The translations under genes were made by a program, and so were the position numbers. The notes under the pieces were generated by a model. The model had not been told where the DNA came from, ran no database searches, and saw only the letters and a list, made by a program, of their open reading frames with translations. Below, piece after piece: positions 1-64,000 of a stretch of 64,000 nucleotides of DNA; within the stretch, counting starts at the first letter, position 1, and every line of letters begins with the position of its first letter. Location: contig NZ_CP025512.1 of NCBI RefSeq assembly GCF_003491345.1, forward strand, positions 186,001 through 250,000. The letters are read 5' to 3'. The DNA comes from Neorhizobium sp. SOG26 (GTDB lineage: Bacteria > Pseudomonadota > Alphaproteobacteria > Rhizobiales > Rhizobiaceae).

Positions 1-305
1 ACCGGTTTGAGCGCATTCTTGCCGATGACCTCACGGTAGGGAATGTGGAGTTCGGCACAGCGCTGCTTCAGGTACAGCACCTCCGGCCTCACCAGCCGGT
101 TGGCCAGATGCAGCTGGTAGGCGCGCACATGCGCATCAAAGGCAATCTGCGCCGTCTTCCAGAGCGGTGGGCGGTCCATCACCTCGATCTGTGGCTTGGA
201 AAGGCGCGCCTTGCAGGCGGCACGGGCGAATTTCTGCTGCCGCAGCCGATGCGCCTGGCGCAGCTGGGCCTGGTAGGGTGTCAAAACGGGAGCTTGAAGC
301 GTCAT
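1..305 (-). CDS. Unknown basic protein, partial (C-terminus outside window)
   Basis: The reading frame runs leftward from an ATG at 303-305 off the window edge, giving 101 residues that begin MTLQAPVLTPYQAQLRQ. The visible part is rich in Arg, Lys and Gln, predicted largely helical, with no signal peptide or membrane segment. It ends in a segment reading IPYREVIGKNALKP. I do not recognise the family. A helical nucleic-acid-binding protein (for example a DnaA C-terminal-like or other helix-turn-helix protein) is possible but unproven, because the diagnostic part lies outside the window. A perfect 6-bp inverted repeat (CGCGAG-TTTC-CTCGCG, 330-345) sits 25 bases upstream of the start, in the leader. 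Confidence 0.5.
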   Translation of the reverse strand, partial: MTLQAPVLTPYQAQLRQAHRLRQQKFARAACKARLSKPQIEVMDRPPLWKTAQIAFDAHVRAYQLHLANRLVRPEVLYLKQRCAELHIPYREVIGKNALKP

Positions 306-439
306 ATCGTAAACAGCAACCATCATCCTCGCGAGTTTCCTCGCGGAACACGTTCAAAGTCGTGAAAACAAAGACACGGAGAACCGATGCACGAGGAGGT
401 GCCAAGGGTTTCGCTGTGCGTGTGGACGATCCAGCCGCA

Positions 440-453
440 GGGGCAAAGGCCCC
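440..453 (-). terminator. Weak hairpin downstream of the oxidoreductase gene
   Basis: GGGGC-AAAG-GCCCC is a 5-bp GC stem with a 4-base loop, 40 bases past the stop codon of the leftward flavin oxidoreductase gene. There is no T-run, so termination function is uncertain. Confidence 0.25.
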
Positions 454-492
454 GTGATCGCATCCTCTAGATGTGGATTCGGAGCCCTCATT

Positions 493-1467
493 TCAAGCTT
501 CGCGAAGCGCGGGAAGCACCTCGCGGGCCATGAACTGGATGAAGCCTTCCTGGTCGCGCGAGACGTTATGGATGTAGAGCTCGCCAAAACCGCAGGGGCG
601 GTATTCCTCGATTACCGCCAGCAGCTCGTCTCCCTTGGTAATCAGCGGCATGACATCCTCCATCTGCTCCGGCGGCACGTCCTCCGTCGCCTTGTCGAAA
701 TCCTCCGGCCGGCGCAGATCCGCCAGCTTGTCGGGGGTGGCGGCGGCATTGCGCCATTGCTGCCAGGCAATCTGCCGGGCCTCGTCGCGGGTGGCCGCCC
801 AGGAGAGCTGCAGCTGCAGCGCCATCGGCTTGCCCGCGCCGCCATTGTTGCGGAAGGCCGCCACCATCTCCATCAACTCATCTTTGGGTCTGCGGATGGT
901 GATCAATCCGTCAGCCCAGGTGCCGAGCCAGGCCGCCGTCTTCGCGGTCAGCGCGGCACCAAAGAGGGCCGGCGGCTGCGGCGGCAGCGACCACAGCTTG
1001 GCCTCATCCACGTCGAACCACGGATGATGCGCCGTTACCGTTTCACCGCGCAGCAGGTCACGGATGATGCCGGCCGCCGTCTTCAGGCGCTCGTTGCGTT
1101 CTTCCTTCTCCGGCCAGCCTTCACCAACGACCATCTCGTTCAAAGCTTCGCCGCTGCCAAGCGCGATCCACGGCACGCGCCCGGGAAACATCTCGGAGAG
1201 TGTTGCGATGAGGTGGGCGAGCACGGTGGGGTGATAACGCCAGCCACCGGGAATGGCGAGGCTGCCGAATGGGATCTCGGATGTCTGCGCCAAGGCAGCG
1301 CCGAGCCAGGCCCAGTTGTTGCCGGAGTTTGCCTGCCGCACGCTCCAAGGTGCGATATGGTCGGAGGTCATGACCGCACCGAAGCCGCCGTCTTCGGCCG
1401 CCTTGGCGTAACGAAGGAGCTCGCTCGGCGTAAACTGCTCGTGGGATGCGTGGTAACCGATGATCAT
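493..1467 (-). CDS. LLM-class (luciferase-like) flavin-dependent oxidoreductase
   Basis: A 324-residue soluble TIM-barrel protein of the bacterial luciferase-like family. It starts MIIGYHASHEQF and carries the family's early segment EDGGFGAVMTSDHIAPW, the WAWLGAALAQTS strand-helix and the PGRVPWIALGSGEALNE phosphate-loop region. Overall it looks like the non-F420 flavinoid branch of F420/FMN oxidoreductases. The substrate cannot be read from sequence. Its start overlaps the stop of the upstream SMP-30 gene (ATGA at 1464-1467), so the two are translationally coupled and form one leftward operon. The pairing with a lactonase suggests small-molecule or sugar oxidation, but that is inference. Confidence 0.85.
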   Translation of the reverse strand: MIIGYHASHEQFTPSELLRYAKAAEDGGFGAVMTSDHIAPWSVRQANSGNNWAWLGAALAQTSEIPFGSLAIPGGWRYHPTVLAHLIATLSEMFPGRVPWIALGSGEALNEMVVGEGWPEKEERNERLKTAAGIIRDLLRGETVTAHHPWFDVDEAKLWSLPPQPPALFGAALTAKTAAWLGTWADGLITIRRPKDELMEMVAAFRNNGGAGKPMALQLQLSWAATRDEARQIAWQQWRNAAATPDKLADLRRPEDFDKATEDVPPEQMEDVMPLITKGDELLAVIEEYRPCGFGELYIHNVSRDQEGFIQFMAREVLPALREA

Positions 1468-2363
1468 CTTGTGTCCTGCGGTGAAGGGAGGTGCTGTTTC
1501 GATGGTGGGGGAGACGGGTGGCCGGGAACCGTGCGTTGGGTGAAGAAGACATGGCCGGAAAGCGGAGCAGCCTTCAGCGCCGCATCATCCATGCCTTCGA
1601 AGGCCGTGGTGATGTAAAGCGTGCGCAGATCCTCGCCACCAAAGGCGCAGCTCGTCACATTCGGAGCCGGGACCGCGATCTCATCGATCCTTGCGCCGCG
1701 CGGCGAGAACACCTGGACACAGGAGCCGCCGAAGATCACGGCATAGACATTGCCGTCGGCATCGCTGGTGAGCCCGTCCGGGTTCGCCTCGCCCAGGTTG
1801 ACGAAGACGCGCTTGTGATCGGCCACGCCGGTTTGAACGTCGTAGTCATATTGCCAGATGATGCCGCGGCTGGTGTCGGCATGGTACATGACCGCACCGT
1901 CAGGGCTCCATGCCTTGCCGTTGGCGTTCTTGTAGCCGCCCTCGATTTCCGACAGGCCGTGCTTGCCAAGACGATAAAGTGCGGCGGTCTCCGAAGGCTC
2001 GTTCGACGTGTTGATCGTGCCGGCCCAGAGCCGCCCGTCCGGATCACATTTGCCGTCGTTCAGCCGGTGGCCTTCCGGCAGGTTGAGCGTGGCAAGCGGC
2101 GTCTCCTGCCCGGTAGCCCAATCAAGCAGCGCGATGGCATCGGCCAGGCCGGCGAGCAGCGTGGCCTCGTCAATCGGAAACACGAAGCTCACGGGCAGGC
2201 GTGTGCTGATGCTCTGGAGGTCGCGACCCAGAGCATTGCAGGAATGGATCTGCTGGCCATTGATGTCGACCCAGAACAGGCGCGAGGTGATCGCGTCCCA
2301 GAACATGCCTTCGCCGAGCCGGCAGCGGGGCAGGTCGAGATTGAGAGGTTGAGCTTGGGCCAT
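1464..2363 (-). CDS. SMP-30/gluconolactonase family lactonase
   Basis: A 299-residue six-bladed beta-propeller of the SMP-30/gluconolactonase/LRE family, expected to hydrolyse a sugar or aldonic acid lactone with one divalent metal ion. Metal-site motifs are visible in order: CRLGEGMFWD (Glu near residue 15), the LNDGKCDPDGRLWAGT strand, NGKAWSPDG, and NPDGLTSDADGNVYA. The frame is open upstream to 2435, but I chose the ATG at 2361-2363 (MAQAQPLNLDLPRC) because the residues before it are unlike the family. First gene of a two-gene operon with the flavin oxidoreductase; divergent from the DUF4334 gene. The exact lactone is unknown. Confidence 0.85.
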   Translation of the reverse strand: MAQAQPLNLDLPRCRLGEGMFWDAITSRLFWVDINGQQIHSCNALGRDLQSISTRLPVSFVFPIDEATLLAGLADAIALLDWATGQETPLATLNLPEGHRLNDGKCDPDGRLWAGTINTSNEPSETAALYRLGKHGLSEIEGGYKNANGKAWSPDGAVMYHADTSRGIIWQYDYDVQTGVADHKRVFVNLGEANPDGLTSDADGNVYAVIFGGSCVQVFSPRGARIDEIAVPAPNVTSCAFGGEDLRTLYITTAFEGMDDAALKAAPLSGHVFFTQRTVPGHPSPPPSKQHLPSPQDTR

Positions 2364-2520
2364 TCCGTTCCTCGTGCGCGCCCCGGTCGTCGCCGGCGCG
2401 TCCGGAGAAACCCTTTGCGTCGTGCGTGGTTCCACCGGCAGTTCGCTCCAGGTGGCACCTTAGCGGAACTTCCCGAACCGGGTGCGGGTTACACGACACC
2501 ACCCAACAGAAAGGTATTGC

Positions 2521-3075
2521 ATGACAAGGCAGACCCCGGCGAAGGCGCTGGAGCGGTTCGAGGCGCTGTCGCCGGTGGACCCGGCGCAAATGGTCGGCCT
2601 ATGGCGCGGCACGGGGCTGCCGACAGGGCATCCGCTGGATGGCGTGCTGGAAAATCTCGGCTGGTTCGGCAAGCGGTTCACCGCGGATGGCCGTGCCGAT
2701 GCGCTGCTTTTCACTGCCGGCGAGCGGCGCCTTGTGCCTGTCGATCCCAAATATGTGCCGCTTCGCCTGGCGATGCGCCTGTCCGGTTTCGGGCGCACCG
2801 GCGCTGCACGCAACCTGTTCAGTCACCTGAAGCTCAGGTTCCGGGCAGAAGAAACGGTCGCTTCGGTGAAGACGCTGGCCTTCCGCGGCATGCTGAGCGC
2901 CGCGATGGTCTATGACAAGCAGCCGATCATCGATCATTTCCGGCTGATCGACGACAACCGGCTGATGGGCGTCATGACGATCGAATGGGACGAGCGGCTC
3001 TACTTCTTCGAACTGGCACGCGTGGAAGACGCAGGTGCCGCAACACCGCAACCCGTGACAAATCCTGAGCCGTGA
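2521..3075 (+). CDS. GXWXG / DUF4334 domain protein
   Basis: A 184-residue protein starting [16 protein letters not shown] at an ATG preceded by AGAAAGG; the frame is open further upstream to 2482. It contains the GXWXG signature ([13 protein letters not shown], about residues 25-40) followed by a C-terminal DUF4334 region ending [24 protein letters not shown]. The fold is thought to be small and ligand-binding; function is not established. The stop overlaps the GTG start of the DNA glycosylase gene (GTGA, 3072-3075), so the two are probably co-translated. That coupling gives no clear functional hint. Confidence 0.85.
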
Positions 3076-3677
3076 GCCATCTACAGGCTATGAACCCTGC
3101 CTTTTTCGACAGACGCGCGGTGGACGTGGCGCGTGACCTCATCGGTGCCGGCCTGGATATGGCGGGCGCCGGCGGCGTCATCGTGGAAACGGAAGCCTAC
3201 GAACCGGATGATCCTGCCTCGCACAGCTTTCGTGGCCCGAGCGCCCGCAACGCCGTGATGTTCGGCCCGGCCGGCCATGCTTATGTCTATCGCTCCTACG
3301 GCATCCACTGGTGCCTGAACTTCGTCTGCAAGCCCGGCAGCGCGGTGCTGATCCGCGCTCTTCACCCGATCCGGGGACTGGAGGAAATGGAGCGGCGAAG
3401 GGGCCTGGCGGACCCGGTTCTCCTCTGTTCGGGGCCGGGGCGGCTGTGCCAGGCGCTCGGCATCACCATCGAACACAATGGTTTGCCGCTGTTCGAGCCA
3501 CCGTTCGCGCTTTCGCCACCTGAGGCCGAACCGATCGTCGTCACCGGCCGCCGCATCGGCATCAGCAAGGTGGTCGACCTGCCATGGCGGTTCGGTCTTT
3601 CCGGCTCCGTCCACATCAGCCGCAAGTTCACCGGCAAGGGTGGGCTGGCGCCGCAAGATGCCGCGCCCGGGTCCTGA
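3072..3677 (+). CDS. aag: DNA-3-methyladenine glycosylase (AAG/MPG family)
   Basis: A 201-residue base-excision repair enzyme of the AAG/MPG family (Pur_DNA_glyco). It should cleave the N-glycosidic bond of 3-methyladenine and related alkylated purines. Visible family motifs are the catalytic segment [18 protein letters not shown] (catalytic Glu in VETEAY), the [15 protein letters not shown] base-flipping region, and [12 protein letters not shown]. The GTG at 3072 overlaps the preceding stop; an in-frame ATG at 3090 ([11 protein letters not shown]) is an alternative start. It converges with bcsB, with only six bases between the two stop codons. Confidence 0.92.
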
Positions 3678-3683
3678 TTGGCT

Positions 3684-6170
3684 TTAGTCCTCGTACCTGC
3701 GCCCGAGCAGGGTGAGAAGGCCGTAGGTCGCAAGGCCAAGCAGGATGCCGCCGGCGCCGAGCAGCAGCGCATAGGACATGATGTTGTCCGACAGCCAGTT
3801 TGCGGCGATCAGCCGGATGTTCTCAAACGACATCGGCTGCGTCGGCATGAAGCGGAAGCGGCTGACGGCAACCGTCTCCGGCTCCTTGTCCGGCCCGGCA
3901 TAAGCGATGATCCGCCCGGCGAGCTTGTCCCATTCCTGCCGGCTCGACAGCGCCTGCATGCCTTCCGCAAGCGACGTCGAATCCGGCGCGATCAGCGCGG
4001 TCCAGGTGCCGACATCGGTCGGGTCGCTTTCCTGCGCGATGATCATCTTGGCGTCCTTCGACGGCTTGTAAGCCTCGTCCGCTTCCGGTGCGAAGCGCAG
4101 CATCGAAAGGCTGAGGTCGAAGTTCTCCTTGACCCAGTCGCTCAGCGCCTCAAACTGGCGGCGGAAGAAATTGCCGCCGGTCAGCTGCTGCCAGTCCTGC
4201 AGCGTCACGGATGATCCGGAAGAGGTCGTGGTGGGCGTGCCGGCCGGGCTCCAGCTGCTGCGGCTTTCCTGGTCGATGTTCAGCTGGGTCAGGATGTTTG
4301 TCGGCATTTCGGATACCGCGCCGACGAAGATCGCGCCACTGCCGGCAATGCGGGCGGCCGAAATGGTTACGTCCACCGGGATGACGTGGTGCGAGGCAAC
4401 CGCCATCTTGCCGAGGAAAGTGGCTGCGGCTGAGAGCGAGTTTTCTTCGATACGTCCGAGGAAAAGCGAAACCGGGTTCGGGCTCGTCCGGTAAGGGAAG
4501 CCCGTACCGGCCGTTGCGGCGAGGTTCGGAACCTGGGCGATGCGGGCAAAATCCGGCATCCGGAATTGCGATGTGCCGAAGAGCGCAAAGCGCGGCTTGT
4601 TGTCGGCCGTGGAGCCCGGCGCGCAAACCTGGTCCTGCTCGGTGCGCAGCGATGCCTCGATGGTGATCGTGTTCACGCCCGGCTTGAAATGGCGCAGGGT
4701 GAGCTTGATCGGCAGGTGCCGAAGCACCGCACCGCCCGACGACGTGACCGGCACGGTGGAGGCGAGATTGCCGTTGACGATGACGTCGATATGGCTGCCC
4801 GGCTCGACGGCGCCGGAATAGGCGGCGTCGAGCAGGATGCGCGCCTCGCCGTAGGCCGTGGCATAGAAGTCCGCCGGCACGCCGATCGTGAAGCTGGTGC
4901 GGAACAGGCGTCCGCCGAACTCCTGGCTCTCGATTCCAAGCTGTGAGAAATCGAGCTGCGCCTTGGAGAACAGGAACGGCGTCTCGACGCCACGCCAGGA
5001 TTGGGTCGCGAGCGTATCGCGCCGTTGCGTGGTGCTGCCGTTGGTGGAGGCGACGAAGCTGTCGACCAAACCTTCCAGTGCCGGCCAGGTTGGGCCGGAG
5101 AGGATCAAGGCAGAGGATCCGTCGGAGCCCGGGTAATCGAGGAAGCTTGCGACAGCCGCGTTGGCGGCGGCAGACGTCAGTGCGGGAAGCAGGCCCTGCA
5201 ACTCGTCATGCGTGCCGACAAAGATCGGCAATTCGCCCGGCTGCGGCAGGGCGCTTGGGGCTTTCTCGAAGATGAAGGACTGGTTGGGCATGTTGCCCAT
5301 CAGCGCCAGGCCTTGGGCCAGTCGCATCAGCACGTCTGTCGAGCCCAGCTGATCAAGCGCCGGGACAATCAGCCGGAAGCGCGTGTTGCCGGCGGGGTCG
5401 ACGCCGAGCGCCCGGATGTCATCCAGCCGCGAGAACCGACGCATGTCCGGTGCCTCGAAGGAAAGATAGGTGCGGGTCGGGTCGATGTCGGTCCAGAGCT
5501 CGAAGGTCGATTCGATGGTGCAATCGGTGCGGTGCCGCTGGTCAGCGCGCAATTGAATGATGTTGGCGCCGGCCTTCAGCGTTCCGGCGGGCACGGTCAC
5601 GACCTGGTCGCCCACCTGGTCGGTGAAGGCGATTGGGTTGTCGAGGATCGGCACGTCATTGATGGTGACGTTGAGCCGTGAGATCTCCGGCGCGACAACG
5701 ATGGCGTTCTGGTAGCCAAGATGCAGCTTGGCGGGCGAGGCTGCTTGTTCCGGCGTGAGATAGACCGACCACGACCGCCGGGCGCTCTCGCCGGAGAGAC
5801 GCAGGCTTTTCTCCGGCACGAGATAACGCCGGCCGGCTGCCGTCTTCGCTGCCTCGGCTTCCTCAGGCTTCTGCTGGTCTGCCTGCCGCGGAGCGTCCTG
5901 TTGTGCGGGTGTCGCCGGCGACACTGGCTGCGGCGCAGGCTGCGTCAACTGCGGTAATATTGGTGCGGGAGCTGGAGCGGCCGGCGGAGGAGCGGGGTTT
6001 GCCGGAGTTGCAGGTTGCGCCGGCTGCGCCGGTTGCGCGGTAACGGGTGGCTGGACCGCAGGCGAGGCGTCGGAGCCGCCTTCCGGGTTCATGTTGAACG
6101 GCGCAGGCGCCTGCGCGGTCGCGATGCCGGCGGAAAGAACGAAGACGAGGGCGGCGAGAATGTTTTTCAT
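3684..6170 (-). CDS. bcsB: Cellulose synthase periplasmic regulatory subunit BcsB
   Basis: An 828-residue BcsB protein, the periplasmic partner of BcsA that guides the nascent glucan. It begins with a signal peptide (MKNILAALVFVLSAGIATAQ), then a long Pro/Ala/Gln-rich linker (about residues 25-115). The body is typical of BcsB, and a single C-terminal membrane helix (SYALLLGAGGILLGLATYGL) ends in RRYED. The frame is open to 6350, but the ATG at 6168-6170 is chosen because it gives the signal peptide and starts 10 bases after the bcsA stop. Third gene of bcsN-bcsA-bcsB. No cellulase gene (bcsZ/celC) follows: the next gene is convergent. Confidence 0.93.
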   Translation of the reverse strand: MKNILAALVFVLSAGIATAQAPAPFNMNPEGGSDASPAVQPPVTAQPAQPAQPATPANPAPPPAAPAPAPILPQLTQPAPQPVSPATPAQQDAPRQADQQKPEEAEAAKTAAGRRYLVPEKSLRLSGESARRSWSVYLTPEQAASPAKLHLGYQNAIVVAPEISRLNVTINDVPILDNPIAFTDQVGDQVVTVPAGTLKAGANIIQLRADQRHRTDCTIESTFELWTDIDPTRTYLSFEAPDMRRFSRLDDIRALGVDPAGNTRFRLIVPALDQLGSTDVLMRLAQGLALMGNMPNQSFIFEKAPSALPQPGELPIFVGTHDELQGLLPALTSAAANAAVASFLDYPGSDGSSALILSGPTWPALEGLVDSFVASTNGSTTQRRDTLATQSWRGVETPFLFSKAQLDFSQLGIESQEFGGRLFRTSFTIGVPADFYATAYGEARILLDAAYSGAVEPGSHIDVIVNGNLASTVPVTSSGGAVLRHLPIKLTLRHFKPGVNTITIEASLRTEQDQVCAPGSTADNKPRFALFGTSQFRMPDFARIAQVPNLAATAGTGFPYRTSPNPVSLFLGRIEENSLSAAATFLGKMAVASHHVIPVDVTISAARIAGSGAIFVGAVSEMPTNILTQLNIDQESRSSWSPAGTPTTTSSGSSVTLQDWQQLTGGNFFRRQFEALSDWVKENFDLSLSMLRFAPEADEAYKPSKDAKMIIAQESDPTDVGTWTALIAPDSTSLAEGMQALSSRQEWDKLAGRIIAYAGPDKEPETVAVSRFRFMPTQPMSFENIRLIAANWLSDNIMSYALLLGAGGILLGLATYGLLTLLGRRYED

Positions 6171-6180
6171 GGCCACCTCC

Positions 6181-8358
6181 CTATCGCCGCGACGCTGCAG
6201 CGCTGTCACGCGAGGTGTTGCGCACGAGATAGGAAAGTCCGCGCCCGGTCTGGTAGATCGCCAGGCCCAAGAACCAGATCGTGCCGCCGATGATGCCCGG
6301 GTTGTGGCGCCGGGAAATCTGGAATTGCGTCCACTGCGCGGAATTCGCAAAAATCAGGTCAGCGATCAGCCGGTGGTCCGTCGCCTTCTGCGGCTTGTAG
6401 CGACAGCCGATCGTCGTGACGTCGCCGACGGTGTCGAAGTTGCGGATCTCCACCGGCAGGTCGCTCACGGGCAGGTCGCTGTAAGGCTGGAAGCGCAGCG
6501 TCCCGAGCTTCTCGACGGAGATGCCCTGGAAGCCTTCGGTATAGACCTGGACCGCAGTGCCGTTGGCCGACACGTCCTCGATGGTCGCGGTAAACCAGCG
6601 ACCGTCGATGCCGAACTCGCAGCGACGGCTGACCTTCACGCGCCGCGACGACTGGCGCTCACCGCGTTCGGAAACGACGCCAAGTGCGCAGCCGGCGAGG
6701 ATGATATTGAGCAGGTTCCAGCCGCCGACGACCAGCGTCACGTCTGCCTTGTAGGGTTCGGAATAGACGCGGTAGACGCTGATCGCAAAGGCGACCAGCA
6801 GCACGAAGAAGATCACGAAGAAGGGTCGGCTGATTTCCGACAAGCGGCTGACCGAGACGGATTCGTCCTTGGCCGTCACCTTGAAGGTGGGCTTGCGCGG
6901 GTTGAGCATCACCGACACGACGGCGGGAAGCAGGTGAACCGTCTGGACGTATTCATAGAGCTCGGAGATCCACGGCCAGCGGAACGACCCATAGAGGTAG
7001 TTCTGCATCATCAGGTTCACGACCATGTAGGCCAGCGAATAGACGAGGAACTCTCCACCCGAGGAGGTGAAGATCTGCAGGTCGAAGAACAGGTAGAAGA
7101 GCGGCGCGAACAGGAAGATCGTGCGCGGGAAGGGGAAGAGCCAGAACAACGTCGATGACATGTAGCAAAGACGCTGCGGGAAAGAGAGGCCGCGCTTCAA
7201 CGGCGGGAAGCGGAAGCGCAGGATCTGCATCATGCCTTGCGCCCAGCGGCTGCGCTGGCCGATGAAGCTTGCGAAGGTGGCAGGCTGCAGACCGGCGATC
7301 AGCGGCCGGTCGAGGTAGATGCTGTGCCAGCCGCGGCTGTGCAGATCAAGCGCGGTTTCGCAGTCTTCGGTGATGCTGACGCCCGAGAAGCCGTTCGACA
7401 CGTCAAGCGCCTTGCGGTTCAACACCGCTGCCGAGCCGCAGAAGAAGGCGGCGTCCCATTTGTCGAGACCGCGCTGGATGATGCCGTAGAACATCTCGTT
7501 CTCGCTTGGCATCTTTTCGAAAGTGCGCAGGTTCCGCTCGACCGGGTCCGGGTTCAGGAAGAAGTGCGGTGTCTGGACGAGGAAAAGCTTCGGGTCGTCT
7601 GCGAAGAAGCCGACCGTTTCCAGAAGGAAGTCGCGCGCCGGTGCGTGGTCTGCATCGAAGACGGCGACGAGATCGCCGGTCGAATGCTTCAGGCCATTGT
7701 TGAGGTTGCCGGCCTTGGCGTGCTCGTTCTTGTCGCGGGTGAGGTAATTGACGCCGAGGTCCTTGCACAGCAGCTTCAGCGAATTGTGCCGCTGTTCGGC
7801 GGCGCGGGCATCGAGCACGTTGGCAGACTTGCGCTTCTGCAGCGTGCCGCCGTCATCAAGCAGCCAGACGGTGAGCTTTTCCGGCGGGTAATCGAGATTG
7901 CGGGCGGCTGCGAGCGTGTTGGCGAGCAGGCCTTCGTCTTCATTATAGGTCGGAACGAATACGTCGACCGTCGGCAGATCGTGATCCTGGCGTTTGGTAT
8001 AGGGCGGTCGCGGCGGCAGCGGCATAGCCACCACGAAGAGGCTCAAGGCCAGCATCAGCACGCTGTACATCTCGGCGAGGTAGACGAGCAGGCCGGGAAT
8101 GAAGTTCTCGAGCTGGTTCACCGGCGGCAGGGTGCTGGTGGTGCGCCAATAGACATAACGCAGGATCATCGCTGAACCGAAGGCAAGCGCCACGAGGCGC
8201 CACTTTCCTTCCGCCTTCAGCACGCGGATGATCGCCATGACACCGACAACGAGCAGGCTTGCGATCAACTGCGTCCGCGTGTTGATGGGAAGCGTTACGA
8301 GGGTGATGATCAGTACACTCGCAAGCGCCCAGACAACCGCGGAAAGAAAGACTCGCAT
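6181..8358 (-). CDS. bcsA: Cellulose synthase catalytic subunit BcsA with PilZ domain
   Basis: A 725-residue processive GT2 synthase polymerising UDP-glucose into beta-1,4-glucan at the inner membrane. N-terminal membrane helices are followed by the glycosyltransferase core with LLDDGG (about 166-171), the FDADH metal site (234-238), the TED base (330-332) and QRSRW (368-372). More membrane helices follow, then a C-terminal PilZ domain (about 570-670) with RRVKVSRR and DVSANG, so activation by cyclic di-GMP is expected. It is spaced 10 bases before bcsB. Its proximity to the motility regulon is notable because c-di-GMP usually promotes cellulose and represses swimming. Confidence 0.95.
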   Translation of the reverse strand: MRVFLSAVVWALASVLIITLVTLPINTRTQLIASLLVVGVMAIIRVLKAEGKWRLVALAFGSAMILRYVYWRTTSTLPPVNQLENFIPGLLVYLAEMYSVLMLALSLFVVAMPLPPRPPYTKRQDHDLPTVDVFVPTYNEDEGLLANTLAAARNLDYPPEKLTVWLLDDGGTLQKRKSANVLDARAAEQRHNSLKLLCKDLGVNYLTRDKNEHAKAGNLNNGLKHSTGDLVAVFDADHAPARDFLLETVGFFADDPKLFLVQTPHFFLNPDPVERNLRTFEKMPSENEMFYGIIQRGLDKWDAAFFCGSAAVLNRKALDVSNGFSGVSITEDCETALDLHSRGWHSIYLDRPLIAGLQPATFASFIGQRSRWAQGMMQILRFRFPPLKRGLSFPQRLCYMSSTLFWLFPFPRTIFLFAPLFYLFFDLQIFTSSGGEFLVYSLAYMVVNLMMQNYLYGSFRWPWISELYEYVQTVHLLPAVVSVMLNPRKPTFKVTAKDESVSVSRLSEISRPFFVIFFVLLVAFAISVYRVYSEPYKADVTLVVGGWNLLNIILAGCALGVVSERGERQSSRRVKVSRRCEFGIDGRWFTATIEDVSANGTAVQVYTEGFQGISVEKLGTLRFQPYSDLPVSDLPVEIRNFDTVGDVTTIGCRYKPQKATDHRLIADLIFANSAQWTQFQISRRHNPGIIGGTIWFLGLAIYQTGRGLSYLVRNTSRDSAAASRR

Positions 8359-8391
8359 GCTTTACTCGTTTTTATTGCTGCCTGGTCCTCG

Positions 8392-9501
8392 CTAGCATCC
8401 GCTGGCAGCAGTGTTCATTGATCCTGTGCATCTAGGTGAAGGAACCGTTACGCGTTGGCTCCTTTCAAAGCCCGATGGTGAAGGAATGACCGGTTTTGAA
8501 ACGGGTGCGTTGGTGATGCCCGATTGTGTCGCTGTTGTGGTGGAAGCCGCCACATTTGAGGCCTGGATACCTGGACGTGGCACCGTGACCCCTGAATTCG
8601 CTACAGGAGTGACCGCCGGCGTTGTTGGAACGGGCGCTGGTGCGGCTGCCTGTCGGCGCGGTCCGGCGGAAACCTGGGTCGCGACCTGCTGGACAGGAGG
8701 TGCCGAAATCGCGCCCGTATAAACCACGCGCCGCTCCGGCAGCACCGGAACGATCGGTTCGCCGGTGGAAGGCCGTGGGTAGATCGGCGCACCGACGCCT
8801 CCGAGATCGGACGAAACCGGTTTCGGTTCGCCGTAAGGGTTCCAAGTGTTGGAATCCACCGACCCGGTGATGGTGTAGTTATACATCACCGCCAGCAGGC
8901 GCTCTTCGCTCGCATCCGTCTGGCAGAGCCTCAGCCTGACCTGGATCGAGCCGTTGTTGGCAAGCGGCGAAACGGTGCCGCCCGGCGAGCGGATCTGCTG
9001 CCAGGCATAAAGGCAGAGGTCACGTCCTGCGCCATGCCCAAAGGCGTAACCGAACGGCCCGTAATTGTTCTGCACGAAGAAGGCGGACCGCTGCATGCGG
9101 ATGCCGGGCAGCGCCTGGCGCATTTCCGATGCGATGCCGGACTGCGTCACGGGTCGCGACGTCAGGTTGTTGTCGCCGTAAAGGAAGGGGTTGGCGGTGC
9201 CGAAGAACTCCACCTTGAAGGAATTTTGCCCGGGCGTTGCAGCCGAGGTGGCGAGATAGATGTCCTGCGCCACGGCATTGTTGTAGCGCCGCTCGATAAC
9301 GCTGACGATGGCCGGGCCGCTTGGCGGCGGCAAAAGCCGCGCTTCTTCGTTCGGCACGGTCTTGGCAAATGTGCCAAGCTGGGTTGGATTGCCGGCGCAT
9401 CCAGCCGCAACGACCGGCAGCAAAAGCGCCAGCAGCGTCCTCGCCCTGGTGCGGCCTTGTCCGCGAGGGTTGATGATTCGAATCAAATGATCGTCCGCCA
9501 T
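8392..9501 (-). CDS. bcsN: Cellulose biosynthesis protein BcsN
   Basis: A 369-residue protein matching BcsN, the alphaproteobacterial cellulose-operon protein. It has a basic N-terminus, a hydrophobic stretch (LLALLLPVVAAGC) ending in a probable lipobox Cys, then a folded domain with NNYGPFGYAFGHGAGRDLCLYAWQQ and a low-complexity Pro/Thr/Val-rich tail (about residues 240-350). It is first in the leftward bcsN-bcsA-bcsB operon. The biochemical role of BcsN is not established; a periplasmic lipoprotein role in cellulose export or assembly is inferred. The start ATG lies in a 234-bp divergent region shared with the TPR gene. Confidence 0.85.
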   Translation of the reverse strand: MADDHLIRIINPRGQGRTRARTLLALLLPVVAAGCAGNPTQLGTFAKTVPNEEARLLPPPSGPAIVSVIERRYNNAVAQDIYLATSAATPGQNSFKVEFFGTANPFLYGDNNLTSRPVTQSGIASEMRQALPGIRMQRSAFFVQNNYGPFGYAFGHGAGRDLCLYAWQQIRSPGGTVSPLANNGSIQVRLRLCQTDASEERLLAVMYNYTITGSVDSNTWNPYGEPKPVSSDLGGVGAPIYPRPSTGEPIVPVLPERRVVYTGAISAPPVQQVATQVSAGPRRQAAAPAPVPTTPAVTPVANSGVTVPRPGIQASNVAASTTTATQSGITNAPVSKPVIPSPSGFERSQRVTVPSPRCTGSMNTAASGC

Positions 9502-9735
9502 ATGTGAGCTTCGTCGTTTGAGCCGTGGCTAATAAGCCAGGCTTTCCACCGTCCATAAGCGGGGCACCGACGCAAACACAAAGCGATGATCCCGGTCGAA
9601 TAAGACTTTCCTAATTCTGAAATTCTAAATGTTCGTTAACCATATCGTATCAATGTCCCGCGAAGTTTGGTCGTCGTGCCATACCTCTCTCTGAAGGGTT
9701 GGCGGTGGCGCGGAAAGGACGATGCGGAAGATAGA

Positions 9736-12144
9736 ATGCGGTTCTCGCTCATCTTACTCACTGCCTTGGGCATTGCCGCCATGGGGCTCTACGCGCTGAA
9801 AAGCAGCGAGACCGTGGATCTTGGCCTCATCACAAGCTCGATTTCTCCGGGCGGACCAAGTGATTCGGCCGTCGAAGAGCCGACCGCCGCAGAAGCGACC
9901 ACGATCGAGGATGGAAGTGCCCCTGAACTGACCGCGGCAGAACATGAGCCAAAGACGCCGGTCGAAAAGACCGAGCGGATGGTGTCGCAGCTCATTTATC
10001 CCAACCGGCAGCCGCAGCTGTCGGCCGCCGCCAAGCCCGACCCGGCCGCACTTGTGGTCGCGCAGTCTGCGCCATCGCTGCAAAAGCCGCCCTTCGATGC
10101 CGACGAGCCCGCCACCGTTGCCCAGGTCAATCCGCAGACCGTAATCACTGTCCCGTCGACGACACGCGGGAATGAGGAGCCGGTGGTGGATGAAAGCGCA
10201 CTGCGCTACTTCGCGGCGCGTGGCGACACCGCCCGCCTGCAGGCGGAAATCTCGAGGCTTCGTACCCTTTACCCGAACTGGACACCGCCGGCCGATCCGC
10301 TGGCCGTGCGGGTCAATGCCGACCGCCAGCTCGAGGAGATGTGGGCGCTTTACGCGCAATCGCGTTATGCCGACGTGCGCAAGGCGATCGCCGACCGGCA
10401 GGCGACGGAGCAGGGGTGGCAGCCGCCGGCCGATCTCCTTGACCGCTTGAAGCTTGCCGAAGCACGCGCCAGCCTCGTCGCCGCATCCGATGCCAAGAAC
10501 CATGAAGCCGTGCTGCGCACCGCGGCAGAAAACCCGAGCCTGCTCACCTGCAGCGAAGTGGATGTCTTGTGGCGGGTGGCGGAAAGCTTTGCCCAGACCG
10601 ACAAGAAGGGCCGCGCCCGCGACGCCTACGCCTATGTCCTCGACAATTGCGACAATGCTTCGGAGCGTTTCGCGACGCTCCAGAAGGCGGCCGAGCTTTT
10701 GCCGATCGACATGCTGGACGACCTCCTCTCAAAGGAGCGCACACCGACGGGTGGCCAGCCGGAATTCGAGCCGCTGCGTGACGATATCGCCCGCCGCCTG
10801 GTCGGCCAGGGCAATAGCGACGAAAAGCTGGTCGTGCCGGAAAAGTACCTGACGCGGCTTGAGCGCGTGGCCGAAGCCAATGGCCTCGCCTCCGATGCGC
10901 TGCTGCTCGGCTGGTATTACTACAGGCGCGAAAACCTCGGCGCTGCCGAGCGCTGGTTCCGGCGTGCCTTCGCCAAGGAAGAAACCGCGTCTGCCGCCGA
11001 AGGGCTGGCGCTCACGCTTATTGCGCAGAAATCGCCGGTCGAGGCCGAGAGCGTGCTTTACCGCTGGCGCGATTCCTCGCCGGGCTCGAAGCAGGCCTAT
11101 CTTGCCGCTGTTGCGAACCTGCTCGCGCTCGATCCGCCGCCTGTCCTGCAGCAGGAGGTCCTGCAGCGGATGGCGCCGGTGGTGATTGCCGAGCGTGGCG
11201 TCAATGCTGCCCAGCAGTTCGGCTGGTATGCGCGCGCCATGCAGCAGTTGGAGACTGCCGCTGAATGGTTCTCGGCAGCCTTGTCCTGGCGGGCAGATGA
11301 CGAGCCATCGGCTTACGGGCTGGCGCTTACCCGCAACGATCTCGGCGACGAGGCGGCTGTAGCGCAGATCCAGCGCAACTGGGCTGGACGGTCCGAGCGG
11401 ATCGCCCGGCTTGGCGAACCGGAAGAAGAAACGGAGGCCCGTCGCCGCGCCGCCCGCGCGAACCCGGCCGATCGCCAGAACCAGACGCCAGCGGCGAATG
11501 CCGAAGCCACGCCGACCCCCGCCCAGCAGGTGCGCCGGACGCAGCCTGTTTCGCGTTCCGAGACGGTGGTCGTAGAGACAAAGCCGGTGCAGACAACGCG
11601 CCGCGTAAACCGGGTGCAGGTCCAGACGACAACCCGCCGCGGCCAATGCTCTACCACGCTCGACGCACGGCAACTGTCACCGGATGCCGCACTTGCAAGA
11701 GGCTGGTGCCTGATGGACCTGAACCGGCCGATGGAGGCCGTGCAGGCCTTTGACGCGGCCTATGCCAGCACTTCCGCCGACACCCGCTCGGATGCCGCCT
11801 ATGGCAAGAGCCTCGCCTACCTGCGCGTTGGGCTGACCGACAAGGCAGCGGTTGCCGCCGCCGATGTCGGGCAGACGAACCGCCGCGCCGTGGAACTCCA
11901 GACGGCGATCCTTGCCGACCGCGCCCTCAACGCCTTCAAGCGGGCCCGCTACCGCGAAACGCTGATTGCGCTCGACCAGCGCGCACAGATTGCGCCGGAG
12001 CAAGCCGACCTGATGGCGTTGCGGGGTTATGCGCATCTCAATCTGGGCCGTCTTGCGGATGCCAAGCGCATCTTCCAGGCGCTTGCGGACATCGGCAACA
12101 AGGACGGATTGCGCGGTCTTGCGGACATCGGTGCTCAATATTGA
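9736..12144 (+). CDS. TPR-repeat protein of the cellulose locus
   Basis: An 802-residue protein with one N-terminal membrane/signal segment (SLILLTALGIAAMGLYAL), a Thr/Glu/Pro-rich linker, and two blocks of tetratricopeptide-like helical repeats (about residues 150-560 and 660-800). A Gln/Thr/Arg-rich spacer (about 570-640) separates the blocks. It resembles the TPR part of BcsC-type cellulose export scaffolds but has no C-terminal beta-barrel domain. It is divergent from bcsN, sharing its promoter region. I infer a periplasmic scaffold for cellulose assembly. ATG 9736 is preferred over the upstream in-frame TTG at 9667. Confidence 0.75.
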   Translation: MRFSLILLTALGIAAMGLYALKSSETVDLGLITSSISPGGPSDSAVEEPTAAEATTIEDGSAPELTAAEHEPKTPVEKTERMVSQLIYPNRQPQLSAAAKPDPAALVVAQSAPSLQKPPFDADEPATVAQVNPQTVITVPSTTRGNEEPVVDESALRYFAARGDTARLQAEISRLRTLYPNWTPPADPLAVRVNADRQLEEMWALYAQSRYADVRKAIADRQATEQGWQPPADLLDRLKLAEARASLVAASDAKNHEAVLRTAAENPSLLTCSEVDVLWRVAESFAQTDKKGRARDAYAYVLDNCDNASERFATLQKAAELLPIDMLDDLLSKERTPTGGQPEFEPLRDDIARRLVGQGNSDEKLVVPEKYLTRLERVAEANGLASDALLLGWYYYRRENLGAAERWFRRAFAKEETASAAEGLALTLIAQKSPVEAESVLYRWRDSSPGSKQAYLAAVANLLALDPPPVLQQEVLQRMAPVVIAERGVNAAQQFGWYARAMQQLETAAEWFSAALSWRADDEPSAYGLALTRNDLGDEAAVAQIQRNWAGRSERIARLGEPEEETEARRRAARANPADRQNQTPAANAEATPTPAQQVRRTQPVSRSETVVVETKPVQTTRRVNRVQVQTTTRRGQCSTTLDARQLSPDAALARGWCLMDLNRPMEAVQAFDAAYASTSADTRSDAAYGKSLAYLRVGLTDKAAVAAADVGQTNRRAVELQTAILADRALNAFKRARYRETLIALDQRAQIAPEQADLMALRGYAHLNLGRLADAKRIFQALADIGNKDGLRGLADIGAQY

Positions 12145-12500
12145 GCGCGATTTTCCGCCCGTATTCGAAGATGCTGAATTAAATCAACTGCAAGAAGCCA
12201 AAGGCGGTTTCTCATACCGTCTATTAACCTTCACGCAAGGAATTAACCATACAAATTGGGGATCACGGCGAGGTGGGCGGACTGCGTTCTCCCACAAGGC
12301 ATGACGCCGCCCAGCCGTACCGGTGACAATCCGGTATCCAATCATGAAATCCAGGAACCTTCTGGCGACCGATGTTGCCTGTGCCTGACGGACGGTGGTC
12401 CGCCCTGGCCGGTGCTGCGTGCTCGCCTCGGACACTGGATGTCATGAGCAGCATGAAGCCAGACCTTCACGGCTTGGTTGGTTAATTGGGGACATGATCA
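12145..12500 (+). other. Intergenic leader of the che operon
   Basis: 356 bases without a convincing gene. It begins with a 14-bp palindrome (GCTCAATATTGAGC, 12133-12146) over the TPR gene's stop, followed by a T-run, possibly a weak terminator. It holds a clear copy of the flagellar-regulon box at 12232-12254. A 6-bp hairpin (TACCGG-N7-CCGGTA, 12318-12336) lies downstream; its CCGG stem resembles the first hairpin of the flagellin leaders but lacks the TGTCCC motif. A 240-base untranslated leader for the che operon is implied if the box is the promoter. Confidence 0.5.
12232..12254 (+). promoter_or_regulatory. Flagellar-regulon box upstream of the che operon
   Basis: CACGCAAG-N9-ATACAA, matching the recurring CRCRCAAG-N9-NTA pattern found before other motility units in this window. 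It is the only strong copy in the 356-base region ahead of the che operon. Confidence 0.55.
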
Positions 12501-14111
12501 GTGCAGGAAACGCCCTCGGATCAGGCGCGACGGAGCCAGGCAGGCAGCCTGGGCGAGAGGCTGGCTTTTGCCGGGCTCGACGCGGAACTGCGCGACCTCC
12601 TTCGGCGTGTGCGCCCGCAGATCGACGGCCATTCCAAGACCGGCCTGCGTGACCTCTTCCACCGTTTCCAGACATTCCCGGAAGCCGCACGCCTGTTCGA
12701 GAGCGAACAGCAGATCGAGCGTCTCCACGACCTGCTCGCCTCGCACTGGAGCGTTCTGACTGACGCGCGCTTCGATGCGCTTTATGCCGAGCGCGTCAAG
12801 GTTCTGTCCGACGCCGAGATCCGCATGGGCATGGACCCGCGCTGGCACATTGCCGGCCACGGCATCATGCTCGAGCATCTGATCGCCGGCATCGTCGTCG
12901 ACATGGCACCGAAGTCGATCCTGCCGGGCGCACGCAAGCGCGAGCAGGAACTTCTAGACCTGATCAGCGCCGTCATCCGGCTGGTGATGGTCGATGTCGA
13001 GATCGCCGTTTCGCTGCGCTTCAATGATCTTCGCCACAAGCACCAGCGCGCGCTTGCCGAGCAGCGCCAGGCTGACCACGCGCAGACAGTGGATGCCTTC
13101 TCCGATATCATCGCAGCTCTTGCCGAGCGCGACCTGACGGCAGAACTTTCCGGCGACGTGCCGCCGGCGCATCGCGAACTGGCCGATCTCCTGAACAAGG
13201 CGGTCGCCACCATCCGATCTTCCGTGCAAACGACGGCTGAGCATAGCGGCAAGGCTGACGCGCTCACCCAAACAATCGCGGACAGCGCGCGCACCGTCGC
13301 CGAAGCGTCCGCCGAACAGTCGGGCCGCCTGCAGGATGCCGTTCGGGCGCTCGCCGATCTTGGCCATCGCGTCAAGGGAAGTGCTGCGGAAACCGCCGCA
13401 GCCGAAAAGGCCGCTGCCGATACGCGTAAGGCTGCCGAGCAGAGCGGTGACGTCGTTGGGCGCGCCATCAGCGCCATGGCCGATATCGAGACCTCCGCCG
13501 AAAAGATCGGCGAGATCATCGGCGTCATCGACGAGATCGCCTTCCAAACCAACCTGCTGGCATTGAACGCCGGCATCGAGGCAGCGCGCGCTGGCGACAG
13601 CGGACGTGGTTTCGCCGTCGTGGCGCAGGAAGTCCGGGCCCTCGCGCAGCGTTCGGCCGAAGCCGCCCGCGAGATCAAGACGCTGGTCAGCACCACCAAG
13701 GGCCAGGTCGATGCAGGCGTCGACATGGTCCACAAGACGCAGGATGCGATTGGCGGCATCGTCCGGCAGGTGTCGGAGATCAATGACGCCATTGCCGGCA
13801 TCTCGCGCGACAGCCACGACCATGCGAGCGGGCTGGACAACCTGACCGCCCAGATTGGTGCCGTCAGCGAACAGGTGGCTTCCAATGCGGCAGTCGCCAG
13901 CCGGGCAGGCGAGGGCGCCGACGACCTCCATACCGTGATCCTGGAGCTTGGCCGCACCGTGCGCGAGTTCCGCATCGAGCGGCAGAACCATTTTGCGGAA
14001 CCACGACGCACTGTCGCGTCCAAGCCGGCGCTTGTTGCGCTGGCGCCGGTTCCCGTCGAGCGGCCCGAAGAGGCCGACTATTTCTTATCGAAAAGACAAG
14101 GATTTAACTGA
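12501..14111 (+). CDS. icpA: Soluble globin-fold methyl-accepting chemotaxis receptor (IcpA/McpE type)
   Basis: A 536-residue receptor with no membrane helix. Residues about 20-180 form a protoglobin-type sensor domain ([21 protein letters not shown]), and residues about 250-500 form the methyl-accepting signalling coiled coil with the hairpin tip [21 protein letters not shown] and [20 protein letters not shown]. Aligning by eye to globin-coupled sensors, the position of the haem-ligating proximal His (HxRIG) is Glu106 here, so haem binding is doubtful. Start is GTG 12501 after a GGGG sequence. It heads the che operon as icpA does in Sinorhizobium; stop and cheS start share one base. Confidence 0.88.
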
Positions 14112-14404
14112 TGGCAGCAAGCAAGACAGGCTCAGGAACTCTCCAGCTGTCGGCCGTCCTGGACCTCAACGAGGCATCCGTCCTGCACGGCAAGCTCACC
14201 TCCATGCGAGGCAGCGACATCGTCATCGACGCATCTGCCGTCGAGCGGGTCGGTGCGCAATGCGCCCAGGTGCTGGTGGCCGGCAAGCGGGCCTGGGACG
14301 AAGACCAGAAGTCCTTCCTCGTCGAGAAGGCGTCAGATGCATTTGAGAAGACGATGCAGTTGATTGGCATCGATACAAACAATTTGGTTGCTAAGGAGCT
14401 CTAG
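14111..14404 (+). CDS. cheS: STAS-domain chemotaxis protein CheS
   Basis: A 97-residue single STAS domain protein with the conserved loop region SDIVIDASAVERVGAQCAQVLVAG. The length and position, between the soluble receptor and cheY1, match Sinorhizobium CheS. In that organism CheS is reported to bind CheA and speed dephosphorylation of CheY1, the sink response regulator. The usual phosphorylatable STAS Ser/Thr position appears as Ser in the DAS motif. It overlaps the receptor stop by one base and lies 2 bases before cheY1. Confidence 0.85.
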   Translation: MAASKTGSGTLQLSAVLDLNEASVLHGKLTSMRGSDIVIDASAVERVGAQCAQVLVAGKRAWDEDQKSFLVEKASDAFEKTMQLIGIDTNNLVAKEL

Positions 14405-14406
14405 CA

Positions 14407-14772
14407 ATGAAGAAAAAAGTACTGACCGTGGATGATTCACGGACGATCCGGAACATGCTTCTGGTGACCCTCAACAATGCAGGTTTCGAAACCATTCAGG
14501 CCGAAGACGGCATTGAAGGTCTCGAAGTACTTGAGGGATGCAACCCCGACGTCATCGTCACCGATATCAACATGCCGCGGCTCGATGGCTTCGGCTTCAT
14601 CGAGGGCGTGCGCCGCAACGAAAAGTACCGTGCGGTGCCGATCCTCGTGCTGACGACCGAAAGCGACGCGGAAAAGAAGAACCGTGCCCGCCAGGCCGGC
14701 GCCACGGGCTGGATCGTCAAGCCTTTCGACCCTGCCAAACTCATTGATGCGATCGAGCGTGTAACCGCCTGA
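14407..14772 (+). CDS. cheY1: Chemotaxis response regulator CheY1
   Basis: A 121-residue single-domain receiver. The phosphorylation site is Asp53 (VIVTDINMP), with acidic pair Asp9-Asp10, Thr83/Thr84 and Lys105 in WIVKPF. Rhizobia carry two CheY proteins. The first in the operon is thought to act as a phosphate sink that drains phosphoryl groups from CheY2 through CheA; position next to cheS supports calling this one CheY1. It is 16 bases before cheA. Confidence 0.93.
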   Translation: MKKKVLTVDDSRTIRNMLLVTLNNAGFETIQAEDGIEGLEVLEGCNPDVIVTDINMPRLDGFGFIEGVRRNEKYRAVPILVLTTESDAEKKNRARQAGATGWIVKPFDPAKLIDAIERVTA

Positions 14773-14788
14773 GCCAGGAATTCTTCCG

Positions 14789-17035
14789 ATGGATATGAAC
14801 GAAATCAAAGAGATCTTCTTTCAGGAATGCGAAGAGCAGCTCGCTGAACTGGAGTCGGGTCTTCTCAAGCTGAACGACGGGGACCGCGACCCCGAGACGG
14901 TCAATGCCGTGTTTCGCGCCGTTCATTCCATCAAGGGAGGTGCTGGCGCGTTTGGTCTCGATGACCTCGTCGCCTTCGCGCACGTTTTTGAAACGACGCT
15001 CGATTGCGTTCGCTCCAACAAGCTGGAGCCGAACCACGATGTCCTGAAGGTCATGCTGAAGTCGGCAGACGTGCTGGCTGACCTCGTCAGCGCCTCGCGT
15101 GACGGCGGCAGCGTCGATGAATCGCGTACCCGCGGGCTGGTGAAGGAACTGGAAGCGCTTGCAAAGGGCGAGCTTCCGGCAGGCGGTCACGAAGCGCCGA
15201 AGGCTGCTCCAGCCGCTCCGGCTCCGAAGGCGGAAGCGCCGGCGCCGACCGACGACAGCGGTTTTCAGCCGATCCCGTTCACCTTCGAAGGTTTCGGTGA
15301 CGACGAAGAGCCGGCGATTGAAGGCGCGACCTACGAGATCACCTTCAAGCCGCGCCGCGAACTCTATGCCAAGGGCAACGAAGCGGCTCTGCTCTTGCGC
15401 GATCTCTCCCGCCTTGGCGAGATGAGCATCAACTGCGACATGGAGGCGCTGCCTGCCCTCGACAAGATGGATCCGGAAGCCTCCTATTTTGCCTGGAAGA
15501 TCTCGCTCAAGACCACCAAGAGCGAAGACGACATCCGCGCCGTCTTCGAGTTTGCGGAATGGGATTGCGAACTTGAGGTGAAGGTTGCCGAGGAGAATAC
15601 CTCGGACGAGGAACTGCCGATGACGCCGGTTCCGTTCGACCTCTCCATTCTCGACGATTCTGCGGCACCGGCGGAAGAAGAAAAGGCTGCCGCTCCGGCT
15701 GAAGACCCGGCTGCCAACGCGGTCGCTGCTGCCGAAACGGCGACCGGCGTTGCCAAGGCCGTCGCGCGCGCTGCCGAGAGGAAGGAAGCCGCAGCACCGG
15801 CCACGCCTGCCGCAGCAGCCGCTGCCGCTCCGCAGACGATCCGCGTTGATCTCGATCGCGTCGACCGCCTCATCAACCTCGTCGGCGAGCTCGTCATCAA
15901 CCAGGCGATGCTGTCGCAGAGCGTTATCGAGAACGACAACACCGGCACCTCGTCGATCAACATGGGCCTCGAAGAGCTGCAGCAGCTCACCCGCGAGATC
16001 CAGGACTCGGTGATGGCGATCCGCGCCCAGCCGGTGAAGCCCGTCTTCCAGCGCATGTCGCGTATCGTTCGCGAAGTGGCCGACATGGTGGGCAAGCAGA
16101 TCCGTCTCGTCACCGAAGGTGAAAACACCGAAGTCGACAAGACGGTCATCGACAAGCTCGCCGAGCCGCTGACCCACATGATCCGCAATGCCGTCGACCA
16201 CGGCATCGAATCGCCAGAAAAGCGTGAAGCCGCCGGCAAGAACCCGGAAGGCACGATCAAGCTCAGCGCCAAGCATCGCTCCGGCCGCATCCTGATCGAG
16301 CTCCAGGACGACGGCGCCGGCATCAACCGCGAACGCGTCCGCCAGAAGGCGATCGACAACGACCTCATCGCGGCCGATGCGAACCTGTCGGACGATGAAA
16401 TCGACAACCTGATCTTCATGCCGGGCTTCTCAACGGCCGACAAGATCTCCGACATTTCCGGCCGCGGCGTCGGCATGGACGTGGTCAAGCGTTCGATCCA
16501 GGCGCTCGGCGGTCGTATCTCGATCTCGTCGCGCCCAGGCTTCGGCTCCACCTTTACCATGAGCCTGCCGCTGACGCTCGCCGTCCTGGACGGCATGGTG
16601 GTGACGGTTGCAGGCCAGACGCTGGTGGTTCCGTTGACCGCGATCGTCGAAACGTTGCAGCCGGAAACCTCCGCCATCCATTCGTTTGGCGCAACACAGC
16701 GGCTCATCTCGATCCGCAACTCCTTCTGCCCGCTGGTGGATGTCGGTCGTGTCCTCAACTACCGCGCAACCCAGGCGAACCCTGTCGAAGGTGTCGCGCT
16801 CCTGGTAGAATCGGAAGGCGGCGGCCAGCGCGCCCTCATGGTCGATGCGATCCAGGGCCAGCGCCAGGTGGTCATCAAGTCGCTGGAGGCAAACTACACC
16901 AACGTTCCGGGCATTGCCGCCGCGACCATCCTTGGTGACGGACGCGTTGCGCTCATCCTCGACGTCGATGCCGTTGTGGCAGCATCGCGCGGCCAGTCCC
17001 TCAAGCCTGAAATGTCGTTCGCAGCTACAGGTTAA
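14789..17035 (+). CDS. cheA: Chemotaxis histidine kinase CheA
   Basis: A 748-residue CheA. Hpt domain at the N-terminus with phospho-His46 in AVHSIKGGAGAFG; an Ala/Pro-rich linker; a P2-like CheY-binding region (about 175-270); a second Ala/Pro/Glu-rich linker; the dimerisation helix hairpin (RVDRLINLVGELVINQAML). The HATPase domain has HMIRNAVDHGIE (N box), DDGAGI and GRGVGMDVV, and a CheW-like domain ends the protein. It autophosphorylates in receptor arrays and phosphorylates both CheY proteins and CheB. It lies centrally in the che operon, 15 bases before cheW. Confidence 0.97.
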   Translation: MDMNEIKEIFFQECEEQLAELESGLLKLNDGDRDPETVNAVFRAVHSIKGGAGAFGLDDLVAFAHVFETTLDCVRSNKLEPNHDVLKVMLKSADVLADLVSASRDGGSVDESRTRGLVKELEALAKGELPAGGHEAPKAAPAAPAPKAEAPAPTDDSGFQPIPFTFEGFGDDEEPAIEGATYEITFKPRRELYAKGNEAALLLRDLSRLGEMSINCDMEALPALDKMDPEASYFAWKISLKTTKSEDDIRAVFEFAEWDCELEVKVAEENTSDEELPMTPVPFDLSILDDSAAPAEEEKAAAPAEDPAANAVAAAETATGVAKAVARAAERKEAAAPATPAAAAAAAPQTIRVDLDRVDRLINLVGELVINQAMLSQSVIENDNTGTSSINMGLEELQQLTREIQDSVMAIRAQPVKPVFQRMSRIVREVADMVGKQIRLVTEGENTEVDKTVIDKLAEPLTHMIRNAVDHGIESPEKREAAGKNPEGTIKLSAKHRSGRILIELQDDGAGINRERVRQKAIDNDLIAADANLSDDEIDNLIFMPGFSTADKISDISGRGVGMDVVKRSIQALGGRISISSRPGFGSTFTMSLPLTLAVLDGMVVTVAGQTLVVPLTAIVETLQPETSAIHSFGATQRLISIRNSFCPLVDVGRVLNYRATQANPVEGVALLVESEGGGQRALMVDAIQGQRQVVIKSLEANYTNVPGIAAATILGDGRVALILDVDAVVAASRGQSLKPEMSFAATG

Positions 17036-17050
17036 AACAGGTTAGCCAGT

Positions 17051-17518
17051 ATGTCGTATGCCGTAAAAAACCTTGTCCAGGAAGGCCGCGAGCTCATCGC
17101 CTTCCGCATCGGTGATCAGGAATTCTGCGTCAACATCATGTCTGTCCGTGAAATCCGCGGATGGACGCCTGCAACGCCCATGCCGCATGCGCCCGCATAC
17201 ATGATGGGCGTCATCAACCTGCGTGGCGCGGTGCTGCCGATCATCGATCTTTCCGCCCGTCTGGGCATGAAGGAAGCCGAGCCGACTGCGCGCCACGTCA
17301 TCATCGTTGCTCAAGTAAAAACTAAAATAGTTGGTCTGCTCGTTGAGGCTGTTTCCGATATCCTTACGATTACCGACGACAATATCCAGCCAGTCCCGGA
17401 AGTCTCTTCCGAGCTGGAGAAGCAATACGCCAGGGGCATTCTGGCCATCGACAAGCGGATGATCTGCATGATCGATCTGGATGCCCTTTTCGCGGAAAAG
17501 GAAAGCGAAGCCGCATGA
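17051..17518 (+). CDS. cheW: Chemotaxis coupling protein CheW
   Basis: A 155-residue single CheW (SH3-like) domain that links CheA to receptor tips. Typical segments are ELIAFRIGDQEFCVNIMSVREI, the MGVINLRGAVLPIIDLSARLG core and GLLVEAVSDILTI. There is no membrane segment. Its stop overlaps the cheR start (ATGA), indicating coupled translation. Confidence 0.96.
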   Translation: MSYAVKNLVQEGRELIAFRIGDQEFCVNIMSVREIRGWTPATPMPHAPAYMMGVINLRGAVLPIIDLSARLGMKEAEPTARHVIIVAQVKTKIVGLLVEAVSDILTITDDNIQPVPEVSSELEKQYARGILAIDKRMICMIDLDALFAEKESEAA

Positions 17519-18423
17519 TAGCCCTGGGCGCGATCGAGACCCGGCCGTCGCCGGATGAGGTCTTGGCGAGCGGCGAATACCCGCTCACCCGCCGTGACCT
17601 CACCGAAATTGCGGCGATGATCTATTCCGATGCCGGGATCTACCTCAACGATTCCAAGGCGTCGCTGGTCTATTCGCGTCTGTCGAAGCATATCCGTGCG
17701 CTAGGCTTGCGCGGCTTCAAGGACTATGTCGCCCTGGTAAGTTCGCCCGAAGGGGCGGCGGCGCGTCGCGAGATGCTGTCGCATCTAACGACCAACTTCA
17801 CCCGCTTCTTCCGCGAGAACCATCATTTCGAGCACCTGCGCGATGAAGTCCTGCCGGGGCTGATCGCCCGCGCCAAGGCTGGCGGACGCGTGCGCATCTG
17901 GTCGGCCGCCTGTTCGGACGGGCAGGAACCCTATTCGATCGCGCTTACCGTGCTGTCGTTGCTGCCGAACGCTGCCGACTACGACTTCAAGATCCTGGCG
18001 ACCGACATCGACCCGAAGATCCTGGCTGCGGCCCGCGCCGGCATCTACGACGAGAACGCCACCGAGACGATGACGCCGGCCATGCGCAAGCAGTGGTTTC
18101 GCGAGGTCGACGTCGGCGGACGGCGCAAGCTGCAGATCGACGAACGCGTCAAGCGGCTCATCACATTCAACGAGCTGAACCTCATGGGCCAGTGGCCCTT
18201 CAAGGGCAATTTCGACGTCATCTTCTGCCGCAACGTCGTCATCTATTTCGATGAGCCGACGCAGGTGAAGATCTGGTCGCGCTTTGCCTCGCTGCTGCCG
18301 GAAGGCGGGCATCTCTATATCGGCCACTCCGAACGCGTGTCGGGCGAGCCGAAACATCTCTTCGACAATATCGGCATCACGACTTACCGCTTTTGCGGCA
18401 AGAATGCAGGGAGGAAAGCATGA
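17515..18423 (+). CDS. cheR: Chemoreceptor methyltransferase CheR
   Basis: A 302-residue S-adenosylmethionine-dependent methyltransferase that methylates glutamates on receptors for adaptation. An N-terminal all-helical domain precedes the catalytic domain with [12 protein letters not shown], the SAM site [18 protein letters not shown] and [12 protein letters not shown]. No C-terminal NWETF-type tethering feature is needed or seen. It starts inside the cheW stop and ends inside the cheB start (ATGA at both ends). Confidence 0.96.
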
Positions 18424-19457
18424 CTGCACCTGCGCGCGTTCTCGTCGTGGATGATTCCCCCACCATGCGGGGGCTGATCACGGCGGTTCTCAACTCGGAT
18501 CCGGAAGTGCGTGTCATCGGCCAGGCCGGCGACGCCATGGAAGCACGCGCGGCAATCAAGCAGTTGAACCCGGACGTCGTGACGCTCGACATCGAGATGC
18601 CCAACATGAACGGGCTGGAATTCCTTGAAAAGATCATGCGCCTGCGCCCCATGCCGGTCATCATGGTGTCCACCATGACCCACCACGGCGCCAATGCGAG
18701 CCTCGCGGCGCTTGAAATCGGCGCCTTCGACTGCGTTGGCAAGCCGGGCCCGGGCGAGCCCCGCCCGTTTGGCGATCTGGCTGAGAAGGTGAAGGCCGCG
18801 GCACGGTCGCTGCATCGGCGTACTCTGGCGCCTGCCGTGTCGGTTTCTCCTGCCACGGAATATCGCGTTGGCCGCAAGGTCGTCGCCATAGGCTCTTCCA
18901 CGGGCGGCGTCGAGGCGCTGATTGCGGTGCTGCAGAAGTTCCCGCAGAACTGCCCGCCGACGGTAATCACCCAGCACATGCCGTCGACGTTTACTAAAAG
19001 TTTTGCCGAACGCCTTAATCGTATCTGCGCCCCGGTGGTGCAGGAAGCGACGGACGGCGCAAGGCTGGAGATCGGCAAGATCTATCTGGCGCCGGGTGGC
19101 GAACGGCACCTCCAGGTGGTCAACCCATCGGCACCGTGCTGCCGACTGGTCGAAAAGGATCCGGTGAACGGCCACAGGCCGTCGGTGGATGTGCTCTTCG
19201 ATTCGGTTGCGGAACTGGCTGGCCGCAATGCCGTCGGGGTCATCCTGACGGGCATGGGCCGGGACGGGGCATCAGGGTTGCTCAAGATGCGCAGCGCGGG
19301 CGCGCGCACCATTGGGCAGAACGAAAAGACATGCGTGGTCTACGGCATGCCGAGGGTCGCTCATGAAATTGGCGCCGTCGAGCAGCAGCTGCCGCTCAAC
19401 GCCATAGGAGAAGAAGTTTTGAGATTAACTGCCGCCCGAAAAGAAGGTACCGAATAA
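18420..19457 (+). CDS. cheB: Chemoreceptor methylesterase CheB
   Basis: A 345-residue protein with an N-terminal receiver (acidic Asp11-Asp12, phospho-Asp57 in VVTLDIEMP) and a C-terminal methylesterase/deamidase domain. The catalytic serine is in GSSTGG, the His in ITQHMPSTF, and the Asp in [13 protein letters not shown] 18420 is chosen because it overlaps the cheR stop and begins directly at the receiver; the frame is open to 18393. It removes methyl groups from receptors when phosphorylated by CheA. It abuts cheY2. Confidence 0.96.
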
Positions 19458-19847
19458 ATGTCTCTCGCTGAAAAAATCAAAGTTCTGATCGTCGATGATC
19501 AGGTGACCAGCCGCCTGCTGCTCAGCGACGCTCTGACACAGCTCGGCTTCAAGCAGATCACTGCCGCTGGCGATGGCGAGCAGGGCATGAAGATCATGAC
19601 GGAGCAGCCGCATCACCTGGTGATCTCCGACTTCAACATGCCGAAGATGGATGGCATCAACTTCCTGCAGGCTGTTCGGTCGAACCCGAACACCAAGAAG
19701 GCGGCCTTCATCATCCTGACCGCACAGGGAGACCGCGCCCTGGTGCAGAAGGCGGCCCAGCTCGGCGCCAACAACGTGCTCGCAAAGCCCTTCACCATCG
19801 AAAAGATGAAGGCTGCGATTGAAGCCGTGTTCGGAGCGCTGAAATGA
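19458..19847 (+). CDS. cheY2: Chemotaxis response regulator CheY2
   Basis: A 129-residue receiver with acidic Asp13-Asp14, phospho-Asp58 in LVISDFNMP, Thr in IILTAQGD and Lys in LAKPF. In Sinorhizobium the second CheY is the main output that, when phosphorylated, binds FliM and slows the unidirectional motor. Position between cheB and cheD supports this assignment. Its stop overlaps the cheD start (ATGA). Confidence 0.94.
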
Positions 19848-20401
19848 ATGAGGCCGCTGCAGCCAAGCGGGTGCATATCATTCAAGGAGAGTTCAAGGTC
19901 GTCAACGATCCCAACGTCGTTCTGTCGACCATCCTTGGCTCCTGCGTGGCTGCATGTCTTCGCGATCCGGTTGCTGGCGTCGGCGGCATGAATCATTTCC
20001 TGCTGCCGGGCTCGGCCAGTTCCACGTCATCGGGCGGCGATGCGACGCGTTACGGCGTGCATCTCATGGAACTGCTGATCAACGGCCTCCTGAAACAGGG
20101 CGCCCGTCGCGATCGACTGGAAGCAAAGATCTTCGGCGGCGCAAAGACGATCGCCAGCTTTTCAAATGTCGGCGAGCAGAATGCGGCTTTTGCCATGCAG
20201 TTCCTCAAGGATGAGGGGATCCCGATCGTCGGTTCCTCCACCGGCGGGGACCATGGTCGCAAGCTGGAATACTGGCCGGTCAGCGGTCGTGCACGGCAAT
20301 ATCCGCTCACGGGCGCCGAGACGCAGCGCACGGTGGCCCTGGAACAGCGTCCGATCCGGATGCCGCCCAAGCCCGCCGAAAGCTCGATCGAATTCTTCTA
20401 A
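19844..20401 (+). CDS. cheD: Chemoreceptor glutamine deamidase CheD
   Basis: A 185-residue CheD. Catalytic Cys lies in [14 protein letters not shown], and the conserved His in [12 protein letters not shown]; the middle part ([24 protein letters not shown]) is typical. It deamidates receptor glutamines to glutamates that CheR can methylate. The frame ends SSIEFF. It overlaps cheY2 by four bases and is followed 14 bases later by cheT. Confidence 0.95.
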
Positions 20402-20415
20402 TCACGGAAACGGTA

Positions 20416-20805
20416 ATGAACGACATCGTAATGCCGCCAATCGCCTCTCTCGAGGAGCCGCTCCCCGAGATCCTGATGCGGCTGGTGTCGGAGCTTCATG
20501 ACGTCGCTTATCTCATCGAGCGCATTGAGCCCCAACTCCTGGAAATCGGCGGCGACGCGCTTCTTGGTTCGACGGACGCCATCAAGGTGCTCCAGGGCAT
20601 CGACCTTGCGGTCCAGAAGACCCGCGGCATCGCCGAATTCATCGACACCATTACCGGTGCGATCCCGGATAACTGGGTGGTGGATGTGTCGACGGCGCTC
20701 AGCCTCGTGAAGCTTGCAGACATGCAAAAGGCACTCGCAAGCGGGCACCGCCACGGCCATTCCCAGCCGCTCGGCAAGGCCGCCGGCGACTTCGACTTCT
20801 TCTGA
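20416..20805 (+). CDS. cheT: Chemotaxis protein CheT (CheZ-like motif)
   Basis: A 129-residue small acidic helical protein in the position of Sinorhizobium cheT. It contains GIDLAVQKTRGIAEFID, whose Asp and Gln form a DxxxQ pair like the catalytic motif of the CheY phosphatase CheZ. The C-terminus GDFDFF is acidic and aromatic, as CheY-binding tails can be. Recent work on Sinorhizobium assigns CheT roles in signal termination and adaptation. Last chemotaxis gene before the fliF promoter. Confidence 0.8.
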   Translation: MNDIVMPPIASLEEPLPEILMRLVSELHDVAYLIERIEPQLLEIGGDALLGSTDAIKVLQGIDLAVQKTRGIAEFIDTITGAIPDNWVVDVSTALSLVKLADMQKALASGHRHGHSQPLGKAAGDFDFF

Positions 20806-20880
20806 TTTTCTGGATGGCGCGCCCGCCGCGCCTGACGTCAACATCCACATTCGTCACCCCCGCATTTCTATCGAAACGCT

Positions 20881-20903
20881 CGCACAAGCTTCGTTTCCTA
20901 GAG
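20881..20903 (+). promoter_or_regulatory. Flagellar-regulon box upstream of fliF
   Basis: CGCACAAG-N9-CTAGAG, an excellent match to the CRCRCAAG-N9-NTA pattern, 52 bases before the fliF start. It shares the stretch CAAGCTTC with the flhA box. The fliF promoter is a reported target of the Rem ortholog FtcR in Brucella, which fits. Confidence 0.6.
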
Positions 20904-20954
20904 GTGCCGGTGGGCGTAGGGCTCTGATACCTCGATTGACGATGTGGGAACAGA

Positions 20955-22628
20955 ATGAATCTGTTGGCTCAATTTTCACAAGTAACTAAAAATCTGGCCG
21001 GTCTAGGCCAGACGAAACTTATTGCATTGGGCGCCGTCGGCGTCGTTTCGATAGCAATCGTTTTGGCAGCGGCGATTTTCGTCAACAAGCCGGCATACGA
21101 GACGCTTTACGTCAATCTCGAGTCATCCGATCTCAACCAGGTCAGCGTTGCGCTGGCGGAAGCCAACATGGCCTTCGAAGTTGGCTCGGACGGCTCTAGC
21201 ATCCAGGTCCCGGTCGGCACCACCGGCAAGGCGCGACTGCTTCTTGCAGAACGCGGCCTGCCGAACAGCGCCAATGCCGGTTACGAACTCTTCGACAACG
21301 TCGGATCGCTCGGCCTCACCTCCTTCATGCAGGAAGTCACCCGCGTCCGCGCCCTTGAGGGTGAAATCGGCCGATCGATCTCGCAGATCCAGGGCGTCTC
21401 CGCTGCCCGCGTCCACATCGTCATGCCCGACGTCGGCAACTTCCGCCGCGGCGAGCAGAAGCCCACCGCCTCCGTCATGATCCGCGCCAACGCGCAGGCC
21501 GGACGCAAGGCCGCTTCGTCCATTCGACACCTCGTCGCCTCGGCCGTTCCAGGCCTTGAGGTCGATGACGTTACCATTCTCGATTCCACCGGCCAGCTTC
21601 TCGCAGCAGGCGATGAATACGGCGGCAGCCAGGCGAGCCGCTCGCTCTCCATCGTCCAGTCGGTCCAGCAGGAAATCGAAAGCAATATCGACAAGGCGCT
21701 CGCACCGTTCCTCGGCATGGATAACTTCCGGTCGAGCGTCACGGCTGCCTTGAACACCGACAGCCAGCAGATCCAGGAAACGGTCTTCGATCCGAACTCC
21801 CGTGTCGAGCGTTCGGTGCGCACGTTGAAGGAAGCGCAGAAGTCGCAGCAGACCAACAACGACAACGCCACCACTGTCGAGCAGAACGTGCCGCAGGCTG
21901 CTCCGACGCCGGGTGGCGCCACGGGTCCGCAGCAGTCTGATCAGTCCGACAAGAAGGAAGAGCAGACCAACTACGAGATCAACCAGAAGACCGTCGCGAC
22001 GACCCGCAACAGCTACCAGATCGAAAAGGTCTCCGTCGCCGTTGTCGTCAACAAGGGACGTCTTGCCCAGATGGTCGGCGAACCGGCTGACCAGGCGAAG
22101 ATCGATGCCTATCTTGCAGAGATGCAGAAGATCGTCACCTCGGCTGCAGGCATCAATTCCGAGCGCGGCGACGTCGTTACCCTGACCGCCATGGACTTCG
22201 TCGAAAGCCAGCTCCTGGAAGACGCGTCAAGCGGCCCTGGCCTGATGGAAGTCCTCAACCGGAATATCGGCGGCATCATCAACTCGCTTGCCTTCGTTGT
22301 GGTCGCCTTCCTGGTCGTCTGGCTCGGTGTACGTCCCCTGGTCCGCAGCGTCAGCGGCACCGCAGCCAACAGCGATGCGCTGGCCGATGGCGGCGGACTG
22401 GAACTGCCGGACTTCTCGCCTGCAACCGGTGCGCCTGCTCTCATGGATGGCTTCGGTTCCGACTTTGGCTTCGACAGCGCGGGCGACATGCTTGGAGGCG
22501 CCGACGACGATGGCTTCAACCGCCGCGTCAAGGAAGGTCCGGAGAAGCGCCTGGCGCGCATGGTGGAGATCTCCGAAGAGCGCGCGGCCAAGATCCTCCG
22601 CAAATGGGCACTCGAAAAAGCGGCCTGA
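20955..22628 (+). CDS. fliF: Flagellar MS-ring protein FliF
   Basis: A 557-residue MS-ring protein. First membrane helix at about residues 25-45 (IALGAVGVVSIAIVLAAAIF); ring-building domain with NLESSDLNQVSVALAEANM and RALEGEIGRSISQIQGVSAARVH; a Gln/Thr-rich periplasmic region; second membrane helix near 435-455 (GGIINSLAFVVVAFLVVWLG); and a C-terminal FliG-binding tail ending LRKWALEKAA. It has its own regulon box although it follows cheT by 149 bases, so it may be expressed both with che and alone. A strong terminator follows. Confidence 0.96.
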   Translation: MNLLAQFSQVTKNLAGLGQTKLIALGAVGVVSIAIVLAAAIFVNKPAYETLYVNLESSDLNQVSVALAEANMAFEVGSDGSSIQVPVGTTGKARLLLAERGLPNSANAGYELFDNVGSLGLTSFMQEVTRVRALEGEIGRSISQIQGVSAARVHIVMPDVGNFRRGEQKPTASVMIRANAQAGRKAASSIRHLVASAVPGLEVDDVTILDSTGQLLAAGDEYGGSQASRSLSIVQSVQQEIESNIDKALAPFLGMDNFRSSVTAALNTDSQQIQETVFDPNSRVERSVRTLKEAQKSQQTNNDNATTVEQNVPQAAPTPGGATGPQQSDQSDKKEEQTNYEINQKTVATTRNSYQIEKVSVAVVVNKGRLAQMVGEPADQAKIDAYLAEMQKIVTSAAGINSERGDVVTLTAMDFVESQLLEDASSGPGLMEVLNRNIGGIINSLAFVVVAFLVVWLGVRPLVRSVSGTAANSDALADGGGLELPDFSPATGAPALMDGFGSDFGFDSAGDMLGGADDDGFNRRVKEGPEKRLARMVEISEERAAKILRKWALEKAA

Positions 22629-22655
22629 CAAGACTTCACAGAAATATGATCAGAC

Positions 22656-22685
22656 AGGGCCGGCAGCTGCCGGCCCTACTTTTTT
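22656..22685 (+). terminator. Rho-independent terminator after fliF
   Basis: A perfect 22-base palindrome (AGGGCCGGCAG and its complement, 22656-22677) followed by ACTTTTTT. It ends the che-fliF transcription unit and isolates visN. Confidence 0.9.
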
Positions 22686-22689
22686 GTTG

Positions 22690-23007
22690 CGCTGCCACAT
22701 ACTTGGCTTATTTCAGTGATTCGCGATTCGGCTGCTGATTGGCAACACTGGGCATTTAGTCCGTAAGCCCAATGGTATTTGCGGTAGCCTTTTCTAAAAT
22801 GACTATGATTCGCATGGTAAATCCGAGGGTCCGCGAGAGTAGGGTCTGTCGAACGATCATCAGCGGTAACACGAAACGGTTGTATCAATTGTAGCCGCTT
22901 TATGTTCGCAATTGGATCGTTCGGCATTTGGGATAGTTGTGCGTCGATCGAAACGGCTGTGAGCGTGCACTCAGATACCGCACGAGACAGCAAGGAGCGG
23001 AAGACGG
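22690..23007 (+). other. Upstream region of visN, no flagellar-regulon box
   Basis: About 320 bases between the fliF terminator and visN. I see no gene. There is no CRCRCAAG box here, consistent with visN/visR being at the top of the hierarchy. An imperfect inverted repeat (ATCAATTG at 22884-22891 and CAATTGGAT at 22909-22917) could be an operator, but this is weak. A purine-rich AGGAG-like sequence lies just before the visN ATG. Confidence 0.4.
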
Positions 23008-23745
23008 ATGGAGTTGTCGGGGGTAGACAAAGCGGCAGTCGGGCGGATTCGGATGGAAGCGCCCGGTTCCCGGGTTCTCTCGAGAGAGCATTTGGTTCGG
23101 CGTTTGGCGGCAGTCGCAGGTTCAAACAACGTGCAGGCGGTCATGCGCCTACTGGCTGACTATGTAGGCGCCTCTCATTTTCTCCTGGCGCGCTACGACC
23201 TGATCCAGGAACAGGGCCTCGACTTCATCGTCACCTCCAACTGGCCCTTCGATCTTGTCCGCCGCCTGGGCTCCGAGCTCGCCAGCGGTTACGCCCGCTC
23301 CACCGAACTTGAAAAGTGTCTATCGCTGCTGACCCCAAGCTTCTCGCTGCTGCCGGACGACGTGACGCTTCCTGACGACATCAGCCGCCAATACTGTTCG
23401 CTGACCTTCTGCGTGGGCCGCGCGCGCTTCTCGCTGATGCTGCTGTTCCTCGAGGGCATCATCCTCTCCCAGGAGCGCCTGAAGGAAGTGGGGCTGCTTG
23501 CCGCCTATGGCACAAGCTTCGGCGACGAGACCGACAACCGCACCGAACGCGACTTCGAACTGACCGAGCGTGAACTGGAATGTCTCTTCTGGATCGCCGA
23601 AGGCAAGACCAGCGACGAGATCGCGGTCATCCTCGGCATCTCGCGCAACACCATCAACAACTACATCACGAGCGTGATGCGCAAGACTGCAACCAAGACA
23701 CGCTCGGAAGCGATTGCCTACGCAGTCCGGAACAATCTGGTATAG
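23008..23745 (+). CDS. visN: LuxR-type master motility regulator VisN
   Basis: A 245-residue LuxR-family protein with an N-terminal ligand-sensor-like domain (residues about 30-175) and a C-terminal helix-turn-helix (ELTERELECLFWIAEGKTSDEI, GISRNTINNYITSVMRK). In rhizobia VisN and VisR act together as a heteromer at the top of the flagellar cascade and activate rem. It is followed by visR 15 bases later; the two are a single operon. Confidence 0.92.
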   Translation: MELSGVDKAAVGRIRMEAPGSRVLSREHLVRRLAAVAGSNNVQAVMRLLADYVGASHFLLARYDLIQEQGLDFIVTSNWPFDLVRRLGSELASGYARSTELEKCLSLLTPSFSLLPDDVTLPDDISRQYCSLTFCVGRARFSLMLLFLEGIILSQERLKEVGLLAAYGTSFGDETDNRTERDFELTERELECLFWIAEGKTSDEIAVILGISRNTINNYITSVMRKTATKTRSEAIAYAVRNNLV

Positions 23746-23760
23746 GGGCTTAGACTTTTA

Positions 23761-24507
23761 ATGAGTTATTCGCGGAGCGGTACGGCAGAGGGACCTGGGA
23801 GTATCCAGTATCTGCGTCTCCAGCGCGCTTCGAGCCGGTCAGACATTTTTCCCAAGCTGATCGCGATGCAGAAGAGCCTCAAGGCGCGCAACTTTGCCGT
23901 CTTTCGGATCGCCGGGGCAGGGCTGCCCAACAAGCGCAAGCTGGTCTGCGAACTGGACAACTGGGCGACAGGAACGCTGGAATCCGGGCAGCAGCTGATC
24001 AACGCCTTTGGCGAAGTCATGCTCGACCACATTGAGCTCTCGCTTCTTCCCCTGATCTGGAACGGCTCCGAGAACACCGCCTTTGCGGAAGCCGGCGAGT
24101 TTTCGCCGCTCACGCGCCGCCTCGGCGCCGATGCCGTGCCGTTCTCCGGCGTTGCCTTCCCGGTGCGCCTCGGCGCGCTCGGCAACGGCTATGTGACGTT
24201 CCTGGCAACCACGCTGGATCTGACCAGCGATGTCATCATCGACCAGCATGTGCGCAGCTGCCAGGTGATGATGGACCTGCTGGCGCTAGACGAGCGACGC
24301 AGCGTGCCGGCCGAGACGCTCAGCGAGCGCGAGATCGCCTGCCTGCAGCTTGCGGGGGACGGCCGCATCAGCGAAGAAATCGCCGAAAAGCTCGGGCTGT
24401 CGGTCCACACCGTCAATGCCTATCTCGGATCGGCAACGATCAAACTGGACTCGGTGAACCGCATCCAGGCGATCGCCAAGGCGATCCGGCTCGGTTACAT
24501 CCACTGA
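23761..24507 (+). CDS. visR: LuxR-type master motility regulator VisR
   Basis: A 248-residue partner of VisN. N-terminal sensor-like domain (residues about 20-175), then a C-terminal LuxR helix-turn-helix (TLSEREIACLQLAGDG, EKLGLSVHTVNAYLGSA). VisN and VisR differ in the sensor domain, so they may sense different ligands. It converges with a small leftward gene, 28 bases apart, with no obvious terminator between. Confidence 0.92.
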   Translation: MSYSRSGTAEGPGSIQYLRLQRASSRSDIFPKLIAMQKSLKARNFAVFRIAGAGLPNKRKLVCELDNWATGTLESGQQLINAFGEVMLDHIELSLLPLIWNGSENTAFAEAGEFSPLTRRLGADAVPFSGVAFPVRLGALGNGYVTFLATTLDLTSDVIIDQHVRSCQVMMDLLALDERRSVPAETLSEREIACLQLAGDGRISEEIAEKLGLSVHTVNAYLGSATIKLDSVNRIQAIAKAIRLGYIH

Positions 24508-24535
24508 TGATTGAGGGGTGGGGCGACGACAGTTG

Positions 24536-24967
24536 TTACTGCGTTGCGCTCATCTTGACGAACTTGGCGTCCTGCAGCGTCTGCGCCAGGAAAGCCGTGT
24601 TCTCATCCGGATCGTCGGAGGGCTCATGGAAGGCGATGTGGTCGATCTCGACGCCAGCAATCTGGTCGGCAAGCGTCAGGCGAGCGTAAACAGAAACGCC
24701 ACGTGGCTTGATCTCCAGATCGAGCACGACCTCCGGCTTGCCGCCCCATTCCAGCTTGTATTCGCCGCCGGCGCCGAAGCTTACCGTGCCGGGATGGAAA
24801 TACAGTTCGGCTGCCGACGAAACGAGATCGGCAAGGCTGCTGTAGCATTCCAGACGTAAGAGCGAGATAAGATCGCCTGCGTCGAGCAGGCGCAATTCTG
24901 TTGCCACCGGGCTGAGGGCCTTGGCGACGATTTCTTCACGTTCCGCGGAAAAGGCGCTTTTCATCAT
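24536..24967 (-). CDS. Conserved protein of unknown function downstream of flhB
   Basis: A 143-residue soluble protein beginning MMKSAFSAEREEIVAKALSP, with no signal peptide or membrane helix. It starts 5 bases after the flhB stop, so it is in the same transcript. The equivalent position in Sinorhizobium also carries an uncharacterised gene, which I infer is this one. An acidic C-terminus ends AKFVKMSATQ. A role in flagellar export is suggested only by position. Confidence 0.7.
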   Translation of the reverse strand: MMKSAFSAEREEIVAKALSPVATELRLLDAGDLISLLRLECYSSLADLVSSAAELYFHPGTVSFGAGGEYKLEWGGKPEVVLDLEIKPRGVSVYARLTLADQIAGVEIDHIAFHEPSDDPDENTAFLAQTLQDAKFVKMSATQ

Positions 24968-24972
24968 GACGC

Positions 24973-26052
24973 TCAGCGTGTCCGTTTCTGGCGCGATCGG
25001 GCTGCGTAGACCCGATGCACGAGTTCTGCCACCGCCTTGTAGAAGGCAGGTGGGATGACACTATCCACCGAGACTTGCGCAAACATGGAGCGGGCGAGTG
25101 GCGGATCTTCAAAAACGGGTATTCCGTTGCTTTCTGCAATCTCGCGGATCTTGAGCGCGATGAGGTCCTGGCCCTTGGCAACAACCACCGGAGCGTCGTT
25201 TTCCTCGCGCACATAACGCAGCGCCACCGCATAGTGCGTCGGGTTTGCGATGACGAGCGTGGCGCGCGGCACGTTGTTGATCATGCGGCGGCGGGCGCGA
25301 TCCCGGGCAACCGACTTCTGGCGCGACTTGACGACCGGGTCACCCTGGGACTGCTTGTATTCGTCCTTGACCTCCTGCTTGGTCATCTTCAGCTGCTGGT
25401 ACCAGTGGTACCGCGTCCACATGACGTCGGCCACGGCCAGCAGGCCGGCGGCCAGAATCACTACGACCACCATCTTGCGAACGATGCCGTCGAGCTTGAC
25501 GAAGATGACCTGCGGATCGGACAGCATGGCCTCGATCGCCGCGAAATATTCGCTGCGAAGGGCGAAATACATGATCAGCGAGACGACGAGGATCTTGAAG
25601 ATCGACTTGCAGAACTCGATGAAGCCGGGAAGGCTGTAGATGCGCTTGAAGCCCTTCATGGGCGACAGGCGCGATGCCTGCGGCCGCACGCGTTCGAGCA
25701 CCATGGACGGCATGTTCTGCGCGAAGGCGGACCCGAGACCGAAGATGATGAATATCGCCATCGGCGGCAGCAGGAAGGCGGAAATCGCCCAGCCGAGGTG
25801 GACGCTCAAGGAAACCACGTCGGTTGCGTTTTCAAGCCGCCACTGGTCCGGCTGCTCGAACAGATCCTTCAGCGTCTCGGCCATTTTCGCCATGCCGGAC
25901 GGCATGAAGAAGACGAGGAAGACATAGAAGGCGAGGATCGAGGCAAAAAGCGTCGCCTCTCGCGATACCGGAACGTTACCCTTCTCCGCCGCGTCGGCCA
26001 GCTTTTTGGCGGTAGGGTTTTCTGTTTTACTGTCTTTATCGTCGTCAGCCAC
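24973..26052 (-). CDS. flhB: Flagellar export switch protein FlhB
   Basis: A 359-residue FlhB. Four membrane helices lie in the N-terminal half, followed by the cytoplasmic domain with the autocleavage motif NPTH ([14 protein letters not shown]). The start sequence [15 protein letters not shown] is typical. It is a core part of the flagellar type III export gate and changes substrate class from rod/hook to filament. It lies downstream of fliG but is separated by 227 bases that include a terminator, so it probably has its own promoter; I could not find the regulon box there. Confidence 0.96.
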
Positions 26053-26223
26053 GTGCGGGCACCAATCGACCTTCGTGTTGGAGGACGTGGCACAACGAAT
26101 CGGCCGCCGTTACACCCCCATGATAGCGAAACCGCCCGTAGCCGCGAATCGAGTCAACAAAAAGACTGTGGGTTTCGCGCCTTCGGGGGCCAGAAGCTGC
26201 AAATCCAAGCGTCGGCCGAAACG

Positions 26224-26253
26224 AAAACGGAGCGGGACAAAGCCCGCTCCGTT
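26224..26253 (-). terminator. Terminator after fliG
   Basis: Perfect 11-bp inverted repeat (AACGGAGCGGG, 26226-26236, and its complement, 26243-26253) with a 6-base loop. Read leftward it is followed by a short T-run. It ends the motA-fliM-fliN-fliG transcript, 27 bases after the fliG stop. Confidence 0.8.
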
Positions 26254-26279
26254 CTCTTCCTCGTGCATTAACTTTTTGA

Positions 26280-27317
26280 TCAGGCCGCTTCGGCCGGCTT
26301 CTCTTCCTTGAGGATGATCTGGCCGGAGGTTGCAAGCCGGATGGCTTCCTGGGCAACCGCGCGGCGAGCCATGGCCACTTCGCGCGGGTTGAGGCTTGCC
26401 GGCTGGACGGCAAGGTCGCTTTCGATCATGCGGCGCTGGCGAGGGCTGATCGCCGAGAGCACACATTCCTTGATCTCTTCGCTCGCGCCACGCAGCGACA
26501 TGGTAAGCACGTCGGCCGCCACGTCGTTGAGCAGCAGAACGCGGCTGCGCTGCGGCATGTAGAGGAGATCTTCGAACAGGAAGATCTTCGGGCGAACCTT
26601 GTTGACGGCTTCCTTGCTGATCGTCTCGAGCGAGGTGAGCAAGGTATCGACCTGGCTCTTTTCCAGCTCGTTCATCAGTTCGGCAACCTTCGCGGAGCCG
26701 TTCGATGCGCGTTCCGCGTCGACCGCTGCCACCAGTTCCATCACGCGCTTCTCGATGATCTCGGCGGCCTTCGGGCTCACTTCCTTCATGTTGACGGCGC
26801 GGTTCATGATGTCGGCGCGGCGGTTGTCGGGAAGCTGAAGGAGAACCTTGGCGCCAAAGCTCGACGGCATCTGCGAGAGGATATAGGCGACCGTCTGGGG
26901 ATGTTCGCGCGACAGGAACTGGCCAACGAAGACCGGGTCGGCTTCGCCGAGGCGATCCCAGATGCTGGCTTCGTAGCTCTCGAACCCGGTACGGCGACCA
27001 AGCAGCCCGTCGACCTCTTCCGGCGTCAGGCCGGCTTCGAGAATGTCCTCGATGGCCGCGGCATTGTCCATGAGACCCGTTCCTTCGGTGAACAGGTCCT
27101 CGAATTCATTCACGAGCTCGAGCAGCTCGTCCGGCGGGATTGATCTGAGCCCCTGAGCGCAGGCGATGATGTTTTGCAGTTCGCTCTGGGTAAAATACTT
27201 GAGAAGCTTGCCAGCGACCCCCTTGCCCATGGCAAGGAGCACAGCCGCCGCTTTTTCGGCCTGCGACAGCGGCTTCGTTGAAAGCGCGCCGCCACCGAAA
27301 TCCTCAAAGTCCATCAT
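26280..27317 (-). CDS. fliG: Flagellar motor switch protein FliG
   Basis: A 345-residue switch protein. The N-terminal FliF-binding domain begins SQAEKAAAVLLAMGKG, the armadillo-like middle domain contains REHPQTVAYILSQM, and the C-terminal torque domain has LDPK-like charged helices and the motif LRGASEEIKECVLSAISPRQ. It couples MotA to rotor torque. An alternative ATG three bases downstream (27314) has better ribosome-binding-site spacing. It is the last gene of the leftward motA-fliM-fliN-fliG operon. Confidence 0.96.
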   Translation of the reverse strand: MMDFEDFGGGALSTKPLSQAEKAAAVLLAMGKGVAGKLLKYFTQSELQNIIACAQGLRSIPPDELLELVNEFEDLFTEGTGLMDNAAAIEDILEAGLTPEEVDGLLGRRTGFESYEASIWDRLGEADPVFVGQFLSREHPQTVAYILSQMPSSFGAKVLLQLPDNRRADIMNRAVNMKEVSPKAAEIIEKRVMELVAAVDAERASNGSAKVAELMNELEKSQVDTLLTSLETISKEAVNKVRPKIFLFEDLLYMPQRSRVLLLNDVAADVLTMSLRGASEEIKECVLSAISPRQRRMIESDLAVQPASLNPREVAMARRAVAQEAIRLATSGQIILKEEKPAEAA

Positions 27318-27348
27318 GGTCTTCCTTCTCCTGTCCCATACACCGGGA

Positions 27349-27930
27349 TCAGGTTCTTCTCGTGCTCAGCACTTCCGTCAGTCTCACGCCAAAACGCGTG
27401 TCGTCATTTTCCAATACGGTGATCTCGCCCTTGCCGATGCGGCGGCCGTTCACCATGATCTCGACAGGTTCACCGATCTTCTTGTCGAGGGAAATCGTTG
27501 CGCCTTCTTCCAGGCTCATCAGGCCGGAAACCTGCATGCGGCTGGTGCCCAGGACGATCTCGACATCGATCGGGATATCCATGATCAGGTCGAGATTGGC
27601 GTTCAGCGCGCTGCCCGGGGGCTGGTAGGAAGGTGCGGCGGCCGGCGCGCTGTTGAAGCTGCTGCCTGCGCCAAAATCGCTGCCGCCGAGGCTTGGCGAA
27701 GCGTCGAAGTTTTCGGCCGGAGCCTCGAAGCCGCCACCGAAGGAGCCCGCGTCGGCGGAGAAGTCGCCGGCCGGAGCTGCGTTGAAATCGGCATCGAAGG
27801 CCGGGGCATCGCCGGTGGCGTCAGCTTTCAACACGCCGCGCAGATCGTCGATTGCCTGATCCAGCTCGTTCTCATTGCCGAGCGGCATCAGCGAGTCGTC
27901 TTCGGTGAGAGGTGTCTTCTTCGTAGCCAT
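27349..27930 (-). CDS. fliN: Flagellar motor switch protein FliN
   Basis: A 193-residue FliN with an unusually long, acidic and Ala/Phe/Ser-rich N-terminal half (residues about 30-105). The C-terminal SpoA/FliN domain contains [21 protein letters not shown] sequence, the [25 protein letters not shown] core and a final [10 protein letters not shown] strand. It completes the C-ring with FliM and helps dock the export ATPase. Length exceeds the enteric protein because of the N-terminal extension. Confidence 0.93.
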
Positions 27931-28002
27931 GCGGTCATTATTCCTGTTGAAACTTGCGTCAGCCTGCCCTCGACGCCGATCCGAGAGCAGCCGGAAGCTG
28001 CC

Positions 28003-28959
28003 TTAGCCGATCAGGTGCTGCAGGATTTCGTCATCCGTGCTGATGTTGTCCTTGACGCGAACCATGTACTGCTCGCCGGCGCGGCCGAACTCGCAGGAAT
28101 ACATGTCACGGCCGTTGGCGCTGACCTGCACCTTGACGTCGCCCCGGTCCTGGAAGGCGATGACGTCGCCCGCGGCGAGCCGCGAAATGGTTCCAAGCGT
28201 CAGGTTCTGGAGCCGGATGCGGGCTTCCAGCGTGACTTGCGAGCGCTTTACCTGGTCCTGCACGCGATCCGTCCATTCCTGTTGGGTCTTTGCCGGCTGG
28301 TTCTTCGCCTTTGGCGCTTCAACCTTCGTCTTGAGGAAGGCGCGCTGCGGGATCACCAGGGCGAAATTGGATTTGATCGAGCCGAAGCCGAGCGTCATGC
28401 GGATCGCAACGCCGAATTCCGGCCGTGCCAGATCATCGGCCTTAGGACGATCTTCGGCATTGTAGGGACGCTCCAGGCTTGCCTCGAAACCGCCCGGCGC
28501 ATTGACGCCGGAGCGAAGCACGCTGGCGATCCGGTCGAACACCATGACAGCAAGGTCGAGCTCGATGTCGGACAGCGGGCGATCTTCCGGCTGGGAGATG
28601 TTGCCAGGTGCGGCGCCGAGCATCAGTTCCATCAGGGCAATGATGAAGCTGCTACCGCAGGCAAGCACGAAGTTGGGCGACCAGTTGCGCAGGGCGCCGT
28701 CCGTCAGCACGAAGTTGTCGCCGAGATCGGCCACCAGGTCTTCCATCAGGCCGGAGGTGCAGCCGGCATAGGAGCATTCGATGCGGATGCCGGTCTCGCT
28801 GTGGAAGACGTCCGGCAGGAATTCGGAATAGAGCTGGGCGAAGTCGCCGCTGATCCGCTCGACCGTACGCTTGTCACCCAGGCCACCCGTGAGCTTTGCG
28901 AGAAGCGCGAGGTCCATTCCGGGTGCGCCGGTTTGAATTGCCTGATTCATCATGATCAT
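28003..28959 (-). CDS. fliM: Flagellar motor switch protein FliM
   Basis: A 318-residue FliM. The middle CheC-like domain and C-terminal SpoA domain ([35 protein letters not shown]) are visible. The enteric N-terminal CheY-binding peptide LSQAEIDALL is not recognisable, which is common in rhizobia. Start at 28959 overlaps the motA stop (ATGA); an ATG nine bases downstream is an alternative. It binds CheY2-phosphate at the switch. Confidence 0.92.
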
Positions 28960-29825
28960 GCTGCCTTTTCACCACCAGGATTCATCATTTCCTGCTCGAC
29001 CGAGTCGATCGAGGGTCGTTCCTTGTTGGAAATCGTCTTGCGTCCGTATTCGAGCGCGACCTGCGGGACAGAGCCGTTCATGTAGGCGAGCAGGGTCTGC
29101 TTGACGATGATGAACAGGCGGTGCTGCTTGGTGCGAACGATCTTGATCTGCGAGGTCAGCGGGTTGCAGACCGAATAGGACAGGATGATGCCGAGCATGG
29201 TGCCGACGAGCGCGGCGCCGATGAGAGCGCCGAGAACCTCAGGCGACTCATTGATCTTGCCCATGGCCTTGATGACGCCGAGAACGGCCGCGACGATACC
29301 GATGGCCGGGAAGCTGTCGCCCATCGCAGTGATCGCGTGGTACGGCTTCATCTTGTCGGCAAACATCGTGTCGAGCTCTTCGTCCATCAGCGCCTCGATC
29401 TCGTGGGAGCGGGCGTTGCCGATGATGATGAGGCGCACATAGTCGCAGATGAACGCGGTGAGTTCCTTGTTCTTCAGAACGGTCGGTGCCGTCTGGAAGA
29501 TCGAGGATTCATCCGGGTTGTCGATATGCGCTTCGATCTCGTTGCGGGACTTGGTGCGAAGGTCGCGCATCAGCGAATACAGGACGCCGAGAACGTCCAG
29601 GTAATGGCGTTCCTTCGGCACCGCATACTTGAAGGCTTCGCCCAGTGCCTTGCCGGAATCCTTCACCACCTTCATCGGGTTGGCCATGATGAAGCCGCCG
29701 AGACCCGCACCGCCGATGATCACCAGCTCGTAGGGCTGGAACAGGACGTCCAGATGACCGCCCATCGCCATGAAGCCGCCGAGAATACAGCCAACGGTGA
29801 TGACAAATCCAATAACAATATTCAT
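28956..29825 (-). CDS. motA: Flagellar motor stator protein MotA
   Basis: A 289-residue inner-membrane stator subunit with four membrane helices. The first ([20 protein letters not shown]) supports the ATG at 29823-29825; the frame is open to 29936. The cytoplasmic loop has the charged residues that contact FliG ([19 protein letters not shown]), and the later helices include [17 protein letters not shown]. With MotB it forms the proton channel. First gene of motA-fliM-fliN-fliG. A regulon box lies upstream on the minus strand. Confidence 0.95.
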
Positions 29826-29861
29826 CGCGTACCTGTGCCCGATCGTGTTCGTTGTTTCGGG

Positions 29862-29884
29862 GAATACGGGCTCTGGCTTGCGTG
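29862..29884 (-). promoter_or_regulatory. Flagellar-regulon box upstream of motA
   Basis: On the minus strand CACGCAAG-N9-GTATTC, matching the CRCRCAAG-N9-NTA pattern, 37 bases before the motA start. It lies 47 bases from the divergent box for the DUF1217/flgF operon. Confidence 0.55.
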
Positions 29885-29931
29885 AGGCTGATTGTCGGAC
29901 CTCGTTGGCGGCATCGGCAAAGGGCCAGCCT

Positions 29932-29954
29932 CGCACAAGTCTTCACAGATAGCT
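29932..29954 (+). promoter_or_regulatory. Flagellar-regulon box upstream of the DUF1217-flgF-fliI operon
   Basis: CGCACAAG-N9-ATAGCT, a full match to the pattern, 77 bases before the GTG start of the DUF1217 gene. Confidence 0.6.
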
Positions 29955-30030
29955 TCCGCGACGATTGGGGACCGGACTGCCGGTTGCCGGGCGCTGTCCG
30001 CCGCTTCCGCGGACCTTGGGTGAGCTAGAA

Positions 30031-30807
30031 GTGATCACGACCTATACAAGTTACACGATGATCAGCCGCGACCTTCCGAAGTCGCTGGCGCGGGTCGCCG
30101 AGAAACCGGATGTAGCGCGCGAGACCGAGTACTATCTGTCGAAGATCGGCTCGATCAAGACCATCGACGACTTCATGGCCGACACGCGCCTTTATAACTA
30201 TGCGCTGAAGGCACACGGTCTTGAAGACATGGCTTATGCCAAGGCCTTCATCCGCAAGGTGCTGACGGAAGGCGTCGATGACGATGCCGACTTCGCCAAC
30301 AAGCTTTCCGATCCGCGTTACAAGTCGCTGGTCGAGTCGCTGAACTTTGCTGCTTTCGGCGCGGCCGCGACGAGCTTCGACAAGGCCCAGAAGGCGGTCG
30401 TCGAGAAGTTCCAGCGCCAGACGCTCGAAGAAGAAGCCGGCGCCGAAAACATGGGCGTGCGCCTGGCGCTTTATTTCGAGCGCACCGCTCCCACCATCAA
30501 GTCCGGCATGGAAATCCTCGCCGACGATGCGCTTGCCGAAGTCGTGCGTACCGCACTTGGCATGCCGAGCGAGATCGCCGGCGCCGACATCGACCGCCAG
30601 GCAAAATACATCGAGGAAGTCGTCAACATCCCCGATTTCCAGGATCCGAAGAAGGTCGCCAAGTTCCTCGAGCGCTTTGCAGCGATGTGGGAAATGAACA
30701 ATCCATCGGACAACTACGATCCGCTGGCCGCCTTCAACGCTCCGTCGAACGGCATTTCGACGGACCTTCTCATTTCCATCAACAAACTGAAACTCGGAGG
30801 CAAATGA
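30031..30807 (+). CDS. DUF1217 flagellar-locus protein
   Basis: A 258-residue protein of the alphaproteobacterial DUF1217 family, found almost only in flagellar loci. Start chosen as GTG 30031 (VITTYTSYTMISRDL); an ATG at 30058 is the alternative. The sequence is largely helical, with FGAAATSFDKAQKAVVEKFQR and RFAAMWEMNNPSDNYDPL, and has no signal peptide. It lies directly before flgF, one base apart, with a shared promoter. Function is unknown; a rod/hook export or chaperone role is a guess from context. Confidence 0.8.
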   Translation: MITTYTSYTMISRDLPKSLARVAEKPDVARETEYYLSKIGSIKTIDDFMADTRLYNYALKAHGLEDMAYAKAFIRKVLTEGVDDDADFANKLSDPRYKSLVESLNFAAFGAAATSFDKAQKAVVEKFQRQTLEEEAGAENMGVRLALYFERTAPTIKSGMEILADDALAEVVRTALGMPSEIAGADIDRQAKYIEEVVNIPDFQDPKKVAKFLERFAAMWEMNNPSDNYDPLAAFNAPSNGISTDLLISINKLKLGGK

Positions 30808-30808
30808 T

Positions 30809-31543
30809 ATGCAATCCGGACTTTATGTCGGCGTGTCATCCCAGATTGCGCTCGAGCGTCGCCTGAACACCATCGCCGACAACATGGCGAACATGAACAC
30901 CGTTGGCTTCCGTGCCACGGAAGTGAAGTTCGACGAGGTGCTGAGCAAGACGCGCAACGACCTCAACGCGAAGGTCGCCTTCGTCACCCAGGGCAACGAC
31001 TATCTTTCGACCCGCACCGGCCAGCTGCAGCAGACGGGCAACCCGCTCGACTTCGCGATCAAGGGCGAGGCGTTCTTCGCGATCGACACGCCGGTTGGCC
31101 AGGTTCTCACTCGCGACGGCCGCTTCACGATCGACGAGAACGGCCAGCTGCGCTCTATTCGCGGTTATGCCGTGATGGATGCCGGCGGTGCGCCGATCCA
31201 GCTCAACCGCGACGCCGGCCCGCCGACCATCGGCGCTGACGGCATCATCCTGCAGAACGGCCAGCCGGTCGCGACGCTTGGCCTCTTCACGGCCGACATC
31301 ACCAAGGGCTTCATCCGCTACGAGAACGAAGGGGTCATCCCCGTCGATAACCCGCAGCCGGTTGTGGAAGGCATCGAGAACTCGATCGCCCAGGGTTATG
31401 TCGAGCAGTCGAACGTCAATGGCATCAGCGAGATGACGCAGCTCATCCAGGTCAATCGCGCCTTCGAGAGCATCTCGGCTCTGATGCGCGACAGCGAGTC
31501 CGCGCTCAACGAGGCCATCCGGACCCTCGGCGGTTCCAACTAA
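30809..31543 (+). CDS. flgF: Flagellar proximal rod protein FlgF
   Basis: A 244-residue rod protein with the N-terminal Flg_bb_rod motif (RLNTIADNMANMNTVGF) and the C-terminal Flg_bbr domain ending NRAFESISALMRDSESALNEAIRTLG. It shares the axial-protein architecture of FlgG and FlgE. It lies one base after the DUF1217 gene and 21 bases before fliI. Confidence 0.94.
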   Translation: MQSGLYVGVSSQIALERRLNTIADNMANMNTVGFRATEVKFDEVLSKTRNDLNAKVAFVTQGNDYLSTRTGQLQQTGNPLDFAIKGEAFFAIDTPVGQVLTRDGRFTIDENGQLRSIRGYAVMDAGGAPIQLNRDAGPPTIGADGIILQNGQPVATLGLFTADITKGFIRYENEGVIPVDNPQPVVEGIENSIAQGYVEQSNVNGISEMTQLIQVNRAFESISALMRDSESALNEAIRTLGGSN

Positions 31544-31564
31544 GCGTAAGGACGTGAGCCCACC

Positions 31565-32962
31565 ATGATGGAAGCGGCTATCCTCAATGCGGTCAACGGC
31601 GGAAAGCTGGCACAGCTCGCGACACTTGCGAAGCACTATGCCGATCCCGCCGTCTCGGTGGCCTATGGCGGCCATGTCCGGGCGATCGCAGCCGGTCATT
31701 ATACCGTGGCCGGTCTTTCGAAGCATGTACGGCTTGGCGAATTCGTGGCGCATCGCAGCGCCTCGGGCATTCACCTAGGGGAAGTCGTGCGCGTCGAGCA
31801 GGACGTGGTCTATGTCTGCCCAATCGAACCGGGCGAACCGATCGGCATCGGCGACACCGTGATCCGCAAGGGTGCGTTCCGGGTCGCCCCGGATGAAAGC
31901 TGGTGTGGCCGCGTCATCAATTCGCTCGGCGAGCCGATCGACGGCAAGGGAGCGATTGGTCGTGGGCTTCATCCGCGCCCGATTGCGGCGACTGCGCCGC
32001 CGTCCATGACCCGCAGCCGCGTCGAGACCGGGTTCAAGACCGGCGTGCGTGCCATCGATATCTTCTCGCCGCTCTGCCTCGGTCAGCGTCTTGGCATTTT
32101 CGCAGGTTCGGGCGTCGGCAAGTCGACGCTCCTGTCAATGCTGGCGCGCGCCGAAGCCTTCGACAAGGTGGTGATCGCGCTTGTCGGCGAACGTGGCCGC
32201 GAAGTACGCGAATTCATTGAGGATACGCTTGGCGAAGACATGGCGAAGTCGATCGCCGTGGTCGCCACCAGCGATGAAAGCCCGATGCTGCGCAAGATGG
32301 CGCCGCTGGTGGCGATCTCGATCGCAGAACACTTCCGCGACCAGGGCCAGAACGTCCTGTTCATCGCCGACAGCGTGACCCGTTTTGCCCACGCCATCCG
32401 CGAAGTGGCCGTCGCATCGGGCGAACCGCCGATCGCGCGCGGTTATCCGGCCTCGGTCTTCACGGAACTGCCGCGGCTCCTGGAGCGGGCAGGGCCGGGC
32501 GTCGAGGGTGCCGGGACGATCACCGCGATCATCTCGATCCTCGTCGACGGTGACAACCACAACGACCCGATCGCCGACTCCGTTCGCGGCATCCTGGACG
32601 GGCACCTGGTGCTCGATCGTTCGCTGGCGGAAGAAGGGCGTTATCCGCCGATCAACCCGCTCGCCTCGATTTCGCGTCTCGCCCGCAAGGCCTGGACCGA
32701 CGACCAGGAAAAGCTGGTGTCGCGGCTGAAGGCGCTCGTCCACCGCTACGAGGAAACGCGCGACCTGCGCCTCATCGGCGGTTACCGCCCGGGCAGCGAT
32801 CCGGATCTCGACATGGCGATCAAGCAGGTCCCGATCATCTACGAGGTCCTGAAGCAGACGCCGGGCGAGCGCCCTTCAGCAGATGCCTATGGAGATCTAG
32901 CCAATGCCCTCCGCGCTGCGGCGGGGCAGGGTGGCATGCAGCCGGGTGCAGCGAGAAGATAG
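31565..32962 (+). CDS. fliI: Flagellum-specific export ATPase FliI
   Basis: A 465-residue ATPase. Walker A GSGVGKST is at about residues 181-188, with VGERGREVREF and Walker B-type VLFIADSVTRFAHA. The N-terminal region is typical of the FliI/YscN family. It powers substrate loading at the flagellar type III export gate. The usual partner FliH is not adjacent here; a FliH-like gene lies about 19 kb away at 51.3 kb. An alternative ATG lies three bases downstream. Confidence 0.96.
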   Translation: MMEAAILNAVNGGKLAQLATLAKHYADPAVSVAYGGHVRAIAAGHYTVAGLSKHVRLGEFVAHRSASGIHLGEVVRVEQDVVYVCPIEPGEPIGIGDTVIRKGAFRVAPDESWCGRVINSLGEPIDGKGAIGRGLHPRPIAATAPPSMTRSRVETGFKTGVRAIDIFSPLCLGQRLGIFAGSGVGKSTLLSMLARAEAFDKVVIALVGERGREVREFIEDTLGEDMAKSIAVVATSDESPMLRKMAPLVAISIAEHFRDQGQNVLFIADSVTRFAHAIREVAVASGEPPIARGYPASVFTELPRLLERAGPGVEGAGTITAIISILVDGDNHNDPIADSVRGILDGHLVLDRSLAEEGRYPPINPLASISRLARKAWTDDQEKLVSRLKALVHRYEETRDLRLIGGYRPGSDPDLDMAIKQVPIIYEVLKQTPGERPSADAYGDLANALRAAAGQGGMQPGAARR

Positions 32963-32966
32963 GAAC

Positions 32967-33536
32967 ATGAGCGTGGAACAGTCCGAAGACAAGATTGCAG
33001 CTCAAAAGCCCGAAGCAAGCTCCTCGCGCCTCAGCGACACGCTGCTTGCCGCAACCGGCGTGGCGCTGGCCGCAGCTGCGGCATTTTTTCCCTGGTACGT
33101 CTTCCTCAACGAAGACAAGTTCGGTATCCGCCCGGAAGCCATGGACCGCACCCGCGACCTGCCGCCCGGCAATGGCCGCCCGGTGGTCAGCGTTTCGCCG
33201 CTTGCCATGACCGACAGCACCAAGGACGATCGTCTGACCGCGCCCGATCCGATGGACGAGCTCACCACGGCAACGACCTCGGCGCTCGGCAAGGCACGCG
33301 ACAACGGTGCCTTCCGCGAGGAACAGCCGTTCCCCGGCAAGAGCGAATTCCGCCTCCTGCACGTCGCGAACGGCCGTGCGCTCATCGAAGACGGCTCCGG
33401 CATGTATATGGTTCAGGTCGGCTCGATCCTGCCTGACAACAGCAAGCTCGCAACGCTCGAGCAACGCGATGGCCGCTGGGTGATCATTACTTCGACGGGC
33501 CAGCTTTACACCGACAACGGCGCTGCAAGCCCGTAA
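32967..33536 (+). CDS. Single-pass membrane protein of unknown function, fliI-flgB intergenic
   Basis: A 189-residue protein with a basic/polar N-terminus, one membrane helix (TLLAATGVALAAAAAFFPWYVF, residues about 25-47) and a periplasmic domain with RLLHVANGRALIEDGSGMYMV. The latter resembles a small beta-rich domain. Start ATG 32967 follows AGGAAC and begins four bases after the fliI stop. An unknown gene occupies the same place in Sinorhizobium. I infer a stator/basal-body accessory or periplasmic flagellar role only from position. Confidence 0.75.
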   Translation: MSVEQSEDKIAAQKPEASSSRLSDTLLAATGVALAAAAAFFPWYVFLNEDKFGIRPEAMDRTRDLPPGNGRPVVSVSPLAMTDSTKDDRLTAPDPMDELTTATTSALGKARDNGAFREEQPFPGKSEFRLLHVANGRALIEDGSGMYMVQVGSILPDNSKLATLEQRDGRWVIITSTGQLYTDNGAASP

Positions 33537-33540
33537 GTCC

Positions 33541-33563
33541 GACGCAAGGTTACGAGGCTACTC
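33541..33563 (+). promoter_or_regulatory. Flagellar-regulon box upstream of flgB
   Basis: GACGCAAG-N9-CTACTC, close to the CRCRCAAG-N9-NTA pattern, 26 bases before the flgB start. Its 3' part TACTCTCCA also occurs at the flgE box. Confidence 0.5.
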
Positions 33564-33588
33564 TCCAGTCAAATGATGGAGAAAGCAT

Positions 33589-33978
33589 ATGTCCTCGATT
33601 GAACTCTTTGCTCTGGCCGGTCGTCAAGCTCAGTGGCTATCGGTTCGTCAGGAGGTCGTGGCGGGCAACATCGCCAATGCCAACACCCCGAAATTCAAGG
33701 CCAAGGATGTAACGCCTTTCGACGCGGTTCTGGACAAGACCCAGAACATGGCGATGGCGCGCACGCATCCGGGCCATATCGCCACAAACTCGATGAGCGA
33801 CGAAATCGACATCAAGGAGTCGAAGCTCAACCAGGAAATCGGCGTACAGGAATCGGGCAACACCGTCTCGCTCACCGCGGAGATGACCAAGACGGGCGAA
33901 ATCAAGCGTCAATACGAATTAGGTGCAGGTCTCGTGAAGTCGTTTCACAGCATGATGCTGCTGACAGTCAGAAGGTAA
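33589..33978 (+). CDS. flgB: Flagellar proximal rod protein FlgB
   Basis: A 129-residue rod protein with the Flg_bb_rod motif [20 protein letters not shown] and a C-terminal helix ending [18 protein letters not shown]. It follows a GGAGAAAG ribosome-binding site. It heads the flgB-flgC-fliE-flgG-flgA-flgI-motE-flgH-fliL block, which has gaps or overlaps of a few bases throughout. Confidence 0.94.
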
Positions 33979-33985
33979 GAAGCAA

Positions 33986-34405
33986 ATGGATCCGCTTTCA
34001 GCCGCTTCCAAGATTGCAGGCTCCGGCCTGGAAGCGCAGGCCACCCGCCTGCGTATCGTCTCGGAAAACATCGCCAACGCCCGCTCCACGGGCGACACGC
34101 CAGGCGCCGACCCCTACCGTCGCAAGACGATCACCTTCGGGTCCGAGCTCGACCGGGCAAGCGGTGTTGATCTCGTCGAGGTCAAGAAGCTCGGCGAAGA
34201 CAAGTCGAAGTTCATCGAGGAATACGACCCGGCTCATCCGGCGGCCGATGAACGCGGCATGGTCAAGGTGCCGAACGTCAACATGCTCATCGAGATGGCC
34301 GACATGCGGGAAGCCAACCGCTCCTACGAAGCCAATCTCCAAACCATCAAGCAGACCCGCGAACTTGTGGCTGCAACGATTGACCTGCTGAAGGCCGCAC
34401 AATGA
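33986..34405 (+). CDS. flgC: Flagellar proximal rod protein FlgC
   Basis: A 139-residue rod protein with the N-terminal axial motif [16 protein letters not shown] and C-terminal [23 protein letters not shown]. It starts seven bases after flgB and its stop overlaps the fliE start (ATGA). Confidence 0.95.
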
Positions 34406-34737
34406 TTAACCAGATCCAAAGCATCGCTTCGCTCACCGGCTCCAACGGTGTCGATCAGATCGGCAAGACGGCAAGCTCCCTCATGGGCACGCCGGGTGCG
34501 ACCCCCGGCCAGGCTCCTGGCATGGATTTCGCCACTGTTCTCGGCAACATGGCGACCGACACGATGACGAGCCTGAAGGGCGCCGAAGCCATGTCCTTCA
34601 AGGCCATCCAGGGCAAGGCCAACACGCGCGAAGTCGTGGACGCCGTTCTTGAGGCCCAGCAGTCGCTGCAGACGGCAACCGCGCTCCGCGACAAGATCGT
34701 CTCCGCTTATCTCGATATCACGAAGATGCAAATTTAG
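34402..34737 (+). CDS. fliE: Flagellar MS-ring/rod junction protein FliE
   Basis: A 111-residue FliE, the adapter between the MS ring and the rod. The C-terminal conserved region ([33 protein letters not shown]) is typical. It overlaps flgC by four bases. Confidence 0.94.
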
Positions 34738-34754
34738 AGTTTGAGGACGAAGAC

Positions 34755-35543
34755 ATGAGAGCGCTTTCCGTCGCAGCCACGGGCATGGAAGCCCAGCAGA
34801 CCAATCTCGAGGTCATCGCGAACAACATCGCCAACATCAACACGACCGGGTTCAAGCGCGCTCGCGCCGAGTTTTCCGATCTGCTCTACCAGACCGAACG
34901 TGCCGGCGGCGTGCCGAACCGTGCCAACCAGGCGATCGTGCCGGAAGGTGCCAACATCGGTCTCGGCGTGCAGACCTCGGCGGTCCGCAACATCCACACC
35001 CAGGGTGAGCTGACGCACACGGAAAACGACCTCGATGTCGCGATCGTGGGCCGTGGCTGGTACCAGATCCAGACCCCGGACGGGCAGACGCTCTACAGCC
35101 GCGCCGGCACCTTCAACAAGAATGCCGAAGGCCAGATGGTAACGATCGACGGTTACGCCGTTGTTCCGAACATCACCTTCCCGGCTGATGTCAGCGAAAC
35201 CAAGATCACCCGCACCGGCCAGGTCATGGTCCGTATCGGCAACGATCCGGACTTCACGGAAATCGGCCAGCTGACGATCGCCAACTTCGTCAACGAAGCC
35301 GGTTTGAAGCCGCTCGGCGACAACCTGTTCCAGCAGACGGCCGCCTCTGGCGAGCCGATCGTGGCGGCTCCGGAAGATCCGGGCTTCGGTTACCTGAAGC
35401 AGGGATACCTGGAAGGCTCCAACGTGGATGCGGTGCGCGAGATCACGGACCTGATCTCTGCCCAGCGCGCCTACGAGATGAACTCCAAGGTCATCACCAC
35501 CGCAGATGAGATGGCTTCGATCGTCAGCAAGAACCTGAAGTAA
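34755..35543 (+). CDS. flgG: Flagellar distal rod protein FlgG
   Basis: A 262-residue distal rod protein. N-terminal motif [21 protein letters not shown], central [17 protein letters not shown], and C-terminal [22 protein letters not shown] are textbook FlgG. It is the major distal rod subunit passing through the peptidoglycan and outer rings. Confidence 0.97.
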
Positions 35544-35562
35544 GACCAGGAGACAGGCAGAC

Positions 35563-36048
35563 ATGATGTTTCGCCGGATGAACATGATTGGTGCGGGCGC
35601 GGCACGACTGCTGATGGCAGCGCTGGTCGCCGCCGCGTCCTTCGCACCGGCCGCCGCGCAGGTGCGCACCGCGGTTGTTCCGACCCAGACCATCTATCCC
35701 GGCGAGGAAATCATGCCGGGCATGGTGCAGGAGGTCGAGGTGACCAATCCCCACCTCACCGGCGATTACACCACCAAGACGCGCCAGGTCGTCGGCATGG
35801 TGGCCAAGCGCACGCTCTTGCCGGGGCGCACCGTCCCGGTCTCTGCCCTGCGCGAAGCCTTCGCCGTCACCCGCGGCAAGGCGGTCCGGCTGATGTTCAC
35901 CGTCGGCAGCATGACGATCTCGGCGCAGGGCGCGCCGCTGGAGAACGCGGCGGTGGGTGATCTCATCCGCGTCCGCAACATCGATTCCGGAGTGACGGTC
36001 AGCGGCACCGTCATGGCGGATGGCTCAGTACAAGTGGTGGCAAAATGA
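35563..36048 (+). CDS. flgA: P-ring assembly chaperone FlgA
   Basis: A 161-residue periplasmic chaperone for FlgI. Signal peptide (GAARLLMAALVAAASFAPAAA), then an SAF domain with PLENAAVGDLIRVRNIDSG at the C-terminus. It lies just before its client flgI, with overlapping start and stop codons (ATGA). Confidence 0.92.
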   Translation: MMFRRMNMIGAGAARLLMAALVAAASFAPAAAQVRTAVVPTQTIYPGEEIMPGMVQEVEVTNPHLTGDYTTKTRQVVGMVAKRTLLPGRTVPVSALREAFAVTRGKAVRLMFTVGSMTISAQGAPLENAAVGDLIRVRNIDSGVTVSGTVMADGSVQVVAK

Positions 36049-37172
36049 AGAAGAACTGCTTCATGGCAGCAATCGCGCTGGTGGGCGCCTTGCTTGCGAC
36101 TGCCCCGGCCGTCGGCCAGACAAATTCCGTATCAGCACGCATCAAGGACATCGCCTCGCTGCAGGCTGGTCGTGAGAACCAGCTGATCGGCTACGGCCTG
36201 GTCGTGGGTCTGCAGGGCTCGGGCGACAGCCTGCGGTCCTCGCCGTTCACCGACCAATCCATGCGGGCGATGCTGCAAAACCTCGGCATCTCCACCCAGG
36301 GCAGCCAGTCGAACGCCAAGAACGTCGCGGCCGTCATGGTCACGGCAAACCTGCCGCCGTTCGCAAGCCCCGGTAGCCGCATCGACGTGACGGTGAGCTC
36401 GCTCGGCGACGCCACCTCGCTGCGCGGCGGCACGCTTGTGATGACGTCGCTCTCGGGCGCCGACGGCCAGATCTACGCCGTTGCCCAGGGCGCGCTCGTC
36501 GTGTCAGGCTTCTCGGCGCAGGGCCAGGCGGCAACGCTTACCGAAGGCGTCACCACCTCGGCGCGCGTTCCGAACGGCGCAATCATCGAGCGCGAGCTGC
36601 CGTCGAAGTTCAAGGACTCGGTCAACCTCGTCCTGCAACTGCGCAACCCCGACTTTTCGACGGCGGTTCGCGTATCGGACACCGTCAACAGTTTTGCGAA
36701 GCGCCGCTACGGCGGACCGATTGCCGAAGCGCGTGACAGCCAGGAAGTGGTGGTCCAGAAGCCACGCAGTGCGGATCTGGCGCGCCTGATGGCCGAACTC
36801 GAAAATCTCGTCGTCGAAGCCGATACCCCGGCCAAGGTCGTCATCAACGAGCGCACCGGTACGATCGTTATCGGTGCGGACGTGAAGATTTCCCGCGTCG
36901 CCGTCAGCTACGGCACGCTCACCGTCCAGGTTACCGAAACGCCGCAGATCATCCAGCCGGAGCCCTTCTCGCGCGGCGAAACTGCGGTTCAGCCGCAGAC
37001 CGACATCATGGCGATGAAGGACGGCGGCCAGGTAGCCATCCTCAACGGACCGGACCTGCGCACCCTCGTTGCCGGCCTCAACGGCATCGGCGTCAAGCCC
37101 GATGGCATCATCGCCATCCTCCAGGGCATCAAGTCTGCCGGCGCCCTTCAAGCGGAGCTCGTCCTGCAATGA
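36045..37172 (+). CDS. flgI: Flagellar P-ring protein FlgI
   Basis: A 375-residue periplasmic P-ring subunit. Signal peptide (FMAAIALVGALLATAPAVG) followed by the FlgI start ARIKDIASLQAGRENQLIGYG and C-terminal GGQVAILNGPDLRTLVAGLNGIGVKPDGIIAILQGIK. It overlaps both flgA and motE by four bases. Confidence 0.97.
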   Translation: MKKNCFMAAIALVGALLATAPAVGQTNSVSARIKDIASLQAGRENQLIGYGLVVGLQGSGDSLRSSPFTDQSMRAMLQNLGISTQGSQSNAKNVAAVMVTANLPPFASPGSRIDVTVSSLGDATSLRGGTLVMTSLSGADGQIYAVAQGALVVSGFSAQGQAATLTEGVTTSARVPNGAIIERELPSKFKDSVNLVLQLRNPDFSTAVRVSDTVNSFAKRRYGGPIAEARDSQEVVVQKPRSADLARLMAELENLVVEADTPAKVVINERTGTIVIGADVKISRVAVSYGTLTVQVTETPQIIQPEPFSRGETAVQPQTDIMAMKDGGQVAILNGPDLRTLVAGLNGIGVKPDGIIAILQGIKSAGALQAELVLQ

Positions 37173-37729
37173 CCGAGACCTTGTTCACTATTTCCATCAC
37201 CAAGCGGATGGCGCGCCGCGTGCTTGCTGCCGCAGCTGTCCTGACCGTTGTCAGCCAGGTTGGCGCTCAGCAGCCGGCGACTGTCTCGGAAACCTCGACC
37301 GCGGACGAAATCCAGAAGTTCTGCACCAACATCGCCGACGCCGCGCGCGACCAGCGTTACCTGTTGCAGAAGCAGGAGCTCGACCAGCTGCAGGCCGATG
37401 TCGACCAGCGCATCAAGACGCTTGAAGAGCGCACCGCCGAATACCAGGACTGGCTGAAGCGCCGGAATGACTTCCTGGCACGCGCAGAGGCAGGGCTCGT
37501 CGATATCTACAAGACCATGAAGCCGGATGCCGCAGCACCCGCGCTTGCCGAAATGAAGCTCGATGTCGCAGCCGCGATCATCATGCAGCTTCCGGCACGC
37601 CAGTCGGCCCTGTTCCTGAGCGAGATGGACCCGCAGAAGGCGGGCATGATCTCCACCATCATCTCTAGCGCTTCCGATCCCACTACGTCGAAAGCACGTA
37701 CTCCTGATTCCGCGAAAGTACCCTCATGA
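37169..37729 (+). CDS. motE: Periplasmic MotC chaperone MotE
   Basis: A 186-residue secreted protein: signal peptide (VLAAAAVLTVVSQVGA), then a helical region (QKQELDQLQADVDQRIKTLEE) and a C-terminal MgtE-N-like segment (MQLPARQSALFLSEMDPQKAG). Position between flgI and flgH and the sequence type match Sinorhizobium MotE, reported as a chaperone for the periplasmic motor protein MotC, whose gene is at 53.2 kb here. Confidence 0.85.
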   Translation: MTETLFTISITKRMARRVLAAAAVLTVVSQVGAQQPATVSETSTADEIQKFCTNIADAARDQRYLLQKQELDQLQADVDQRIKTLEERTAEYQDWLKRRNDFLARAEAGLVDIYKTMKPDAAAPALAEMKLDVAAAIIMQLPARQSALFLSEMDPQKAGMISTIISSASDPTTSKARTPDSAKVPS

Positions 37730-38445
37730 CGAAGCGCATTTCCGCCGTTACGGCTGTTCTTTTTCTGGCAGGCTGCCAGAGCCAGACGATCAAGGAGATC
37801 GGTAACGCCCCGTCGATGAGCCCGATCGGCAGCGGCCTGCAATATGCGCAGACGACGCAGATGTCTTCCTATCCGAAGCAGCCGCGCCAGCTGGCGAGCG
37901 GCTATTCGCTGTGGAGCGACAGCCAGGCGGCGCTCTTCAAGGACAGCCGTGCATTGAACGTCGGCGATATTCTCACCGTCGACATCAAGATCAATGACAA
38001 GGCCTCGTTCGATAACGAAACCGAGCGCAACCGCAAGAATTCGACCAGCCTCACCTGGGGCCTGAACCTGTCGAACCTGTTTGGCTGGACGCCGGAAGCC
38101 GGAACCACGGGCGACCTCGGCCACGATTCGAGTAGCGAATCGGAAGGCAAGGGCAAGACCAAGCGTTCCGAAACCCTGAAGCTCCTCGTGGCGGCCGTCG
38201 TCACCGGCATTCTCGAGAACGGCAACCTGCTGATCAGCGGTTCGCAGGAAGTTCGCGTCAACCACGAGATCCGCATCCTGAACGTCGCCGGTATCGTGCG
38301 GCCGCAGGACGTCGACTCGCAGAACATGATCTCCTACGACAAGATCGCCGAAGCGCGTATCTCCTACGGCGGACGCGGTCGCCTGACCGAGGTCCAGCAG
38401 CCTCCGGTCGGCCAGCAGGTCGTGGATCTCTTCGCGCCCTTCTGA
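37726..38445 (+). CDS. flgH: Flagellar L-ring lipoprotein FlgH
   Basis: A 239-residue outer-membrane L-ring protein. A lipoprotein signal ends at the lipobox LAGC (VLFLAGCQSQ). Conserved FlgH strands include LNVGDILTVDIKINDKASF, and the C-terminus has ISYDKIAEARISYGGRGRLTEVQQPPVGQQ. It overlaps motE by four bases. Confidence 0.96.
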   Translation: MTKRISAVTAVLFLAGCQSQTIKEIGNAPSMSPIGSGLQYAQTTQMSSYPKQPRQLASGYSLWSDSQAALFKDSRALNVGDILTVDIKINDKASFDNETERNRKNSTSLTWGLNLSNLFGWTPEAGTTGDLGHDSSSESEGKGKTKRSETLKLLVAAVVTGILENGNLLISGSQEVRVNHEIRILNVAGIVRPQDVDSQNMISYDKIAEARISYGGRGRLTEVQQPPVGQQVVDLFAPF

Positions 38446-38486
38446 TGAAGCGCGAAGACCTCTTGCTAGTGAAGGCTTGATTGAGC

Positions 38487-39002
38487 ATGGCGGACGAAGC
38501 ACAGACAGCCGAAGGCGGCGCCAAGAAAAAGGCCGGCATCATGTTGATCGCAGGCGTCGGCATCCTGACGCTTGTCGGCGCCGGTGGTGGCTGGATCGTC
38601 GGCGGCATGATTGCGCCGAAGGAGCCCGCGGCAACCGCCGAGCATGAAGAGGCCGCGGCCGGTGCGCATGGCGAAGCCGGCAAGAAGGATGAAGGCCTCC
38701 CGCACATCTCGACGCCCGCTAGCGGCGTCGTGATGCTGGAGCCGATCACCACCAACTTGGCCTATCCCTCCGAAAACTGGGTTCGCCTGGAAGTGGCGCT
38801 TGCCTTCAAGGGCCAGCCGGAAATGCCGCTGGCGGAAAGCATCCACCAGGACATCCTGGCTTACATGCGCACGGTCTCCCTGCAGCAGATCGAGGGGCCG
38901 CGCGGCTTCCAGTATCTGCGCGACGACATCCAGGAGCGTGTCGACCTGCGCTCGCAGGGCAAAGTCGCCAAGGTGATGCTGCGGACCTTCGTGATCGAAT
39001 AG
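38487..39002 (+). CDS. fliL: Flagellar basal-body protein FliL
   Basis: A 171-residue single-pass membrane protein: short cytoplasmic N-terminus, one helix (IMLIAGVGILTLVGAGGGWIVGG), a charged linker, then a periplasmic domain with YPSENWVRLEVALAF and RGFQYLRDDIQERVD. FliL surrounds the stators. Start ATG 38487 is preferred over the TTG at 38481. Confidence 0.93.
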   Translation: MADEAQTAEGGAKKKAGIMLIAGVGILTLVGAGGGWIVGGMIAPKEPAATAEHEEAAAGAHGEAGKKDEGLPHISTPASGVVMLEPITTNLAYPSENWVRLEVALAFKGQPEMPLAESIHQDILAYMRTVSLQQIEGPRGFQYLRDDIQERVDLRSQGKVAKVMLRTFVIE

Positions 39003-39059
39003 GCCGCAACGCCTGCCGCTGGGGCGGCAAGGGCACACCCGAAAGCTTCCTGTTCAAGA

Positions 39060-39143
39060 ATGGCACACGGACAAGATCCTGGTGTTGACCTTCGTTCGCG
39101 CCGGGGCGTATCGAGGGCGATGTCCACCATGGTCCTGATTTGA
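39060..39143 (+). CDS. Possible 27-residue leader ORF before fliP
   Basis: ATG at 39060 opens 27 codons (starting MAHGQDPGVDL) whose TGA overlaps the fliP ATG (TGATG, 39141-39145). fliP has no clear ribosome-binding site of its own, so coupling through this ORF is conceivable. No ribosome-binding site is evident for the small ORF either, so it may be fortuitous. Confidence 0.2.
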   Translation: MAHGQDPGVDLRSRRGVSRAMSTMVLI

Positions 39144-39880
39144 TGATTCGGCTGATCTTTGCCCTTGTCGCCTTTGCGTTCCTGCCAGATCTGGCGGCGG
39201 CGCAGCAGTCGCCGGCCGATCTTCTGAACCTGCCGGTCGATGGATCTGCAGCGGCCTGGATCATCCGGACCTTCGGTCTTCTGACCGTCCTTTCGGTGGC
39301 GCCCGGCATCCTGATCATGGTCACGAGCTTTCCGCGCTTCGTAATCGCCTTCTCCATCCTGCGCTCCGGCATGGGCCTGGCCTCGGCGCCTTCCAACCTG
39401 ATCCTCATCTCGATGGCGCTGTTCATGACCTTCTATGTCATGTCGCCAACCTTAGACCGGGCCTGGAACGAAGGCGTGCAACCGCTGCTGCAGAACCAGA
39501 TCACGGAAGCGGAAGCCGTGCAGCGGATCGCCGAGCCGTTCCGCGGTTTCATGTCGGCCAACACCCGCGACCGCGATCTCCAGCTCTTTGTGGAGATTGC
39601 CCGCGAGCGCAACCAGTCGGTCGGCACGCCGGAAGCGATCGATTACCGGGTGCTGATCCCGGCCTTCATGCTGTCGGAAATCCGCCGCGGTTTCGAAATC
39701 GGCTTCCTGATCATCCTGCCGTTCCTGGTGATCGACATGATCGTCGCCGCCATCACCATGGCCATGGGTATGATGATGCTGCCGCCGACCTCGATCTCGC
39801 TGCCGTTCAAGATCCTGTTCTTCGTGCTGATCGACGGCTGGAACCTGCTCGTCGGAAGCCTGATCCGCTCGTTCGGGTAG
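39143..39880 (+). CDS. fliP: Flagellar export gate protein FliP
   Basis: A 245-residue export-gate membrane protein. A cleavable signal-like N-terminus (LIFALVAFAFLPDLAAA) is followed by several membrane helices including VAPGILIMVTSFPRFVIAFSIL and the conserved PTSISLPFKILFFVLIDGWNLL end. ATG 39143 is preferred over TTG 39140. It is the last gene before the sugar-transfer island. In Sinorhizobium the flagellin genes follow fliP directly. Confidence 0.95.
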   Translation: MIRLIFALVAFAFLPDLAAAQQSPADLLNLPVDGSAAAWIIRTFGLLTVLSVAPGILIMVTSFPRFVIAFSILRSGMGLASAPSNLILISMALFMTFYVMSPTLDRAWNEGVQPLLQNQITEAEAVQRIAEPFRGFMSANTRDRDLQLFVEIARERNQSVGTPEAIDYRVLIPAFMLSEIRRGFEIGFLIILPFLVIDMIVAAITMAMGMMMLPPTSISLPFKILFFVLIDGWNLLVGSLIRSFG

Positions 39881-39917
39881 CGTATATTTCTTTCAGGTAA
39901 TGTTCATCAGGGACTGG

Positions 39918-39940
39918 GGCGCAAGCTTTATGCAGGGTTG
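39918..39940 (+). promoter_or_regulatory. Degenerate flagellar-regulon box upstream of the 521-residue glycosyltransferase
   Basis: GGCGCAAG followed by CTTTATGCA; the first half fits the pattern, but the downstream TA is missing (GGGTTG). It is 56 bases before the gene start, similar to the fliF and flhA boxes. Low confidence. Confidence 0.25.
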
Positions 39941-39980
39941 AGCCGCTAACAGAGCGACTGAACCTGAGAGAAAGCGCTCC

Positions 39981-41546
39981 ATGAACAGTTCCGTGACAAA
40001 AACACTGTTGCCCGAGGTCCTCAACCTGGTCGGAGCCTCGACGTTTCTGCCTGACGCATTCAACATTGGACGCGTGCCATCGCAGGAAGCAGATGTTACC
40101 TTCGACATCAGCAACTTCAAGCCAGGCGGAATGCTTTCGGTCGACAGCCGACGGTTTGGCTTCGTAGAGCTGACGGGCGGGAGCTTCCGCCGCATCGTGG
40201 CGCGCAATGTCTTGCAGCAGCTGAGCGACTTCGATGCGGCGATCGAAGCATGCCTCTACCTGCTTCAGGATGGGGGCACGCTGGAAGTGACGGTGCCATA
40301 CGACCTCTCGCTTGAAGCCTGGGGTGACCCGTCCAATCGGCGCGCCTTCAATGAGCTGACCTTCCAGATGCTCTGTGCGCGGATGGCGGAGGACATGGAC
40401 GCGGAGAGCCGTTTCGAACTCGCGGCCTTGAACTTCATCCCGAGCGCCTTTGGCGTTGAACTTAGCAAGACTGGCATGGCGGCCGAACAGGTCGCGCGTC
40501 ATCCGCGCGCCATCGCGGGTCTGTCGGCAGTGCTCCAGAAGGTCTCCACGTCCGAAGAACTGGATTCGGAGCCGGAGCAGGCTGCTGCAGCGCCGGTCCG
40601 ACCGAACCCCGTAGCGGCGCCAGTCGCTGCTCATCCCGCACAGCCAATACGTGACCTGCGCCCATTTGCAGGCGGCTGGGAGAACCACAAAGACAAGCAT
40701 TGCATCTGGGTTGTCTCGCCCCCGGGCTACGTCCATTCGCAGGCCTTCGCGGAAGTCGCCTTCACGCTGCAATGTGCCTTCGAGGAAATGGGCGGGTCCG
40801 CTCCCGTTGTGACCTCGATGGAGGAGTTCAACGGACGCATCCCGATCGTATTCGGCGCTACCTTGTTGCCGGCCGAGGTCGCACGGCTGCTTCCGGCGGA
40901 ATCGGTCATCGTGAACCTGGAACAGGTGCTGCCCGGCAGCGAGTGGATGAACAACCTGTATATCAGCATCATGCAGGAATTCCCGACCGTCGACTATTCC
41001 GAGCGCAACCGCAAGGAGATCGCCCGGCGTGGCCTCGATCATGTGCGGACGCTCGAGATCGGCTACAGCGATCGCCTGACGCGGATCGAGCATGCACCGG
41101 TGAAGGACATCGACGTCCTGTTCTACGGCTCGATGACCCAGCGACGCGGTGAGCTTCTTGACGCGATGCGTGCTCAGGGCCTCAACGTGGTCCACCTGTT
41201 CGGGATCTATGGCGAGGAGCGCGATGCGGCGATCGGTCGGTCCAAGGTCGTCCTTAATGTCCAGCATTGCGAAAACGGCGTGTTCGAAATCGTGCGGGTG
41301 TCATACCTGCTCGCCAACCGCATCTGCGTCCTGACGGAAGGGCGTCCCGGCGATCCGGAGATCGCGCCTTATCGGGGCGGGCTTGAAGTCGCGGCCTACG
41401 ACGAACTCGTGAGCCGCTGTGTTGAACTCGTGGCCGATGAAGAGCGCCGGCAGAAGCTTGCGGAAGAAGGCTTCCGTCTCATGTCGAGCCGGCGTCAGTC
41501 GATGTTCCTGCGATCGCTGATCGACTCCGTGGCCTACGCGAACTGA
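39981..41546 (+). CDS. Glycosyltransferase with degenerate methyltransferase-like N-terminal domain
   Basis: A 521-residue soluble protein. Residues about 10-150 look like a class I methyltransferase: LNLVGASTFLPDAFNIG sits where LNLGCG is expected, and RNVLQQLSDFDAAIEACLYLLQDGGTLEVTVPYD is the post-motif region. The Gly-x-Gly and the ribose-binding acid are absent, so it is probably not catalytic. A Pro/Ala linker (about 190-220) leads to a GT-B-type half with DVLFYGSMTQRRGELLDAM and ENGVFEIVRVSYLLANRICVLTEG. It is the first gene of the island between fliP and the flagellins. Activity is inferred, with sugar and acceptor unknown. Confidence 0.75.
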   Translation: MNSSVTKTLLPEVLNLVGASTFLPDAFNIGRVPSQEADVTFDISNFKPGGMLSVDSRRFGFVELTGGSFRRIVARNVLQQLSDFDAAIEACLYLLQDGGTLEVTVPYDLSLEAWGDPSNRRAFNELTFQMLCARMAEDMDAESRFELAALNFIPSAFGVELSKTGMAAEQVARHPRAIAGLSAVLQKVSTSEELDSEPEQAAAAPVRPNPVAAPVAAHPAQPIRDLRPFAGGWENHKDKHCIWVVSPPGYVHSQAFAEVAFTLQCAFEEMGGSAPVVTSMEEFNGRIPIVFGATLLPAEVARLLPAESVIVNLEQVLPGSEWMNNLYISIMQEFPTVDYSERNRKEIARRGLDHVRTLEIGYSDRLTRIEHAPVKDIDVLFYGSMTQRRGELLDAMRAQGLNVVHLFGIYGEERDAAIGRSKVVLNVQHCENGVFEIVRVSYLLANRICVLTEGRPGDPEIAPYRGGLEVAAYDELVSRCVELVADEERRQKLAEEGFRLMSSRRQSMFLRSLIDSVAYAN

Positions 41547-41570
41547 GTGCGGACTGATTTCCAACAGCTA

Positions 41571-41593
41571 TGCGCAAGCTGTCTATGCAAGAA
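41571..41593 (+). promoter_or_regulatory. Degenerate flagellar-regulon box upstream of the methyltransferase
   Basis: TGCGCAAG followed by a 9-base spacer and CAAGAA; only the left half fits the pattern. It is 37 bases before the gene. Low confidence. Confidence 0.2.
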
Positions 41594-41629
41594 AATGCTA
41601 ATTGACTTGATCTGAATAGGATAACCATC

Positions 41630-42397
41630 ATGAACGCAATAGTCTCCCTGGAGGCAGGAGCTCTACCGCAACAGCATCCCGGCACTCACTACAATGAGGT
41701 GATCGCAAGGCTATCCGCGCTTCGCAACGTCAAGCGCTATCTCGAAGTCGGCGTTCAGCGTGGGATTACGTTCAGCGGCGTGAAGGCCGAGATTGCCTTT
41801 GGCGTCGATCCGGAATTCATCGTCAACGCGAACGTGGCGGCCAACAAGAAGCAGACGCGCCTGTTCCAGATGACCAGTGATGAGTTCTTCCGGGACGTTG
41901 ACGTCGTAGCAGAATTTGGCGGTCATCCGGACATGTGCTTCCTGGACGGGATGCACCTCTTCGAATACCTGCTGCGCGACTTCTACAACACCGAACGGAT
42001 CAGCAGCCGCAACACGCTGATCTGCCTCCATGACTGCCTGCCGCTGAACCACATCATGGCACACCGGAGCATGGACTTCGCGAACCAGAACAGCGCTCAT
42101 ACGGCCTATCCCGGCTGGTGGACCGGTGACGTCTGGAAGATCGTGCCGATCCTGCAGAAATATCGTCCGGACCTTCGCGTGATGTTGGTCGATGCGCCGC
42201 CGACCGGTCTTGTCTTCGTGACCAACCTCGACCCGCAGAACACGGTGCTGCGCGACAACTACCTGGATATAGTGCGCGATTACTTCACGCAGCCGAACGA
42301 CCAGGAAGCCATCGTCAGTCACTACCGTAGCAACAACGTCTTCCAGACGGACGCGGTTTTGGCCGACATGAACCACAGCCTGTTCTTCAACACGTAA
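41630..42397 (+). CDS. Class I SAM-dependent methyltransferase
   Basis: A 255-residue soluble methyltransferase. Motif I RYLEVGVQRGITFSGV, an acidic ribose contact (FGVDPEF), and an aromatic/acidic segment MCFLDGMHLFEYLLRDFYN, then LICLHDCLPLNHIM. The HDCLP and DGMHLFEY motifs recall Methyltransf_24 proteins acting on sugars or polysaccharides. No membrane helix. It converges with the inverted flagellin gene, with a bidirectional terminator between. I infer methylation of a surface or flagellin glycan; the substrate is unproven. Confidence 0.8.
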   Translation: MNAIVSLEAGALPQQHPGTHYNEVIARLSALRNVKRYLEVGVQRGITFSGVKAEIAFGVDPEFIVNANVAANKKQTRLFQMTSDEFFRDVDVVAEFGGHPDMCFLDGMHLFEYLLRDFYNTERISSRNTLICLHDCLPLNHIMAHRSMDFANQNSAHTAYPGWWTGDVWKIVPILQKYRPDLRVMLVDAPPTGLVFVTNLDPQNTVLRDNYLDIVRDYFTQPNDQEAIVSHYRSNNVFQTDAVLADMNHSLFFNT

Positions 42398-42431
42398 GGC
42401 TGCTTCGGTCGATTAGATCGTCACACAAACG

Positions 42432-42461
42432 AAAATAGCGCCCGCGAGGGCGCTATTTTTT
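42432..42461. terminator. Bidirectional terminator between the methyltransferase and inverted flagellin genes
   Basis: A perfect 12-bp stem (AAAATAGCGCCC and its complement, 42432-42443 and 42448-42459) with a GCGA loop, flanked by an A-run on one side and a T-run on the other. It can stop both converging transcripts. Confidence 0.9.
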
Positions 42462-42477
42462 GCTTTGGCGCTAGGGA

Positions 42478-43428
42478 TTAGCGGAAGAGCGTCAGGATGT
42501 TCTGCGCTTCGCTGTTGGCGATCGACAGGGCCTGTACACCGAGCTGCTGCTGCGTCTGCAGAGCCTTGAGACGGGTCGACTCTTCGTTCATGTCGGCGTC
42601 AACCAGCTTGCCAACACCCGTCTGGATCGAGTCAGACAGATCTTCAACAAAGGCCTTCTGCAGTTCGATGCGCTTGTTGACGGCACCAATGTCGGCAGCG
42701 GCGTTGGTCATTTCCTTCAGCGCAGACTCGGTCGCAGCCAGGGAGATGGAAAGCAGGTCGGCACCCATCGTGCTGATGTCGAGGCTGATGACGCTGCTTG
42801 TCGCCGTAACGGACGCGGTTGCACCGGCCGAATTGGTATAGGTGACCGCATGGTGCTTGGTCAGGATGCCTGCATTCGTTAGGTTGGTGGTACCGGTCTG
42901 GGCGATCAGCGACGAGCTGCCGGTGTTGTATTCCAGCGTCGTCAGGCTGATGGCGCCGTTGTTGTCGCGGTTGAACGAACCAACGATGGCCTGGGTGCCG
43001 ACAGTGTTGTTGCCGGTCTGGTGGTAGACCCAGTTCTGGCCCGAGAAGGCAGCAGACTTGGCGATCGAGATCAGCTGGTCCTGCAGCTGGTCGATTTCCT
43101 TCTGGACCTTGGACTTGTCAACGCCCGGCTGGGAAGCCGCAGTGATCTTCTGCTTGATCTCGTCAACAACGGAAATGGAATTTTCGATTGCAGTATAGGC
43201 GACGTCGGTGATGGCAGCGCCGAGGCCGAGAGCGTCCTTGACGGTGCTCAGTGCCTTGTTGTCCGAACGCATGGTGGTTGCGATCGACCAGTAAGCGGCG
43301 TTGTCGGATGCGTTTTCGACCTTGTAACCGGAGGAGATCCTGCTTTGCGTCCGTTCCATGTCCTGACCAATGGTCCGGAGCGTGGAAAGGGCGGCCATGG
43401 CCGAATTATTAGTAAGAATACTTGTCAT
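42478..43428 (-). CDS. Flagellin (inverted paralog)
   Basis: A 316-residue flagellin with the conserved N-terminal (TLRTIGQDMERTQSRISSG, ENASDNAAYWSIATTMRSD) and C-terminal (VDADMNEESTRLKALQTQQ, ANSEAQNILTLFR) D0/D1 helices. The central domain is Ser/Thr/Asn-rich, as expected for a surface-exposed O-glycan acceptor. It is very similar to FlaA at 48.9 kb (about 80% by eye), but lies on the opposite strand. Its leader carries the same two-hairpin motif as flaA and flaB. The gene splits the sugar-transfer island. Confidence 0.96.
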   Translation of the reverse strand: MTSILTNNSAMAALSTLRTIGQDMERTQSRISSGYKVENASDNAAYWSIATTMRSDNKALSTVKDALGLGAAITDVAYTAIENSISVVDEIKQKITAASQPGVDKSKVQKEIDQLQDQLISIAKSAAFSGQNWVYHQTGNNTVGTQAIVGSFNRDNNGAISLTTLEYNTGSSSLIAQTGTTNLTNAGILTKHHAVTYTNSAGATASVTATSSVISLDISTMGADLLSISLAATESALKEMTNAAADIGAVNKRIELQKAFVEDLSDSIQTGVGKLVDADMNEESTRLKALQTQQQLGVQALSIANSEAQNILTLFR

Positions 43429-43487
43429 GCGCAGTCCCTTCTTGAAAACGAATTACTGGTGGGACATGCCGGATTTACATACCGGCA
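43429..43487 (-). promoter_or_regulatory. Flagellin leader RNA motif (inverted flagellin)
   Basis: Read on the minus strand: hairpin 1 TGCCGG-N9-CCGGCA (43467-43487), then the shared 12-mer CCGGCATGTCCC (43461-43472). Hairpin 2 pairs GTCCC (43461-43465) with GGGAC (43434-43438), which is part of the ribosome-binding site AAGGGA. The start ATG follows. Same layout as the flaA and flaB leaders. Confidence 0.65.
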
Positions 43488-43540
43488 GTGACTATAGGCA
43501 TCATGCCTTGCTGGTAAATTTCTAACCGCGCCTCGTCATC

Positions 43541-43560
43541 TATGGTTAATATGAACCATA
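43541..43560. promoter_or_regulatory. Inverted repeat in the divergent flagellin/GT41 promoter region
   Basis: TATGGTT-N6-AACCATA (43541-43547 and 43554-43560), a perfect 7-bp inverted repeat in an AT-rich stretch upstream of the inverted flagellin. TTAACCAT also occurs before flaA (48705-48712). Candidate operator or flagellin promoter element. Confidence 0.35.
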
Positions 43561-43650
43561 ATTGTTGATAAATATTTAAGCATAAATTTTAAGTTGCGTT
43601 GACTGAAGCAACGTCTATCGCAGCAGCCAAAGCGAATAGAAGACCAGCCT

Positions 43651-43673
43651 GCCACAAGTTTTAGCCGGTAAAG
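43651..43673 (+). promoter_or_regulatory. Flagellar-regulon box upstream of the GT41 transferase
   Basis: GCCACAAG-N9-GTAAAG, matching the CRCRCAAG-N9-NTA pattern except for the second base. It is 45 bases before the GTG start chosen for the transferase and too close (15 bases) to the ATG at 43688. Confidence 0.5.
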
Positions 43674-43717
43674 CACTGCCTGACTGCATGTCGTCATGCC
43701 GAAACCGGAGTCCGATA

Positions 43718-45634
43718 GTGTCCCAGAACCCTCTCTTCAGCGCAGCCAAGAAAAGCTTCAGGCGGGGTGAATACACCGAAACGCTGACTGTCCTGAACAA
43801 GCTCTTGGACATGCAGGCCGATGCCGCGACCTATGGCCTTCTGGCCAAGACGCTGGCATGCCTGGATATGAAGCGGGAAGCAGCGCACGCCTACCAGCTC
43901 GCGGCGGAAGCCGGCGGCAAGGAAGAGTTCGCCTATCGCGAAGAGGCGATGAAGCTCTGGTACGAGCTGAACGAGTTTGACAATGCGCTTGCCGTCGGGC
44001 GTCCGCTTGCCGAAAAGGCTCAGCGGGACGCAAACCTTGCCTTCTACATCGCCTCCTGCTTCCTGCACAAAAAGGACAAGGACATCGTCCGCGTCTACAT
44101 CAAGGTGCTGGCGGAAAGCGACAACTCCAAGCACAACAGCCTGGCGGTCCTGCTTCTGACCAACATGCCGGAAGACGCGCGAGACCGGCAGATCATGCGC
44201 CTCCTGCTGAAGCGTTATCCGCAGAGCACCTTCCTCATCCAGTCCTACCTCGTGACCTGCCGCGAAGTGAACGACTACGACGGCATGGCGAAATATCAGC
44301 CTGTACTTGATCGTCTTCTCGAGATGGGCGATCTCAAGTTCCTCAAGCACGAGTCGCCATTCTATAACCTGCACTGGTTGCCGGACGAGGCGATCAACAA
44401 GATTGTCGCGCATGACCCGGCAGCGGTACCGGAGAGCCACACACGTGAGCGTCGCCAGATGCCCCACACGTGGGGCAAGCGCATTCGTGTCGGTTATGTG
44501 TCGAGCGACTTCTGGTCAGCACATGCGACCATGAAGCTGGTTCGCGGCGTGCTGGAGCATCACGACCGCGAGAAGTTCGACATCACCTTGTTCTGCTACA
44601 CCGACAAGGTCTACGTCGAGCCGGACGAGATCCGCGAGAAATGGGGCAAGATCGTCAACATCCGGGACATGTCGATCGAAGAGGCGGCGCAGACCATTCG
44701 CGACCACGAAATCGACATCCTCGTCGACCTGAAGGGCCAGACCAGGTTCAGCCGCTCGACGATCCTCAACCACAAGGCAGCCCCGATCCACGTCGCATGG
44801 CTCGGCTTCCCCGGAACGACCGTCAACATCGATCTCGACTACGTGATCGGTGACCACTACGTGCTGCCGGATGAGTCAAAGCCGCATTATTGGGAAAAGT
44901 TCGTCCGTCTGCCGGAATGCTACCAGCCGAACGACCCGATATACCGCCCGAAGATGATCCCGCTGACCCGCAAGGATGCGAACCTGCCGGAAGACATGTT
45001 CGTCTTCGCCTCGTTGAATGCGAGCCGCAAGATCTCGACCGAGAACATCGAGCTGTGGATCCGGATCCTCAATGCGACGCCTGACAGCATGATCTGGGTC
45101 CTGTGCACAAGCAACGAAGCACACGACAATATCATCAAGAAGATCACGAGCGCTGGCATCAACCGGAAGCGCATCAAGTTCACGCCGCTCGTCAGCTACG
45201 AAGAGCATGTCTCCCGTATGGGACTGGCGGACCTCGGCCTCGATACCTTCCCGGTCAACGGCCATACGACCACCTCCGAGCAGCTTTGGGCAAATCTCCC
45301 GGTGCTGACGAAGAAAGGCAACCACTTCGCGTCGCGCGTCAGCGAAAGCCTGCTGAATGCTATCGGCTTGCCGGAACTGGTTGCCGAGTCCGAAGAAGCC
45401 TACTTCCAGAGAGCGGTCGAGCTTTACGAGAACCGCGAGTTGATCAAGAGCTACAAGGAGCGCCTGGTCGAGAACAAGCGCATCAAGCCGCTGTTCGACC
45501 ATGACCGCTTCCGTCAGCATCTCGAGAAAGCCTACGAGATGATGGTCGATCGTGCGCGCCAGAACCTGGAGCCTGACCACCTCGACGTCCCGGTCCTGCC
45601 GCCTCGGACTGAACCATTTTTTGTGTCTGAGTAG
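43718..45634 (+). CDS. TPR/GT41 O-linked glycosyltransferase, candidate flagellin glycosyltransferase
   Basis: A 638-residue cytoplasmic protein with N-terminal TPR-type helices (about 1-230) fused to a GT41 (O-GlcNAc transferase/SPINDLY-like) domain. Matching segments: RIRVGYVSSDF, HEIDILVDLKGQTR, PIHVAWLGFPGTTVNIDLDYVIGD, FVFASLNASRKIS and the UDP-sugar/acceptor region VNGHTTTSEQLWANLPVLTKKG. Start chosen as GTG 43718 with GGAG eight bases before it; an ATG at 43688 exists. TPR-plus-transferase proteins such as Caulobacter FlmG glycosylate flagellin, so that role is likely. It is divergent from a flagellin gene and carries the regulon box. Confidence 0.85.
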   Translation: MSQNPLFSAAKKSFRRGEYTETLTVLNKLLDMQADAATYGLLAKTLACLDMKREAAHAYQLAAEAGGKEEFAYREEAMKLWYELNEFDNALAVGRPLAEKAQRDANLAFYIASCFLHKKDKDIVRVYIKVLAESDNSKHNSLAVLLLTNMPEDARDRQIMRLLLKRYPQSTFLIQSYLVTCREVNDYDGMAKYQPVLDRLLEMGDLKFLKHESPFYNLHWLPDEAINKIVAHDPAAVPESHTRERRQMPHTWGKRIRVGYVSSDFWSAHATMKLVRGVLEHHDREKFDITLFCYTDKVYVEPDEIREKWGKIVNIRDMSIEEAAQTIRDHEIDILVDLKGQTRFSRSTILNHKAAPIHVAWLGFPGTTVNIDLDYVIGDHYVLPDESKPHYWEKFVRLPECYQPNDPIYRPKMIPLTRKDANLPEDMFVFASLNASRKISTENIELWIRILNATPDSMIWVLCTSNEAHDNIIKKITSAGINRKRIKFTPLVSYEEHVSRMGLADLGLDTFPVNGHTTTSEQLWANLPVLTKKGNHFASRVSESLLNAIGLPELVAESEEAYFQRAVELYENRELIKSYKERLVENKRIKPLFDHDRFRQHLEKAYEMMVDRARQNLEPDHLDVPVLPPRTEPFFVSE

Positions 45635-45727
45635 TCAGGAATTTTCAGCAGTCATCAGGGCTGCTCAACACAATGGCGCTTGCGCGGATTCATGGATCGG
45701 GTCTGCGCTCGCCGAAAGAGAACAAGA

Positions 45728-46342
45728 ATGGCAAAGACTTTCGTGCAGATTGGGGCGGGGGCAGGTGACCGTGACCCCCGCGCCAACTTCCGTGACGGCT
45801 TCAGCGAGTTCGTAAAAGGCTTGCCGCAGACCGACGTCGCAAATGTTGTTCTGGTTGAGCCGAACCCGGTGAACATCACGAAGCTGCAGGAGTGCTGGGT
45901 CGATTATCCCCAGGCTGCCATCTTCCAGATGGGCGTGGTGCCGGACAATCTCTCCGACACGTCTCTGACCTTTTATTGGGCTCCCGAAGACGGTCCGCAT
46001 TTCCAGGTGTTTTCATGCAGCTTGGAGCATGTGAAGAAACACTACCCGCAGAGTGACCTGAAGAGCTTGTCGGTGAAGGTCATGACGCTCAGCGAGTTCC
46101 TGAAGACCACACTTGGCAATCGCCCGGTCGAATATCTCGCGCTCGACATCGAAGGTCTTGATGCGGAGATCATTCTCAACACCGACTGGACCCAGCTTAA
46201 CGTCAAGAACATCTCCTTCGAAATCCTCCATCTGCATGACCGCAAGCCGGCCGTCCTGCAGCACCTGGTCGATTGCGGATACCGCGAAGCGGGCTTGGGC
46301 TTCGACACTCACGGCTGGGACCTTCTCTACTCCCGCGTCTGA
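45728..46342 (+). CDS. FkbM-family methyltransferase
   Basis: A 204-residue soluble FkbM-type methyltransferase. SAM motif FVQIGAGAGDRDPRANF, acid VVLVEPNPVNITKL, and the FkbM signature LALDIEGLDAEIIL. Start ATG 45728 follows a purine-rich AAAGAGAA; the frame is open to 45680. FkbM enzymes O-methylate sugars or polyketides. It sits 93 bases after the GT41 transferase and probably shares its transcript. I infer O-methylation of a flagellin glycan. Confidence 0.85.
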   Translation: MAKTFVQIGAGAGDRDPRANFRDGFSEFVKGLPQTDVANVVLVEPNPVNITKLQECWVDYPQAAIFQMGVVPDNLSDTSLTFYWAPEDGPHFQVFSCSLEHVKKHYPQSDLKSLSVKVMTLSEFLKTTLGNRPVEYLALDIEGLDAEIILNTDWTQLNVKNISFEILHLHDRKPAVLQHLVDCGYREAGLGFDTHGWDLLYSRV

Positions 46343-46385
46343 GGATGCGGTAGCTGTTCGGGCATGGGCTCTGCGGGGACAATCC

Positions 46386-46408
46386 CGCACAAGTTTCGTG
46401 CGATAACT
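46386..46408 (+). promoter_or_regulatory. Flagellar-regulon box upstream of the GT61 transferase
   Basis: CGCACAAG-N9-ATAACT, a full match to the CRCRCAAG-N9-NTA pattern, 37 bases before the start codon. Core identical to the fliF, DUF1217 and FliH-like boxes. Confidence 0.6.
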
Positions 46409-46445
46409 AAATTACACGTTCACAACGCGCTGAAACGAATCATAG

Positions 46446-47504
46446 ATGCAATCAATCTGCATTGATAAGGTCGCGGTCCCTGCATGGAACCCTGCCGTAC
46501 ATGTCTCTGACGATGTCGGGGAAGATGAGTCCCTCCGGAACTTTCTGAAGACCGCACCGCTAGCGTATGAGACGCCTGAGATCGTTTTCTCCGACCTGGG
46601 CACGACGGTCGTAACGGGCAGCGCCTTCACCGTGAAATCGGAAAAAATGGGGGTCGTCCAGGACTCCTTTTATCTGATCCCACAGCTGTCGTGGGAACAG
46701 ACGCTGCGGGTTGATGCCACGGTGTCGCGCTATGACGGCGATATGCCGGCGCTCGTCATCGGCAACATGGCGTCGGATAATTATTACCATTGGAACTTCC
46801 AGTGCCTGGCGAGCCTCCTGCTGTTCCGGCAGTTCGCCCCCTGGAAAGAGTTCGTGACGGTGATGCCCGCGTTGAACAGTTGGCAGTCACAAACGCTGTC
46901 GACGATCGACTTCGAAGGTGAGCGTTTCGAACTCGACAAAACGGACATCTTCTTCTGCGGCAAAGGCTTTCGGAGCAATCTGACTGGTGGCGAGTTCGCA
47001 TTCGCGCCGCATGTCCTCGTGACGTCGCAGTTCGAAGAGATCGCGCAAGCGGTGGACGTGCCAAGCGAGCGCGGGCGAAAGATCTATGCATCCCGCCTGG
47101 ATGCGGGTTCGACGCGCCGCATCCTCAACGAGGACGCCGTGTGCGAGCTCATGGCCTCGTATGGCTTCGAGATCATCACTCCGGGCAAGCTGACGGTCGA
47201 AGAGCAGATCACCACTTTCCGGGATGCCGACGTTATCGTAGGCGCCCACGGTGCCGGCATGACCAACCTGCTGTTCTCGCAGGCGTCCAAGGGGCCGCGT
47301 GTAGTAGAATTGTTCCAGTCGCACTACGTCAATGCGTGTTACGCCCGCATCTGCCAGGCCAAGGGCTTGGACTATACGGCGGTCGTCAGCCCCGGTGGGC
47401 TCCTTCTCGATGAGAATGAGCCGCGGCCGACCAGTGTCTCCGTCAATGATTTGGTATGCCTCGCCGATCTTGGCGTGATCGAGTCGGTGATCGCCAAGCT
47501 CTAG
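46446..47504 (+). CDS. Glycosyltransferase family 61 (DUF563) protein
   Basis: A 352-residue soluble protein with the GT61 hallmarks: [40 protein letters not shown] and [21 protein letters not shown]61 enzymes include xylosyl- and N-acetylglucosaminyltransferases, so it could use the UDP-xylose made by the next gene. It has its own regulon box and leads uxs by 28 bases. Acceptor unproven; flagellin glycan is inferred from context. Confidence 0.85.
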
Positions 47505-47532
47505 GGAAATCAACACCACTTGTGGGAAACGA

Positions 47533-48552
47533 ATGATGTCTGAACGGATCTTGGTCACAGGTGGTGCCGGCTTCATTGGATCGCATCTTTGCGAGGTCCT
47601 GCTGGACGCAGGCCACGAAGTCCTGTGCGTTGACAACTACTTTACCGGACGACGCGAGAACATCTTCCACCTGATGGACAACAAGCGCTTCGAGATGATG
47701 CGCCATGATGTGTCTCAGCCGCTGCATGTCGAGGCGGATCGCATCTACAATCTTGCCTGTCCGGCATCCCCTGTTCATTACCAGTTCGACCCGGTGCAGA
47801 CCGTGAAGACGAGCGTCATGGGTGCCATCAATGTCCTGGGGCTTGCACATCGGCTGCGGGTCCCGGTTCTCCAGGCATCGACCTCGGAAGTGTACGGTGA
47901 CCCGCACATCCATCCGCAGATCGAGTCTTATTGGGGCAATGTGAACCCGATCGGACCGCGCTCCTGCTACGACGAAGGCAAGCGTTGCGCTGAAACCCTG
48001 TTCTTCGACTACCACCGCCAGCACAAGGTTGATATCAAGGTCATCCGTATCTTCAACACATATGGTCCGCGGATGCACCGCAACGATGGACGGGTTGTCT
48101 CGAACTTCATCGTCCAGGCGCTCGAAGGCAAGGACATCACCATCTACGGGAACGGTCAGCAGACCCGCTCCTTCTGTTTCGTCGACGATCTCGTTGACGG
48201 AATGGTCCGGATGATGGCGACCGAACATGGCTTCACCGGACCGGTAAACCTCGGCAATCCGGTCGAGCAAACCATCGCGTCGCTCGCCGAGACAATCATC
48301 CGTCTCGTCGGATCGAAGTCGAAGATCGTGTACCGACCGATTCCGACGGACGACCCGATGAAGCGCAAGCCCGATATCGAGTTGGCGCAAACCAAGCTGC
48401 AATGGACGCCAGCCGTCAAGATCGAGCACGGATTGCTGCGCACCATCGACTACTTTGAGAAGCTGTTGTCCGGCGTATCTGCCGACATTCACGTGCCCGT
48501 GCTGCGCGACCTGCACGCCAGCATGATGACACCGGTCGCACGCGCATCCTGA
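47533..48552 (+). CDS. UDP-glucuronate decarboxylase (UDP-xylose synthase)
   Basis: A 339-residue NAD-dependent short-chain dehydrogenase. Rossmann motif [18 protein letters not shown], a substrate loop [21 protein letters not shown], and catalytic Tyr/Lys in [11 protein letters not shown]. The LACPASP and YDEGKRCAE segments are typical of UXS enzymes, which turn UDP-glucuronate into UDP-xylose. ATG 47533 or 47536 both fit. As last gene of the island it likely supplies the donor sugar. Some bifunctional or related epimerases share the motifs, but UXS is best. Confidence 0.88.
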
Positions 48553-48796
48553 TCCGCGTCCCGGCGGCGCTGAGGCGAGAGCCGCCATAGCCGCTCGAAA
48601 AGCTGTTGTTCCCCTAAGGAGCCGTCTCCACATTGAGGCGGTGATGGCGCTCCCGCGCGGTTAAATCGAAGAATTCACACATTCTCGATTGCCGTAAGTC
48701 TTCTTTAACCATGATCGCATTATCTGAGCGCACTCAAGTAGTGTGTCTCACCGTCGATGGAGATCGACAAGGCAGCATGATGCGGAACACTTCTTG
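48553..48796 (+). other. Upstream region of flaA
   Basis: About 245 bases without a gene. It includes GGTTAA (48659-48664) and TTAACC (48705-48710), a hairpin GTCGAT-GGAG-ATCGAC (48753-48768), and a TTTAACCATGAT element similar to one before the inverted flagellin. The strong CRCRCAAG box is not present here, so flaA may use a different promoter class. Confidence 0.4.
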
Positions 48797-48852
48797 CCGG
48801 GCCTAAACCGGAATGTCCCCATTTATTACCCAAACTGTAGGGGCCATCTATC
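48797..48852 (+). promoter_or_regulatory. Flagellin leader RNA motif (flaA)
   Basis: Hairpin 1 CCGG-N7-CCGG (48797-48811), the shared 12-mer CCGGAATGTCCC (48808-48819), and hairpin 2 pairing GTCCC (48815-48819) with GGGGC (48840-48844), which is the ribosome-binding site AGGGG. Nine bases separate it from the ATG. Same layout as the flaB and inverted-flagellin leaders. Confidence 0.65.
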
Positions 48853-49806
48853 ATGACCAGCATTCTGACGAACAACGCAGCTATGGCTGCACTTTCCACC
48901 CTCCGCACCATCAGCAGCGGCATGGAAACCACGCAGAAGCGGGTGTCTTCCGGCTTTCGTATTGAAAATGCCTCCGACAACGCTGCCTATTGGTCGATCG
49001 CAACCACCATGCGTTCGGACAACAAGGCACTGAACACCGTCAAGGACGCTCTCGGCCTTGGCGCTGCAACGACCGACGTTGCTTACACCGCTCTCGAAAA
49101 CGCCATCTCGGTTGTTGACGAAATCAAGTCGAAGATCACCGCTGCTTCTGAGCCGGGCGTCGACAAGAGCAAGGTTCAGAAGGAAATCGACCAGCTGCAG
49201 GACCAGCTGATGTCGATTGCCAAGTCTGCTTCCTTCTCAGGCCAGAACTGGGTCTACCACCAGACCGGCACCAACACTGCGAGCACGCAGGCCATCGTTG
49301 GTTCGTTCAACCGTGACAACTCCGGCAACATCAGCCTCACGACGCTGGAATACAACACCGGCAGCTCGTCGCTGATCGCCCAGACCGGCACCACCCACTT
49401 GACGACGGCTGGTATCCTGACGAAGTACCACACCGTTTCCTACACCAACTCGCTCGGTGCGACGGTTGCTGCTGTTCAGGCCACGAGCAGCGTGATCAGC
49501 TTCGACATCACCAGCATGGGCGCGGACCTTCTGTCGCTGACGCTGGCTGCGACTGAGTCTGCCCTGAAGGACATGACCAACGCCGCTGCTGACGTCGGTG
49601 CCCTTAACAAGCGCATCGAACTGCAGAAGAACTTCGTCGAAGACCTGACCGACTCCATCGAGGCCGGCGTTGGCAAGCTGGTTGACGCCGACATGAACGA
49701 AGAGTCGACCCGCCTCAAGGCTCTGCAGACGCAGCAGCAGCTTGGTATCCAGGCACTCTCGATCGCCAACAGCTCTTCGGAAACCTTGCTCACGCTGTTC
49801 CGTTAA
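48853..49806 (+). CDS. flaA: Flagellin FlaA
   Basis: A 317-residue flagellin, MTSILTNNAAMAALSTLRTI at the N-terminus and VDADMNEESTRLKALQTQQ near the C-terminus. The central part (about 140-240) is rich in Ser, Thr and Gly, as expected for an exposed and possibly O-glycosylated surface. It is a near copy of the inverted flagellin at 42.5 kb. A terminator follows. Named flaA by position after fliP. Confidence 0.95.
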   Translation: MTSILTNNAAMAALSTLRTISSGMETTQKRVSSGFRIENASDNAAYWSIATTMRSDNKALNTVKDALGLGAATTDVAYTALENAISVVDEIKSKITAASEPGVDKSKVQKEIDQLQDQLMSIAKSASFSGQNWVYHQTGTNTASTQAIVGSFNRDNSGNISLTTLEYNTGSSSLIAQTGTTHLTTAGILTKYHTVSYTNSLGATVAAVQATSSVISFDITSMGADLLSLTLAATESALKDMTNAAADVGALNKRIELQKNFVEDLTDSIEAGVGKLVDADMNEESTRLKALQTQQQLGIQALSIANSSSETLLTLFR

Positions 49807-49832
49807 TCGGCATCAAAACACTCCGCTCAAGC

Positions 49833-49859
49833 ATAAAGGCCGCCTCGTGCGGCCTTTAT
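49833..49859 (+). terminator. Terminator after flaA
   Basis: A perfect 11-bp inverted repeat (ATAAAGGCCGC at 49833-49843 and its complement at 49849-49859) with a 5-base loop, 27 bases past the stop. The T-run is short. Confidence 0.7.
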
Positions 49860-49879
49860 CATTTCTGCGCCGAAAGCTT

Positions 49880-49902
49880 CGCACAGGCTCTATGGTTTTA
49901 AG
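49880..49902 (+). promoter_or_regulatory. Degenerate flagellar-regulon box upstream of flaB
   Basis: CGCACAGG-N9-TTTAAG, one base off the left half of the pattern, with TA displaced by one position. 158 bases before flaB, so a long leader is implied. Low confidence. Confidence 0.3.
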
Positions 49903-50013
49903 TGCCCCATGGATTGGTTGGGGCAGCTTACGTTCAGCGACCCTCAGCCATGTATGACGCCCACCGGTAAGCCTGCTCCGAGCAGGTCCGGAAGCATGAT
50001 GCTGTGGAGCGTA

Positions 50014-50060
50014 ACCGGCGAAGCTCCGGTATGTCCCGTCATCCTTCAGGGGCAGTGTTT
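50014..50060 (+). promoter_or_regulatory. Flagellin leader RNA motif (flaB)
   Basis: Hairpin 1 ACCGG-N7-CCGGT (50014-50030), the shared 12-mer CCGGTATGTCCC (50026-50037), and hairpin 2 pairing TGTCCC (50032-50037) with GGGGCA (50049-50054, one G-U pair). That arm is the ribosome-binding site. Six paired bases make this the most stable of the three leaders. Confidence 0.65.
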
Positions 50061-51032
50061 ATGGCCAGTATTATTACCAATGTAGGCGCGCTTTCCGCGC
50101 TCCAGACGCTTCGGCAGACGAACAAGGACATGGAAACGACGCAGAGCCGGATCTCGTCCGGTTACCGTGTCGAAACGGCAGCCGATAACGCTGCATACTG
50201 GTCGATTGCGACCACCATGCGCTCTGACCGTAAGGCCCTTTCCACCGTCGAGGATGCTCTCGGGCTTGGCGCCGCCAAGGTTGACACGGCTTACACCGGT
50301 CTCGAAGCTGCGATCGCCGTCGTTGACGAAATCAAGTCCAAAATCACCGCCGCTTCCGAACCGGGCGTCGACAAGACGAAGATCGACAAGGAACTGTCCC
50401 AGCTGAAGAGCCAGCTCGCGTCGATCGCCGAGTCTGCATCCTTCTCCGGTGAAAACTGGCTTTACAACACCGCCACCACGGGTGCCGGGACCAAGGACAT
50501 CGTGGCGTCCTTCAACCGTGCGCCTGATGGCGGCATCTCCCTGACGACGCTCAAATTTGATGCGTCTGCGTCGGTGTTGATCGACAAGTCCAATGCAAGC
50601 CGAGGCTTGTTGACGCGCGGCTGGCCGGTCAGCCAGCCGAATGGCGCAGGAACGACGGCCACCGTCAGCTACTACCTCGTCAACGCAAACTCCAACGTGG
50701 CGGCAACCGGCGGGCTCGAAATCAAGCTGACGACGACGACCTCGGCGGATTCGCTCGCGGGCATGTTGCTCGCGGTGGAAACCATGCTGCAGCGGCTGAC
50801 CGATTCAGCCTCGACGCTCGGCGCCATCACCAAGCGCATCGACATGCAGGAAAGCTTCGTCGCCTCCCTGACGGACGTGATCGACAAGGGCATCGGCCGT
50901 CTCGTTGATGCGGACATGAACGAGGAGTCGACACGGCTCAAGGCACTGCAGACACAGCAGCAGCTTGGCATCCAGGCGCTGCAGATCGCCAACACCAACG
51001 CCGAGAACATCCTCCAGCTGTTCCGGCAGTAA
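50061..51032 (+). CDS. flaB: Flagellin FlaB
   Basis: A 323-residue flagellin, MASIITNVGALSALQTLRQT at the N-terminus and VDADMNEESTRLKALQTQQ near the C-terminus. The central region differs from the other two flagellins. ATG 50061 is chosen because it matches flagellin N-termini and follows the AGGGG site; the frame is open to 50004. The filament is probably a mix of FlaA, FlaB and the inverted flagellin. Confidence 0.95.
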   Translation: MASIITNVGALSALQTLRQTNKDMETTQSRISSGYRVETAADNAAYWSIATTMRSDRKALSTVEDALGLGAAKVDTAYTGLEAAIAVVDEIKSKITAASEPGVDKTKIDKELSQLKSQLASIAESASFSGENWLYNTATTGAGTKDIVASFNRAPDGGISLTTLKFDASASVLIDKSNASRGLLTRGWPVSQPNGAGTTATVSYYLVNANSNVAATGGLEIKLTTTTSADSLAGMLLAVETMLQRLTDSASTLGAITKRIDMQESFVASLTDVIDKGIGRLVDADMNEESTRLKALQTQQQLGIQALQIANTNAENILQLFRQ

Positions 51033-51041
51033 GGCGATCAA

Positions 51042-51069
51042 GAGCGCGCGGCAATTGTTTCGCGCGCTC
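51042..51069 (+). terminator. Hairpin after flaB
   Basis: Perfect 9-bp stem GAGCGCGCG (51042-51050) with CGCGCGCTC (51061-51069), 10-base loop, no T-run, nine bases past the stop. Probable terminator or RNA-stabilising hairpin. Confidence 0.6.
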
Positions 51070-51108
51070 GTTCATGAACGTGGGGTGGAGAAGCCCTCGA
51101 TTCATCCT

Positions 51109-51131
51109 CGCACAAGTTTCCTTGCGTACCG
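51109..51131 (+). promoter_or_regulatory. Flagellar-regulon box upstream of the FliH-like/motB operon
   Basis: CGCACAAG-N9-GTACCG, an exact left half and NTA right half of the pattern, 154 bases before the gene. Confidence 0.55.
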
Positions 51132-51285
51132 TTCCCATAGAGTCCGGCGGAGCTGCGTCTTTGTCGGGCCATGGAAAAGGCAACCTATCGGATGATGCAA
51201 TGATGGCAGCGGCGCAAATTCGCTCCTTCGGCAAGCTCATGATGAGCAGGCGGGGATCGGCTATGGCAGGGCAGGGGATTGTGCG

Positions 51286-51927
51286 ATGAGTGCAATGCTT
51301 GCCCGTTACCTGCGCGACTTCAGCGAGCCGGAAGCACCGCCACCGGACATGATGGGTGCGGCCTTCGATCACGGCACTGACGATGATCTTCATTTCGAGG
51401 TCCCAGCGCCCCCGCCGGTTGATCTTGAGGCGGAACGGGCAGAGGCCCATCAGCAAGGTTACCAGGAAGCTTCCGAGACACTGCGGCGAGAGTTCGAAGA
51501 GGAGCGCCAGGCGCTCGTGGCCGCACATGCGGCAGAACTGGCCGCCTTGCGTGAGCAATACGAAAACCAGGCGGCGGCTACGATTGCCTCCCACTTCGAA
51601 GAGATTGCGGCCGTGACGGCGCAGGCCGTCAGCGACCAGACGGCAGCGATCTTGGCGCCGTTGGTTGATGAGGCTCTGGCCGCCCAGGCCGTCGGTGAAA
51701 TGGCAGCGCTCATTCGTGCCGCCATCCTGGACGGTGATGTCGGCGTGCTGACGGTGCGCGGCCCGGTGCATCTTTTTGAGAAACTGCAGGAGGCGCTCGG
51801 GGCGGAGAACACTGCTCTGCGCCACATCGAGGCACCGGATCTCGACATCTCCGTCGACATTGGTGAAACGGCGCTTGTGACACGGATTTCGGCCTGGTCG
51901 GCTTCCCTTAAGAAGGTAATGAAATGA
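51286..51927 (+). CDS. FliH-like export-ATPase regulator candidate
   Basis: A 213-residue soluble protein beginning [23 protein letters not shown]. Acidic, Pro-rich N-terminus; a long Ala/Glu-rich coiled coil (about 45-110, with [20 protein letters not shown]); and a C-terminal domain with [18 protein letters not shown] and [17 protein letters not shown]. This layout (coiled coil then small alpha/beta domain) is that of FliH/YscL regulators of FliI. No other FliH is present in the window. The assignment is structural analogy, not sequence identity. It overlaps motB by four bases. Confidence 0.55.
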
Positions 51928-53207
51928 GCGAGGGCGAAAACCACCACCACGGCAAGAACGAAGTCATCGTCGTCAAGAAACATGGCGGCGGGCATGACGA
52001 CGGCCACCATGGTGGCGCGTGGAAGATCGCCTATGCCGACTTCATGACCGCCATGATGGCCTTCTTCCTCGTGATGTGGCTGGTCAACGCCGCCAATGAG
52101 GAAACCAAAGCCTCGATGGCGAGCTATTTCAATCCGATCAAGCTTTCCGACGAGACGCCGGCCGAAAAGGGCCTGAAGAAGCCCGTCGATGCAGCGGACG
52201 GTCAGGAGCAGAGCGAGAAGTCCAAGGTTAAGGGTGAGGGCGAGGTCCAGGGGACCGCGGCCGCAACCGGCGACGACATGACCTCGACCTCCGGCGATGA
52301 GCCGAACTATTCGGAAGCGGATTACTTCGAGAACCCTTATTCGGTTCTGGCCGAGATCGCGCAGGAGATCGGCCAGCAGGCAAATGTCAGCTCGAAGGGC
52401 GAGGCGGGTGCTGCCGATTCCGGTCCGGCAACCGGTGCCGATGGCGGCGAGGCCTATCGTGATCCCTTTGATCCGGATTTCTGGACGAAGCAGATGCAGG
52501 TGACGTCGTCCGAAGGGCCGGAGCAGCCTGCAAAGTCGATGCCGAGCGACAATCCGATGGCGGATCTGGCAAGCCCCGCGACGATGCCGCAATCGACCGA
52601 AACCAAAAACCAGCTGCAGTCGAACGATGCGCAGGTCGCGATGGCCGTGCCGAGCCCGCGTCCCGATGCTGCCCAGACCGACAAGGCGTCCGGCGCTCCG
52701 GATCAGAAGCCCGATGACGCTTTGAACGCCGATCCCCAGGCAAAGAAGGCTGCCGAGGAACTGCGTCAGCAGATCCAGGCGCAGATCTCGGGTGTTGCCG
52801 GAAAGCTGGCGGAAGGTCTTGTCGTGACGCCGGCCGAAGGCGGTCTGCTCGTGACGATTTCCGATCAGGCCGATGATGCGATGTTCAATATCGGTTCGGC
52901 CGTCCCGCGCCGCGAAATGGTGCTGGCGATGGAGAAGATCGGCAAGATCCTCACCGATCGCAAGGGCAGCGTCGTACTGCGCGGGCACACTGACGGGCGC
53001 CAGTTCAAGGGCACCGAAAACGACAACTGGCGGCTTTCCATGGCCCGCGCACACAGTGCCTATTACATGCTGGTTCGCGGCGGGCTGAAGGAAGAGCGCA
53101 TCAAGCAGGTCTCCGGTTTCGCGGACCGTCGCCTTCAGGTCACCAATGATCCGCTTGCTGCCGGCAACCGCCGCATCGAGATCCTTCTCCAGGCCGATGA
53201 GGGATAG
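51924..53207 (+). CDS. motB: Flagellar motor stator protein MotB
   Basis: A 427-residue stator subunit. The cytoplasmic tail is His-rich (ENHHHG); one membrane helix ([19 protein letters not shown]) carries the proton-binding Asp at about residue 39. A long Glu/Gly-rich linker leads to the OmpA-like peptidoglycan-binding domain ([26 protein letters not shown]). Its linker is longer than in the enteric protein. It overlaps the FliH-like gene and lies three bases before motC. Confidence 0.95.
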
Positions 53208-53210
53208 TTC

Positions 53211-54479
53211 ATGGCTTTGGCGCGGTTAAGATCGGCCCTTCTTGTCGGGCTCGTGCTGGGGGGCATTCCGGTCCATTCGGCTTCTGCAGAGGAGCGAAAT
53301 GATCTGGCTCCTTACGCGATGCTGCGCTCCCTGCAGTTCGTGCAGGACTCGGTCGTCAACGGCGACCACTCGGCCGGCGAGATGCAGCGTTTCATGCTCG
53401 GCACGATCGACCAGCGGCTACGCACGGCAGATCCGTCCGTGTTCGAAGATCCGCGCAATGTCGATGCGGCGCTCATCTATGCGATGAGCGGCGGCAATCC
53501 GGCAACGCTGGAATATCTCGCCTCGCGCGACCTGTCGGGCCAGTTCGACAACCGTGTTGCCGATGCGCTTCGGAAATATCTCGGCGGCAAGGGTACCCTG
53601 GCGTCGAACACGCTGAATGAGCTGGCGACGGAATATCGGGACCAGAAGATCGGGCCATACCTGGCGCTCGTCAGCGGCAATGTGCTCGTCCAGAAAGACC
53701 CGAAGGCGGCACTGTCGGCCTATGACTGGGCGCGTCTGACGGCACCGGGCACGATCATCGAGGAAGCGGCCCTGCGCCGCTCGGTCGCGATCACTGTCGA
53801 TGGCAACATGGTGCCGCAGGCGCTGTCCTATTCGCGCAAATACGCACGACGCTTCCTCCATTCGCCCTATGCCTCGCAGTTTGCCGATTTTTTCGTACAA
53901 CTGGTCGTGGCCCATTTCGGCGAGATCACCGAGGACGATATCGACGGAGCCCTGGAGGCGATGGATATCGACCGCCGCCGGGAGATCTTCCTGCGCATTG
54001 CCCGTTCTGCGGCGATTGCCGGCAAGACGGAACTGGCGCGCATGATCTCGGCCAAGGCGGAAGCGCTGGGTGGGCGGCCGACGCCGGAAGCCCTGGCGCG
54101 CCTCTACGGTGGGCTGGCAGGCGTTCCCACGAAGGATATCACCTCCGCCGTGCAAGCCATGGACACCGTTGCGGAAGAAACGCTGACGCCGCGCGACAGA
54201 GCCTTGAGGCAGGCGGCGAAAGCCATTGCCGAACAAGTTGTTAGTCGTCCAAGCGTGGACAGTTTCGCACAAGACGATCCAGTCAAAGTGCCCCAAGGAA
54301 CAGACACACAGACAAATGCTTCACTGACACGGGATCAAGCACAAGCGCCTGCCGCGCCGGAACAGTCCGACGAGGCGGCTGCGGCGATTGATCCCGCCTT
54401 CCGAACCTATGTCGACACCGGTCGCAAGAGGTTGGATGCCGTTGACGCGTTGTTGAAGGATGAGGGGCTGTCTCAATGA
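53211..54479 (+). CDS. motC: Periplasmic motor protein MotC
   Basis: A 422-residue secreted protein: signal peptide (ALLVGLVLGGIPVHSASA), an all-helical body, and an acidic/Gln-rich C-terminal tail. Position and type match rhizobial MotC, a periplasmic motor component required for torque and thought to bind MotB. Its dedicated chaperone MotE is at 37.2 kb. Its stop overlaps the fliK start (ATGA). Confidence 0.88.
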   Translation: MALARLRSALLVGLVLGGIPVHSASAEERNDLAPYAMLRSLQFVQDSVVNGDHSAGEMQRFMLGTIDQRLRTADPSVFEDPRNVDAALIYAMSGGNPATLEYLASRDLSGQFDNRVADALRKYLGGKGTLASNTLNELATEYRDQKIGPYLALVSGNVLVQKDPKAALSAYDWARLTAPGTIIEEAALRRSVAITVDGNMVPQALSYSRKYARRFLHSPYASQFADFFVQLVVAHFGEITEDDIDGALEAMDIDRRREIFLRIARSAAIAGKTELARMISAKAEALGGRPTPEALARLYGGLAGVPTKDITSAVQAMDTVAEETLTPRDRALRQAAKAIAEQVVSRPSVDSFAQDDPVKVPQGTDTQTNASLTRDQAQAPAAPEQSDEAAAAIDPAFRTYVDTGRKRLDAVDALLKDEGLSQ

Positions 54480-55918
54480 TTACCGACATTCTTGGTGGCA
54501 AGGCGCCCGGCGTGGACGCGGCCACGACGGCAAAGCAGGCTGGCTCCAGCCAAAAGGGTGCCGGCGCGCAATCCAACGGCTTTTCCGATGCGTTGTCCGG
54601 CTTCGACGGCGAGGGCGGCAAGGGCAGTGCGGGGGGCGCGGCCGAGGACTTGGAGATGGACGTCGCCGCAGAAGATGCGGTTGAGGTCCAGGTCGACGCC
54701 AAGCCGGTCAAGGCGAGGCCGATCATCGACATCCGGCCTGAATTTGCGAAGCGCGCAAGCGGCGAGATCGCGAATGCACGTGGCGACGCGCCGAAGGACG
54801 TCAAGCTGACGCCGGCAGAGCGCAAGCTGCGTGACGCTCTTTTGAGTGCCAAGGATGCGGTGAAGAAGTCCGAGGAGCTTGAGCGCTTGAAGTCCGCGAA
54901 AGGCGACTTGCAAGCCGATGCTGCGATGTCGTCCGAGCCAGATACGACCATCCTGAAGGCAGACGATGCAAAGGTGGCCGACATGCTGTCGCTGCTGGGC
55001 GAAGGCGCGGGACCCGCTGCCGAAATCAGCAGCCTGATTCAGAGACCGGCGGCGAACGCGTCGTCGAAGCGTGCTCGCGACAGCGAGGGCAAGGCTCAAT
55101 CGGCCGAGATCGTCTCCCAGGCGGGCTCGAAGAACGCCGTCGCTGGCACGCGCACGTCTCCGGATCCGCTTGCCATGCCGGCGGGCACTGAAGCCCCCGA
55201 TGCGGCAGGCCGGACATTCCGCTTGACGAATGCGCGCAACGACCAGCGCGTCGACATGAGCATCGGCGGCAATGCCGCGGAGCGCTCGGTCGAGTTCAAG
55301 GCGTCTTCAAACACAGGTGCCGAGACGGTGACCGTGATCGATTCAAGACGGTTCCTAGGTTTGGCGCCAAATTCCAACAGCGCCAACCTGACGGCACTGA
55401 TCTCAGGGGACTCGGAGTGGTCGGCAGCGATGCAGCCAAGCTCCAGCCTGTCCAATGCGGCGGCGCAGAGCGGTACCGGCACGGTCGTCAATATGCTGAA
55501 GCTGCAGATGAACCCGCATGACCTCGGTCAGGTGACGGCGACGCTGCGCCTGCATGGCGAGGAACTGAATGTCCATCTCGTGGTGGAAACACGTGCGGCC
55601 TACAGGCAGCTCAGCGAAGACAGCGGCGGCATCGTCGACGCGCTGAGAGCGCAAGGCTTTGCAGTCGACCAGGTGACCATCAGCATTTCGCCAACGGCGG
55701 ATGCGGACAAGAGCGGCGGCCGACAGGACCAGGCGGGCCAGCAGAGCCAGCAGAGCGCCGCTGACGGGGGGAAGCAGGGCTTCTCCGCCGGCAGGGGACA
55801 GGAACAGCCAGAAGCACGCCAGAGAACGGTGCAGGGCGCGAGGGGCATCGATGCGGTATCAGACGACTCTCAAACTGCGGGTTCTGGTAACGGTCGGCCT
55901 GATCAGCTCTACCTTTGA
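54476..55918 (+). CDS. fliK: Flagellar hook-length control protein FliK
   Basis: A 480-residue FliK (the gene once called motD in rhizobia). Low-complexity N-terminal ruler part rich in Ala, Lys and Asp, then a C-terminal Flg_hook domain with VVNMLKLQMNPHDLGQVTATLRLHGEELNVHLVVETRAAYRQL. It measures hook length and triggers FlhB switching. The C-terminus (after about 410) is Gln/Gly-rich. It overlaps the transglycosylase gene by 68 bases on the same strand. Confidence 0.88.
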   Translation: MITDILGGKAPGVDAATTAKQAGSSQKGAGAQSNGFSDALSGFDGEGGKGSAGGAAEDLEMDVAAEDAVEVQVDAKPVKARPIIDIRPEFAKRASGEIANARGDAPKDVKLTPAERKLRDALLSAKDAVKKSEELERLKSAKGDLQADAAMSSEPDTTILKADDAKVADMLSLLGEGAGPAAEISSLIQRPAANASSKRARDSEGKAQSAEIVSQAGSKNAVAGTRTSPDPLAMPAGTEAPDAAGRTFRLTNARNDQRVDMSIGGNAAERSVEFKASSNTGAETVTVIDSRRFLGLAPNSNSANLTALISGDSEWSAAMQPSSSLSNAAAQSGTGTVVNMLKLQMNPHDLGQVTATLRLHGEELNVHLVVETRAAYRQLSEDSGGIVDALRAQGFAVDQVTISISPTADADKSGGRQDQAGQQSQQSAADGGKQGFSAGRGQEQPEARQRTVQGARGIDAVSDDSQTAGSGNGRPDQLYL

Positions 55919-56582
55919 CGCTCAGGCGGGCTCGCTCTTCAGCCCCGGCGGCTGGGGCGGCAACGTCAAGGCGCCCCCTGTTGTCTCCCAGCCAGCCCCC
56001 AGAGCACGGCCTGCGCCGCGATCACAGGTGCAACCAACCAAAGTGGCTCCCATGGGGCGTGCGCCTGCCAACGCAGCTGTGTCGGCGCATGGCGGTGTCT
56101 GTGAGCGTGAGATCCAGGCTGCAGCCGCAAAGTATGGCGTTCCTGAAGGGGTACTATACTCGGTCGGCCTGACGGAGAGCGGGCGCAAGGGTAACCTCAG
56201 TCCGCTTGCCATGAATGTCGAAGGCAAGGCGTTCTTCCCGCCCTCGCAGCAGGAGGCGATGAACACCTTCTACGCGGCGCGGCAGAGCGGCAAGAAGCTG
56301 ATTGACATCGGCTGCATGCAGATCAACCATCATTTTCATGGCGAACACTTTTCCTCGCCTGCCGAGATGTTTGATCCTCGGCGCAACGTCGAGTATGCGG
56401 CGAAGTTTCTCCGCAACCTTCATGACAGGCATGAAACTTGGACTATGGCGGTAGCAAGGTACCACGCGGGGCCAAACAACAACCCCGCTCAGAAGCGATA
56501 TGTATGCCGCGTGATCAGCAATCTGGTCGCCACCGGCTACGGCCAGTGGACGCCGAACGCGTCCAGATTTTGCAACGGCTAA
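55851..56582 (+). CDS. Lytic transglycosylase of the flagellar locus
   Basis: A 243-residue secreted SLT-domain enzyme. Signal peptide (LRVLVTVGLISSTFDAQAG), then a Pro/Ala/Arg-rich linker and a lysozyme-like fold with EREIQAAAAKYGVPEGVLYSVGLTES and DIGCMQINHHFHG. The catalytic Glu is in GLTES. Start ATG 55851 lies inside fliK; the frame is open to 55701. It probably opens peptidoglycan for the rod. FlgJ, the usual rod-cap muramidase in other bacteria, is not in the window. Confidence 0.85.
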   Translation: MRYQTTLKLRVLVTVGLISSTFDAQAGSLFSPGGWGGNVKAPPVVSQPAPRARPAPRSQVQPTKVAPMGRAPANAAVSAHGGVCEREIQAAAAKYGVPEGVLYSVGLTESGRKGNLSPLAMNVEGKAFFPPSQQEAMNTFYAARQSGKKLIDIGCMQINHHFHGEHFSSPAEMFDPRRNVEYAAKFLRNLHDRHETWTMAVARYHAGPNNNPAQKRYVCRVISNLVATGYGQWTPNASRFCNG

Positions 56583-56629
56583 GCAACCACCGATTGTTTC
56601 GTCCGGTGTCCAGAGTTGCTGGATTGCAT

Positions 56630-56750
56630 TGTGGCACTCATGTGGCAAGATTTTGCCACGCAAGCCCGTATTTACGATGTGTTAATTTTTCCACCGGATT
56701 TTTGTGTGCCAAATCGAGGCACACACTAGATCTAGTGCAAATCGCGGCAC
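56630..56750. promoter_or_regulatory. Palindrome-rich rem control region
   Basis: Several inverted repeats lie in 120 bases before rem. GTGGCAA-GATT-TTGCCAC (56642-56659) is an 18-bp palindrome, the size of a LuxR-type operator, with a second TGTGGCA half-site 11 bases upstream (56630-56636). GTGTGCC-N7-GGCACAC (56704-56724) and CACTAGATCTAGTG (56724-56737) follow. AAATCGMGGCAC is a direct repeat (56711-56722 and 56739-56750). The gene is reported to be a direct VisN/VisR target in rhizobia, so the first palindrome is a candidate site. A partial flagellar box (CACGCAAG, 56657-56664) overlaps it. Confidence 0.6.
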
Positions 56751-56864
56751 CAGTCTTAATCAACTATTAATTTGTTTGGTTAACTTCACACAGCTTGTGC
56801 CAGATTCCGTCGATTCGTACCCATAGCTCCATTGAAACACCACAACTGATTCGGAGGCGGACGA

Positions 56865-57536
56865 ATGATCGTAGTGGTTGATGAGCGCGAGCTCGTTAAA
56901 GACGGATACACATCCCTTTTTGGACGCGAAGGGATACCTTCCACGGGTTTCGACCCGCGGGAGTTCGGCGAATGGGTAAACACGGCAGCTGACTCGGATA
57001 TCGCCGCAGTCGAAGCCTTCCTCATCGGCCAGGGCGATCGTTCGCTCGAGCTGCCGAGGGCCATTCGCGACCGGTCCCAGGCACCGGTGATCGCAGTCAG
57101 CGACCATCCATCCCTGGAAGCCACCCTGGCCTTTTTCGACAGCGGCGTTGACGACGTTGTCAGGAAGCCTGTTCATCCCCGCGAGATCCTGGCGCGTGCC
57201 GCTGCGATCCGTCGCCGGCTGAAGGCTATCTCGAACTACACCGACATCGGCGCGATCCGGGTTTTCTCCGACGGCCGTGATCCGGAAATCGACGGCGAAG
57301 TCTTCCCCCTGCCGCGCCGCGAGCGCCGCATCCTGGAATACCTAGTCGCGAACCGCGGACGTCGCGTGTCGAAGACCCAGATCTTCAATGCCATCTACGG
57401 CATCTTCGACGAAGAAGTCGAAGAGAACGTCGTCGAAAGCCACATCAGCAAGCTGCGCAAGAAGCTGCGCAAGAAGCTCGGCTTTGACCCGGTCGATTCC
57501 AAGCGTTTCCTTGGCTACTGCATCGACTGGAACTGA
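56865..57536 (+). CDS. rem: OmpR-like flagellar regulator Rem (FtcR ortholog)
   Basis: A 223-residue response-regulator-like protein: an N-terminal receiver (about 1-120) and a C-terminal winged helix ([40 protein letters not shown]). It matches Sinorhizobium Rem and Brucella FtcR, which activate flagellar genes downstream of VisN/VisR. The expected phospho-Asp position reads Glu50 (AVEAFLIG), and the usual double-acid start has only Asp6, so it may work without phosphorylation. The Lys in VVRKPVHP is kept. It is monocistronic, with its own control region. Confidence 0.93.
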
Positions 57537-57555
57537 TTTTCAGCAGGGCCTTGCA

Positions 57556-57574
57556 TTCCGCAATTTCGGCGGAA
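57556..57574 (+). other. Small hairpin between rem and flgE
   Basis: TTCCGC-N7-GCGGAA (57556-57561 and 57569-57574), a 6-bp stem 20 bases after the rem stop. It has no T-run. It may weakly end rem transcription; confidence is low. Confidence 0.3.
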
Positions 57575-57593
57575 ACCGATAAGCAGACAGCTT

Positions 57594-57616
57594 CACGCAA
57601 GGCCCGCACGATACTC
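57594..57616 (+). promoter_or_regulatory. Flagellar-regulon box upstream of flgE
   Basis: CACGCAAG-N9-ATACTC, matching the CRCRCAAG-N9-NTA pattern, 29 bases before flgE. Shares TACTCTCCA with the flgB box. Confidence 0.55.
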
Positions 57617-57644
57617 TCCAAATCACACAATAAGGAGATTTCCG

Positions 57645-58949
57645 ATGAGTATTTTCGGCACGATGAAGACGTCGGTCTCGGGTATGAATGCTCAGGCAAA
57701 CCGTCTCGGAACTGTCGGCGACAACATCGCCAACTCGAGCACTGTCGGCTACAAGCGTTCGTCGACGGCTTTTTCGACGCTGGTTCTGCCTTCCACGCAG
57801 GGCTCGTATTCATCGGGTGGCGTATCGACCAACGTTCGCTACAGCATCTCCGAGCAGGGCGGCATCCAGTACACGACGTCGAATACCGACCTCGCCATCC
57901 AGGGCGAAGGTTTCTTCATCGTCAGTGACCTGAACGGCACGCCATATCTGACCCGTGCAGGCGCCTTCCAGAAGGACGCCAACGGCTACCTCACGAACAC
58001 GGCCGGCTTCCAGCTGATGGGTTACCCCTACGGCTCCAACCCGCCGGCAGCCGTCGTCAACGGCTTCAATGGTCTGGAAGCGATCAACATCAACGACTTC
58101 GGCCTGGTCTCCTCGCCGTCGACGCAGGGCAGCTTCCCGGCAAACCTCGACAAGCGGGCGCCGCTCGTGGGCGCAGCGGCCACCCCTCCGACAGCGACGC
58201 CGGGTGATAACTCGGCCAGCAGCATCGTTGGCAACAAGAGCTCGCTCACGGCCTACGACCATGCCGGCAGCAAGATCCTTTACGATTTCTACTACACGCG
58301 TACCGGCCCGAACGAGTGGGAAGTTGCAGTGTTCCGGCAGGATCAGTCCACCAACGGTGGCTTCCCCTACGCCGTGACTGCGGATGCCCCCGATCTCGTT
58401 GAGAACAAGGTAACGCTGAGATTCGACCCCGACACCAACAAGCTGGTCGCAGGGTCGGACGACAAAATTGTCATCACAGACCCGAATGATGGTTCTTCGA
58501 ACGGCCTCAATATTGAGATCGATCTTTCTAATATGACCCAGTTCGCCAGCGAGTTCACGCCAGGCAAGGGCATCATCAACGGCAATGCTCCGAGCCCGAT
58601 CACCGACGTTGAAATCGGCGGCGATGGCGTGGTGACGGCTGTCTACCAGGACGGCGGACGCCGGCCGATCTACCAGATCGCCATCGCGACCGTTCCGGCT
58701 GTCGACAAGCTGAAGCCCCAGAACGGCAACACCTACCTGCCGACGAATGACTCCGGCGTCGTGACCATCGGCTTCCCGCAGTCGGGTTCCTTCGGCCAGA
58801 TCTACTCCGGTGCTCTGGAAAGCTCGAACGTCGATATTGCGAGCGAGCTGACGGACATGATCGAGGCGCAGCGCGTCTACACCGCGAACTCCAAGGTCTT
58901 CCAGACCGGCTCCGATTTGATGGACGTTCTTATCAATCTGAAGAGATAG
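57645..58949 (+). CDS. flgE: Flagellar hook protein FlgE
   Basis: A 434-residue hook protein. N-terminal axial motif NRLGTVGDNIANSSTVGYKR, the central hook domains (about 150-330, rich in Asn/Asp/Gly), and the C-terminal LESSNVDIASELTDMIEAQRVYTANSKV. First gene of a long operon running to flgD/fliQ, preceded by a ribosome-binding site AAGGAG. Confidence 0.96.
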   Translation: MSIFGTMKTSVSGMNAQANRLGTVGDNIANSSTVGYKRSSTAFSTLVLPSTQGSYSSGGVSTNVRYSISEQGGIQYTTSNTDLAIQGEGFFIVSDLNGTPYLTRAGAFQKDANGYLTNTAGFQLMGYPYGSNPPAAVVNGFNGLEAININDFGLVSSPSTQGSFPANLDKRAPLVGAAATPPTATPGDNSASSIVGNKSSLTAYDHAGSKILYDFYYTRTGPNEWEVAVFRQDQSTNGGFPYAVTADAPDLVENKVTLRFDPDTNKLVAGSDDKIVITDPNDGSSNGLNIEIDLSNMTQFASEFTPGKGIINGNAPSPITDVEIGGDGVVTAVYQDGGRRPIYQIAIATVPAVDKLKPQNGNTYLPTNDSGVVTIGFPQSGSFGQIYSGALESSNVDIASELTDMIEAQRVYTANSKVFQTGSDLMDVLINLKR

Positions 58950-58992
58950 TTCGAACTGATCGCGAGAATTAATCTCAAGAGGCTCATAAAAA

Positions 58993-60465
58993 ATGTCGCT
59001 CGCATCCGCATTATCCACGGCGCAGTCGATCTTCAACAATTCAGGCACCCAGGCCAGCGTTGTTTCGAAGAATATCGCGAATGCCCAGAACCCGGACTAC
59101 GTCCGCCGTTCGGCACTCGTCGTAACCGGCGGCAACGGCGCGATGATCGGAGAAATCGCACGAGCGGGGAACTCCCCGCTCATGCGCCAGACGATCGAAA
59201 GCACGTCGATCGCCGTAGGCCAGCGCACACTTCTGAATGGCGTCTCCGAGATCAAGAGCCTGATGGGGGGCAACAATAACGAGTTCTCCCCAGCCGTCCT
59301 GATCGCCAATTTCCGCACCAACCTGGATGCGTTCTCGGCCAAGGCCAATGATAGCGGCATCGGCATCGCGGTTATTTCCGGCGCTCGCGACCTTGCAACC
59401 GCGCTCAACACGGCCTCCGACAAGCTGCAGCTGATCCGCAAGGATGCGGACGACCAGATCAAGCAGAACGTCAATGACCTGAACTCGCTTCTGGCCAAGT
59501 TCGAAGTCGCCAACAATCGCGTCAAGAATGCCAGTGCGACGGGCGCTGATGCCAACGACGCGCTCGATGAGCGTGATGCGCTGGTCAAGAAGATTTCCGA
59601 GATCGTTGGCGTCACCTCTTACACGCGCGGCGACAACAACGACATGGTGCTCTACACCACCGACGGCGTAACGTTGTTCGAAGCGGTGCCACGCAAGGTG
59701 ACCTTCGAAGCCACTATCGGCTACGACGCGTCGACGGTCGGCAATGGCGTTTATATCGATGGCGTCCTGCTCAAGGCCGGTGACGGCGCAAGCACGACGG
59801 CCAAGGGCTCGCTGCAGGCCCATCTCCAGCTTCGCGACAAGATCGCGCCGACCTTCCAGAACCAGCTCGACGAAATCGCCCGCGGCCTGATCACGGCCTT
59901 TGCCGAAACCGGCCCGACCGGCACACTGACGCCAAAGACCGGCCTGTTCACCTTCCGCGATACATCGGGCGTCCAGCAGAGCGATGTCCCGCCAGTCGGC
60001 ACCATTGTTCCGGGTCTCGCATCCCGCATCCTGGTCAATCCGGTCGTCGTGCCGCCGGGAGGTTCCCCCGACAAGCTGCGTGATGGCGGTATCAATGGCG
60101 GGCCGTATGTCGTCAACACCGGCGGCAGCAGCTACGGCGCGCTTCTCGACAAGTATAACGAAAACCTCTCCAACCCGATGGCCTTCGACAGCCGCACCGA
60201 GATTAGCGATGCGCCTAATCTCATTTCGCTGACGGCGGACTCGATGGGTTGGCTCGAACAGATTCGCAGCACGGCAACGTCTTCGGACGAAACGAAGACC
60301 GCGCTCCTGACGCGCACGCTGGAAGTGTTTTCCAGCACCACAGGTGTCAGCCTTGATGAAGAACTCTCGCTGCTCCTCGACATCGAGCAGTCCTACAAGG
60401 CTGGAACCAAGCTTCTGTCGACCATCGACGAGATGATGGAAGCACTCTTGGCAATGGCGAGCTGA
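58993..60465 (+). CDS. flgK: Hook-filament junction protein FlgK
   Basis: A 490-residue hook-associated protein 1. N-terminal QASVVSKNIANAQNPDYVRR, a long variable core, and C-terminal VSLDEELSLLLDIEQSYKAGTKLL ending in the axial motif. It lies 43 bases after flgE and two bases before flgL. Confidence 0.95.
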   Translation: MSLASALSTAQSIFNNSGTQASVVSKNIANAQNPDYVRRSALVVTGGNGAMIGEIARAGNSPLMRQTIESTSIAVGQRTLLNGVSEIKSLMGGNNNEFSPAVLIANFRTNLDAFSAKANDSGIGIAVISGARDLATALNTASDKLQLIRKDADDQIKQNVNDLNSLLAKFEVANNRVKNASATGADANDALDERDALVKKISEIVGVTSYTRGDNNDMVLYTTDGVTLFEAVPRKVTFEATIGYDASTVGNGVYIDGVLLKAGDGASTTAKGSLQAHLQLRDKIAPTFQNQLDEIARGLITAFAETGPTGTLTPKTGLFTFRDTSGVQQSDVPPVGTIVPGLASRILVNPVVVPPGGSPDKLRDGGINGGPYVVNTGGSSYGALLDKYNENLSNPMAFDSRTEISDAPNLISLTADSMGWLEQIRSTATSSDETKTALLTRTLEVFSSTTGVSLDEELSLLLDIEQSYKAGTKLLSTIDEMMEALLAMAS

Positions 60466-60467
60466 TC

Positions 60468-61571
60468 ATGAAGACTTCTTTCGTATCCACGCTGTCCATC
60501 CAGACGACGATGCGTAATTCGATCGCTGGCGTTCAGCGTGAAATGGTGAAGGCCAACCAGGAAGCCGTCACCATGAAGCACGCGGACCTGGGCGTAGCGC
60601 TTGGCGCAAACACCTCCCGCGCGCTTGATCTTTCTCGTGAAATCACCCGCATCAACAGCCTGGTCAGCTCCGCGGCGCTGGCGACCCAGCGTCTCGAGAC
60701 CACCGAGCTTGCGCTGGCGAACATGAACGAATCGGCGCTGACCATCCAGAGCGCGATCCTGACGCTCGGTAACTCCGGCGACGAGGGAAGCTTGGCAACG
60801 GCGCGCAAGGCCATGACCAACGCGCTTGAATCCTTCACGACGTTCGCGAACACGGCGGTCCAGGGCGAGTATATCTTCGCCGGCATCAATTCCGACGTGA
60901 AGCCGATGAACGATTACTTTGCCGCAGGTTCACCGGCCAAGGCGGCTATCGATGCGGAATTCAATCATTTCTTGAGTTCGAACAGCATCGCTTCTGCTTC
61001 GGCCATGACCAAGGACCAGATGGAGAGCTTCCTCACTGGCCTCGAGAAGAAGTTCACGGGTGAGGTGCCTCTGTCGTCTCCGCCGCACGCAGCAGCGATC
61101 GCCGGCCAGGATCTCTGGAAGGCTGTGTTCTCTGATGCCAGCGACGAGAACATGAAGGTCCGTATCAGCCCGAGCGAAGTGGTGGAAAGTTCCACCAACG
61201 CCAACAGCCAGGGGATGCGCAACTTCGCCTTCGCCTCGATCATCTCGATGGAGTTCCTGAAGGGCGAAATGAGCCAGGGCGCGCGCGAAGCGGTCGCGAC
61301 CCGCACCACCACCGTCATTGCTCGCGCCATGAACGGCGTCGACAGCATCAACCAGCAGCGCACCACGATTGGTATCTCGACCGAACGCGTTGCCAAGGCT
61401 GGCGAAAGCTTGCAGGCGCAAGAAGATATTCTGACCAAGGGTCTGGTGGCCATGGAAGGTGTCGATCCGGAGGAGGCGGCGACCCGCCTCAATACGATGA
61501 AGACGCTTCTCGAAACCGCCTACGCGGTCACGGCCAAGATACAACAGTTAAGTCTAGCAAACTTCCTTTGA
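60468..61571 (+). CDS. flgL: Hook-filament junction protein FlgL
   Basis: A 367-residue hook-associated protein 3. N-terminal LSIQTTMRNSIAGVQREMVK and C-terminal NTMKTLLETAYAVTAKIQQL are flagellin-like axial helices. The central region contains the GEYIFAGINSD strand. It follows flgK by two bases and joins hook to filament. Confidence 0.94.
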   Translation: MKTSFVSTLSIQTTMRNSIAGVQREMVKANQEAVTMKHADLGVALGANTSRALDLSREITRINSLVSSAALATQRLETTELALANMNESALTIQSAILTLGNSGDEGSLATARKAMTNALESFTTFANTAVQGEYIFAGINSDVKPMNDYFAAGSPAKAAIDAEFNHFLSSNSIASASAMTKDQMESFLTGLEKKFTGEVPLSSPPHAAAIAGQDLWKAVFSDASDENMKVRISPSEVVESSTNANSQGMRNFAFASIISMEFLKGEMSQGAREAVATRTTTVIARAMNGVDSINQQRTTIGISTERVAKAGESLQAQEDILTKGLVAMEGVDPEEAATRLNTMKTLLETAYAVTAKIQQLSLANFL

Positions 61572-61607
61572 TGATCAGGGGAAGCTCGTGAAGATGAAGG
61601 ATACATG

Positions 61608-61955
61608 ATGTACCAGTTTTCTTATGCCGAAATCATGGAAGATGGCGTTGCCAACGCCAAGGATCGTGAACGGCAGGCCCTCGATCGCTCCATCGAGCTT
61701 TTGGCGGCAGCTCGTGATGAGGGAAGCTACTCCCGCACCACGATTGAAGCACTGTTTTATACCCGGCGCGTCTGGATCCGTTTCATCGAGGATCTGAAGC
61801 AGCCTGATAACGAACTTGCCACTGAACTTCGCGCAGACCTGATCTCGATTGCCATCTGGATCCTCAAGGAATGCGAAAAGATCCGGAAGCGTGAATCCAC
61901 CAACTTCCAGGGCATCATCGACGTGACAACCATCATTAGGGATGGACTTAAATGA
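61608..61955 (+). CDS. flaF: Flagellin synthesis regulator FlaF
   Basis: A 115-residue small protein, [21 protein letters not shown], of the alphaproteobacterial FlaF family, which promotes flagellin secretion/synthesis opposite to FlbT. ATG 61608 has better spacing to AAGG than the ATG at 61605. Its stop overlaps the flbT start (ATGA). It probably acts on flagellin mRNA or protein, together with FlbT. Confidence 0.9.
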
Positions 61956-62401
61956 AAAGTACGCTTCGCATCTCTCTGAAGTCCGGCGAGCGGATCTTCA
62001 TCAACGGCGCCGTGTTGCGCGTTGATCGCAAGGTCGCGCTGGAATTCCTCAACGACGTCACGTTCCTTCTGGAAAACCATGTTCTTCAGCCGGAAGATGC
62101 CACGACGCCGCTGCGTCAGCTCTACTTCATCGCCCAGATGATGCTGATCAACCCGGAAGGCAAGGACCAGTCGAGCGCACTGTTCCGCAAGTCGGTGGCC
62201 ATGCTGCTCACCTGCTTCCAGGACGACGAGGTGCTGGCTGAACTGAAGCGTATCGATGGCATGGTCGCCTCGGGTCGCGCCTTCGACGCACTGAAGGCCA
62301 TCCGCGCTCTCTACCCGATCGAGGACCGGATCCTGAACAACCAGGAAATCGCACCGGCAACGGTCGAGCTCATCCGCAAGGAGATCGCACCGTGGCGGTA
62401 G
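61952..62401 (+). CDS. flbT: Flagellin translational regulator FlbT
   Basis: A 149-residue FlbT with [21 protein letters not shown] at the N-terminus. In Caulobacter FlbT binds the 5' leader of flagellin mRNA and controls its translation and stability. Here the three flagellin leaders carry a conserved two-hairpin motif that may be its target. It overlaps flaF by four bases and flgD by ten. Confidence 0.92.
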
Positions 62402-62859
62402 ACGGCATCAACGCCAACAACCCCTACGCTGCCGCCAATGGCGCAGCGGCCAAGACGGACTCGTCGGCGGCAAGCCTGAACTACAACAGCTTCCTGAAAC
62501 TCCTCATCGCGCAGATGAAGTATCAGGATCCGACCGATCCCATGGACGCGAGCGAGCAGGTTGCGCAGCTCGCCACCTTCTCTCAGGTCGAGCAGTCCGT
62601 GAAGATGAACTCGAACCTGCAGTCGCTGATCCAGGCGAACGCCTTCTCGCAGGCCGCTGACATGGTGGGCAAGACCATCACCAGCGCCGACGACAAGATC
62701 ACCGGCGTGGTGAAGCAGGTCGAAGTTTATTCCGATGGTCTGGTGGCTGTCACCGAGAAGGGTGATAAGGTACTCATCCAGCCTGGCATCGTGATTTCGA
62801 ATCAGCCTGGACCGAGCACCGGCGGCAACGACCCGGGCAGTGACGAAACTTCGGCATGA
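62392..62859 (+). CDS. flgD: Flagellar hook-capping protein FlgD
   Basis: A 155-residue FlgD, short compared with enteric FlgD because the C-terminal domain is reduced. The conserved N-terminal part contains [20 protein letters not shown] and [17 protein letters not shown] start at 62392 overlaps flbT by ten bases. It caps the growing hook. Confidence 0.9.
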
Positions 62860-62891
62860 CGCCGAGCATCTAGAATGTTGGAGCCGGCGCA

Positions 62892-63158
62892 ATGAATGAA
62901 GCCGATGCCCTTGATATCATGCAGGCCGCCATCTGGACTGTCCTCGTGGCGTCCGGTCCGGCGGTCCTGGTGGCCATGGTGGTTGGTGTCACCATCGCCT
63001 TCCTCCAGGCACTGACACAAATCCAGGAAATGACGCTGACCTTCGTTCCGAAGATCGTTGCGATCATGGTCACGATCGGCATCACGGCGCCGTTCATCGG
63101 CGGGCAGATCAACCTCTTCGCCAACCTTGTCTTTTCTCGCGTCCAGTCAGGCTTCTGA
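62892..63158 (+). CDS. fliQ: Flagellar export gate protein FliQ
   Basis: An 88-residue membrane protein with two helices (AAIWTVLVASGPAVLVAMVV and IVAIMVTIGITAPFI). The joining segment AFLQALTQIQEMTLTFVPK is highly conserved FliQ. It forms part of the FliPQR gate. A regulon box and flhA follow. Confidence 0.94.
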   Translation: MNEADALDIMQAAIWTVLVASGPAVLVAMVVGVTIAFLQALTQIQEMTLTFVPKIVAIMVTIGITAPFIGGQINLFANLVFSRVQSGF

Positions 63159-63202
63159 GCGGTTCAGCCACACAGGCTGAAAAGCGCATGCTTGCCCACC
63201 TT

Positions 63203-63225
63203 CGCGCAAGCTTCATCCTTTAGAG
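63203..63225 (+). promoter_or_regulatory. Flagellar-regulon box upstream of flhA
   Basis: CGCGCAAG-N9-TTAGAG, matching the pattern and sharing CAAGCTTC with the fliF box. 59 bases before flhA. Confidence 0.6.
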
Positions 63226-63238
63226 CCGGTGGTGAAAT

Positions 63239-63258
63239 TGGCAGGAAACTCCCTGCCA
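63239..63258 (+). promoter_or_regulatory. Hairpin in the flhA leader
   Basis: TGGCAGG-N6-CCTGCCA (63239-63245 and 63252-63258), a perfect 7-bp stem, 26 bases before the flhA ATG. It could modulate flhA translation or be a weak attenuator. No T-run follows. Confidence 0.45.
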
Positions 63259-63284
63259 CCTTCTCATGAAGAGACGGAAGCACC

Positions 63285-64000
63285 ATGGCGCAACCACCTG
63301 CATTATCCATCCCGAAGGTGACACCGAACGGCAGAGACATCGGCTTTGCTGCCGGTATCGTCGCCATTCTCTGTATCCTGTTCCTGCCGATCCCGGCGTT
63401 CCTCATCGACGTCGGCCTTGCCTTCTCGATCGCCTTTTCGGTGCTGATCCTGATGGTGGCATTGTGGATCCAGCGGCCACTGGACTTCTCCTCTTTCCCG
63501 ACCATCCTGCTGATCGCGACAATGGTGCGCTTGTCGCTCAACATCGCGACGACTCGTGTGATCCTGTCGCATGGCCACGAAGGCCACGACGCCGCCGGCG
63601 GCGTGATCGCCGGCTTCTCCGGTCTCGTCATGTCGGGCGATTTCGTGATCGGTGTGATCGTCTTCATGATCCTGATCACCGTCAACTTCATCGTCATCAC
63701 CAAGGGTGCCACCCGTATCGCCGAAGTCGGCGCCCGCTTCACCCTCGATGCCATCCCCGGTAAGCAGATGTCGATCGACGCCGACCTTTCGGCCGGCATC
63801 ATCGATGAGAAGGAGGCGCAGCGTCGTCGCTCCGAGCTCGAGGAAGAAAGCTCCTTCTTCGGGGCCATGGACGGTGCATCCAAGTTCGTCCGTGGCGATG
63901 CAATCGCCGGCCTGATCATCACCGCGATCAACGTCTTCGGCGGCATCATTATCGGTTACTTCCGCCACGGCCTGCCGATTGGCGAGGCGGCCGACGTTTT
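63285..64000 (+). CDS. flhA: Flagellar export gate protein FlhA, partial (C-terminus outside window)
   Basis: The first 238 residues of FlhA from ATG 63285 ([18 protein letters not shown]), after a GAGACGGAAG site. Several membrane helices are visible ([20 protein letters not shown]), and the FHIPEP signature region is present as [20 protein letters not shown]. FlhA is the ring-forming export-gate protein that receives chaperone-bound substrates. It runs off the window edge. Confidence 0.96.

Follow-up and report, generated by a model that had tools for sequence, protein, structure and literature searches.

A probable flagellin-glycosylation island with exchangeable sugar cassettes at the fliP–flagellin junction of Neorhizobium sp. 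SOG26

What are genes for sugar and methyl transfer doing inside a flagellar locus? The flagellins of Rhizobium leguminosarum give a positive glycoprotein stain and migrate at about 35 kDa, not 31 kDa, and the available text of that 2010 report detects the glycosylation by stain and names no enzyme (PMC2936354). A 2021 study on Agrobacterium, in the part accessible, calls the role of flagellin glycosylation an unexplored question (PMC8310070). Among the matches listed in a literature search that left subscription papers mostly outside, no title or abstract describes the island considered here.

Composition of the island

The window is the whole stretch analysed, 64,000 nt of Neorhizobium sp. 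SOG26 (assembly GCF_003491345.1, contig NZ_CP025512.1, positions 186,001 to 250,000). An earlier note placed seven features between fliP and flaA, and all seven were found where it located them:

39143..39880, + strand: fliP, left border of the island (best clade-C relative 94% identical; gene order)
39981..41546, + strand: 521-aa protein with a methyltransferase-like partial N-half and a glycosyltransferase (PF13524) C-half (Pfam)
41630..42397, + strand: 255-aa class I SAM-dependent O-methyltransferase, Methyltransf_24-like (Pfam, homologues, fold search)
42478..43428, - strand: flagellin, inverted copy (PF00669, PF00700)
43429..43717, no strand: divergent intergenic region between flagellin and GT41 (partly conserved with clade-A loci in a 13-locus alignment)
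43718..45634, + strand: TPR-GT41 protein glycosyltransferase (OGT/FlmG-like), predicted flagellin-modifying enzyme (PF13844, 226 bits)
45728..46342 (alternative start 45680), + strand: FkbM-family methyltransferase (PF05050, 48 bits)
46446..47504, + strand: GT61 glycosyltransferase (PF04577, 79 bits)
47533..48552, + strand: UDP-xylose synthase (UXS; UDP-glucuronate decarboxylase) (405.9 bits to 4gll; TSE, YxxxK)
48853..49806, + strand: flagellin, flaA (Pfam)
50061..51032 (alternative start 50004), + strand: flagellin closing the block that conflicts with the flanks (best match 76% in clade A, 47% in clade C)

The central element is the GT41 protein, present in a single copy in this genome. A GTG at 43718, in line with the N-termini of relatives, is a better start than 43688. 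A PF13844 score of 226.2 bits against a curated cut-off of 25 assigns it to family GT41, and its best solved matches by both sequence and fold are OGTs (eukaryotic OGT, Xanthomonas OGT and SPINDLY), with about 21% identity over the fold. No TPR model rose above cut-off in a Pfam scan of the protein. Its profile matches designed TPR proteins across about positions 13–132, and the structure model has a helical, TPR-like N-half with 12 consecutive helices (residues 15–212), which points to an N-terminal TPR domain of the kind expected in an FlmG-type transferase. His279, Lys448, Asp519, His526, Thr527 and Thr528 (counted from the 43688 start) are invariant in 53 of 53 GT41 sequences. From the alignment and the usual OGT numbering, we take H279, K448, H526, T527 and T528 to be equivalent to OGT H498, K842, H920, T921 and T922. 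The C-half is thus predicted to be a GT-B/OGT-like catalytic domain with conserved active-site positions.

The 521-aa protein had been described as a two-domain glycosyltransferase, a description that stands for the C-half (PF13524, 25.2 bits; cut-off 25). The N-half matches only model positions 78–132 of 164 in PF13489, at 20.6 bits against a cut-off of 27, and is therefore probably a degenerate methyltransferase-like domain. Relatives of this protein occur in 11 of 394 family genomes, the window genome counted, and in three flagellar islands (L032, L111, L122). The 255-aa protein scores 24.2 bits against Methyltransf_24, just under the cut-off of 26.3, and most of its listed homologues carry PF13578. 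A fold search with its model (pLDDT 92) found cation-dependent O-methyltransferases among PDB structures at E about 1e-7, with TM-scores of only about 0.4–0.5; PDB sequence searches with this protein and the 521-aa protein returned nothing useful. Relatives of both also occur at non-flagellar loci, suggesting that cargo is drawn from a general glycan gene pool.

The nearest other proteins to the GT61 transferase are 52–61% identical, and the named ones, from Agrobacterium vitis, 40–43%; in the other 56 genus genomes it has partial matches only, in four. The best solved match of UXS is UDP-glucuronic acid decarboxylase 1 (4gll, 405.9 bits), presumably the human enzyme. The island UXS contains TSE and YxxxK motifs, which we take to be catalytic, and this combination of similarity and motifs is that of a predicted UDP-xylose synthase. 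A single strong nucleotide-sugar dehydrogenase in the genome (460.7 bits against its family) could be a candidate source of UDP-glucuronate. The earlier note had seen no genes for pseudaminic or legionaminic acid synthesis, and for the synthase this extends to the whole genome: its family, PF03102, gave 0 matches in a search in which Caulobacter was positive. The pseudaminic acid donor pathway associated with FlmG-type transferases was therefore not found in the window genome.

The inverted flagellin and flaA form inverted repeats of 83% identity, with arms of 612 and 335 nt (flaA side 48852–49808). Two candidate signatures were discarded. GC content is insufficiently distinctive to mark the island as foreign (island genes 57–62%, flanking genes 58–67%), and Ser/Thr enrichment in flagellins at GT41 loci ran in the opposite direction (central region 0.255 versus 0.300; 159 versus 82 flagellins).

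The junction and its cassettes in relatives

The supposition that flagellins in relatives directly follow fliP is borne out by gene order. A flagellin comes directly after fliP in 15 of 15 same-genus loci without a full-length GT41, and in 24 of 25 loci from elsewhere in the Rhizobiaceae where GT41 does not adjoin fliP; in the one exception (L087) a 209-aa protein is next. These 25 were drawn from the top of a list of loci, with three rearranged loci (L093–L095) set aside in which other genes follow fliP and GT41 and flagellins lie together elsewhere in the genome. Among 57 genus genomes examined, all 42 that have a full-length GT41 carry it between fliP and the last flagellin. The 14 named relatives in a first scan, 10 of them duplicating genus loci, likewise all have GT41 beside a flagellin or fliP. 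We count this interruption of an otherwise direct junction as support for a flagellin-modification island. In the remaining 15 of the 57 genomes flagellins are present and a full-length GT41 is missing, in some cases (L147, L150) with flagellins close to those of the window, so modification is not generally essential.

In the wider family, 13 of 40 places with a GT41 homologue (examined out of 117 listed) hold flagellins, and one more adjoins fliP at a contig end. GT41 homologues in the wider family thus also occur away from flagellar genes, which weighs against the flagellin reading. In a plasmid collection, GT41 matches were short and confined to four records.

The genes around GT41 are far less constant. 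Of the 42 genus GT41 loci, 30 have a cassette, between 2 and 9 genes long, at the fliP–flagellin junction or between fliL and fliP; two more hold nothing but a relative or a fragment of the 521-aa protein, and 10 have no cassette. Cassettes differ among neighbours: across the 53 loci compared, 39 contribute cargo that falls into 52 protein families, with genes for dTDP-sugars, amino sugars and other donors. With family membership set at 30% identity over half of the longer protein, four of the five island genes that are neither flagellin nor GT41 are without a family member in these loci, and the fifth has members in three others. The co-occurrence of all six island genes with flagellins, which the earlier note had put forward as a check, did not hold: GT41 alone is conserved in the compared loci. 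Sugar genes adjoining the flagellin thus vary among close relatives, as in a polymorphic island of the Pseudomonas type. Across the genus, one transferase appears to be retained while the donor-sugar cassette next to it is exchanged, sometimes together with the flagellins. Most sister species have GT41 here, but the sugar-making genes around it change from one group of species to the next, and the flagellar coat therefore probably varies.

Ancestry within the locus is also mixed. Flanking genes put the window within clade C, to which its GT41 is only 43% and its flagellins 43–47% identical, whereas the same GT41 (62%) and flagellins (70–76%) resemble clade A. The flank and GT41 trees conflict, and AU tests reject agreement between them; GT41 and the flagellins have therefore probably been exchanged.

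Function of the island

The reading that we consider probable is a flagellin-glycosylation island, FlmG-like, working without nulosonic acids and with swappable donor-sugar cassettes. The earlier proposal of flagellin modification is strengthened by the placement of GT41, the interrupted junction and the absence of polytopic membrane proteins from the cassettes. We infer flagellin as the acceptor, O-linkage, extension with xylose and methylation of the sugar. In the proposed scheme, TPR-GT41 would bind flagellin in the cytoplasm and put the first sugar on Ser/Thr; the GT61 and GT1-type transferases and UDP-xylose synthase would extend the glycan, likely with xylose, and the two methyltransferases would methylate it, all before export of the flagellin subunit.

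It is quite unlikely that the island instead contributes to a surface polysaccharide (LPS, capsule or exopolysaccharide) and owes its place among flagellar genes to chance or shared regulation. Polysaccharide loci often contain GT61, FkbM, UXS and PF13524 transferases, which speaks for that origin, as do the non-flagellar relatives of two island genes and a PF05159 capsule-synthesis domain in one cargo protein of another locus. Yet of 219 cargo proteins from 39 loci, 210 have no hydrophobic segment, eight have one, one has two and none has more, as expected for cytoplasmic modification and not for LPS or capsule export. A scan of 48 of the 52 cargo families, 11 of them without a Pfam match, found no flippase, polymerase, ABC-export or phosphoglycosyl-transferase family, and elsewhere in the genome a second UXS (55% identical) lies with four glycosyltransferases in a locus of its own. 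Characterised GT41 enzymes are known to act on proteins, which also counts against a polysaccharide product.

That GT41 alone adds a single sugar to flagellin, with the other five genes acting elsewhere, is unlikely. A solitary GT41 does lie between fliP and flagellins in Rhizobium-type loci (L017–L019, L025–L031; flagellins at or past the contig end in L018 and L028) and, with the cassette-free genus loci, indicates that the enzyme can work without local cargo. Against this stand the 30 genus loci with a cassette, the two with a 521-aa relative or fragment, and the window itself, where the starts and strands of FkbM, GT61 and UXS place three of the five cargo genes directly 3' of GT41 on the same strand. 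A target other than flagellin, as paralogous GT41 proteins may have in ALTTAQ-repeat proteins, is very improbable: ALTTAQ repeats occur in 29 of 29 genus genomes with a GT41 paralogue, and in three cases the pair is located within or next to a flagellin cluster, but searches of the window genome found neither paralogue nor repeats, and flagellins are the constant neighbours of full-length GT41 in the genus.

Relation to known systems and implications

The flagellin-glycosylation reading has partial precedents. In the available text on Caulobacter FlmG, flagellins are bound by the TPR part, and the remainder of the protein is the transferase (PMC7591256). The GT41 protein shares with it the N-terminal TPR and OGT/GT-B-like C-terminal arrangement and the pairing of one enzyme with several flagellins; in contrast, FlmG uses pseudaminic acid, the window genome has no NeuB-type synthase, and that text describes no swappable sugar cassette at a flagellin locus (PMC7591256). 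The Pseudomonas aeruginosa a-type island, as far as the accessible account goes, is likewise a polymorphic set of sugar genes upstream of the flagellin gene, with a two-stage glycan of one linking sugar and an optional variable extension (PMC3958885). It belongs to another host group, and here the anchor is TPR-GT41 and the donor genes differ, with UDP-xylose synthase in the window. The R. leguminosarum flagellin is also from the Rhizobiaceae and apparently glycosylated, with no enzyme or sugar named in the text available (PMC2936354); we observed GT41 at the same spot in R. mesoamericanum (L019).

A bolder extension, which we hold tentatively as slightly short of an even chance, is that rhizobial flagella carry exchangeable sugar coats, made at a hypervariable site where one conserved TPR-GT41, divergent from a flagellin gene, stays in place as the anchor and the cassettes change. 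Flagellin, transferase and cassette would be traded as a block, replacing filament chemistry wholesale, like O-antigens, under phage or plant-receptor pressure; the window would hold a private UDP-xylose/methyl cassette, and its transferase would have been retuned to donors other than nulosonic acids.

These comparisons single out one gene, in a constant position, as the candidate for rhizobial flagellin glycosylation and predict sugar differences from lineage to lineage, with the 15 sister species without full-length GT41 as natural controls. If the glycosylation reading is true, this GT41 would modify flagellin with no need of a nulosonic acid donor; the swappable cassettes would then provide a natural series for relating flagellar sugars to phage, plant immunity and swimming.

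Gene order between fliP and the flagellins

The window (G000:C1:186001-250000, in a 4.56-Mb genome of three contigs) contains every gene that the earlier note had placed between fliP and the flagellins. Names of the flanking flagellar genes follow that note and the known order. The locus reads as follows:

39143-39880: fliP, last gene of the left flank (flgI-motE-flgH-fliL-fliP), immediately before the island
Island gene 1: 521-aa protein, glycosyltransferase in its C-terminal half
Island gene 2: O-methyltransferase, 255 aa
Island gene 3 (42478-43428, reversed): flagellin
Island gene 4 (43718-45634, +): full-length TPR-GT41 transferase (GT41)
Island gene 5: FkbM protein
Island gene 6: GT61 transferase
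Island gene 7 (47533-48552, +): UDP-xylose synthase (UXS)
48853-51032: two flagellins, followed by a gene at the fliH position, motB and motC

fliP is present in all 57 same-genus genomes and full-length GT41 in 42. All 42 loci were fetched, and in every one GT41 falls in the interval from fliP to the last flagellin seen. It is oriented against fliP and upstream of the flagellins in 38; in the other four (the window and loci L124-L126) it is oriented with fliP and preceded by a reversed flagellin. The window flagellins at 42476-43429 and 48852-49808 form inverted repeats (83%, arms of 612 and 335 nt) that enclose the GT41-FkbM-GT61-UXS segment, and recombination between them could flip this segment into the GT41/flagellin orientation usual in relatives.

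In all 15 genus genomes without full-length GT41, a flagellin is the next gene after fliP; two of these loci (L155, L156) carry a different GT41 further along, within the flagellin cluster. The analysis also covered 25 family loci, the first in the list of fliP matches, in which no GT41 adjoins fliP; flagellin is next to fliP in 24 of them. This count excludes L093-L095, where fliP and the flagellins are separated and GT41 accompanies flagellins elsewhere. These direct junctions uphold the proposal that the island is an insertion into a conserved fliP-flagellin order. GT41 adjoins flagellin or fliP in the 14 named relatives of a first scan as well, but 10 of these duplicate records already in the genus set, so that they are not independent of it.

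GT41 homologues of the wider family are not restricted to flagellar loci. Matches occur in 50 of 199 genomes. Of the 117 places listed, 40 were fetched: 13 of these stretches contain flagellins, in one the homologue lies beside fliP at a contig end, and the remaining 26 have neither. Many Rhizobiaceae genomes (loci L040-L064) have other GT41 homologues away from flagellar genes, partly in multi-copy runs (e.g. G107:C21, G188:C8).

The GT41 transferase and its history

The window GT41, the only one in its genome, matches PF13844 with 226 bits, and its closest matches among solved structures are OGTs and SPINDLY. The N-terminal half of its AlphaFold model (mean pLDDT 77.6) is helical, and a Foldseek search pairs the model with OGT at an E-value of about 1e-22 and a TM-score of about 0.5. 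All 53 sequences compared share residues H279, K448, D519, H526, T527 and T528; five of these six positions align with active-site residues of OGT.

The block formed by GT41 and the flagellins was compared with two groups of loci that were designated following an initial inspection: clade A (L103-L114 plus the named twins of these loci) and clade C (L127-L142, L038, L039). Best identities to the window are given below; for the fliH-position gene and motB, the clade C values come from L038 and L039, the two loci that extend that far.

Best identity of window genes to the two clades (%)
Gene: clade A; clade C
flgH: 80; 92
fliP: 89; 94
GT41: 62; 43
Three flagellins: 70, 70, 76; 43, 43, 47
fliH-position gene: 52; 65
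motB: 66; 74

The flank tree places the window within clade C (sets with SH-aLRT 99 and 98), whereas the GT41 tree places it beside clade A (SH-aLRT 99). AU tests reject the window with C for GT41 (p 0.00013) and the window with A for the flanks (p 0.00046). All three flagellins lie far from C: the last is closest to A, and for the other two the nearest sequences, apart from further copies in this genome, come from the GT41-less species L147 and L150, followed by A. Identities, trees and tests thus give GT41 and the flagellins a history unlike that of their surroundings, both in the same direction, and these sequence comparisons carry signs of an exchange of the two. A second flagellin locus in the genome (G000:C1:2466000-2485900) holds three flagellins 83-89% like those of the island, downstream of molybdopterin-oxidoreductase-like and sirohaem-synthase-like genes; none of the four neighbours scanned there is a glycosyltransferase.

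A second, paralogous GT41 in the genus accompanies ALTTAQ-repeat proteins (PF20080), one of which (L021) has 2231 aa and 86 matched repeats. All 29 genus genomes that have the paralogue also have the repeats, and 29 of the 30 with repeats have the paralogue, the remaining genome (G207) having three weak repeat matches. The two are often no more than about 10 kb apart, with repeats elsewhere in G236 and G245 among the matches listed. The pair lies within the flagellin cluster in L155 (8534-15492) and L156 (3283-10618), the latter additionally with a UDP-galactopyranose mutase, and beside it in L089 (578-8782); in L021 it spans 1104-7799. The repeats, which carry threonines, could be a dedicated acceptor. 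The word ALTTAQ was not found in the literature searched.

Variable cargo and sugar donors

Cargo was compared across 53 loci (the window, 40 genus loci and 12 others). Extra genes, in 52 protein families, occur at the site or between fliL and fliP in 39 of them. The earlier note had asked whether six island genes co-occur with flagellins: GT41 does, in all 42 genus loci that have it, but the other five do not, as four are private to the window in this set and the 521-aa protein has family members in three other loci (L032, L111, L122). Cassettes of 2 to 9 genes accompany GT41 in 30 of the 42 genus loci; two have just a relative or fragment of the 521-aa protein, and ten have no cassette or just a 153-aa protein.

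Representatives of 48 of the 52 families were scanned with Pfam, and 11 of these families gave no match. The scans identified nucleotide-sugar synthesis enzymes (a dTDP-sugar epimerase, dehydratases, nucleotidyltransferases and DegT aminotransferases), glycosyltransferases, and acetyl- and methyltransferases, and no flippase, polymerase, ABC exporter or phosphoglycosyl transferase. A hydropathy scan that found five hydrophobic segments in the membrane control, fliP, found none in 210 of 219 cargo proteins, one in eight and two in one. Both results agree with a pathway that runs in the cytoplasm and completes its product on a protein.

Other loci show further cargo arrangements. In clade C (L127-L142), a dTDP-sugar cassette of 6 to 8 genes with C- and O-methyltransferases lies on the opposite side of fliP, between fliL and fliP, its ends variable beside fliL. 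In seven GT41 loci without sugar cassettes (L115-L121), a 153-154-aa protein with no Pfam match separates fliP from GT41. A flagellar cassette in L022, which has the same genes as L113, holds an IRX15/GXM-domain protein (12098-12793; PF21729, glucuronoxylan methyltransferase) beside a GT2.

The window UXS carries TSE and YxxxK motifs and matches a UDP-glucuronic acid decarboxylase 1 of solved structure with 405.9 bits. One gene elsewhere in the genome, which matches the nucleotide-sugar dehydrogenase family with 460.7 bits, could supply UDP-glucuronate. The GT61 family includes plant xylosyltransferases, which makes the window GT61 the natural candidate for transferring xylose. The model of the 255-aa protein (pLDDT 92) has a fold like cation-dependent O-methyltransferases, with modest TM-scores. 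We infer the assignment of individual sugars to individual island enzymes, and the chance that the product contains xylose falls slightly short of even. A second UXS, 55% identical, lies in a separate glycan locus (G000:C1:1135000-1154900) with four glycosyltransferases, a 661-aa epimerase-domain protein and a methyltransferase. The genome has no NeuB-type synthase, in agreement with the earlier observation that pseudaminic and legionaminic acid synthesis is absent.

Proposed flagellin modification

The proposed role as a flagellin-modification system emerges as the most likely reading, given the position of GT41 in 42 of 42 loci and a cargo near-free of hydrophobic segments. Against it count GT41-less species with flagellins of this kind, which evidently manage without the transferase, and relatives of window cargo in non-flagellar loci: in L160 (G239), relatives of the O-methyltransferase (68%) and of the 521-aa protein (55%) are neighbours. 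The Ser/Thr content of the flagellins lends glycosylation no support. On balance, the island quite probably modifies flagellin.

According to the respective papers, the mechanism of flagellin glycosylation was shown for Caulobacter FlmG with pseudaminic acid (PMC7591256); Rhizobium leguminosarum flagellins are positive for a sugar stain and migrate at about 35 rather than 31 kDa (PMC2936354); Agrobacterium H13-3 filaments are stated to be glycosylated, with data not shown there and the question termed unexplored (PMC8310070); and Pseudomonas aeruginosa has polymorphic islands at the flagellin gene and a two-stage glycan (PMC3958885). No description of the present island was found in the literature searched. 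Unlike FlmG, which works with pseudaminic acid, its GT41 belongs to a genome lacking a NeuB-type synthase. Most likely, then, the island represents flagellin glycosylation of a generally known kind, in which the unusual feature is a GT41 anchor without nulosonic acids, combined with a private xylose/methyl cassette.
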